DNA from: a virus
Reading direction: 5' to 3' (one strand)
Length of the DNA: 30,704 nucleotides
Virus record (IMG/VR): IMGVR_UViG_3300035145_002235
Span: 1 to 30,704 of that record
Both the position numbers and the translations under genes were made by a program. Below the pieces are notes generated by a model. The model saw nothing but the letters and a program-made list of their open reading frames with translations. It did no database searches and was not told the origin of the DNA. This document shows, in pieces, positions 1 to 30,704 of the stretch. Positions within the stretch are counted from its first letter, which is position 1; each line of letters opens with the position of its first letter.

Positions 1-3000
1 ATGTTGCTATTGAAGAAATATCAACCAGCGTTAACTTAGGTGATGACGAACTAGGCGGCGCAAGTAATGCTAGATTGTCTACACAGTTAGCAGTAAGATC
101 ATTTATTAGTAATAGACTAGGTGGATTTGTTGACAAGACAGTGTCAACTGCGGCAGTACCGGGTGCTATTGTTCAACTTAATGTTAACGGACAATTAAAC
201 GCCGACTTGATTCCTGCTACACGCCAGTTTACAAACACAAACACACAAGGTTACAATTCAAGACTAGAACAAGTGGACGATATTCCTGCTGTTGATTTAA
301 AAGCTGGTGACATTGGTACAGAAAACTATGAACAGATTGAACTTACACTATCAGCAAATACTTTTAGTGCAGCAGATGGTGCAACTATTACACAACCTAG
401 TGCTTTTGGAGCAACTGGTTATGCTAAAGGCTTGTATGGTAATAGTGGAAATGTTCTTGTTGCAAGCATCGGCGGAGAGTGGATTGAAGGTGATGATAGC
501 ACAGGATCACAATGGCAGACAGGTGTTGGTAATAACTTATTTGTAGATGGAGTAGATAGTGGAGTATATCCAACAGCATTAGGTGTTGTCAGTGAAATTG
601 TTGATAACTATTTCCTAAAAAGTTCAAACAGTAGTCAGTTCTTGGTTTTAGATCCTACTGATAATTACACATTTACTGCTAACACAATTACAAATGCAGA
701 GAGAACTAGCAATGTTGCAACTGTAACCACAAGTGGTGCTCATAATTTACAAATTGGTAGTGCAATTAGTGTTGTTGTAGGAGATAGCAGTACATTAGCA
801 ACTCTAGATGAAAATACAGTTGTAATTAGCACTCCAACTAGTACAACGTTTACATATGCAAATCCAAATCCAGATGATATTTCAAGCACATCTATTACAG
901 ATGGATTTGTTGGTACTATTGTAAAAAGTGCTGACGGTAACGCACAAGGTAGAGTTACTGAAACAAGATTTGGCATTGCATCAGGATTAGACAATGGAAA
1001 TATAACAGGAGGCAGTTTATATACTCCAACAGGCGGTACACTCACATATAAAGATGTACCAATGACAAATGTTAGCGGATCTGGTAGTGGTGCTAGAGCA
1101 AACATTACAGTTACAGCAGGACAAATTACAGACGTTGATTTGATTCGAGGTGGTACCGGCTATGCAATAGGTGATGAAATTAGTTGTTTAGCATCTAACG
1201 TTGGCGGTACTGGTAGTGGTTTCAAAGTTGAAGTAACTAGCATTGAAAAAAGAGCATATGTTGATATATTAGGAGGAGAACTTTTTGTTGCAAGTACTTC
1301 AAGTGTTGACTTTGTTGAAGATAATACCGCAGTTGCTACGGCAAAAGATATTAACGTTGACGATACAATAAGTCATAACTTTTTAGCAGGTGTATCCGGC
1401 TCTGGCGGTGCAGTTGATTATACAAATGATAGAATTACAATTACAAACCACGGACTTACTAATGGAGATCCGTTAAGTTATGACACATTAGGAAATGTGG
1501 CAATCGGTGGACTATTAAACGGACAAGTTGTTTATGCCAAAGTTATTGATGCCAACACAATTGAGATATATGAAGGATTTGCATTACTAAACAAAATTGA
1601 ATTTTTAAGCACTCCTGCAAATAATAACCATAATTTGACAAGAAAGCAAGTAAATATTGTTGATAATAGTGTTGTTGTTGAGAATCACGGTTTGACAACA
1701 GGAGATGCCATAAGACTTAACACATTATCAGATGGCAGTACATCAAATGCACTACCAACTGTAGACGGAGCAGATCCTATACCAGATGGTTCAAGATTCT
1801 TTGTTGGTTCTGTAACAACTAACTCTTTTACTTTACATAATCTAAGAAGTGACGCATTAGCTAGTATAAATGATTTGGTTACTAATGCCGAAGACCTGAC
1901 AACAATCGGAGTTGGATCTGTTAGAATGACAACTGCTAATGTGCAAGTTAACGGACAAGTAAACACTTCAAGTAGACTAAAAGCAAACTGGAATACTCTT
2001 GCTGTAACAAATATTGATGCAGAAAATATTATCAGTGGTATTATTTCTCCAAGTAGATTAGGCGGCAGTGGTGTTCCGAATACAGATAGTTTCTTAAGAG
2101 GTGATAGTAGTTATCAAGTTGTTGTACAAAAATTAAAGAAAGCAACTACAACAGACAATCCAATTACATTGACAGGAAGCTCAGTCAGCCAAGAGTTTTA
2201 CGGTACTGTAAATATTGGAATTGCTAATGTTGATCTAGATCCTGGTGGAACTTTCAGTACATTAGGTACAGCCAGATTTTTACAATCACAGTTTGATGTT
2301 GATGCTGCAGCTTCAGGCCAAGTGTTTATCAAAGATGGCGTGATTGATGCTGGTACACTAGATAGTTTAGATAGTGCATTTTTCCTAAATCCATCTAACT
2401 TGACAAGTCCTGTTCCTGTAAACAAAGGCGGAACAAATATTACTACATATGCAGTAGGTGATTTAATATATGCAGAAACTACAGGTACATTGAACCCGTT
2501 GAATATTGGTAGGGCAAACGCTATTTTGAAATCAAACGGAACCAAACCAGAATGGGGTACAGCACTTGATCTAGCAGAAGGCTTGGATGTTGGAGCTGCC
2601 GCACTTACTTCTGCAAGTACAGGTAGTGGTAGTGTATACAATTCTAATGTTACAAGTTTAGAAATAGGCGGAGATGCAACCAACATATCTATTGGTAGTA
2701 CAAATACTACACGTAACTTGTTTACATTTTTACAAGGATATGAAGCTACTTCTTCACAAAATGTTGTATTAAATTTAAAAAGTGTAACAGCAACTACTAA
2801 TGATTTAACAGCTGCAGGATTGAATGAAATACCTTTAGCTGATACATCTAGTGTGTTGACAGGTATGATTGTTACAGGATCAGGTAGTATTCCTTCAAAT
2901 ACTACAGTTAGTGGTGTTACTACAGATTACATTTATCTAAGCAATGATACAACAGGAACAATTACAAATAATACAACTTTAACATTTACATATACTCCAA

Positions 3001-6000
3001 AAACTCTTGGTGTAAACGTTGGCGACATAGTAAACATAAACGGAAGTACAAAAACAAACTTAGACGGTACTTGGCCAGTTATAGGTGCAACAGATAATGC
3101 AACTTCATTTACAATCCAAACTGATGCTAATGTTACATCAAATCCTGTAGATACACCAGCAGGTTCATTAACAATTAACAGTAATTTTGTAATTAGAAAT
3201 GCATCAGTTGTTGTTGGTAATGCAGAAACAGCTGCAACCCCTACAAATGCTAATATTAGTGCAACAAATGCATATGGTACTGATGCTTCAGGCGGAAGTA
3301 TGACAATAGAAGCTGGCTTAGGCACAGGTAATGCAACAGGTGCTGATGTAGTGATAAAAACTGGTGCAGTGTCAACCACTAGCGATATTCAGCACACTAG
3401 TACTGAAAGAATGAGAATTGACACAAGTGGTAAGGCAACATTCACAGGAGAAGTTGCTGCTAATGGTGGTACAATTAGTACAAACCAAACCACAGCAAAT
3501 CTTTTAGATACAACTGCAACTACAGTAAATGCATTTGGTGCTGCGACAGCTATTGACATTGGTGCGGCAACAGGCACAACTACCATTAAAAACAACTTAG
3601 ATGTAGATGGCGATGTAAACGTAGACGGTGGTGATATTACAACTAACCAAACTTCTATGAACATAATGAATACTAATGCAACAACTGTAAATGCATTTGG
3701 TGCAGCCACAACAATTAATATGGGTACCGGCGGCGACGGCGGCGGTACAACTACAATTGGACACGATCTAGTAGTAAGTGGTGATTTTACAGTAAATGGT
3801 GATACAACAATTATTAATAGCACAACAATGACTGTTGATGATAAAAATATTGTTGTTGCAAGCGGAGCGGCAGACAGTTCAGCCGCCAATGGTGCAGGAC
3901 TTACTGTAGATGGAGCAAATGCTACTTTAACTTGGGATCATACAAATACATCTTGGGATAGCAACAACGATTTTAATTTAGCAAGTGGTAAAGCATATTA
4001 TATTAATGATGCAAGTGTACTGAATAGTACAACACTAGGTGGTGCAGTTGTTAACTCTAGTTTACAAACAGTTGGTACAATAAGTACAGGTGTTTGGCAA
4101 GGTAGTGTAATTGCTGGAGAATATGGCGGCACTGGTGTTAACAACAGTGGTAAAACATTAACACTTGGAGGTAACTTTTTACACAGTGGTGCTCATACAT
4201 TAACATTAACAACAACAGGTAACACAAGTTTAACATTACCAACAACCGGTACTCTTGCTACAACTGATAATCCTTTAAGTCAATTTGCTGCTACAACTTC
4301 AGCACAACTTGCAGGTGTCCTAAGTGACGAAACAGGTTCTGGCAATGCAGTTTTCAGCAATAATCCTAATTTTACAAATAATGTTACTACAAGTAGTACT
4401 ACATTCAATGTGTTCAATACAAATGCAACAACAGTAAATTTTGCAGGTGCTGGTACTACTGTTAGCATAGGTGCATCAACTGGTACAACAACAGTAAATA
4501 ACGATTTAGATGTAACAGGAAATTTACAAATTGGCGGATTAAGTGAACTAGGCGTCAGCGGAGGTACATTTACTCTTGCAGACACAGGTGCAACTACAGT
4601 AAATGCATTTGGTGCCGCAACAACAATTAGATTTGGTGCAACTACAGGTACGTTAACAATTAGAAACAGCAATGTTGTGCTAGATGGAAATTTAGCTGTA
4701 AACGGCAATACAATTGATACAGACGAAACAGGAACATTTAACCTTATCAAAGATAACGCAACTACTGTTGCTTTTGCACAAGCGGCAACAAGTATTGTAA
4801 TAGGCGAAACTACAGGTACATCTCAATTTAGACACGATGTTGATATTGATGGCGATTTGAATATTGATGGTATATTAACAATCGGTGCTATTGACGGAGT
4901 TCCTATAGGTCAAACCACTCCAGCCGCAGGTGCATTTACAACACTTGCAGCAAATAACTTTGTAACCTTTACAGATGCAACCAATGCAACAGGAACATTT
5001 GCAGGTGGTGCTGCAGCAGTGAAAATTACAGGTGGTTTACACGTTGCTAAAGATATTAGAGCAGATAACTTTATTGGTGATGCTAGTGCTAGTGATTTAA
5101 CTAGCGGCACTATACCAGACGCTAGAGTTCCATCAAGTGCAATTACACAACACCAAACTGATATTACTGGTACTGGTGCTTTAAACGCAGGTTCTATAAC
5201 TTCAGGATTTGGCGATATTAATATTGGTACAAGCACATTTAGTGGTAATGGTAGTGGACTAACAAACTTGTCTGCAACACAATTGACAAGCGGTACAATT
5301 CCTGATGCTAGGATTCAAGCAAGCGGTGTAACACAACACCAAGGAAGTATAACTGGCACTGGTCAATTGAATTCAGGTAGTATATCATCTGGCTTTGGTA
5401 ACATTGATATTGGTGCAAGTAGTGTAACAGCAACAGGTAGTGCAAGTTTAGGTGCAACAAACTTCAACGACAATGACCTTACAAATATAGGTAATATTGC
5501 ATTAGATAGTTTAAGTGCTGATAACGGATCTAGTATTGATATTAATGCAAATGCAATTGTAACAATTGCAAATACCAGTAGTGCAACCAGTACAACAAGT
5601 GGAGCATTACGTGTAAGCGGCGGACTTGGTGTTGCTGGAAACATTTATGGTGGTGCTATATACACAGCAAATGGTACAAACATACAAGCACTTAATGCAA
5701 GTAATTTATCAAGTGGTACAGTTCCAAACACACGTATTGATGGAACATATAGTAACCTTACAGGTACTGGTGCTCTTGGTGCTGGTGAAATTACAAGCGG
5801 ATTTGGCAACATAAACATTGGCACAAGCACATTTACTGGTAACGGTAGTGGATTAACTAATGTTGATGCAGACACGCTAGACGGAGTGAATAGCACATCA
5901 TTTTTACGTAGTGATGCTGCCGATGAGTATTCAGGATTACTTACTGCAAGCCGTAGCGGAGAAATGCACAGATTCGCAGATACAAGTTCAACAGGATCTC

Positions 6001-7151
6001 CGTATATAAGTTTCTATCAATCATCCACACGTAGAGGTTACATACAATATCTTGATAGCGGCGATAGAATGTATATTGCCAACGAAGGCGGAAGCACTGC
6101 TATTGATTTAGATGGCGGAGTTAACGGACTTAAATTTGTTGAAGGTTCGAATACATATACAGTTTGGCACACTGGTAATGACGGACCAGGTACTGGATTA
6201 GATGCTGATACAATTGATGGTATAGACTCAGGAAGTTTTATACGTAGCGATACAAATGATAGTTTTACTGGCACATTAAGTGGCACCGGTAGTATTAATA
6301 TAACAGGAGATATTACCGCAAATACTTACTCAGGTGATGGTAGCGGACTTACAGGTGTTACAGCTACAAACGCAAATACCTTAGACAATTTAGATAGCAC
6401 ACAATTTTTACGTAGTGATCAAAATGATGGTACAACTGGCCAACTAGCAATTGGTAAATCTGCACCTGACAGTGCATATGACCTTGATATTGATATATCA
6501 AGCGGTTATGCTTTAACAAGGATTAGAGCAGGTAGTGATAATTCAGCAAGCACACAATATGCCAACAACCAAGCAAACGAAATGTCTATCGGTGTTAATA
6601 ATAGTTCAGCAGGTAATTATAGCGGCGCTGGCGGTAACCACGGTGCATTCATAGCTATTTCAAATCAAGGTTCAAATCCAAGAAACTTCCAAATCTATAG
6701 AATTGAATCTGGTGGTAATGGTTCTGTTCTAATGGGTATTACTAATTCAAACGGTAATGCAGATTTCTTAGGCGAAGTTACTGCCTACGCTTCAGACGAA
6801 CGTTTGAAAGAAAATGTTGAACCAATTGCTAATGCTATTGAAAAAGTAAAAGCCTTACAAGGTATGACATTTACCTGGAACGATAAAGCTCTTGAAGTAG
6901 GAGCTGTTGCTGAAGATAATCAACATATTAGAAATACAGGTGTATTTGCACAAGATGTAGAAAAAGTATTGCCAGAAGCAGTGGCACCTGCTCCGTTTGA
7001 TAAAGATAGTAACGGCAATGGTAAGTCTGGTGAAGATTACCTAACTGTAAGGTATGAAAAACTAACACCGTTGTTAATCGAAGCGATAAAAGAACAGCAA
7101 ACTCAAATTGATGAATTAAAAGAAATGGTGAAAAAACTGCTAGATAAATAA
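1..7151 (+). CDS. Giant tail fibre/adhesin with C-terminal S74 auto-cleaving chaperone domain (5' end outside window)
   Basis: The reading frame is open from position 3 without a stop, so the gene begins upstream of the window. The first possible in-frame start codon visible (TTG at 75) is not a credible start. More than 2,380 residues are visible, rich in Thr, Asn, Gly and Ser, as in beta-structured trimeric fibres. The middle holds two families of repeats (listed separately) and fibre-type segments such as VWHTGND and GDGSGLTG. The last ~120 residues form a Peptidase_S74 intramolecular chaperone: the SDERLKENV motif has its Ser codon at 6792-6794, and the tail ends in a coiled coil (EAIKEQQTQIDELKEMVKKLLDK region). 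In this family the domain trimerises the fibre and then cuts itself off just before that Ser-Asp. Role: host-recognition fibre or long tail-associated structural protein (inference; the exact T4 counterpart is not clear). Confidence 0.85.
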   Translation, partial: VAIEEISTSVNLGDDELGGASNARLSTQLAVRSFISNRLGGFVDKTVSTAAVPGAIVQLNVNGQLNADLIPATRQFTNTNTQGYNSRLEQVDDIPAVDLKAGDIGTENYEQIELTLSANTFSAADGATITQPSAFGATGYAKGLYGNSGNVLVASIGGEWIEGDDSTGSQWQTGVGNNLFVDGVDSGVYPTALGVVSEIVDNYFLKSSNSSQFLVLDPTDNYTFTANTITNAERTSNVATVTTSGAHNLQIGSAISVVVGDSSTLATLDENTVVISTPTSTTFTYANPNPDDISSTSITDGFVGTIVKSADGNAQGRVTETRFGIASGLDNGNITGGSLYTPTGGTLTYKDVPMTNVSGSGSGARANITVTAGQITDVDLIRGGTGYAIGDEISCLASNVGGTGSGFKVEVTSIEKRAYVDILGGELFVASTSSVDFVEDNTAVATAKDINVDDTISHNFLAGVSGSGGAVDYTNDRITITNHGLTNGDPLSYDTLGNVAIGGLLNGQVVYAKVIDANTIEIYEGFALLNKIEFLSTPANNNHNLTRKQVNIVDNSVVVENHGLTTGDAIRLNTLSDGSTSNALPTVDGADPIPDGSRFFVGSVTTNSFTLHNLRSDALASINDLVTNAEDLTTIGVGSVRMTTANVQVNGQVNTSSRLKANWNTLAVTNIDAENIISGIISPSRLGGSGVPNTDSFLRGDSSYQVVVQKLKKATTTDNPITLTGSSVSQEFYGTVNIGIANVDLDPGGTFSTLGTARFLQSQFDVDAAASGQVFIKDGVIDAGTLDSLDSAFFLNPSNLTSPVPVNKGGTNITTYAVGDLIYAETTGTLNPLNIGRANAILKSNGTKPEWGTALDLAEGLDVGAAALTSASTGSGSVYNSNVTSLEIGGDATNISIGSTNTTRNLFTFLQGYEATSSQNVVLNLKSVTATTNDLTAAGLNEIPLADTSSVLTGMIVTGSGSIPSNTTVSGVTTDYIYLSNDTTGTITNNTTLTFTYTPKTLGVNVGDIVNINGSTKTNLDGTWPVIGATDNATSFTIQTDANVTSNPVDTPAGSLTINSNFVIRNASVVVGNAETAATPTNANISATNAYGTDASGGSMTIEAGLGTGNATGADVVIKTGAVSTTSDIQHTSTERMRIDTSGKATFTGEVAANGGTISTNQTTANLLDTTATTVNAFGAATAIDIGAATGTTTIKNNLDVDGDVNVDGGDITTNQTSMNIMNTNATTVNAFGAATTINMGTGGDGGGTTTIGHDLVVSGDFTVNGDTTIINSTTMTVDDKNIVVASGAADSSAANGAGLTVDGANATLTWDHTNTSWDSNNDFNLASGKAYYINDASVLNSTTLGGAVVNSSLQTVGTISTGVWQGSVIAGEYGGTGVNNSGKTLTLGGNFLHSGAHTLTLTTTGNTSLTLPTTGTLATTDNPLSQFAATTSAQLAGVLSDETGSGNAVFSNNPNFTNNVTTSSTTFNVFNTNATTVNFAGAGTTVSIGASTGTTTVNNDLDVTGNLQIGGLSELGVSGGTFTLADTGATTVNAFGAATTIRFGATTGTLTIRNSNVVLDGNLAVNGNTIDTDETGTFNLIKDNATTVAFAQAATSIVIGETTGTSQFRHDVDIDGDLNIDGILTIGAIDGVPIGQTTPAAGAFTTLAANNFVTFTDATNATGTFAGGAAAVKITGGLHVAKDIRADNFIGDASASDLTSGTIPDARVPSSAITQHQTDITGTGALNAGSITSGFGDINIGTSTFSGNGSGLTNLSATQLTSGTIPDARIQASGVTQHQGSITGTGQLNSGSISSGFGNIDIGASSVTATGSASLGATNFNDNDLTNIGNIALDSLSADNGSSIDINANAIVTIANTSSATSTTSGALRVSGGLGVAGNIYGGAIYTANGTNIQALNASNLSSGTVPNTRIDGTYSNLTGTGALGAGEITSGFGNINIGTSTFTGNGSGLTNVDADTLDGVNSTSFLRSDAADEYSGLLTASRSGEMHRFADTSSTGSPYISFYQSSTRRGYIQYLDSGDRMYIANEGGSTAIDLDGGVNGLKFVEGSNTYTVWHTGNDGPGTGLDADTIDGIDSGSFIRSDTNDSFTGTLSGTGSINITGDITANTYSGDGSGLTGVTATNANTLDNLDSTQFLRSDQNDGTTGQLAIGKSAPDSAYDLDIDISSGYALTRIRAGSDNSASTQYANNQANEMSIGVNNSSAGNYSGAGGNHGAFIAISNQGSNPRNFQIYRIESGGNGSVLMGITNSNGNADFLGEVTAYASDERLKENVEPIANAIEKVKALQGMTFTWNDKALEVGAVAEDNQHIRNTGVFAQDVEKVLPEAVAPAPFDKDSNGNGKSGEDYLTVRYEKLTPLLIEAIKEQQTQIDELKEMVKKLLDK
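3499..4880 (+). repeat. Fibre repeat family A (five ~55-residue units)
   Basis: Five in-frame units carry the core NATTVNAFGAATxIxxG followed by TGTTTIxNxLxVxGD. Equivalent GCA codons fall at 3516, 3678, 4425, 4590 and 4758, giving spacings of 162, 165 and 168 nt within the two clusters. The last unit is the most diverged (ATTVAFAQAATSIVIG). Units end in a short xVDGDxxVxG strand, which suits a triple-stranded beta-helix shaft. Inference: shaft-length variation by unit gain or loss. Confidence 0.8.
5097..5880 (+). repeat. Fibre repeat family B (three units)
   Basis: Three in-frame units begin near 5097, 5282 and 5705 with SGT(I/V)P(D/N)(A/T)R, followed by TGTGxLxxGxI(T/S)SGFGxIxIG. The first and third units continue into STF(S/T)GNGSGLTN, while the second diverges after IDIGAS. 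The third unit is separated from the second by about 290 nt of other fibre sequence. Confidence 0.75.
7143..7150 (+). promoter_or_regulatory. Late-promoter-like GATAAATA over the fibre stop codon
   Basis: GATAAATA matches seven of eight bases of the T4 late promoter element TATAAATA. It overlaps the TAA stop of the fibre gene (7149-7151). It would give a transcript starting near 7156, ahead of the 56-residue ORF at 7216. The same octamer recurs at gene junctions throughout the window. Confidence 0.45.
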
Positions 7152-7160
7152 TTACAAGGC

Positions 7161-7189
7161 TTGACATAGATGTTAAATACTGTTATTAT
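7161..7189 (+). promoter_or_regulatory. Sigma70-like promoter (TTGACA-17-TATTAT)
   Basis: A perfect -35 TTGACA (7161-7166), a 17-nt spacer and TATTAT (7184-7189) lie just after the fibre gene. The spacer contains GTTAAATA (7172-7179), close to the late-promoter octamer. It would drive the downstream run 7216-11660, giving that accessory operon expression independent of late transcription. Confidence 0.7.
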
Positions 7190-7215
7190 AATGAATATGA
7201 ATGTGAGAAAATAAT

Positions 7216-7386
7216 ATGGCATTACCAAATACTGGCAGTACAATCACTATGAGTCAGATATCCAACTACTTTAGTGGACCGTCAACAAGTATTAGTATTG
7301 GTGCAGATTTAGGACCATACATAGGTATTTCAAATGGTACTACAATTACAATGAGTAGTACATTTGGCGGATATTATTTTCCTTAA
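7216..7386 (+). CDS. 56-residue fibre-like mini-protein
   Basis: A short ORF fills most of the gap between the fibre and the next gene: ATG at 7216, TAA at 7384-7386. It sits ~27 nt below the sigma70-like -10. The product starts MALPNTGSTITMSQISNYF and has two similar strands (STITMSQ and TTITMSS), a Ser/Thr/Gly-rich composition and an aromatic end (GGYYFP). From memory it resembles the short 'ISLSDxYGK'-type segments at the ends of marine T4-like phage fibre proteins, so it may be a small virion or fibre-associated protein. No strong Shine-Dalgarno is visible (GAGAAAATAAT precedes it). Function unknown. Confidence 0.6.
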   Translation: MALPNTGSTITMSQISNYFSGPSTSISIGADLGPYIGISNGTTITMSSTFGGYYFP

Positions 7387-7402
7387 ACACACAGGAGAAC
7401 TT

Positions 7403-7780
7403 ATGAAAACATTATATGAAGTAATGAACGTACACCTAGCTAATGAGTATACTAAAGCAAGAAAAAAAGCTCTGGTAAAAGAAATGGAATTAGAAAAAGA
7501 CTTGTTTGATCAAGTTATGGAAGCTATTGACGAACTAGATATTCCAGAAGATGATGAAAGACATCATTGGATTTCCAAGCTAGGAAGAGCTGCAGGAGTA
7601 GACTTACTTACATTAGGAAAAGTACAGCCAGAAAATATGTTAGCAATGGCAGGATTAGGTGATGACTTTCAAGAAGCAGTAAAAATTGCTACTGGCACAG
7701 CAAGAAGATTAAACCAAAAAACCATTGACGCTGAAAAAGACTTAAACGAAGAACTTATTCCAAACACTACATTAAAATGA
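7403..7780 (+). CDS. Conserved-looking hypothetical, 125 aa, helical
   Basis: The start was set at ATG 7403 because AGGAG (7393-7397) lies 5 nt upstream. The frame stays open further 5', but only weak start codons are available there and they would overlap the 56-residue ORF. The product (MKTLYEVMNVHLANEY...) is charged and mostly helical with no membrane segment, and has an acidic DELDIPEDDE stretch in the middle. No family was recognised. Its stop overlaps the next start (ATGA at 7777-7780), so it is translationally coupled to the glycosyltransferase and probably belongs to the same accessory operon. Confidence 0.8.
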   Translation: MKTLYEVMNVHLANEYTKARKKALVKEMELEKDLFDQVMEAIDELDIPEDDERHHWISKLGRAAGVDLLTLGKVQPENMLAMAGLGDDFQEAVKIATGTARRLNQKTIDAEKDLNEELIPNTTLK

Positions 7781-8358
7781 AAATAAGTATTTGTGTGCCT
7801 TGTAGAGATCAAGTACACACGTTGTTTACACAAAGTTTGGTTAATTTAACTAACAGACTCACGCGAAAACAAATAGATTTTGAATTGCATCTATTTGCGG
7901 GTAGCGTAATCTGTGAATCACGTACACGTCTTGTTGAAGAAGCACTATCTGTAAACAGTGATAAAATATTATTTTTAGACAGCGATATACAATTTCCTTC
8001 AAATATGATAGATAAATTGTATTCGCACAACAAAGATATTTGTGCTGCAACTTACAGCACAAGATATGAACCAATGAAATCTGTTGCTTTTACAGATCCT
8101 GACAATACAGAAAAAAGATTAGACCAAAAAGGATTACACAAAATTTGGGCAGTAGGAATGGGGTGTATGCTGATTGATATAGATGTTTTTCATACACTAC
8201 CTAAACCTTGGTTTGTACACGAATATAACAAAATAAACGATACGTTCAGTGGAGAGGATATATACTTTTGCAATCAAGCAATGCATCACGGCATTGATGT
8301 TTGGGTAGACACTGATATAAAATTAGGGCATTTAGGAACAAAGGCTTATATACTATGA
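7777..8358 (+). CDS. GT-A-fold glycosyltransferase (GT2-like)
   Basis: The 193-residue product has the features of a small GT2-type transferase. The N-terminal strand is MKISICVPCRDQV. A D68-S69-D70 (FLDSDIQF) DxD motif would hold the metal and the nucleotide sugar. A later GEDIYF (159-164) offers an acidic acceptor-side residue, and H185 in KLGHLG fits the C-terminal His seen in related enzymes. No transmembrane helix is visible, so it is soluble. It overlaps both neighbours by 4 nt (ATGA), inside the run 7403-11660. The sugar and acceptor are unknown. Being next to the fibre gene and a GT-like repeat protein, it may modify virion or host-surface glycans (inference). Confidence 0.8.
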   Translation: MKISICVPCRDQVHTLFTQSLVNLTNRLTRKQIDFELHLFAGSVICESRTRLVEEALSVNSDKILFLDSDIQFPSNMIDKLYSHNKDICAATYSTRYEPMKSVAFTDPDNTEKRLDQKGLHKIWAVGMGCMLIDIDVFHTLPKPWFVHEYNKINDTFSGEDIYFCNQAMHHGIDVWVDTDIKLGHLGTKAYIL

Positions 8359-11300
8359 GAGCAATTGATAGATTTGAAAAATTTTCTAAACCTTTACACA
8401 ACGGTCAAGATCAATTAAAAAATTTAATATTTGATAGATACCCAGTTTTGAAAATTGATGACTATTGTAATTTAGACAAGGTGTACGAGCAAAACTTTGA
8501 TAGTGATTATGTTTGGCTTGTAGATAAAAATATAAGAGTATACGATAGTTTTCCTTGGTGGTTTAAACCACGAGCAATTGATGAAGTGCAAATACACGAA
8601 TTTCCTTATGTATATAAAGAAAGTAGAAAAGTAAAAAGTTGGGATAAAGTAAGATTAGTGCCAACAAAACCTGTTTCTACAGAACCAAAACAGCATATAC
8701 ATATTTGCGGAGAATATGATGTATACAAAGGAAATGAAAAATTTGATGTTTTTTATATTGGTCAAGATCAACAAGATATAGATAAGTTGTTAACAAAAGT
8801 TCCACATTTACAAACAGTAGATAGTTGGCAAGAAGCACAACAAAGAAGTTATACTGATATGTTTTGGATTGTATGGGAAGATATAGTAGTAAGAGATACA
8901 TTTAAATTTAGCTATAAGCCCGATGAATGGAGTCACGATTTTGTACACGTATTTGGTAATGGTGATATAGATCAGCTCGACGGTGTTGCATTGTTTCCAA
9001 AAAATTATCCTATTACTGAAAAAGAATTAAGCCATAGATTTTATGCAAATAAAAAAGAAGTTAGGATTATGGCAAGCGAACCAAAACTTTATGATTGTTT
9101 TAATATAGATAGTTTCTATGAATATGAAAATGCATTAACTAAAAGCAAAACAGATATGTTTTGGGGTGTACCAAGAGATGTTGATGTAAATAGTAGTTTC
9201 AAACTAGATTATTATATTAGTAATCACGAAAGGCAATTGAAAAATAAAAATCACGTTTGGTTAAATGGTAACAAGTACAATGGAATAACACTTTTTAGTA
9301 AAACTACACCTGTAACTAAGAAAGAAATTGATTATAGATTTATTGCCAATAGAATAGAACACAATGAAATTGCAAGTGTTCCAAAACCATTAGATAGGTT
9401 TGTAATTGATAACTATGATGATTATTTGAAAGCAAAAGATTCATCAAATACACATATGTTTATAGGTATTCCAAGCGATGTTATAGAAAACAAAGATTTT
9501 AACATTGATGAATATTTCGCTAAACAAGATGAGTTAGATACAGGTACAACACATTTGTTTCTCAACAACAATGACTTTGATGGAATAGTTGTGTATAGCA
9601 AAAGTGTAGAAGTTGATGAAAAAGAAGTTAATCATAGGTTTTATGTTAATAAAAAAGAACACAAACAGATTGCAAGTTATCCTAAACCATTTGAGAAATT
9701 TGTAATTAACAATTACAATGACTACTTAGATGCTGTAAAACAGAGCAAAACAGATATGTTTTGGAGTATACCTAGTGATGTAGAAGTCATTGAAGATTTT
9801 AATTTTAATATGTATTTTAGCCATCATAATAAATTTGATAGAGAAATAAATCACGTTTTCTTAAATGGAGAACATTATGATGGTATTGTTTTATTCAGCA
9901 AAAATTCATTAGTTTCAGAAAAAGAAATAGATCATAGATTTTTGGTTAATAAAAAAGAATGGGAAATAGTTGCAAGTAATCCTAAACCTTTTGAAAAATT
10001 TGTTGTTTCAAATTATGATGAATATTTACGTGCTAGAGAGCAATCAAAAACAGATATGTTTTGGATGATTTATCCGGATCTAGATATTGAGAAAAATTTT
10101 GATTGGAAGTTTTATATTACACATCATAATCAATATGAAAGAAAAATTAACCACGTTTGGAGAAATGGTGAATTTTATGACGGTATAGCTCTAACTACAA
10201 AAAGCATAATGCTTACCAAACACGAATTAGATTATAGATTTTTAGCTATAAAAAAAGAATATGATGATTTAGGAAGTTATCCAGAATCTTATGATATAGT
10301 TTTCATTAGTAATGGAGAACCAAATGCAGAAGAAAATTACAGCAAATTGTTACAAAATTATCCAAATGCAAAAAGGGTAGATAAAGTAAAAGGTATTCAT
10401 CAAGCTCACATTGAAGCAGCAAAACAAGTATCAACAGATATGTTTTGGGTAGTTGATGGTGATGCTGAATTATTAGATGATTTTGAATTGTATCATCAAA
10501 TTGCACATTACGATGTTGACGGATTGAAAACAGTATATGTATGGAGAAGTTTAAATCCTGTAAATGATCTTATATACGGTTACGGAGGAGTAAAATTATT
10601 ACCAACAAACCTAACTTTGAATATGGATGTAAACACACCTGATATGACCACAAGTATTAGCAAAAATTTTAAAGGTATTAATAGGATGAGTAATATTACT
10701 GCATTTAACACAGATGCTTTTAGTGCCTGGAAAAGTGGGTTTAGAGAATGTGTAAAGTTGGCTAGTAGAAGTATTGATAGACAGATAGATGACGAGTCTA
10801 CATTTAGATTGAAAGCGTGGTGCTCTAGAGGCAAAGATAAACCTTTTGGTAAAGAAACTATTGCCGGCTCTTACGAAGGAGCAAAATATGGTATTGCTTT
10901 TAAAAATAATATATCTGCTCTACAAAAAATTAACGATTTTGAATGGTTACAAAAAAAGTTTAAAGAAACTTATAATGCCGATATAGAAGAATATGATTTA
11001 GATTTTCTTGAAAAAACAGAAGAAGAAAACATTATAGAATTTAATCCTCTTGCAAAAAGTATTTTTAAACAAATAGATAAAAAGTTAGGAGAAAATTTTA
11101 ATTATCAAAATGGTAGTGTAAAATTTAGTATAGAAAATGTTGGTGACATTTTTTTTGATAAATCAGGTGTTAAAATAAGTAAAAAATATGCAGATGCAGA
11201 GATACACATTGATTTAAAGAATGCTCTAAAAGCACTTTCCTTAGAAGTAGATACTCTTGACCTTTATAAAAAAGGTGATATTATAGTCGAGGGCGATGTA

Positions 11301-11660
11301 GATATTGCCCAGGATTTTTTTGCTAAATTAAAAAGTGTAGCCTTGCAAGGAGACCAAAGTGTTATTAATTTACACATTATAGAACTTACAAACTATATTA
11401 ATCCAGGTATACTTGATTTATCTATTTGTATTAAGGATCAAGGAATTATAGTATTTGATAAAGATGGAATTACTGAATCAACAAAGGTTAAAGATACAAA
11501 TATAAACATAGATAGCAAGCATTTTAAATTATTACTTACAGGTGAGATTACTATTGTAGAATTAATTGCGGATAAAGATGTCACTTATACCGGCGATGTA
11601 TTAGAAGTAATTAAGTTAAGTCAGCAGTTTCACTATCGAGAAAAACATCAATTAGTTTAA
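8355..11660 (+). CDS. 1101-aa repeat protein: tandem degenerate GT-like units, one DGD-bearing domain, possible SCP2-like tail
   Basis: Three parts are visible. Residues ~150-650 hold five units of almost exactly 100 residues, each with TDMFW, a single Asp six residues on, a HV(W/F)LNG...(Y/F)DGI strand, an E(I/L/V)xxRF block and PKPFEKFVI. TDMFW starts at residues 167, 266, 366 (THMFI), 466 and 566. A sixth, longer unit (residues 651-870) has the same start at 694 but an intact D701-G-D703 motif and long segments (YGYGGVKLLP, DMTTSIS, FRECVKLAS) of a type I recall from T4-like marine phages annotated as glycosyltransferase-like. Residues ~915-1098 look like two SCP2-like folds. The start overlaps the upstream glycosyltransferase by 4 nt, and the 3' end overlaps the Nudix gene on the other strand by 50 bp. 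Possible partner or scaffold for the adjacent transferase (inference). Confidence 0.75.
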   Translation: MRAIDRFEKFSKPLHNGQDQLKNLIFDRYPVLKIDDYCNLDKVYEQNFDSDYVWLVDKNIRVYDSFPWWFKPRAIDEVQIHEFPYVYKESRKVKSWDKVRLVPTKPVSTEPKQHIHICGEYDVYKGNEKFDVFYIGQDQQDIDKLLTKVPHLQTVDSWQEAQQRSYTDMFWIVWEDIVVRDTFKFSYKPDEWSHDFVHVFGNGDIDQLDGVALFPKNYPITEKELSHRFYANKKEVRIMASEPKLYDCFNIDSFYEYENALTKSKTDMFWGVPRDVDVNSSFKLDYYISNHERQLKNKNHVWLNGNKYNGITLFSKTTPVTKKEIDYRFIANRIEHNEIASVPKPLDRFVIDNYDDYLKAKDSSNTHMFIGIPSDVIENKDFNIDEYFAKQDELDTGTTHLFLNNNDFDGIVVYSKSVEVDEKEVNHRFYVNKKEHKQIASYPKPFEKFVINNYNDYLDAVKQSKTDMFWSIPSDVEVIEDFNFNMYFSHHNKFDREINHVFLNGEHYDGIVLFSKNSLVSEKEIDHRFLVNKKEWEIVASNPKPFEKFVVSNYDEYLRAREQSKTDMFWMIYPDLDIEKNFDWKFYITHHNQYERKINHVWRNGEFYDGIALTTKSIMLTKHELDYRFLAIKKEYDDLGSYPESYDIVFISNGEPNAEENYSKLLQNYPNAKRVDKVKGIHQAHIEAAKQVSTDMFWVVDGDAELLDDFELYHQIAHYDVDGLKTVYVWRSLNPVNDLIYGYGGVKLLPTNLTLNMDVNTPDMTTSISKNFKGINRMSNITAFNTDAFSAWKSGFRECVKLASRSIDRQIDDESTFRLKAWCSRGKDKPFGKETIAGSYEGAKYGIAFKNNISALQKINDFEWLQKKFKETYNADIEEYDLDFLEKTEEENIIEFNPLAKSIFKQIDKKLGENFNYQNGSVKFSIENVGDIFFDKSGVKISKKYADAEIHIDLKNALKALSLEVDTLDLYKKGDIIVEGDVDIAQDFFAKLKSVALQGDQSVINLHIIELTNYINPGILDLSICIKDQGIIVFDKDGITESTKVKDTNINIDSKHFKLLLTGEITIVELIADKDVTYTGDVLEVIKLSQQFHYREKHQLV
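8808..10305 (+). repeat. Five tandem ~300-bp coding repeats
   Basis: The units encode 100-residue modules. The TDMFW-equivalent codons begin at 8853, 9150, 9450, 9750 and 10050, so the last four are exactly 300 nt apart. The units at 9750 and 10050 are the most alike. All stay in frame, so the array is a protein-level tandem duplication rather than simple-sequence DNA. Confidence 0.85.
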
Positions 11661-12069
11661 TAGCAGCTTCTAGTTTTGTGCTATTTGTTTTATTGCGAAC
11701 TGTGTTTGCTAAACCGTTGTGTAAAGGCTTTGGCCACTTCCCAAAAGATATCCAAGCATATCCATTGTGTTCACCATTTAATTTAGGTATAAATTCTTTA
11801 TCAACAACACAAAGATAAGTATGAAAGAAAAAGTTTTGGTCTTTACTAATAAAACTTTCTAAGGGTAATATTTTTTTAAAACTAGGTAAAAATCCAATTT
11901 CCTCTTTAATCTCTCTTTTTAATCCTTCCCACGGAGTCTCTATTCCTTCGTTGGTGCCTCCAACAAGTCCCCATTGATTTTTTGTTTTACCTTTGGTTCT
12001 GTGTAATAAAAGAAAACGTTTTTCGTTTTTTGAATATATTAATGCACCGCTACAAATTACTTTGTTCAT
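11611..12069 (-). CDS. Nudix (MutT-like) hydrolase
   Basis: The 152-residue product has a complete Nudix box, G-x5-E-x7-REUxEExGU, from G38 to F60 (G38...E44...R52-E53-I-K-E56-E57-I-G-F60). The acidic cluster would bind Mg2+ for cleaving a nucleoside diphosphate linked to another group. The substrate cannot be inferred. It lies 13 nt below gp15 on the minus strand, so it may be read from the gp14-gp15 transcript. Its last 50 bp overlap the convergent 1101-residue gene. No clear Shine-Dalgarno precedes the ATG. Phage Nudix enzymes in T4-like genomes cleave dinucleotides or sanitise nucleotide pools (family knowledge). Confidence 0.9.
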   Translation of the reverse strand: MNKVICSGALIYSKNEKRFLLLHRTKGKTKNQWGLVGGTNEGIETPWEGLKREIKEEIGFLPSFKKILPLESFISKDQNFFFHTYLCVVDKEFIPKLNGEHNGYAWISFGKWPKPLHNGLANTVRNKTNSTKLEAAIKLIDVFLDSETADLT

Positions 12070-12082
12070 ATAGTAATTAGTT

Positions 12083-13816
12083 TTACATTACTAAATCCCA
12101 GCTGCCTCTTGGATACAACCCATCAACAGCATATTGCCAATAGTAGCCATTATAGTAAAACTGTTGATCTGTGTTTAAATTTGTAACGTAAGTATTTCCT
12201 TCTGATTCACTTGCATCAAAAATTATTTGCCAATTAGTTCCGTCCCATTCAACAATATCGTGTGTATCTGCTATAAAGTCTCTATTGGTTGTGCCTTTCC
12301 AAGCGTCTGCACCATCTTCATTTATGTATAACACATATCTTACTTCTTCGCCTGGTCGTGGAGCATCTGCTAATCTTATTACCAACGATCCGTCTATATT
12401 TTCTTGTGTAGCTGCATCTGTAACTCTAACATTTTCAACGTAAACATCAATATCATATACACTATCAGTTTGTACTTCGGTTTCAATCCTTGTAGTGCTT
12501 CCAGTAACTGTAAAGATTCTTTCTATAGCCCCACCTATAGGTTGAGTAAGTAATAGTCTTACACCTGATGCTTTTACACTTGTAGGATTAAAATTTCTAG
12601 GATTAATTATATAATCTATTGTACCTCTGTTAGATACCCCTGATATTATTGTATCACTAGGCAAAGTATCTATATCGTAGGTAATTGTTATTTCTTGTGT
12701 GTTATTACCGTTAATTGAAAATGTACCTATTATAGGTGTAAGTAATTCTGCTCTTTTTAATCTTATTTGACTTATGCCAGGTTGGTATACTGCTGGTGCT
12801 TCAGCTTCTAAAACATTATACCAATTTATTTCTCCAAGTCTTGCTGCATTCCTACCAAGTTTAATTATATCTCCTTCTACAATAATATCAAAGTTCCTAT
12901 AACTTGCAGTAGCAACATTAGCAACATTTAGGTTTCCATCAGCAGAGGTTTTTATTACAGTTGTTCTAGTATTTTCTGCTGTAATCTTGTTGTATGTTAT
13001 GTTACCATTTTCATCATAATATGCTTCTTCTGGACTTGCAGGTGCCTGTTGTACTACAGAGCCATCAGGTAAAACCACTGTTCCAGCTGCAACTTTAGAA
13101 GTATCTGTAGTATCAGGGTTAAACCCATCAAGTTCGATTGTTCCTGCATCAAAGTTTAAAACACTATTAATAATTTCAGTTATAACACCAAGTTTTTTTA
13201 CTTTTGTTGGCGGAGAAATGTATACAGGAGCAATAAAACTCAAAGTTGCAATATCTATTTCCGATTCTGTACCTACAGGAATAGCTCTGTTACTAAAATC
13301 AATATTTTCTAATTGTAATACACTCAAACTTGTCCAGTCTACATAATTGTCATTTGTCTGAAATTCTAAGTCAGGATTGAAAAGCATAAAAATTTGTTCT
13401 AATATTTGCAATTTTTGTTCTGTATTGCTACTCCATAAATCTACATTTACTCCTAATGTGTACGGCGTTGGATGTAATCTTTCTACAGTATATCCACTGC
13501 CTTGTGTATTTGTATATGTTTGACTTGGTTCATCAAATGCTCTTTCTTTGATGTTTATTTTGCTTATAAAACTACTATCACTTAGTCTAGCTCTATCCAT
13601 TTGCATACTTGTAATGTATACAGCCATTCTTGGCGCACTTGGCATTTTATTTTCACTGTTATCACGTATAATGTTTGCAACTTGTCTTGTTAGATCGCCA
13701 TATGTTACAGGCACTACTTTTAGATCACCATCACCATCTTTGTAACTAAAATTACTGAATGCCCTAATAATCTGTGTAAGATATCTTCGTATCTGTCCGT
13801 CATAAAAATATTGCAT
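12083..13816 (-). CDS. 15: Tail sheath stabiliser/completion protein gp15-like, with long C-terminal extension
   Basis: The first ~215 residues resemble T4 gp15: an FYDGQIRRY start (T4: FYNSSFRRY), a VPVTYGD strand, RLHPTPYTLGVNVDLW (T4: YNPSPIKMIYELSIFTR), EQIFMLFNPDLEF (T4: EQILPYFQPHF) and FIAPVYISPP near the end of the core. gp15 forms the hexameric ring closing the top of the sheath and tube and joining it to the neck. At 577 residues it is about twice T4 gp15 (272). The extra ~360 residues are beta-rich and end in W-rich modules (DIVEWDGTNWQIIF, FYYNGYYWQYAV). The start overlaps the gp14 stop by 1 nt (TAATG on the minus strand), so the two are translationally coupled. Confidence 0.75.
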   Translation of the reverse strand: MQYFYDGQIRRYLTQIIRAFSNFSYKDGDGDLKVVPVTYGDLTRQVANIIRDNSENKMPSAPRMAVYITSMQMDRARLSDSSFISKINIKERAFDEPSQTYTNTQGSGYTVERLHPTPYTLGVNVDLWSSNTEQKLQILEQIFMLFNPDLEFQTNDNYVDWTSLSVLQLENIDFSNRAIPVGTESEIDIATLSFIAPVYISPPTKVKKLGVITEIINSVLNFDAGTIELDGFNPDTTDTSKVAAGTVVLPDGSVVQQAPASPEEAYYDENGNITYNKITAENTRTTVIKTSADGNLNVANVATASYRNFDIIVEGDIIKLGRNAARLGEINWYNVLEAEAPAVYQPGISQIRLKRAELLTPIIGTFSINGNNTQEITITYDIDTLPSDTIISGVSNRGTIDYIINPRNFNPTSVKASGVRLLLTQPIGGAIERIFTVTGSTTRIETEVQTDSVYDIDVYVENVRVTDAATQENIDGSLVIRLADAPRPGEEVRYVLYINEDGADAWKGTTNRDFIADTHDIVEWDGTNWQIIFDASESEGNTYVTNLNTDQQFYYNGYYWQYAVDGLYPRGSWDLVM

Positions 13817-14967
13817 TAATTATCTGCCTTTGGTCTCAATGCTTTTGACAAGCTCTGTCTTTCAACTACTTCTTCACCATTAATTTCATTAGAAGCATTG
13901 TTATTTACAAAAGTTCCTTTTAGTGTGTCTCTAAGTAGATTAGGAGTTAAAGTAGTCCTTACCTTGTCTTCTACTTTCCTCCAACTATTTCCATCATATC
14001 TAAATAATCTGTTAGGAATAAAATCTGTTCTTAAAAAATAATCACCTAATGCACTGTTAGAAGGAAATCCTGTACCACTTCCAAATGGTGCTCCGTTAGG
14101 CGGTATACCGTCTCCTACCAAATAACCTGGATATCCAGTCCTAGGAGGCGTGCTTACAATTTGTGTTACATCAACATTTTGATCAACTAAAAAAGTTTCG
14201 TCTGCTGTTACAAGATCAACTTCGCCATTATCTCTTACAGATATTGTATAAAAATGACTTGTATCATAACCTGCAGATGGTGTATTTTTTTCAGCTTGTG
14301 CAACAACCGCATCATTAATTTGCATTTCTTTTTCATATGTTGATAAAACATCACGTAAAGTTTGCTCACTACCTTCTTCTACTGGTAAATCTAAAATGTC
14401 TTTATATTCTTGTCCGTCATATATTTGTTTTAGTTTTAATCTATATAAATGGGGATACCAACTTTGAGAAAATCCTTCTGCGGCTCTATTTACATCTTCA
14501 ACAACATAAAAACGTTTTAGTGAAACACTGTAATCATTTAATGCATACTCGTCTTTCAAATGGGGTAATTCAATTACATCGCCCGAAATAATCTTTCTAC
14601 CTAAAGTTTTTACACTACTATTGATATGTATTGTCATAAACAATGTATCATTAGACATAAACAACCCAAATTGGCTTAAATCAAAATCTTGATCTTGCAC
14701 ATTGTAATGTCCACGTAATGTATAAATGTCTTGATCATATTTTCTATCTCTGTTTTCTAGAAATAATAAATCTTGTATATTAGTAACATCTTGTGTAGCA
14801 TATGCTTTTTGCTCTTCTGTAATGTCTTCTCCTGTAGGATTTTTGGTTCCGATATATTTGTGTACAAATAAATCTGTTCCTCCTACAGTAAATTGTTCGT
14901 AGATTATACTATCGAGAAAAGTATAATCATTTGATTTTTCTGGTCTATATAAACTTAAACGTGGCAT
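13816..14967 (-). CDS. 14: Neck protein gp14-like
   Basis: The product (MPRLSLYRPEKSNDYTF...) matches, from memory, gp14 of marine T4-like phages: a LYRPEKSNDY start, FTVGGTDLFVHKYIG, a GDVIELPHLKDEY segment and a ...YPHLYRLKLKQ strand. gp14 and gp13 form the neck between the portal and the tail. At 383 residues it is longer than T4 gp14 (256). The extra C-terminal region carries a LGDYFLRTD...LFRYDGNSWRKV module also found in gp15 and gp18. The start was placed at 14967. An upstream in-frame ATG at 14973 overlaps the late-promoter octamer (14980-14973), and the predicted start of transcription falls at about 14967. No Shine-Dalgarno is visible, so the message may be leaderless. Confidence 0.8.
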   Translation of the reverse strand: MPRLSLYRPEKSNDYTFLDSIIYEQFTVGGTDLFVHKYIGTKNPTGEDITEEQKAYATQDVTNIQDLLFLENRDRKYDQDIYTLRGHYNVQDQDFDLSQFGLFMSNDTLFMTIHINSSVKTLGRKIISGDVIELPHLKDEYALNDYSVSLKRFYVVEDVNRAAEGFSQSWYPHLYRLKLKQIYDGQEYKDILDLPVEEGSEQTLRDVLSTYEKEMQINDAVVAQAEKNTPSAGYDTSHFYTISVRDNGEVDLVTADETFLVDQNVDVTQIVSTPPRTGYPGYLVGDGIPPNGAPFGSGTGFPSNSALGDYFLRTDFIPNRLFRYDGNSWRKVEDKVRTTLTPNLLRDTLKGTFVNNNASNEINGEEVVERQSLSKALRPKADN

Positions 14968-14972
14968 ATACA

Positions 14973-14993
14973 TATTTATCGTATCGATAAATA
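14973..14993. promoter_or_regulatory. Divergent late-promoter palindrome between gp14 and gp13
   Basis: TATTTATCG-TAT-CGATAAATA is a perfect inverted repeat with 9-bp arms. The left arm read on the minus strand is GATAAATA toward gp14. The right arm is GATAAATACTATT (14986-14998) toward gp13, matching 12 of 13 bases of the T4 late consensus TATAAATACTATT. The plus-strand start of transcription would fall near 14999, right at the GGAGA Shine-Dalgarno of gp13. Confidence 0.8.
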
Positions 14994-15009
14994 CTATTGG
15001 AGAACTTAT

Positions 15010-15771
15010 ATGTCTAATTTAGTAACACACAAACAACAAATTTTTGATTATGTAAACGCATTTTTAGGCGGAGGTATGGTTGATGTTGAACTAGATCCTA
15101 TCCATTATGAAACTGCATTGACAAAATCCTTAACAAAGTACAGACAACGTAGTGAAAATAGTGTAGAAGAAAGTTATGTTACAACTAAACTACAACAGGA
15201 TCAAAATGTTTACACTATGCCTCAAGAAATAATTGAAATTAGAAAAATATATAGACGTAGTATTGGTAGTAGATTAGGTGGCAGTGCAGACGGCGGCAGT
15301 TTGTTTGAACCTTTTAATTTAGCATATACAAACACATATCTGCTTGCAGGATCCGGTATAGGCGGCCTTGCAACTTATGACTTCTTTTCTCAACAACAAG
15401 AACTGATAGGAAGAATGTTTGGTAGCTTTATGGAATTTAAATGGAACACAACAACAAAAAAATTAACAATTTTACAGCGTCCAAGAGCTGACGAAGAAGT
15501 GTTAATGTTCTGTTACAACTATAGACCAGACGAACAGTTGCTAGAAGATTACAAATGTATGCAATGGATCAAAGATTACACACTAGCTGGCTGTAAATAT
15601 ATGTTGGGAGAAGCACGTAGTAAGTTTTCAACTATTGCAGGTCCAGGAGGTGGTACGACACTTAATGGCGATACATTAAAAGCTGAAGCACAAGCCGAAA
15701 TGGAAAAACTAGAGCAAGATTTACAAATGGCTGTAGCTGGTGGTACTGGTTATGGATTTTTAATTGGCTAA
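15010..15771 (+). CDS. 13: Neck protein gp13-like
   Basis: The 253-residue product matches gp13 of marine T4-like phages by recall: an N-terminal helical segment (HKQQIFDYVNAFLGGGMVDVELDP), a VYTMPQEIIEIRKIYR strand, an LAYTNTYLL segment and the C-terminal W-I-K-D-Y-T-L-A-G-C-K-Y-M-L-G-E-A-R-S-K-F block followed by a Gly-rich loop and a final helix. gp13 sits in the neck below the portal and works with gp14 to close the filled head for tail joining. The ATG at 15010 follows TTGGAGA (14997-15003) and lies just below a near-consensus late promoter. gp14 is divergent on the other side of that promoter, so the two partners share one control region. Confidence 0.85.
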   Translation: MSNLVTHKQQIFDYVNAFLGGGMVDVELDPIHYETALTKSLTKYRQRSENSVEESYVTTKLQQDQNVYTMPQEIIEIRKIYRRSIGSRLGGSADGGSLFEPFNLAYTNTYLLAGSGIGGLATYDFFSQQQELIGRMFGSFMEFKWNTTTKKLTILQRPRADEEVLMFCYNYRPDEQLLEDYKCMQWIKDYTLAGCKYMLGEARSKFSTIAGPGGGTTLNGDTLKAEAQAEMEKLEQDLQMAVAGGTGYGFLIG

Positions 15772-16258
15772 TATAGTCAATGTTCAACCTACAATAAAAT
15801 GGACAGGACGTCAAAATAGACGACATTTTTTAGATTGGCTTGTAAAAGAAAATAATATAACAATTATGGCAGAAGTAGGTGTTCGAGACGGAAGAACAAC
15901 TTTTCACCTATTAGATCAAAATCCAAATCTCAAAATATTTGCTATTGACAAAAGTGTTAAAGGTTTTTATAACAATAATATTGCTAAAAAATACAAAGAC
16001 AGATTAATAGCTATAGAAGCAATTAGTATAGACGGCGCTCAACATATTAAAAACAAAAGTTTAGATTTAGTTTTTATAGATGCAGATCATAGTTATAATT
16101 GGGTAAAAAAAGATATTGATGCATACAAGCCTAAAATAAAACTAGGCGGATATTTAACAGGACACGATATAGATTACACAGGAGTAAACAAAGCAGTGAA
16201 CGAATGTGTAAAGCATTATGATATAGGACCAAATAATGTTTGGTTTACAAAAATTTAA
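15764..16258 (+). CDS. Class I SAM-dependent methyltransferase
   Basis: The 164-residue product has an E37-V-G-V-R-D-G43 SAM-binding loop, AID (60-62) at the end of strand 2, FIDADHSY (104-111) for the motif IV/metal region, and GGYLTGHD (128-135). This pattern fits the Methyltransf_24/FkbM-like group. No ATG lies before residue 35, which is already inside the fold. The best start is TTG at 15764, overlapping the gp13 stop by 8 nt with a GGA in TATGGA upstream. The acceptor substrate is unknown. It sits with an SGNH-like hydrolase between neck and sheath genes, so sugar or surface-polymer modification is possible (inference). Confidence 0.8.
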   Translation: MANIVNVQPTIKWTGRQNRRHFLDWLVKENNITIMAEVGVRDGRTTFHLLDQNPNLKIFAIDKSVKGFYNNNIAKKYKDRLIAIEAISIDGAQHIKNKSLDLVFIDADHSYNWVKKDIDAYKPKIKLGGYLTGHDIDYTGVNKAVNECVKHYDIGPNNVWFTKI

Positions 16259-16260
16259 AA

Positions 16261-17088
16261 ATGGATAAAATAAAAAAAGTTGTTTCCGGTGGATGTAGTT
16301 TTACAGCTGGAGCAGAATTAGCTGATCATAAAAGAGTAATTGAACCGTTAGGAAGTATAAGATTTGCAGGTGAATCTACTTGGGCACATCGGGTACAAAA
16401 AAATTTATATCCAAGTGCAACAGTAGATAATGTAGGTATGGTAGGAAGTGATTTTGGCAGTTGTGTAAGAAGAGTAATATATCACATAGACAATTTAATC
16501 AAATCATTCAATCCTGAAGAAATTGTTGTTTTAGTAATGTGGACAAGTTTAACCCGTAGAGAATATCCTCGTATTCTACCAAAAAAATCTATTGAAAGAT
16601 ATGTAGACGATGAAGATAAATTTTTCTGTTCGCAGCCAACGGATGCTGACGGATTTTTTAGTCCCCACAAAGGTACAAGGAAACAACGTAGAACTATTTT
16701 GTCCGAAGAGTATTTAAAAAACACAATACGGGATTTTTATAGGAACCGTACTGAAAGTAGTAATATAATATATTATCCTTTACAGCAAATTGAATACTTA
16801 GTTAGTTATTTAAATTCACAAAATGTAAAATTTTATTTTACATCTGCTTTTGATGACTTTGCCTATTATATAACTATGGAAAGAGAACCTAATATTTTTT
16901 TAGATGGTATGATAAAACGTTTGGATTTAAAAAACATAATACATAGAGAAGATAATTTAGGATTTTATAATTGGGCAAAACAAAACGGATACAAATTTGG
17001 TCCACAGGCTCATCCACTAGAAAAAGCACATAAAATCTGGGGTGACAAATTTTGTAATTTTATAACAGATCAAAGATCGTTATCGTGA
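16261..17088 (+). CDS. SGNH/GDSL-like hydrolase
   Basis: The 275-residue product begins MDKIKKVVSGGCSFTAG. GCSFT is the phage-type version of the GDS block, with Ser13 as likely nucleophile. Gly/Asn positions follow in VDNVGMVGSDFGS (block II-like) and VLVMWTSLTRRE (block III-like). The C-terminal block reads GPQAHPLEKAHKIWGD and offers the catalytic His (about H250), but the Asp normally three residues before it is not there, so the enzyme may use a dyad or be inactive. The start was set at ATG 16261; the longer frame upstream offers only TTG at 16240 and overlaps the methyltransferase. Likely an esterase or acetylhydrolase acting on a sugar polymer (inference). Its 3' end overlaps the convergent DUF3310-like gene by 19 bp. 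Confidence 0.75.
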   Translation: MDKIKKVVSGGCSFTAGAELADHKRVIEPLGSIRFAGESTWAHRVQKNLYPSATVDNVGMVGSDFGSCVRRVIYHIDNLIKSFNPEEIVVLVMWTSLTRREYPRILPKKSIERYVDDEDKFFCSQPTDADGFFSPHKGTRKQRRTILSEEYLKNTIRDFYRNRTESSNIIYYPLQQIEYLVSYLNSQNVKFYFTSAFDDFAYYITMEREPNIFLDGMIKRLDLKNIIHREDNLGFYNWAKQNGYKFGPQAHPLEKAHKIWGDKFCNFITDQRSLS

Positions 17089-17345
17089 ACATACAATTGA
17101 ATTAGTGCATAATGTAAAATTTTCATTAAATCTTTTCTAGCATCTTCTTGTGTGCCTTTTTTACCATAGCGATTTGAATACTTGTCTACATTGCCCATAC
17201 AAAATCCAGTTCCGTGCCCTCTATCTATGATTACTTCAGTTGACTGAAATTTATTTGTGCTATAGTGACCATTATAAGTTTTGTCAATATATTTTGCAAA
17301 TTCTGCAATATATTTGTCTTCATCAAATTTATAGTCAATTGTCAT
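17070..17345 (-). CDS. DUF3310-like small protein
   Basis: The 91-residue product has the layout of DUF3310: a central HGTGFCMGNVDKYSNRYGKKG segment (fold-typical G-N-x-x-K-Y followed by a GKKG turn) and then EDARKDLMKILHYALIQL, matching the 'ED-x2-K-A-x-H-Y-L' end of the family. DUF3310 proteins are common in phages near nucleotide-metabolism genes; their exact role is not settled. A GGATGATCG Shine-Dalgarno-like stretch precedes the ATG. It stands alone on the minus strand inside a late region, with its own sigma70-like promoter, which suggests early expression. Confidence 0.75.
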   Translation of the reverse strand: MTIDYKFDEDKYIAEFAKYIDKTYNGHYSTNKFQSTEVIIDRGHGTGFCMGNVDKYSNRYGKKGTQEDARKDLMKILHYALIQLYVHDNDL

Positions 17346-17364
17346 CGATCATCCTTTTCTTATT

Positions 17365-17393
17365 ATAATACATATGTTTAAGTAAAAAGTCAA
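17365..17393 (-). promoter_or_regulatory. Sigma70-like promoter for the DUF3310-like gene (TTGACT-17-TATTAT)
   Basis: Read on the minus strand, TTGACT (17393-17388), a 17-nt spacer and TATTAT (17370-17365) lie about 20 nt above the ATG at 17345, with AAAAGGATG between. Unlike the other two sigma70-like sites in the window, the spacer has no TAAATA element. Confidence 0.7.
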
Positions 17394-17444
17394 TAGAAAA
17401 ATACGTGTATTACTATGCTAAAAGCATCAAAAATCACTAAATCA

Positions 17445-17452
17445 GCTAAATA
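17445..17452 (+). promoter_or_regulatory. Probable variant late promoter (GCTAAATA) for gp18
   Basis: GCTAAATA differs by one base from the GATAAATA octamer used elsewhere. It lies 38 nt above the gp18 ATG in the 144-nt intergenic gap; nothing else in the gap looks like a forward promoter. Confidence 0.4.
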
Positions 17453-17489
17453 ATAGTAATAAAGAATATGACCCATAGGAGAAATGAAA

Positions 17490-20400
17490 ATGGCTTTAAC
17501 ATCACCAGGTGTACAGGTTAGCGTAATTGACGAAAGTTTCTACACGCCAGCAGAACCAGGTACAACACCTATACTATTTGTAGCGTCTGCAGAAAACAAA
17601 TTAAACGCTGCAGGCACCGGTATTGCTCCAGGAACAACGAAAGCAAATGCTGGTAAAGTTTACTTAATGACATCTCAAAGAGATTTAGCAGAAACATTTG
17701 GCGATCCTCTTTTCTACACAGATGCAAATAATAATCCAATACACGGAGGTGAACAGAATGAATACGGTTTACAAGCAGCGTATTCATATTTAGGTGTAAG
17801 CAATAGAGCATACGTTGTACGTGCAGATGTAGACTTAGGAGGTCTATCAGCTAGTGCAACTCCAACAACATCTAATCCAGCAGATGGTACTTGGTGGTTA
17901 GATACATCAACATCAATGTTTGGTATTCAAGAATGGAATGCCGCAGCAATTACAACAACTGGTGGACAAACATTTGCAAATAAAACACCGATAGTAATTA
18001 CAGATGCTACTCAGCTAGTAGGTAATTCAGCAACAGGAGCACCAAAAGGGTCAATTGGTGCAGTTGGTGATTACGCAGTGAGAGCAACTTCTACTACATT
18101 AAAAACATATTATAAAAACAAAAGCGGAGCGTGGGTTGAAGTAGGAAGTGCAAACTGGAAGAAAAGTTGGCCTTCTGTTTCAAGTGCAGCAGGTGGAGCA
18201 ACAGGTAGTGGAGAAACCTTCACACTAAACGGTACAACTGTTACAACAAGTGGTACAACACTTTCATCATTAGCAGGTGATATCAACGGAGAATCAATCA
18301 CTGGTATAACAGCCGCAGTAGTAGATAATAAATTAGAAATATACAACGACGGCAGTGGACAAGATACAATTGTGCTTGTAGACGGAACAGGTACACCATT
18401 AGCAGATATTAGTATTACAGCAGGTACATACTACAATACTGCTTTAACAATAGCACCGCATACAAGTGTTCCAGAATATAAGTCAGGTGATAGTAATCCT
18501 AGACCAACTGGATCGTTATGGGTAAAGACAACTGAACCTAATTTAGGTGCAAGTTGGAAAGTACGTGTATGGAACGGATCAACAGAAACTTGGGATTTAA
18601 AATCAGCACCGTTGTATACAAACAACGCAACAGCAATAAAAGAATTAGACAATGCAGGTGGCGGAGTAAATTTAGCCGCAAATAGTTTGTATATAAAATA
18701 TAATGCTGCAGACGATACCCCAACATTGGCTTCATACTACATATACTATAGAGTATCAGGTGGTCCTACTACAATTACATCAAATAAAATTGACGCAAGT
18801 ACTTTTAGTTCCGGAGCATTAACTTTTACAGTTAGTGAATCACTAAAAGGCAATGCTACAATGACTACACCAGCAACAGCATCATTTACAGCGACAGCAG
18901 CTGCAACAGATGCTGACTTAATGGCAGAAGCAGTAAACAATTTAGGATTAGTAAATGTTTCGGCAAGTGTTGATAGCCAAAATAGAGTTGTTATTACACA
19001 CAAATTAGGTGGTGAAATAAACTTTGTTGATACTGATAACGCATTAACAGCATCAGGTTTAGTAGCAGGCACTACAACAAACTTGTATTGGCAACCAGGT
19101 GAATCAGGTAGCAACCCTGAAAAACTAACTGCATCACTTTGGAAAGGTTTGACATACACAGCAAGTGCAAATGCACCAACAGCATTAGCTGCTGATGGAA
19201 CATTATGGTATAGCAGTGTAATCGACGAAGTTGACTTAATGATACACAATGGTAGTGAGTGGGTAGGTTACTTATATGACGGATCAAGCGGAATATCAAC
19301 TACAGCTGCACCATATTATACTGGTACACTGAATAGTCAACCTAGCGCAGCAGGTCCAATTATAAGTGCAACAGAACCAACAAATACAAGTCGTCCAGAT
19401 GGAAATAACTTAGTTACTGGTGATATTTGGATCAGCACAGCAGATTTAGAAAACTTTCCAAAAATCTACAGATACAATTCTGCACTTACAAACAAATGGG
19501 TATTGCTAGATAATACAGATCAAACTACAGAAAATGGTGTATTGTTTGCTGATGCACGTTGGAGTACTAACGGTGGTACTGCTTCTGCACACACAGCAGG
19601 CGATATTGAAGATTTAATTGCAAGTGACTTTTTAGACACAGATGCACCAGATCCTGCATTATATCCAAAAGGTATGCTATTATGGAATACACGCAGAAGC
19701 GGATTTAATGTCAAGAAATTTGTTAGAAACTATGTTGATGTAACAGCAGTTAACACAAGACAAAATGATGCAAGTATGAGTGCTTACTATCCACATCGTT
19801 GGGTAACAGAAAGTGCAAATAATGCAGACGGTTCAGGTGCGTTTGGTAGAATATCACAGCGTAAAGTTGTAGTTCAAGCAATGCAGTCAATGCTTAATAG
19901 CAACGACGATATTAGAGATGACGAATCACGTATCTTTAACTTAATTGCAACACCAGGTTATCCAGAATTAATTGGCGAAATGATTAGTCTGAATGCAGAC
20001 AGAGGATTGACTGCATTTGTTGTAGGTGACTCACCTGCAAGACTAACACCAGATGCAACATCATTAAACAACTGGGCAACAAACGTTGCATTAGCACCAG
20101 AAGATAATGACGACGGATTGGTCACAAGCGATGAATACTTAGGTGTTTACTATCCAAGTGGCTTTACAAGTGACAATGCAGGTAACAATGTTGTTGTTCC
20201 TCCAAGTCATATGGTGTTACGTACAATGGCATTAAATGATCAGGTTGCATTTCCTTGGTTTGCACCAGCTGGTACAAGACGCGGTGGTGTTACAAATGCT
20301 ACAGCGACAGGATATATTAACAGTGAAGGTGAATTTGTAAGTGTTGCTCTTAACGAAGGACAAAGAGATACACTGTATGCAAATAATGTTAATCCAATCA

Positions 20401-20786
20401 CTTTCTTAACAGGAGCAGGACTTGTTGTATTTGGACAAAAAACTCGTGCAAGAAACGCAAGTGCATTGGATAGAATTAATGTTGCAAGACTTACAGTTTA
20501 CTTACGTAGTCAGTTGAATCAACTTGCAAAACCATATTTGTTTGAACCAAATGATAAAATTACAAGAGACGAAATCAAACAACAAGTTGAAAGTCTAATG
20601 ATTGAATTGGTTGGTTTAAGAGCTCTATTTGACTTCTTAGTAGTATGTGACGAAACAAACAACACACCTGCTAGAATTGATAGAAACGAACTATATGTTG
20701 ACATAGCAGTAGAACCAGTGAAAGCAGTAGAATTCATATACATTCCACTACGTTTGAAAAATACTGGAGAAATAGCAGGCTTATAA
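17490..20786 (+). CDS. 18: Tail sheath protein gp18, enlarged
   Basis: The N-terminus (MALTSPGVQVSVIDESFY) and the C-terminal ~330 residues (ATPGYPELI, AFPWFAPAGTRRG, VFGQKTRA, ARLTVYLRSQL) are typical of contractile sheath proteins. The sheath is the contracting outer tube that drives the inner tube into the cell. ATG 17490 was chosen over ATG 17484 because TAGGAG (17476-17481) is 8 nt from the former but only 2 nt from the latter. At 1098 residues it is far longer than T4 gp18 (659). The extra ~440 residues lie between residues ~115 and 700 and contain five W-rich modules, probably on the outer face. A probable variant late promoter lies upstream and a hairpin (20794-20821) follows before gp19. 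Confidence 0.92.
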   Translation: MALTSPGVQVSVIDESFYTPAEPGTTPILFVASAENKLNAAGTGIAPGTTKANAGKVYLMTSQRDLAETFGDPLFYTDANNNPIHGGEQNEYGLQAAYSYLGVSNRAYVVRADVDLGGLSASATPTTSNPADGTWWLDTSTSMFGIQEWNAAAITTTGGQTFANKTPIVITDATQLVGNSATGAPKGSIGAVGDYAVRATSTTLKTYYKNKSGAWVEVGSANWKKSWPSVSSAAGGATGSGETFTLNGTTVTTSGTTLSSLAGDINGESITGITAAVVDNKLEIYNDGSGQDTIVLVDGTGTPLADISITAGTYYNTALTIAPHTSVPEYKSGDSNPRPTGSLWVKTTEPNLGASWKVRVWNGSTETWDLKSAPLYTNNATAIKELDNAGGGVNLAANSLYIKYNAADDTPTLASYYIYYRVSGGPTTITSNKIDASTFSSGALTFTVSESLKGNATMTTPATASFTATAAATDADLMAEAVNNLGLVNVSASVDSQNRVVITHKLGGEINFVDTDNALTASGLVAGTTTNLYWQPGESGSNPEKLTASLWKGLTYTASANAPTALAADGTLWYSSVIDEVDLMIHNGSEWVGYLYDGSSGISTTAAPYYTGTLNSQPSAAGPIISATEPTNTSRPDGNNLVTGDIWISTADLENFPKIYRYNSALTNKWVLLDNTDQTTENGVLFADARWSTNGGTASAHTAGDIEDLIASDFLDTDAPDPALYPKGMLLWNTRRSGFNVKKFVRNYVDVTAVNTRQNDASMSAYYPHRWVTESANNADGSGAFGRISQRKVVVQAMQSMLNSNDDIRDDESRIFNLIATPGYPELIGEMISLNADRGLTAFVVGDSPARLTPDATSLNNWATNVALAPEDNDDGLVTSDEYLGVYYPSGFTSDNAGNNVVVPPSHMVLRTMALNDQVAFPWFAPAGTRRGGVTNATATGYINSEGEFVSVALNEGQRDTLYANNVNPITFLTGAGLVVFGQKTRARNASALDRINVARLTVYLRSQLNQLAKPYLFEPNDKITRDEIKQQVESLMIELVGLRALFDFLVVCDETNNTPARIDRNELYVDIAVEPVKAVEFIYIPLRLKNTGEIAGL

Positions 20787-20793
20787 TCATTAA

Positions 20794-20821
20794 GTAGGGT
20801 GTTTTTAAAATGACATCCTAC
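20794..20821 (+). other. Hairpin between sheath and tube genes
   Basis: GTAGGGTGT (20794-20802) pairs with ACATCCTAC (20813-20821) through nine base pairs, one of them G-U, around a 10-nt loop TTTTAAAATG. No T-run follows, so it is a weak terminator at best. It may be an attenuator or a 3'-end stabiliser that sets sheath versus tube expression. Confidence 0.55.
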
Positions 20822-20824
20822 AAT

Positions 20825-20832
20825 GATAAATA
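20825..20832 (+). promoter_or_regulatory. Late promoter GATAAATA for gp19
   Basis: GATAAATACTTGT begins 29 nt above the gp19 ATG. The predicted start near 20838 leaves a 16-nt leader holding TAGGAG. Confidence 0.65.
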
Positions 20833-20853
20833 CTTGTAGATAGGAGTAAATAT

Positions 20854-21480
20854 ATGGCAATCTCAACACTCACAAATATTACAGTTCCTTTGGCAAATGA
20901 TACAAGTGCAAGCAATCAAGGCTTGCTTATGCCAAAGTTACAATATCGTTTTAGAATTACACTAGAAAATTTTGGTGTATCAAACGAAACACAAGAATTA
21001 ACAAAACAAGTAATTGATGCTTCAAGACCTACAATTAGTTTTGAAAACCAAGAACTACACGTTTACAACAGTAAAGTAAACATTGCTGGTAAACATAGTT
21101 GGAACGAGGTTACAATCAACTTGCGTGACGATGTAAACGGAAATGTTTCAAAATTAGTTGGCGAACAGCTACAGAAGCAATTTGATTTCTTCGAACAAGC
21201 AAGTGCAGCATCAGGTATTGATTACAAATTTACATCACGTTTAGAAATACTAGATGGTGGCAATGGTGTAAACGCACCAAACGTATTAGAAACTTGGGAA
21301 ATTTACGGAGCATATTTAACATCAGTAGATTATGGTTCAGTTGCTTATGCAAGTAGTGACCCAGTCACAGTTGCGCTTACAATAATGTATGACAACGCAA
21401 TTCAAACTCCAGTTGGATCAGGTGTTGGATCAACTGTAGCAAGAAATGTAAGTTCACTTTCAACAGGTGGCGGCAGCTAA
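20854..21480 (+). CDS. 19: Tail tube protein gp19
   Basis: The 208-residue product has the tail-tube pattern: LMPKLQYRFRITLENFG near the start, a SRPTISFENQELHVYNSKVNIAG strand pair, KHSWNEVTINLRDD, and a late SVDYGSVAYASSDPVTVALTIMYDNA block. gp19 stacks as hexamers inside the sheath and forms the DNA channel. T4 gp19 is 163 residues; the excess here is mainly at the N-terminus and in a Gly/Ser-rich end. TAGGAG (20841-20846) precedes the ATG, a late promoter lies above, and an intrinsic terminator follows 22 nt after the stop, so gp19 is a single-gene transcription unit. That fits the need for very many copies. Confidence 0.92.
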   Translation: MAISTLTNITVPLANDTSASNQGLLMPKLQYRFRITLENFGVSNETQELTKQVIDASRPTISFENQELHVYNSKVNIAGKHSWNEVTINLRDDVNGNVSKLVGEQLQKQFDFFEQASAASGIDYKFTSRLEILDGGNGVNAPNVLETWEIYGAYLTSVDYGSVAYASSDPVTVALTIMYDNAIQTPVGSGVGSTVARNVSSLSTGGGS

Positions 21481-21501
21481 TATATAAAATAGAGATTGCA
21501 C

Positions 21502-21529
21502 AAAAAGGAGTCTTTACGGCTCCTTTTTT
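21502..21529 (+). terminator. Intrinsic terminator after gp19
   Basis: AAAAAGGAG (21502-21510) and CTCCTTTTT (21520-21528) form a perfect 9-bp stem with a 9-nt loop, and the right arm runs into a T tract. It is the clearest terminator in the window and isolates gp19 from the gene at 21566. Confidence 0.85.
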
Positions 21530-21553
21530 ATTATATACGCACATATAAAAAGT

Positions 21554-21561
21554 GATAAATA
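21554..21561 (+). promoter_or_regulatory. Late promoter GATAAATA close to a start codon
   Basis: GATAAATACG lies only 4 nt before ATG 21566. By the T4 late-promoter spacing, transcription would begin at or next to the start codon. No Shine-Dalgarno is present. Confidence 0.6.
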
Positions 21562-21565
21562 CGTT

Positions 21566-22891
21566 ATGAGCAAGTTTAACGGTTTTTTTGATAATTTTTC
21601 AAGTGCATTAGGTAACCCTAAAGGCAACCTTGGTGATTATGCACACGCCAGTGCATTGTATGTAAGAAACAATTTACGTCTAACACCAAAATTCAAACAT
21701 CTTTATCACGTTGTTTTTGATATCAATCCTATTGCTATATCTTCGCTTGGAAACTCAGCAAGTTTGCTTTTAAACAAAAAAGAATTTAATTTACTTGTAT
21801 CTAGTGTTGATTTGCCAGGATATACTGTGGATACAGATGTAAAAAATCAATATAATAGAAAAAGAATTGTACAAACAAAAATAAACTATGATCCTATTTC
21901 TTTAAGATTCCACGATGACAATGCCGGACTTACAACTTTACTTTGGGAAAGTTATTTTAGATACTACTATCAAGATCCTAATTATGCACGTAGAGATGCT
22001 AGTGGACAACCTGATACTACTGTTCCGATAGCATATATTAACAATCCTGACAACATATACGGCGGCGATGTACGCAATAGTTATAGGTATGGATTTGATA
22101 GGACAAGACCAAATGCTCCTTTCTTTAACACAATAACAATTAATCAATTACACGGGTTAAGTGGCGAAAGTAATTTTACTAGTTATACACTTGTTAACCC
22201 TATCATTTCTAGTCATAGGCACGATAATTTAGATCAAACAACTGGTAACTTTACAACTAACGAATTACAAATAGTTTATGAATCTGTACTGTACGGCAGA
22301 GGAAAAACTTCTACAGATAATCCAGCAGGATTTGCTGATCCAAGCCATTATGATGTTTCGCCAAGTCCTTTATCAATTGAAGGCGGAGGAGTGACTAATA
22401 TTTTTGGTGATGGAGGAATATTAAACGGAATTGCAAATGTTTTCACAGATATTGAAAACAAAAATATCAACATAGGAACAGTTCTAACAGGTATAAACAC
22501 AATTAGGAACATCGACAATCTTTCAAATGCAGATTTAAATGCTGAAAAAGATGCTATTATAGACGGAGCACTTTTTGCTGTTGCTACAGCTGCTCTCAAC
22601 GGATTAAACAATTATGCATTTAATCAAGGAAGCACTGCTACAACACAATCTCAACAAGTATTAGATGGCAACGATACTATATTCAATCAGTCAAGGTCAG
22701 ACGCATTGAACTTATTAAATACAAATCAACAAGCAAGAGAAGATTTTGCATTTAACCAGTTTTTTAAAAATCAACAAACTGGTAATTTAAATGACAGAAA
22801 AGAAGTTTGGAATAATTTAAGTCAAAGCCAAAAAAATCAATTTTCACAAGCGGCTATTGATAACTTTGACAATATAAGGAATCAGCAATGA
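21566..22891 (+). CDS. Tube-fold virion structural protein
   Basis: Residues ~40-140 follow the layout of tail-tube-like folds: LTPKFKHLYHVVFDINP (compare gp19 LMPKLQYRFRITLENFG), FNLLVSSVDLPGYTVDTD, NRKRIVQTKINYDPISLRFHDD and LLWESYFRYYYQDP. This resembles the tube initiator gp54 and related proteins of T4-like phages more than gp19 itself. A second part (residues ~185-260) has YTLVNPIISSHRHDNLD and ELQIVYESVLYGRG. The last ~100 residues are Asn/Gln-rich and helical. It is probably a baseplate-tube initiator or a tail completion protein, but I cannot decide which. It is followed by a 4-nt overlap with the next gene (ATGA). Confidence 0.6.
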   Translation: MSKFNGFFDNFSSALGNPKGNLGDYAHASALYVRNNLRLTPKFKHLYHVVFDINPIAISSLGNSASLLLNKKEFNLLVSSVDLPGYTVDTDVKNQYNRKRIVQTKINYDPISLRFHDDNAGLTTLLWESYFRYYYQDPNYARRDASGQPDTTVPIAYINNPDNIYGGDVRNSYRYGFDRTRPNAPFFNTITINQLHGLSGESNFTSYTLVNPIISSHRHDNLDQTTGNFTTNELQIVYESVLYGRGKTSTDNPAGFADPSHYDVSPSPLSIEGGGVTNIFGDGGILNGIANVFTDIENKNINIGTVLTGINTIRNIDNLSNADLNAEKDAIIDGALFAVATAALNGLNNYAFNQGSTATTQSQQVLDGNDTIFNQSRSDALNLLNTNQQAREDFAFNQFFKNQQTGNLNDRKEVWNNLSQSQKNQFSQAAIDNFDNIRNQQ

Positions 22892-23262
22892 CAAACACTG
22901 ATGTAACAAGCACAATCAAAGATACCGATAGTTCTGCAGAAGTAAAAGAATTTTACAATAAGTATTTTACAAAACAAATTAATTTTACATCAAATCAAGT
23001 AGATAGTGTTGTAGGATTTTTTGAACGCAGAGGTTTTGGAAAAGAAAGTGCAGTTGCAGTTTCTACAGCTATTTTACAACAAGCAGAATTAGAAAAAACA
23101 CCTGTGTATTCAATATTAGATACATTAAAAGGTTTAGACGAAGTTAAGATTAGTAAACTTGTAACTACTATACTTAATGTAAACAGAAGTAAATCAAGTG
23201 CATTAGGTTACAAAGTTGCTCCTGAAACACCAAGTAGAGAAGCTAGAAATATTATTCTGTAA
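22888..23262 (+). CDS. Small conserved phage protein, 124 aa
   Basis: From memory, the segment FTSNQVDSVVGFFERRGF and the following AVSTAILQQAELEKTPVYSILDTLKGLDEV-type helices recur in marine T4-like phages between tail and head-completion genes. The protein is helical with no membrane segment and a basic C-terminal end. It overlaps the upstream structural gene by 4 nt and gp4 by 1 nt (TAATG at 23260-23264), so it is made together with them. Function unknown, probably virion assembly. Confidence 0.8.
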   Translation: MTNTDVTSTIKDTDSSAEVKEFYNKYFTKQINFTSNQVDSVVGFFERRGFGKESAVAVSTAILQQAELEKTPVYSILDTLKGLDEVKISKLVTTILNVNRSKSSALGYKVAPETPSREARNIIL

Positions 23263-23699
23263 TGGCACGTTTTGCACAAGGAAAGTATGCACTAAAAAAC
23301 CCTGACAAATATATAGGAGGCAGGTCACCTACATATAGAAGCAGTTGGGAATTTGCTTTTATGCGTATGTGTGATATGAATGAAAATGTATCTAAATGGG
23401 CAAGTGAAGCTGTAAAAATACCTTATAGAAATCCATTAAGCGGAAAATACACAATTTATGTTCCTGATTTTTTTATAGTATATGCAGACAAAACAGGCGC
23501 ACAAAAAGTTGAATTAATTGAAATAAAACCTGCTAACCAAACACACGAAAGTAAATTAGGAAAAAGTCAAAATAATAGATTACATTATATAGTAAATCAA
23601 GCAAAATGGACAGCGGCAAGAGCATTTTGTAAACAAAAAGGAATGATGTTTAGAGTTATCAATGAATCAGATATTTTTCACCAAGGAAAACGTAGATAA
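23262..23699 (+). CDS. 4: Head completion nuclease-like protein gp4
   Basis: The 145-residue product aligns by eye with T4 gp4: KNPDKYIGG (T4 KNPEKYRGD), TYRSSWEFAFMRMCDMN (T4 TYRSSWERKFMNFCDTN), KIPYRNPLSGK, DFFIVYAD, ELIEIKP, AKWTAARAFCKQKGMMF. The nuclease-like residues are E30, D69 and E87-I-K89, the PD-(D/E)XK pattern of TnsA-type endonucleases. gp4 finishes the packaged head and is needed for joining the tail. Its stop lies inside the late promoter that serves gp16. Confidence 0.92.
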   Translation: MARFAQGKYALKNPDKYIGGRSPTYRSSWEFAFMRMCDMNENVSKWASEAVKIPYRNPLSGKYTIYVPDFFIVYADKTGAQKVELIEIKPANQTHESKLGKSQNNRLHYIVNQAKWTAARAFCKQKGMMFRVINESDIFHQGKRR

Positions 23700-23702
23700 A
23701 TA
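23695..23702 (+). promoter_or_regulatory. Late promoter GATAAATA for gp16
   Basis: GATAAATACTAGC matches 9 of 13 positions of the T4 extended late consensus. It contains the TAA stop of gp4 (23697-23699). The predicted start near 23708 leaves an 18-nt leader with TGGA. Confidence 0.65.
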
Positions 23703-23725
23703 CTAGCATATAATGGAATAGTAAA

Positions 23726-24211
23726 ATGACTAAAAAACTTGAAGATCTTTTAAATATTGCACCAGACGATATAAAAGAAGAAAATCAACAAAAAGCAGAA
23801 ACTGCAATAGTTGAACAAGAAGATACTTTTAGAGACATTGCTGAATTTGATAAAATAGCAAGTGCATTACCAGCTGTCAAAGGCTTAGGAGATATGGCCG
23901 ATACAGAATTAAATGAAGTTGCAAACAAAGCAATGACCGCTTATGATGATTTAATGGACTTAGGAATGAATGTTGAAAGTCGTTATAGTGGTAGAGTTTT
24001 TGAAGTTGCTGGTACAATGTTAAAAACAAGTTTAGATGCCAAAGTTGCTAAACTAGATAAAAAATTAAAAATGGTTGAGCTACAACTTAAAAAGCAAAAA
24101 CAAGACCAAGCAAACGGTCCAACAGACGATATTGTTAATGGCGAAGGATATGTAATTACTGATAGAAATAGTCTACTAGAGCGCCTAAAAGGTCTTGATA
24201 AAGATAAATAG
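23726..24211 (+). CDS. 16: Small terminase subunit gp16-like
   Basis: The product has an acidic, disordered N-terminus (LLNIAPDDIKEENQQKAE), then LPAVKGLGDMADTEL and a long helical pair (residues ~68-125) with YDDLMDLGMNVESRYSGRVFEVAG and KLDKKLKMVELQLKKQKQDQ, as in gp16 of marine T4-like phages by recall. The small subunit recognises DNA and stimulates the gp17 motor. At 161 residues it is near T4 gp16 (164). A late promoter lies upstream and another overlaps its stop. In T4 genes 16 and 17 are adjacent; here three genes lie between them. Confidence 0.75.
   Translation: MTKKLEDLLNIAPDDIKEENQQKAETAIVEQEDTFRDIAEFDKIASALPAVKGLGDMADTELNEVANKAMTAYDDLMDLGMNVESRYSGRVFEVAGTMLKTSLDAKVAKLDKKLKMVELQLKKQKQDQANGPTDDIVNGEGYVITDRNSLLERLKGLDKDK
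24203..24210 (+). promoter_or_regulatory. Late promoter GATAAATA for the 24233 gene cluster
   Basis: The octamer overlaps the TAG stop of gp16 (24209-24211). The predicted start near 24216 is followed by ATAGGAAG, the Shine-Dalgarno for ATG 24233. Confidence 0.6.
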
Positions 24212-24232
24212 TATATAATAGGAAGTACAATT

Positions 24233-24796
24233 ATGAAAAGTTTTACAGATTATCTAACAGAATCAAAAAGAGTTTATGCTTTTAAAGTAGGCATCGCAGG
24301 AGACTTACCAGAAAATTGCGAAGATGATATGGAAAGATGCTTGCAAAAATTTGGTGTAAGCAAAATGAGTGCAGGCAAAAAAACACCAATACAAGAACGT
24401 CCTTTAGATTTCCCCCAACTAGAAAACTGTGAAGTGCATTACTACGAAGTAGAATTGATGTATCCTACTACAAGTCAAATTTTACAAGAGTATATCGGTC
24501 ATTGTTGTGGTGTAAATCAAGCACATATTATTGTACGTAATCCAAACGAACCACAAGAACTGTATCAGCAAGAAAAAGATGAAACACAATATGTTGCAAA
24601 ACTGACACAAGAAGATATGGGTCAAGCCGAAGGCGATGCACAAGCAAATGTAGGACCTGGTAGAGTTATGGATTTATTAAAAGAATTAGAAACAGCCCGT
24701 AAAGAACGTTCTGCAGATTATGTTGGCGATGTGCCAGTTGGCGAAAGTAAAGATATTGGCGATTCACAAAATACAAAAAGCCCAATAGGAGCATAA
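24233..24796 (+). CDS. Hypothetical protein, 187 aa, beginning MKSFTDYLTESK
   Basis: The N-terminus MKSFTDYLTESK resembles a short 'KSFxxYLxEA/S' leader seen at the start of several T4-like phage head-associated proteins (recall), which could be a targeting or scaffold-docking tag. The body (residues ~15-110) looks like a compact alpha/beta domain with YAFKVGIAGDLPENCEDDMERC, VHYYEVELMYPTT and HCCGVNQAHIIVRNP. The rest is acidic and probably disordered, ending in short Gly/Pro-rich sequence. Shine-Dalgarno AGGAAG precedes the ATG, and the next gene starts 2 nt after its stop. Function unknown, but it lies within the packaging cluster. Confidence 0.75.
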   Translation: MKSFTDYLTESKRVYAFKVGIAGDLPENCEDDMERCLQKFGVSKMSAGKKTPIQERPLDFPQLENCEVHYYEVELMYPTTSQILQEYIGHCCGVNQAHIIVRNPNEPQELYQQEKDETQYVAKLTQEDMGQAEGDAQANVGPGRVMDLLKELETARKERSADYVGDVPVGESKDIGDSQNTKSPIGA

Positions 24797-24798
24797 AA

Positions 24799-25836
24799 AT
24801 GGAAAAAGATATTTTATCAGAAAAACAATTAAACGAAGTAGCACCTCTAGTTGCTGCACTAGTAGGTGCATTAGTTGGTATGGGCTTAGAAAAAAATAAA
24901 GCAAAAAAAGCTGCACAACAGGCTGTTGCAAAAGCAGACGGAGCAGATGCTAATGCTAATGTAGATCCTGGTTTAGCAAAAGGTCAAACAGGTATAGCAG
25001 CACCAGATGCAAAACCTACTGCAACTCCTACTGCACCTCCTACAGGACGTTCATACAATGATGTAATGAAAATGGGTAGTAAAGGCCAGGGTGTAAAACG
25101 CTTACAAGTTAAGTTAGGTATGAGACAAGCAGATGGAATTTTTGGACCTGCTACAGCTAAAGCAGTAAAAACTTTCCAAAAAAATCAAGGATTAAAAGTA
25201 GATGGTATAGTAGGACCTAATACAAAAAAAGCAATAGAAAAATTAGCGAAAGCAGGAAGTTTTAAGGACCCAAATGCAATGAAAATAAGAACAGACTTTT
25301 CAGTAGACCACACAGGAAACCCAATTAAAGAAGAAATTACAGTTTCAGGTAGCGCAGAAGAATTAGCACGTATGATGCAACTTGCAGGTGCACCTGGAGC
25401 AAAAATGCTCGAGCCTATGGATATTAATCAACCTGAGCCAGAAATGGATAGTCCTTGCGGTGGCGGCAGTGAACCATCAATGGGTGATATGGTTTCAATG
25501 ATGAGAGCAGAAGATGATGATCAAGGTGCAATGGGTGACGAATATGACGATGAACCAAGTGCGCCAGATGAAATGTATATTAATGATGTTTCAGCAAGTA
25601 TTCCATCAGGCAATGATTTGCACAAAAGTAAAAAATCATATGCAAAAGCATCAGGCGGTGATAATCCAATGAATTTGGAATCAATTAAAGATCAACTTTA
25701 TGCTGCGTTGACTGATAAAATGACAGAAGGTAGAGGTCGTGGACGTGGTAAAAAAATGAAAATGAAAGACGCTATTGATGTAAAAACAACCGAGGGCCGA
25801 GGTAAAGGTAAAGGCCGTGGCAGAGGAAAAGGTTGA
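24799..25836 (+). CDS. Peptidoglycan-binding-domain protein with RG/KG-rich tail
   Basis: Residues 13-30 are hydrophobic (VAPLVAALVGALVGMGL), either a membrane-active helix or a buried segment. Residues ~95-149 are a PG_binding_1 domain: GVKRLQVKLGM, DGIFGPATAKAVKTFQKNQGL, DGIVGPNTKKAIEKL, with the twin DGI(F/V)GP turns that mark the fold. The middle contains ITVSGSAEELARMMQLAG and an acidic, Met-rich stretch. The end is strongly basic, with RGRGRGKK and GKGKGRGRGKG flanking a short spacer. No lytic catalytic domain is visible, so it is a wall-binding structural or assembly protein rather than a full endolysin. AGGAG in the preceding gene's end serves its ATG. Confidence 0.8.
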   Translation: MEKDILSEKQLNEVAPLVAALVGALVGMGLEKNKAKKAAQQAVAKADGADANANVDPGLAKGQTGIAAPDAKPTATPTAPPTGRSYNDVMKMGSKGQGVKRLQVKLGMRQADGIFGPATAKAVKTFQKNQGLKVDGIVGPNTKKAIEKLAKAGSFKDPNAMKIRTDFSVDHTGNPIKEEITVSGSAEELARMMQLAGAPGAKMLEPMDINQPEPEMDSPCGGGSEPSMGDMVSMMRAEDDDQGAMGDEYDDEPSAPDEMYINDVSASIPSGNDLHKSKKSYAKASGGDNPMNLESIKDQLYAALTDKMTEGRGRGRGKKMKMKDAIDVKTTEGRGKGKGRGRGKG

Positions 25837-26167
25837 TTGGTCAGCATATTTTGATCACATAAAATCGGTTTGTCCTTGGGCATACGCAGCTTACAAAAAA
25901 CAAGAAATAAAAATTACAGAATGGTCTGGTAAAGTTGATCAGCTAGAAAACTACCAGGCCATTGTTTATATTGTGCCTAACATTAATCGTAGACGATTAA
26001 AAAAACTTGCAAAAAAATTAGACACTAGTTTAGAATATGAATTTTTATGGAGTGAACCTACTAATGGTGATTATGCTTCTCCTGTACATATTTTGATACA
26101 GCAAAACAGAAGAAAGTTATTTGATGCTAGGTTCAACATAGGATATTACGACCATTTATTAGAGTAA
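25817..26167 (+). CDS. Small conserved protein next to terminase, 116 aa
   Basis: It starts at GTG 25817, overlapping the previous gene by 20 nt, with AAAGG just upstream; no ATG lies near the 5' end. The product has VDWSAYFDHIKSVCPWAYAAY, ITEWSGKV, a VYIVPNINRRRLKKLAKKLD block and HILIQQNRRKLFDARF. From memory, proteins of this shape sit just before the large terminase gene in marine T4-like phages. The role is unknown; the conserved position suggests a link to packaging. It is compact alpha/beta and basic, without membrane segments. Confidence 0.75.
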   Translation: MAEEKVDWSAYFDHIKSVCPWAYAAYKKQEIKITEWSGKVDQLENYQAIVYIVPNINRRRLKKLAKKLDTSLEYEFLWSEPTNGDYASPVHILIQQNRRKLFDARFNIGYYDHLLE

Positions 26168-26170
26168 ATA
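26163..26170 (+). promoter_or_regulatory. Variant late promoter (AGTAAATA) at the gp17 start
   Basis: TAAATA (26165-26170) overlaps the TAA stop of the preceding gene and lies 4 nt before ATG 26175, the same distance as at 21554. The first two bases differ from GATAAATA. Confidence 0.4.
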
Positions 26171-26174
26171 CAGT

Positions 26175-27755
26175 ATGAGTAAAAGTTTAGATGGTGTATT
26201 AACCAAAAAAGCAAATCAACAAGAATCTTTTACAAACGAACAAGTAGAAGATTTAATGAAATGTATGGATCCTGAATTAGGCTATTTGTATTTTGCAAAA
26301 CATTTTGCACATATACAACATCCTGTGCAAGGAAAATTGTTATTTGATCCTTATGATTATCAATTAGGTTTACTTGATTCTTATCATAGTTATAGATTCA
26401 ATGTAAATATGATGCCAAGACAAACAGGAAAAACTACGTGTGCAAGCATTTACTTGTGTTGGTATGCTATGTTTAATTCAGATCAAACAATATTAATTGC
26501 TGCTCACAAATATACAGGTGCACAAGAAATTATGCAACGTATTAGATACGTTTATGAATTGTGTCCTGATCATATTAGAGCAGGTGTTACAAGTTATAAC
26601 AAAGGTAGTATTGAGTTTGAAAATGGATCACGTATTATAAGTCAAACAACAACAGGAACTACTGGACGTGGTTTGTCTATATCACTACTATACTGTGACG
26701 AGTTTGCATTTGTGCAACCTAATATTGCAGAAGAATTTTGGACATCAATTTCACCTACACTTGCAACAGGTGGCCGTGCTATTATAACAAGCACTCCAAA
26801 TTCAGACGAAGACACATTTGCAACTATATGGAAACAAGCAGAACAAAAGTTTGATGAATATGGAAATGAGAACGATGTTGGTATAAATGGCTTTCACTCA
26901 TTTATGGCACATTGGAGTGAACATCCTGATAGAGATGATAAATGGAAAGTTGATGAAGTAGGACGTATTGGCGAAGAAATGTTTAGACGTGAATACGAAT
27001 GTGAATTTTTAGTATTCGACGAAACATTAATTAACAGTTTGAAATTGGCTGTTATGGAGGGTGTAAATCCTACTATGAATATGGGGCAAGTGCGTTGGTA
27101 TAAAACACCACGTGCAGATAAAAATTATGTTATTGCTCTTGACCCTGCAATGGGCACCGGAGGAGATAATGCAGCTATAGAAGTTTTAGAGCTTCCGACA
27201 TATGAGCAAGTTGCAGAATGGCAACACAATGTTACAGCAATACCAGGTCAAATAAGAGTAATGCGTGATATTTGCAAATACATTTCTGATACTACAAACA
27301 GCGATGGTAGTAATATATATTGGAGTGTTGAAAATAATGGTATAGGTGAAGCGTGTTTGTTAGTGATACAAGATTTTGGCGAGGAAAACATTCCAGGATT
27401 GTTTATCAGTGAACCTATACGCAAAGGACACGTAAGAAAATTTAGGAAAGGATTTAACACTACACACGGTAGTAAAACTACAACTTGTGCAAGGCTAAAA
27501 ACAATGATCGAAAACGATCAACTGGTAATAAAAAGCAAACCACTGATTACAGAACTCAAAGGTTTTATTGCAACAGGTAGTAGCTTTCAAGCAAAGCCAG
27601 GCAATAGTGATGATTTAGTAAGTGCTCTAATTTTAGCACTTAGAGTTATTAATGTTATGAAAGATTGGGACGCAAGTGTTTACAATACATTTTCGCAAGT
27701 GGATGCAAACGAAGATTACGAAATGCCAATGCCTATCTTTATAAGCAGTAATTAG
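26175..27755 (+). CDS. 17: Large terminase subunit gp17 (ATPase-nuclease packaging motor)
   Basis: The ATPase domain has Walker A MMPRQTGKTT (P81-T88), Walker B LLYCDEF (D175-E176) and an S-T-P-N coupling motif (SSTP-like ITSTPNS at ~204-210). The RNase H-fold nuclease domain has ALDPAMGTGGD (D323), SVENNGIGE (E386) and NSDDLVSAL (D479/D480). It drives DNA into the head and cuts the concatemer. At 526 residues it is shorter than T4 gp17 (610) but complete. No Shine-Dalgarno precedes ATG 26175; a late-promoter-like element lies 4 nt above. Its stop is the first base of the next late promoter. Confidence 0.97.
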   Translation: MSKSLDGVLTKKANQQESFTNEQVEDLMKCMDPELGYLYFAKHFAHIQHPVQGKLLFDPYDYQLGLLDSYHSYRFNVNMMPRQTGKTTCASIYLCWYAMFNSDQTILIAAHKYTGAQEIMQRIRYVYELCPDHIRAGVTSYNKGSIEFENGSRIISQTTTGTTGRGLSISLLYCDEFAFVQPNIAEEFWTSISPTLATGGRAIITSTPNSDEDTFATIWKQAEQKFDEYGNENDVGINGFHSFMAHWSEHPDRDDKWKVDEVGRIGEEMFRREYECEFLVFDETLINSLKLAVMEGVNPTMNMGQVRWYKTPRADKNYVIALDPAMGTGGDNAAIEVLELPTYEQVAEWQHNVTAIPGQIRVMRDICKYISDTTNSDGSNIYWSVENNGIGEACLLVIQDFGEENIPGLFISEPIRKGHVRKFRKGFNTTHGSKTTTCARLKTMIENDQLVIKSKPLITELKGFIATGSSFQAKPGNSDDLVSALILALRVINVMKDWDASVYNTFSQVDANEDYEMPMPIFISSN

Positions 27756-27762
27756 ATAAATA
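27755..27762 (+). promoter_or_regulatory. Late promoter GATAAATA for the 669-aa gene
   Basis: The octamer begins at the last base of the gp17 TAG stop. The predicted start near 27768 falls just before ATG 27770, leaving almost no leader. Confidence 0.6.
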
Positions 27763-27769
27763 ACAATGT

Positions 27770-29779
27770 ATGATGAATTTAGACGTAATAGCAGAACAAC
27801 TGTTTAATGCAGTAAAGTCACGTTATTCCAATTTAGTTATTGGAGACGAAAAAGGTGATGTGACTAATGTACCAAAAGAAGCAAGATTTTTTGACTTTGA
27901 TTTTGGTTCAAAAGATAAACCAATTGGTAAAGTAAGTGTAAGTTTAGACGAGCAAAACGGAATTGTTATAATTTATAATGCAGATATGATAGACGAAAAC
28001 TACGGATTAAATAAAAACGATTGGTTTGGATTTTTAAAAGATATGCGTCAATTCAGTAAAAAAAGATTATTAAAATTTGAAGTTAGAGATGTAACACGTT
28101 CAAATTTAGAAAAGAGAGATTACAAATTCTTAGCAACAAATCGCCCTGGAGATAATACAATGTCAGAATCAAAGATGTACGGAACTAATAAAACTAGTTT
28201 CCAAAAATTTGGAAGTGCAAAACTTTCTATAAAACACAATGGTACAATTGACGAAGGTGAAAGTAGAAACAAAAAAATTGGTTCTATTTTTATTGAAACT
28301 TCAGAAGGTGAAAAATTTAGATATCCTTACAAACATCTAAGCGGTGCTAGAGCATTAGCTACACACGTAAGTGAAGGTGGTCATATGTATGACGACTTTG
28401 GAAAATATATCACAGGGCTAAGTGAAGAATTATCAAAGCTAAGAAAATTTAATCAATATATTAATCGCAGTTCTGTTATGGCAGAAACGTTATCAAAATA
28501 TTCAGGTAGTGTAAAAGAGCGTATGACTTTTATCAAAAAAGAAATAGCTAATTTACAAAAACCAAATTATTATAAAACAGCATTTGAATCGTATGAAGCA
28601 CCTATGATGGAAGAAGTACCAAATGATGTTGCAGAAAATTGGATTGATCAACTTACTATTAAACAATTTAACGAAGAACTAAAAGATGTATTTCCATACA
28701 TTTATAATTTAGTAAGCGAATCAACACTAGCAGAAGAAATTTCACCTGAAGATTTAATTGGAGAACAAGCCGATACTAATCATACAGTGAAGCCAGGCGA
28801 AACTATTGCTTCAATTGCACAGCAATATGCAGACCATTTTCCTAACGGTGTTGACGAAGGCATAGAAGAAATAATTGACGCTAACGGTATTGCCGATCCA
28901 AGAAAATTACAAATTGGACAACAATTAGTCATACCAAGAGTTGGAGCACCAGCAAAACAAATTGGTGCAAGTCCTGATAATCCAGGCTCAACACGAGGAA
29001 TAGATCCAAGAGACAATTATAGTCCTGAAGATTTAAAAAGGCTTGTAAATCAACCTGGTTATAGTGAATCAATTGAAGAACAATTTGAACAAGCACTTGA
29101 TTCATTATTAGGACAATTTTCAGAAGGCTATATGAGAGGCTATAGTAAATATCATTGTAAAGATTGCGGTTGTCAAATGCATAACTGTAAACCAGATTGC
29201 AACTGTAAGCACGATTCGCACGACGAAACAGGATCTTGGTGGAGAGATGCAAATGGTAACGGTGTTCCTGACATAATGGAAAACAAAACTCCAGGAGACA
29301 GCCACTACAACAAAGAACTTGCAATGAAGAAACTGGCTGATCTCGGCAATACCAATCCATCATATGGTGAACTAATGGATATGATCAAGAAGATAGAAAT
29401 GGGCGAAAGTGAAAATGAAGGCAATGCATATGCACACGCAGTACGTAAGGCAAAAATGGCCGGTAAGAAAAAAGGCGACAAAGTAGATCATCCAGATTCA
29501 GATGAAGATGATATTACACTTGAAAAAGAAAAAACACCATTAGGCGAATTTATTCTAAGTTACTTTGATAAGGAACAAGGAACATTTCCAAAAGGTCCAA
29601 CAGCCGTACTTACTATGGTAGAAAAAGAATACGGAGAACAATTTGTAAGGCCAGCACAAGAGTTCATAGAACGCATCGACGCAAAGGTCGCAGAGATAAT
29701 GGGCTACGCAGAGGCTGAAAGTGAATTAGAAGTAAATCCAGAACTAGAAAGAATCTCATCGTTAGCCGGTTTAACTTAA
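27770..29779 (+). CDS. Multidomain head/packaging-associated protein with LysM, Cys/His cluster and possible Ca-binding loop
   Basis: The first ~270 residues look like a conserved module of marine T4-like phages by recall (FFDFDFGSKDKPIGKVSVSL, WFGFLKDMRQFSKKRLLKFEVRDVTRSNL). Residues ~336-390 form a LysM domain: HTVKPGETIASIAQQYADH, then a longer insert and IADPRKLQIGQQLVIP. Residues 463-482 hold six Cys (463, 466, 468, 473, 477, 479) and several His, which may bind metal. D493-A-N495-G-N497-G-V-P-D501 matches a calcium-loop (DxNxDG-like) pattern. The end is helical. Start is ATG 27770 or the next ATG at 27773; no Shine-Dalgarno is present. It lies directly after gp17. Function unknown, possibly a virion or head-assembly protein that contacts the cell wall (inference). 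Confidence 0.75.
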   Translation: MMNLDVIAEQLFNAVKSRYSNLVIGDEKGDVTNVPKEARFFDFDFGSKDKPIGKVSVSLDEQNGIVIIYNADMIDENYGLNKNDWFGFLKDMRQFSKKRLLKFEVRDVTRSNLEKRDYKFLATNRPGDNTMSESKMYGTNKTSFQKFGSAKLSIKHNGTIDEGESRNKKIGSIFIETSEGEKFRYPYKHLSGARALATHVSEGGHMYDDFGKYITGLSEELSKLRKFNQYINRSSVMAETLSKYSGSVKERMTFIKKEIANLQKPNYYKTAFESYEAPMMEEVPNDVAENWIDQLTIKQFNEELKDVFPYIYNLVSESTLAEEISPEDLIGEQADTNHTVKPGETIASIAQQYADHFPNGVDEGIEEIIDANGIADPRKLQIGQQLVIPRVGAPAKQIGASPDNPGSTRGIDPRDNYSPEDLKRLVNQPGYSESIEEQFEQALDSLLGQFSEGYMRGYSKYHCKDCGCQMHNCKPDCNCKHDSHDETGSWWRDANGNGVPDIMENKTPGDSHYNKELAMKKLADLGNTNPSYGELMDMIKKIEMGESENEGNAYAHAVRKAKMAGKKKGDKVDHPDSDEDDITLEKEKTPLGEFILSYFDKEQGTFPKGPTAVLTMVEKEYGEQFVRPAQEFIERIDAKVAEIMGYAEAESELEVNPELERISSLAGLT

Positions 29780-29788
29780 TCGGCTAAC
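29761..29788 (+). other. Hairpin straddling the stop codon of the 669-aa gene
   Basis: GTTAGCCG (29761-29768) and CGGCTAAC (29781-29788) form a perfect 8-bp stem with a 12-nt loop that contains the TAA stop. TATTTG and an A-run follow, so it lacks the T tract of an intrinsic terminator. It may slow or end read-through into the gp32 promoter region. Confidence 0.5.
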
Positions 29789-29815
29789 TATTTGAAAAAA
29801 AAGTCAAAAAAATAG

Positions 29816-29844
29816 TTGACAAGATAAATAAACTTGTGTAGTAT
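29816..29844 (+). promoter_or_regulatory. Composite promoter for gp32 (sigma70-like with embedded late octamer)
   Basis: TTGACA (29816-29821), a 17-nt spacer and TAGTAT (29839-29844) predict a start near 29851. GATAAATA (29823-29830) lies inside the spacer and could start a second, late transcript near 29836. The site sits in the 127-nt gap before gp32. Confidence 0.65.
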
Positions 29845-29850
29845 TACTAT

Positions 29851-29876
29851 TATGTGCTACACATTTAAGGCACATA
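29851..29876 (+). promoter_or_regulatory. Hairpin in the gp32 mRNA leader
   Basis: TATGTGC (29851-29857) and GCACATA (29870-29876) form a perfect 7-bp stem with a 12-nt loop, at the predicted 5' end of the sigma70-like transcript. An AU-rich single-stranded stretch and the Shine-Dalgarno AAGGAGG (29893-29899) follow. T4 gene 32 also has a structured leader (a pseudoknot) used for self-repression by gp32; whether this one acts the same way is inference. Confidence 0.45.
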
Positions 29877-29906
29877 GAACATAGGCAAATTTAAGGAGGC
29901 ATAACT

Positions 29907-30704
29907 ATGGCATCATTAGCAGAAATCCGAGCAAAGCTCAAAGAACAAGAAAATCGTACAAGCGGTGGAAACACAGGCGGTGGCGATAACGCAATTTACC
30001 CATTTTGGAATATGAAAGAAGGCGAGCAAGCAACTCTACGCTTTTTGCCTGATGGAGATGATTCAAACACTTTCTTTTGGAAAGAGCGTTTGATGATTAA
30101 ACTTCCATTTGCGGGTGTAAAAGGTGAAACTGATTCACGCCCAGTACAAGTACAAGTTCCGTGTATGGAAATGTATGGCGAATCTTGCTCTATCTTACAA
30201 GAGGTTAGAGGTTGGTTCAAAGATCCAAGTCTTGAAGATATGGGTCGTAAGTATTGGAAAAAGCGTTCGTATATTTTTCAAGGCTTTGTTGTGGATGATC
30301 CACTTAAAGAAGATTCTCAGCCAGAGAATCCAATTAGACGTTTCATTATTGGACCGCAAATCTTCCAATTAATTAAAGCAGCTCTTATGGATCCAGATAT
30401 GGAAGAGCTACCAACAGACTATACTGCTGGTGTAGACTTCCGTCTTGCTAAAGGTTCCAAAGGAGGTTATGCAGACTACGGTGCAAGTAACTGGGCACGT
30501 AGAGAGCGTCCACTAAGCGATAGTGAAATGGCGGCGGTTAACAATCACGGATTGTTTAATCTAAATGACTTTCTTCCTAAAAAGCCAGGAGAAGTTGAAG
30601 TAAAAGTTCTAACAGAAATGTTTGAAGCAAGTGTTGACGGTGAAGCATATGATCCTAATAAATGGAGTCAATATTTCCGTCCAGCAGGAATGCAAGCACG
30701 TACA
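29907..30704 (+). CDS. 32: Single-stranded DNA-binding protein gp32 (3' end outside window)
   Basis: The frame from ATG 29907 is open to the last base (266 codons visible). The product begins MASLAEIRAKLKEQENR, continues through a Gly-rich loop to YPFWNMKEGEQATLRFLPDG, then FFWKERLMIKLPFAG, VQVPCMEMYGESC (C86, C94: likely Zn ligands), MGRKYWKKRSYIFQGFV and FRLAKGSKGGYADY. This matches gp32 of marine T4-like phages by recall: a helical N-terminus for cooperative binding and an OB-fold core with an aromatic/basic DNA cleft. It coats single strands during replication, recombination and repair. The strong Shine-Dalgarno AAGGAGG, long leader and sigma70-like promoter set it apart from the late genes upstream. 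Confidence 0.92.
   Translation, partial: MASLAEIRAKLKEQENRTSGGNTGGGDNAIYPFWNMKEGEQATLRFLPDGDDSNTFFWKERLMIKLPFAGVKGETDSRPVQVQVPCMEMYGESCSILQEVRGWFKDPSLEDMGRKYWKKRSYIFQGFVVDDPLKEDSQPENPIRRFIIGPQIFQLIKAALMDPDMEELPTDYTAGVDFRLAKGSKGGYADYGASNWARRERPLSDSEMAAVNNHGLFNLNDFLPKKPGEVEVKVLTEMFEASVDGEAYDPNKWSQYFRPAGMQART

Follow-up and report, generated by a model that had tools for sequence, protein, structure and literature searches.

The late promoters of phage T4, which are read with gp55, gp33 and gp45, share a core TAAATA within an octamer of the TATAAATA kind. That octamer occupies positions -13 to -6, and in five other T4-like phages late promoters have been placed exclusively upstream of late-gene orthologues, according to PMC1524935. 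The timing of middle genes is poorly settled in those phages of the T4 superfamily that lack MotA. In RB49, S-PM2 and apparently Syn9, all of which are without MotA, middle genes are thought to run from early and late promoters, and genes whose T4 counterparts have MotA promoters are presumed to combine an early sigma70-type promoter with a late one of the NATAAATA type; among S-PM2 genes with both promoters predicted, a few showed no middle profile by PCR (PMC2984593).

Leader RNAs of T4 provide a second point of comparison. In T4, the leader of gene 32 bears a 5′ pseudoknot that nucleates the binding of gp32 and stands 67 nt ahead of the start codon (PMC535899 and PMC3014915). In the leader of T4 gene e, the choice of start site decides whether a hairpin is formed, with the late start losing an inhibitory hairpin (PMC3014915).

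The composite promoter described here fits the RB49, S-PM2 and Syn9 class of MotA-less middle promoters that combine early and late elements. It differs from that class in that the octamer lies inside the -35/-10 spacer, within a narrow range of positions, and in that the predicted late leader of gp32 contains a covarying hairpin. Overlapping early and late promoters have already been proposed for RB49 and the cyanophages, and what is new is the fixed nesting and the late-only hairpin. A literature search that took in few subscription papers found no description of a fixed nesting within a sigma70 spacer or of a late-only gp32 hairpin, which is weak evidence of novelty. An early/late composite promoter that can be searched for, and that occurs at gp32, folE and small ORFs and is absent at a control promoter of these same phages, makes timing testable from sequence together with infection RNA-seq. 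Moreover, a hairpin completed only by the late start would, in phages only distantly related to T4, tie sigma switching directly to the control of gp32 through its leader RNA.

The window, its sigma70-like promoters and its presumed late octamers

The window is the whole 30,704-nt stretch of viral DNA that was analysed, and gene content and protein searches identify it as a fragment of a marine T4-superfamily jumbo phage. Judged by gp32, the cultured phages nearest to it are Sinorhizobium phage Phosso (57% identical) and Pseudomonas phage PA5oct (53%), followed by a Vibrio phage and Agrobacterium phage Atu_ph07 (49% each) and then by the RaK2/121Q group; the Pfam gp32 match to the product falls below the cut-off. 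When the records of relatives were searched, a late sigma of the gp55 family (phrog_234, phrog_12791) was present in all seven jumbo records and in T4, and MotA (PF09114) was found in none of the seven, the same profile finding MotA in T4. The tail sheath protein of the window (17484-20786) has 1100 aa, which exceeds the T4 sheath in length, and the general sheath profile phrog_23 covers only residues 449-1095 of it.

The preliminary description had reported a TAAATA nested in the 17-nt spacer of two of three sigma70-like sites, and the sequence, read directly, agrees: site A holds GTTAAATA, site B holds GATAAATA, and the third, site C on the minus strand, is without TAAATA (Table 1). The pattern TTGACW-N16-18-TANNNT has six matches in the window against 5.3 expected, of which three lie inside genes and the others are sites A, B and C; the count of three sites therefore applies to intergenic sites. 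Site C sits upstream of a DUF3310 gene (17070-17345), which it drives.

Within the window there are two instances of the nested pattern where 0.16 would be expected, a count that 3 of 100 shuffles reach, and shuffling each site's own spacer recreates TAAATA in 2.1% (site A) or 4.5% (site B) of cases. TAAATA is under-represented across the whole window (32 against 60 expected) and is present in 67 of its 988 intergenic 17-mers. With so modest an enrichment and this background, the window alone is suggestive rather than decisive. Taken by itself, the nesting is only moderately unlikely to have arisen by chance, and it is conservation in relatives that raises it above chance.

The octamer GATAAATA is enriched in the window, with nine copies against 2.46 expected and none of 100 shuffles reaching nine. 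Every copy touches a called start codon or stands within 77 nt before one, and the nine are presumed to be the window's late octamers. The nested octamer of site B is letter-identical to the others, and that of site A differs at position 2. The predicted leader measures 11-71 nt for six copies; at the remaining three (14973-14980 on the minus strand, 21554-21561 and 27755-27762) transcription is predicted to begin at the called start codon, within it or 2 nt ahead of it, with predicted starts 21567 and 27768 coinciding with or adjoining it. These start codons or octamers therefore need care, as translation may begin deeper in the genes or the octamers may be unused. Each of the copies at 7143-7150, 23695-23702 and 24203-24210 overlaps the gene before it at that gene's end, as with GAT AAA TAA at 7143-7151.

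Table 1. Promoter elements, presumed late octamers, RNA arms and genes of the window
Feature	Position	Strand	Remark
Canonical late octamer GATAAATA at the tail-fibre gene end	7143-7150	+	Stop codon 7149-7151; 10 bp before the -35 of site A
Site A, sigma70-type promoter TTGACA-N17-TATTAT of the 56-aa ORF	7161-7189	+	Sequence; relatives
Site A parts: TTGACA; 17-nt spacer TAGATGTTAAATACTGT; TATTAT	7161-7166; 7167-7183; 7184-7189	+	Read directly
GTTAAATA nested in the site A spacer, non-canonical late octamer	7172-7179	+	TAAATA in relatives
56-aa ORF driven by site A, after the tail-fibre gene	7216-7386	+	Without a match in Pfam or PHROG
Divergent pair of presumed late octamers GATAAATA	14973-14980; 14986-14993	-; +	The first touches a called start codon
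Site C, sigma70-type promoter TTGACT-N17-TATTAT	17365-17393	-	Spacer without TAAATA; negative control
Presumed late octamers GATAAATA	20825, 21554, 23695, 24203, 27755 (first positions; 20825-27762 overall)	+	A structural or packaging gene follows each
Site B, sigma70-type promoter TTGACA-N17-TAGTAT of gene 32	29816-29844	+	Sequence; relatives
Site B parts: TTGACA; 17-nt spacer AGATAAATAAACTTGTG; TAGTAT	29816-29821; 29822-29838; 29839-29844	+	Read directly
Late octamer GATAAATA nested in the site B spacer	29823-29830	+	Predicted late start 29836 (G)
5′ arm GTGTAG of hairpin S1	29836-29841	+	Three bases before the -10 box and the box's first three
-10 box TAGTAT of site B	29839-29844	+	Predicted early start about 29850-29852
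Alternative pairing S2, GTGC/GCAC	29854-29857/29870-29873	+	Predicted folds of late and early RNA
3′ arm CTACAC of hairpin S1	29857-29862	+	
Gene 32, single-stranded DNA-binding protein	29907-30704	+	Cut by the contig end; protein identities

The gene 32 promoter and its leader hairpin

Conservation at site B was read from 81 gp32 upstream regions, namely the window and the best 80 related loci, a selection that leans to close relatives, as do the locus lists for the other genes, which have the same upper limit of 80; after removal of L030 and L047, which are too short, they comprise 66 distinct sequences. All 66 carry a sigma70-type promoter, with a spacer of 17 nt in 57, 16 in eight and 18 in one, and 33 of the 66 hold TAAATA within that spacer, at position 3 in 25, at position 5 in six, and at positions 2 and 4 once each. 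Among the 33 without the exact hexamer, 20 have a similar one (TAAGTA in ten, TATATA in five, TAACTA in three, TGAGTA and TTAAAA in one each) and 13 have none. The bases before TAAATA are GA in 22 of 33, the same as in the octamers of the window, and the gap between TAAATA and the -10 box is 8 in 26 of 33. A G follows the hexamer by six bases in 48 of the 53 regions with an octamer-like hexamer and in 31 of the 33 with exact TAAATA. With the T4 octamer placed at -13 to -6 (PMC1524935), this G would be the predicted late start, although its constancy may be partly owed to the TG that precedes the -10 box. Where TAAATA shifts from position 3 to position 5, the -10 box goes from TAGTAT-like to TATAGT and the G shifts as well. 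In the window, 62 nt separate the end of site B from the start codon of gene 32.

In none of 11 cultured jumbo relatives does a sigma70 spacer at gp32 contain TAAATA. For example, PA5oct has a perfect sigma70 consensus alone, without TAAATA, the TATAAATA of Phosso extends into the -10 box, and Atu_ph07 has GATAAATA with a G at +6 and without a good -35 element. The core TAAATA, the late sigma family of the relatives and such TATAAATA-like octamers are shared with T4 late promoters; the differences are that the octamer of the window begins with G, that position 2 is C or A in relatives, and that the element is embedded in a sigma70 promoter.

The -10 box of site B also contributes to an inverted repeat, S1 (Table 1), which was followed in alignment A2, made of 43 of the 66 distinct regions. 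These were chosen by hand, with near-duplicates and regions without an in-register octamer-like hexamer omitted, and the pair counts therefore lean towards the octamer class. In A2, 95.3% of the cells of S1 are paired, five of its six pairs show double changes, 20 cells are changed on both sides against 4.5 in shuffles, and every slid version scores lower than the true register. Across all 66 regions, arms score 19.4 with their own partners and 16.8 (sd 0.32) with permuted ones, and none of 2000 permutations reaches the former value. The six pairs in A2 include 17 G-U cells, three A-C cells and nine other mismatches; the excess of G-U over A-C favours an RNA structure, and a duplex DNA operator, the other candidate for the inverted repeat, was disfavoured for this reason.

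RNA begun at 29836 is predicted to open with S1, at a modest stability (z -1.6 against shuffles), and RNA begun at 29851 is predicted to form GUGC/GCAC instead. This alternative pairing, S2, could in the late RNA be the second stem of a pseudoknot. Its covariation is weak (12.7 for own partners against 12.4 for permuted ones, with 105 of 2000 permutations reaching the own score); a firm pseudoknot was therefore set aside, and stem 1 alone is claimed. Searches against Rfam gave no credible match at gp32, only six sub-threshold hits.

A stem involving the -10 box was found in 32 of the 33 nested jumbo gp32 regions against 13 of the other 33, counts that kinship weakens. A tree-controlled test of the association between octamer and hairpin yielded 3.7 pairs pointing the same way and 0.1 the other (median p 0.125), with two pairs in another run; the link thus has the right sign on the gp32 trees and is not significant, there being too few independent pairs.

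A comparable arrangement appears in cyanophages. Among the relatives listed, 20 of 68 distinct Syn9-type cyanophage gp32 promoters are nested (21 of 66 or 23 of 72 under other de-duplications), which suggests that about a third of them repeat the plan of site B. In most of the nested ones a stem uses the -10 box as its 5′ arm, as TGCTAC.GTAGCA, varying to TGTTAC.GTAACA and TGCTAT.ATAGCA. At p<0.05 the hairpin is present in 14 of 21 nested promoters against 4 of 45 others, with kinship again weakening the counts, and no partner permutation out of 2000 matches it. Alignment A3, consisting of the 13 in-register regions among the 21 nested ones plus Syn9, has 92.9% of cells paired in its 14 sequences, and its single pair changed on both sides is not unusual, being reached by 205 of 500 shuffles. 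The predicted late-start RNA of Syn9 opens with the hairpin (z -1.9), and the early-start RNA does not keep it.

From these elements, with their conservation, spacing and covarying stem, and from the finding that relatives have a late sigma and no MotA, we infer that gene 32 is probably served at site B by a dual early/late promoter, its leader hairpin being completed only in the late RNA. Early in infection, host RNA polymerase with the housekeeping sigma would read TTGACA-N17-TAGTAT and start near 29851; later, polymerase with a phage sigma of the gp55 type would read GATAAATA in the same spacer and start at about 29836, some 15 nt upstream. The two promoter forms would cover the same DNA and would therefore be mutually exclusive. 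The whole hairpin, GUGUAG...CUACAC, would stand at the 5′ end of the late, longer RNA only (or occur in RNA from upstream), and early RNA would be limited to the GUGC/GCAC hairpin because the 5′ arm of S1 overlaps the early -10 box. As only the late RNA would bear the whole hairpin, the late leader could be subject to a regulation or stabilisation of its own, most likely resembling that by the 5′-terminal gp32-binding structure of T4 gene 32. The proposal of the preliminary description that one short site serves first a host-type and later a phage-type sigma factor accordingly gains, at site B, from octamer identity, TAAATA in half of the gp32 spacers, the +6 G, the hairpin, gp55 and the lack of MotA.

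It is also conceivable, though quite improbable, that the hairpin serves read-through RNA from upstream late genes, in processing, stability or gp32 control, with the octamer merely tolerated and the late gp32 mRNA coming from upstream promoters. T4 gene 32 is likewise transcribed from upstream, with processing. The 5′ arm of S1 does lie upstream of the early start, and some relatives without any octamer (L037, L038 and L060) still form a stem with a spacer arm. Such a role would sit poorly with the register of octamer, +6 G and hairpin base, which is kept when the octamer moves by 2 nt, with the greater frequency of the hairpin where the octamer is present, and with the absence of S1 from the structure predicted for RNA that begins at 29816.

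For a hairpin formed upon the late start at site B, an operator role would be a functional parallel with T4 gene 32. The T4 and RB69 gene 32 translational operator is also a structured element about 70 nt before the start codon, the distance being 67 nt in T4 (PMC3014915) and, counted from the predicted late start, 71 nt in the window. It differs in sequence; moreover, the 5′ arm of S1 overlaps the early -10 box, the hairpin would belong to late RNA only, and the second stem is weakly supported here. As in the T4 gene e leader, the choice of start site would decide whether the hairpin forms, but in gene e the late start loses an inhibitory hairpin (PMC3014915) and at gp32 it would gain one, with the Shine-Dalgarno sequence outside.

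A broader reading can be offered tentatively, and we consider it rather doubtful. Here the choice of sigma would set the state of the gene 32 message, such that early mRNA escapes feedback by gp32 and late mRNA carries a gp32-responsive 5′ hairpin or pseudoknot made partly from the -10 box. The same would hold, with different stems, at jumbo and Syn9-type gp32, and nesting in the spacer would be a general form of middle promoter in MotA-less aquatic phages of the T4 superfamily.

Site A and nested promoters at other genes

In the spacers of site A relatives, TAAATA is present in 12 of 14 distinct sequences, at position 5 in nine of the 12 and at position 7 in three; L113, L119 and L120 were omitted from this set, and L110/L111 and L115 were counted by way of weak -35 elements, TTGCTA and TTGCAA, that were accepted post hoc. 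This conservation speaks for early-then-late use of the site, an order that we infer from sequence at both sites. Against it stand the bases preceding TAAATA (GT, AT and AG), unlike those of most late octamers here, the lack of a conserved +6 base among the relatives, and the canonical octamer nearby. The latter (7143-7150) is the better candidate for a late promoter serving the 56-aa ORF, and at site A the late start may lie elsewhere or TAAATA may have another role. Site A likely shares the plan of site B at the level of TAAATA conservation, with weaker evidence for its late half. In many site A relatives (L082-L116) a hairpin resembling a terminator separates the stop codon of the tail-fibre gene from TTGACA; the window lacks this hairpin.

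Among the relatives listed, and counting only loci with a TTGA[CT] promoter, spacers hold TAAATA in 27 of 30 folE loci (30 of 75 distinct ones qualifying), in all 19 loci of a 103-aa ORF (19 of 36 qualifying) and in none of 28 relatives of site C (28 of 40 qualifying); with a looser -35 element, 34 of 46 folE promoters are nested. It is very unlikely that chance or common ancestry, in spacers that just happen to be AT-rich, accounts for the nested TAAATA. The modest enrichment in the window, with its background among intergenic 17-mers, would allow it, but the site C spacers are also AT-rich and lack the element, and the gp32 tree requires at least 13 changes in TAAATA presence, so that TAAATA does not represent one inheritance.

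A relative of 357 kb (G001, in 18 pieces) has 46 intergenic sigma70 promoters against five for the reversed pattern, and six of the 46 are nested against 0.52 expected from shuffled spacers, a number not reached in 5000 trials. The nested promoters precede gp32, folE (GTP cyclohydrolase I), a DUF2201 gene, the 103-aa ORF and two tRNA gene groups, the last assigned by position only, a few hundred bases downstream. Compared with the T4 middle-period set, the nested genes include gp32, folE and, by position, the tRNA groups, together with the DUF2201 gene, the 103-aa ORF and the 56-aa ORF. One 20-kb piece of this relative (L146, 2490-12363, minus strand) has 24 predicted tRNA genes, and the two nested promoters assigned to tRNA groups lie there.

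With overlapping matches counted, the nested pattern exceeds its mirror by 39 to 5 over 19 records and by 48 to 10 over 15 more; as these records were chosen through earlier locus hits, part of the nested matches is expected. T4, RB49, S-PM2, Syn9, GAP32, 121Q, RaK2 and a Vibrio phage show no enrichment, with four nested matches against eight for the control. One of the four is the gene 32 promoter of cyanophage Syn9, and RB49 itself has no match.

The main rival to a gp55 promoter is that the spacer TAAATA is a site for a putative phage middle-mode regulator acting with sigma70 polymerase, a reading that we regard as unlikely. It is favoured by the frequent 6-bp distance between TAAATA and the -10 box, seen in 21 of 34 folE, 16 of 18 ORF-103, 14 of 20 cyanophage gp32 and 9 of 12 site A relatives. 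At folE, CC or TC precedes TAAATA, a combination uncommon among the start-proximal octamers of the 357-kb relative, and no +6 base preference was found there. Since PF09114 finds no MotA in the jumbo records, another middle regulator is conceivable. The core, however, is shared with the octamers that are presumed to act late in these genomes, and jumbo gp32 has the GA of the window octamers and most often a gap of 8, not 6; moreover, the predicted late start there meets the base of the hairpin.

The -10 hairpin distinguishes nested promoters from others in one genome (6 versus 40; Mann-Whitney P 0.0017) and in a pooled set without jumbo gp32 (85 versus 88; P 7e-5). A hairpin at all nested promoters was considered and rejected, as the pooled signal comes mainly from cyanophage gp32 (14/21) and the 103-aa ORF (5/18). 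With 3 of 34 at folE, 0 of 12 at site A and 1 of 28 at site C, the stem is therefore mainly a feature of gp32 and not of nesting itself.

Other features of these leaders and promoters were observed by eye. The folE leaders (L142, upstream of 6328-7026 on the minus strand; L161, L168, L172, L175, L177, L190, L208 and L236) contain a small hairpin whose loop, ATCC(A/T)C, hardly varies and whose stem differs between loci, apparently with covariation. Downstream of it come TTAACATCGGAG, ATAACTCGGAG or a similar sequence and then the start codon. This hairpin is possibly an operator or riboswitch of 7-deazaguanine genes; Rfam gave no match at E<=1 in ten of the loci. In the first 40 kb of the 357-kb relative (L132 and L133), a series of early promoters of the form TTGACA-N16-TATAAT is apparent (e.g., L133 at about 238, 647 and 3268), several with near-palindromic spacers, such as CACGAGTccaaACTCGTG, that differ in sequence. 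Finally, on the minus strand of L132 (index 11525), the 5′ arm of a 9-bp inverted repeat, CCTTCAGTG/CACTGAAGG, lies immediately upstream of the -10 box and the 3′ arm extends into the Shine-Dalgarno sequence, such that read-through RNA would hide the start site and promoter-born RNA would not.

Follow-up and report, generated by a model that had tools for sequence, protein, structure and literature searches.

Why should a phage protein carry a row of glycosyltransferase-like units ahead of a single copy that looks complete? The question is raised by a 1101-residue open reading frame in the window (the whole stretch of 30,704 nucleotides analysed here), the source of which is a candidate marine T4-like phage. 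The reading frame (Table 1) and its six TDMFW-type anchors, at residues 167, 266, 366, 466, 566 and 694, lie where the initial annotation had placed them; successive anchors are 99, 100, 100, 100 and 128 residues apart, with the copies of the D1 repeat spaced by exactly 300 nt. It is also correct that a full DGD motif is confined to the last unit, and that each unit keeps an Asp matching the second Asp of that motif. The repeats had, however, been described as near-exact, and here the description fails: units 2 to 5 are 34-53% identical to one another in protein and 54-69% in DNA. Unit 1 shares 13-20% with the others in ungapped comparison, a figure that is low because this unit still holds its own beta1-alpha1 element.

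Table 1. Features of the array gene and its neighbours in the window (residues are those of the 1101-residue protein)
Feature	Coordinates	Strand	Remarks
Tail fibre/virion protein, 2358 aa	75..7151	+	upstream
138-aa ORF, phrog_1409	7364..7780	+	conserved upstream neighbour
Small GT-A-type transferase, 193 aa, phrog_1574	7777..8358	+	intact; overlaps array gene by 4 nt
Array ORF, 1101 aa	8355..11660	+	GT-A-like N-terminal domain, then five truncated units, a catalytic-type domain with DGD and an SCP2-like C-terminus
N-terminal domain, residues 1-128	8355..8738	+	probably a diverged GT-A-like copy; hhalign, fold alignment
Unit 1, residues 129-228	8739..9038	+	most complete unit; beta1-alpha1 present, no DxD
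Unit 2, residues 229-328	9039..9338	+	no beta1-alpha1, no DxD
Unit 3, residues 329-428	9339..9638	+	
Unit 4, residues 429-528	9639..9938	+	
Unit 5, residues 529-628	9939..10238	+	
GT-A domain with DGD, residues 643-873	10281..10973	+	C-terminal third helical; AF2 and Foldseek/VIA
DGD motif, residues 701-703	10455..10463	+	both Asp invariant (81/81 homologues)
R797-E798-x-x-K801 on helix	10743..10757	+	candidate catalytic base/substrate site; absent from units
SCP2-like domain 1, residues 909-989	11079..11321	+	PF02036 match
Probable second SCP2-like half, residues 1022-1084	11418..11606	+	hhalign to first half
NUDIX hydrolase	11611..12069	-	convergent; conserved downstream neighbour

That the last unit is glycosyltransferase-like, as the initial annotation held, is supported by its GT-A fold. 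The AF2 model of this domain, built from an alignment with 81 homologues, has a pLDDT of 94.2; nearly all of its best Foldseek matches in the PDB (E 6e-5 to 1e-3) belong to GT-A enzymes, and VIA aligns it to B4GALNT1 with Z 11.4 over 137 residues at 2.8 A, with SunS, WrtF and ppGalNAc-Ts also among the Foldseek and VIA matches. The helical C-terminal third has few fold matches. Nucleotidyltransferases of the IspD/MobA type share a GT-A-like fold with the domain (Z about 10), so the fold by itself is no proof of sugar transfer. D701 and D703 of the DxD motif occur in 81/81 homologues. A classic ED is not present; R797 and K801 (81/81) and E798 (80/81) lie on a helix and are candidates for the catalytic base, and the conserved YGYGGVK, in which G744 and K747 are invariant, is a candidate G-loop. 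From these residues we infer that the DGD domain is a catalytic GT-A glycosyltransferase.

In sequence searches, PF00535 (Glycos_transf_2) narrowly misses its gathering score (23.0 vs 23.3 bits), and matches 8/18 family members at E up to 0.1 (best 8e-5). There is no credible PDB sequence match for the whole protein, the DGD profile or the C-terminus, and neither the array nor the DGD domain falls convincingly in a PHROG or NCBIfam family. In a tblastn search of 50,697 phage records, a set from which near relatives of the window may be missing, neither the whole protein nor the DGD domain of a relative found a match, the domain not even at E 1. Two proteins of uncultured Caudovirales, A0A6J5L5L5 (1076 aa) and A0A6J5LK21 (804 aa), align over the full DGD domain with TM 0.87-0.88, and on this structural comparison are assigned to the same family.

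What, then, are the repeated units? Profile alignment of unit against unit with hhalign gives E-values of 1e-17 to 1e-54, so their likeness is not due to chance. Every unit moreover aligns with the N-terminal half of that domain which bears the DGD, the anchors being in register, with probabilities of 80-98.6%; unit 1 gives the highest (98.6%, E 1e-15), and VIA aligns it to GT-A folds with Z 8.0-8.5. AF2 models residues 1-645 with a pLDDT of 89; in this model each unit runs through strand 2, a helix, strand 3, three short strands, a helix and a long strand, and comparison of the two AF2 models shows this to be the order of the DGD domain, element by element. A Foldseek search with residues 1-645 returned nothing below E 0.001, most of the matches listed being GT-A enzymes; the VIA matches of this stretch cover mainly residues 122-247, and among the PDB matches listed units 2 to 5 have none of their own. 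Profile homology and the modelled secondary structure nonetheless predict a GT-A-like fold for units 2 to 5 as well. The earlier proposal that the units are copies of the DGD domain that lost the DxD and kept the fold thus stands as regards homology, motif loss and a GT-A-like order of elements, and neither of the two outcomes named in advance as counting against it, an unrelated fold in the units or a last unit placed outside the glycosyltransferases, was observed.

The copies are truncated as well as altered. None of units 1 to 5 has a complete GT-A core with DxD: beta1-alpha1 is missing in units 2 to 5, and the region of the R-E-K helix is missing from all five. Across the family, the first Asp of the DxD is found in 1/156 units and the second in 98/156. 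Units that have neither the first Asp nor the R-E-K helix should not transfer sugar, and judged from their sequences they are very probably non-catalytic. A possible seventh copy at the N-terminus, raised by the initial annotation, gains moderate support. Residues 20-81 of the N-terminal block align with residues 47-111 of the DGD domain (hhalign probability 70-79%), and the two-domain GT-A structures of mimivirus R699 and COLGALT1 align to the protein from about residue 28 or earlier; the region is probably a diverged copy.

Loss of catalytic residues, together with a copy number that varies, might suggest that the repeats are functionless leftovers of a decaying duplication. This is scarcely credible, being contradicted both by selection and by positional orthology. 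First, comparison of four pairs of relatives puts dN/dS at 0.00-0.20 for each unit, against 0.04-0.05 for the DGD domain; by this measure purifying selection constrains the units roughly as strongly as it does the catalytic domain, and to call them degenerate, as had been done, is misleading. Second, in a tree of 134 units the first units form one clade (support 100/98) and the others mostly cluster by position across divergent phages, with few lineage-specific duplications (e.g. units 3 and 4 of L098).

The initial annotation had advised comparing repeat number in related phages, and this proves to vary widely. A first scan of viral contigs yielded 30 relatives of the array protein and a later one at least 600 matching stretches, with 594 confirmed among the 600 listed. 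Over 67 complete, non-redundant proteins, the number of units is 0 (23 proteins), 1 (10), 2 (5), 3 (9), 4 (3), 5 (15) or 11 (2), though a few zero-unit members (L024 and L029) hold diverged copies below the detection of the unit model. As 23/67 complete relatives are without a detectable unit, the array appears dispensable for the core reaction. The two proteins with 11 units (L109:637-5127, 1497 aa; L059:2861-7273, 1471 aa) occupy the syntenic slot of the 5-unit gene of the window. At L060:6398-8672 the array is spread over two overlapping open reading frames, one of 442 aa consisting of units only and one of 323 aa with one unit and the DGD domain.

Whole units have been gained and lost during evolution. 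The clearest case is the pair L008 and L012, which differ by 291 bp, exactly one unit, between flanks that are 100% and 99.9% identical; a short identical stretch of about 6 nt lies at the junction. Misassembly is an unlikely cause of this difference, each form being present in at least two contigs and the copies in the breakpoint region being 64.5% identical. Stepwise differences of one unit are also seen among L083, L087 and L069, with a domain identity of about 82%.

A clean indel of a whole unit, together with conserved short linkers (A3) and the fact that in one syntenic slot the N-terminal and DGD domains flank 0, 3, 5 or 11 units, would also fit an array that binds nothing and serves as a rigid spacer or ruler, separating the catalytic domain from an N-terminal domain on which the small transferase or another partner docks. 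We consider this somewhat unlikely: each unit is conserved in a manner specific to its position and has a low dN/dS, which is more than a generic spacer would appear to need, and in a second type of locus, described below, the N-terminal domain is missing and the array comes first.

The gene neighbourhood bears on two further possibilities. Directly upstream of the array gene, in 19/19 complete loci of the window type, lies the small 193-aa transferase, with the NUDIX gene directly downstream; D68xD70 and E160-D161 of the small transferase are conserved in at least 95% of 29 relatives, and its overlap with the array gene is conserved, being 4 nt in most. Such constancy is what would be expected if the array were a scaffold that recruits the small transferase, whose product the DGD domain would extend. 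Against this, 26 complete unit-bearing relatives are in loci where no 193-aa transferase was detected, so the units are not specific to it, and unit number ranges from 0 to 11 while the small transferase remains single-copy; the scaffold is accordingly an improbable explanation. In the window, the array gene also sits between tail-fibre and tail/neck genes (at the loci of relatives, nearly all tail-fibre reading frames run off the contigs), and this location, together with a repeat number that changes as receptor-binding proteins might, is compatible with a virion component in which the array is a glycan-binding adhesin and the DGD domain a vestige. We regard this as highly improbable, since catalytic-type residues are invariant in 81/81 homologues and many of the relatives are enzymes of one domain, encoded in islands for glycan biosynthesis or, in a bacterium, within a glycosyltransferase cluster. 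Further downstream (17484-20786) the window encodes a tail sheath of 1100 aa, compared with 915 for the best PHROG profile, with the sheath C-terminal domain at 993-1089.

In the second type of locus, relatives adjoin radical-SAM genes, of which 73 loci contain 166 copies (Pfam-supported), and their neighbours also include UDP-Glc/GDP-Man dehydrogenase, epimerase and DegT genes. Here the array begins at the N-terminus of the protein, without the N-terminal GT-A-like domain, and a paralogue of about 300 aa is often encoded directly upstream. These neighbourhoods are apparently host-recognition islands, and the islands that carry the family probably remodel surface glycans. They resemble, on the basis of gene neighbourhoods, a host-recognition cluster of pelagimyophages that lies between VrlC and gp14 and contains tail fibres, glycosyltransferases and radical-SAM cassettes (PMC7029224). 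The available part of that account stresses GT8 and holds no repeat array; modification of the host surface is the published guess for such islands.

Several members of the family depart from these arrangements. In L024:5965-9915 four family genes stand side by side (306, 494, 227 and 289 aa), the type of the ~300-aa paralogue among them, and L029:5998-8169 has an additional C-terminal region of about 230 aa, methyltransferase-like by eye, for which Pfam gives a weak MCRA match only. In an Oligoflexia MAG (L118:6804-8708) a radical SAM/SPASM region, with sub-threshold Pfam matches, is fused to a DGD domain, an arrangement that echoes the radical-SAM neighbours of the phage loci. A Photorhabdus chromosome encodes a homologue (L119:7995-8696) between GT4 and GT2 genes, in a cluster with a GT4, two GT2, a PcrB-like gene, a FAD-binding protein and an apparent ABC exporter; its product is perhaps a glycosylated natural product.

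The C-terminus of the window protein, which the initial annotation did not describe, contains an SCP2-like domain: PF02036 matches at 31.6 bits against a gathering cutoff of 21.3 (E 2e-7), and is found in 5/5 members that have the C-terminal extension (best E 1e-8). The second half of the extension aligns with the first (hhalign 93.7%, E 2e-7) and is probably a second SCP2-like domain; its match to Alkyl_sulf_C is below the cutoff. The extension was seen only in the window, L001, L002, L032 and L033.

Taken together, these observations lead us to favour, with moderate confidence, a phage glycosyltransferase of the GT-A type in which non-catalytic pseudo-glycosyltransferase modules form an internal array and position an acceptor or a partner. 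The small transferase and the DGD domain might modify a single glycan or glycoconjugate one after the other, with the array as a modular arm that would keep the acceptor and/or partner close to where catalysis takes place, and the number of units might set the reach or valency of this arm. The SCP2-like C-terminus may serve to retain an acceptor that is hydrophobic or linked to a lipid. The most likely target would be a glycan on the host surface, whose modification might mask the receptor or exclude superinfection; the alternative would be the tail fibres of the phage itself. More tentatively, this could be extended to a widespread phage glycosyltransferase family in which an array of 0-11 truncated modules is an arm for holding the glycan acceptor, and whole-unit recombination tunes the reach or specificity of phage-driven surface glycosylation.

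Acceptor holding is suggested by the conservation of the units and, by analogy, by the precedent of human B3GLCT, a GT31 enzyme in which an N-terminal GT-A-like domain whose DxD is not needed precedes a catalytic C-terminal GT-A domain (PMC8233153); the motifs conserved in the units might have a structural role only. A role in substrate recognition, possibly of a neighbouring TSR repeat, has been suggested for the N-terminal domain of B3GLCT (PMC8233153). The phage protein resembles B3GLCT in having an internal duplication with a DxD-independent copy ahead of the catalytic domain. However, B3GLCT has one near-complete copy as against 1-11 half-domains, belongs to another glycosyltransferase family and is an enzyme of the eukaryotic ER. 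Tandem GT-A pairs are also found in COLGALT1, mimivirus R699, the chondroitin polymerase K4CP and CHSY3-CHPF, all of them fold matches of residues 1-645, but these have two domains only and no truncated multi-copy array. At least one of the two domains is active in these enzymes.

A catalytic glycosyltransferase fused to a dead duplicate is thus already known from two-domain enzymes, and the phage protein is a new architecture made from a known fold; we found no phage glycosyltransferase array, nor up to 11 truncated copies under selection and of changing number, in the open-access literature searched. The family is abundant in phage islands and nearly unannotated, and its members with 0, 1, 2, 3, 4, 5 and 11 units, together with the pair that differs by a single unit, form a natural series for testing what pseudo-glycosyltransferase modules do.
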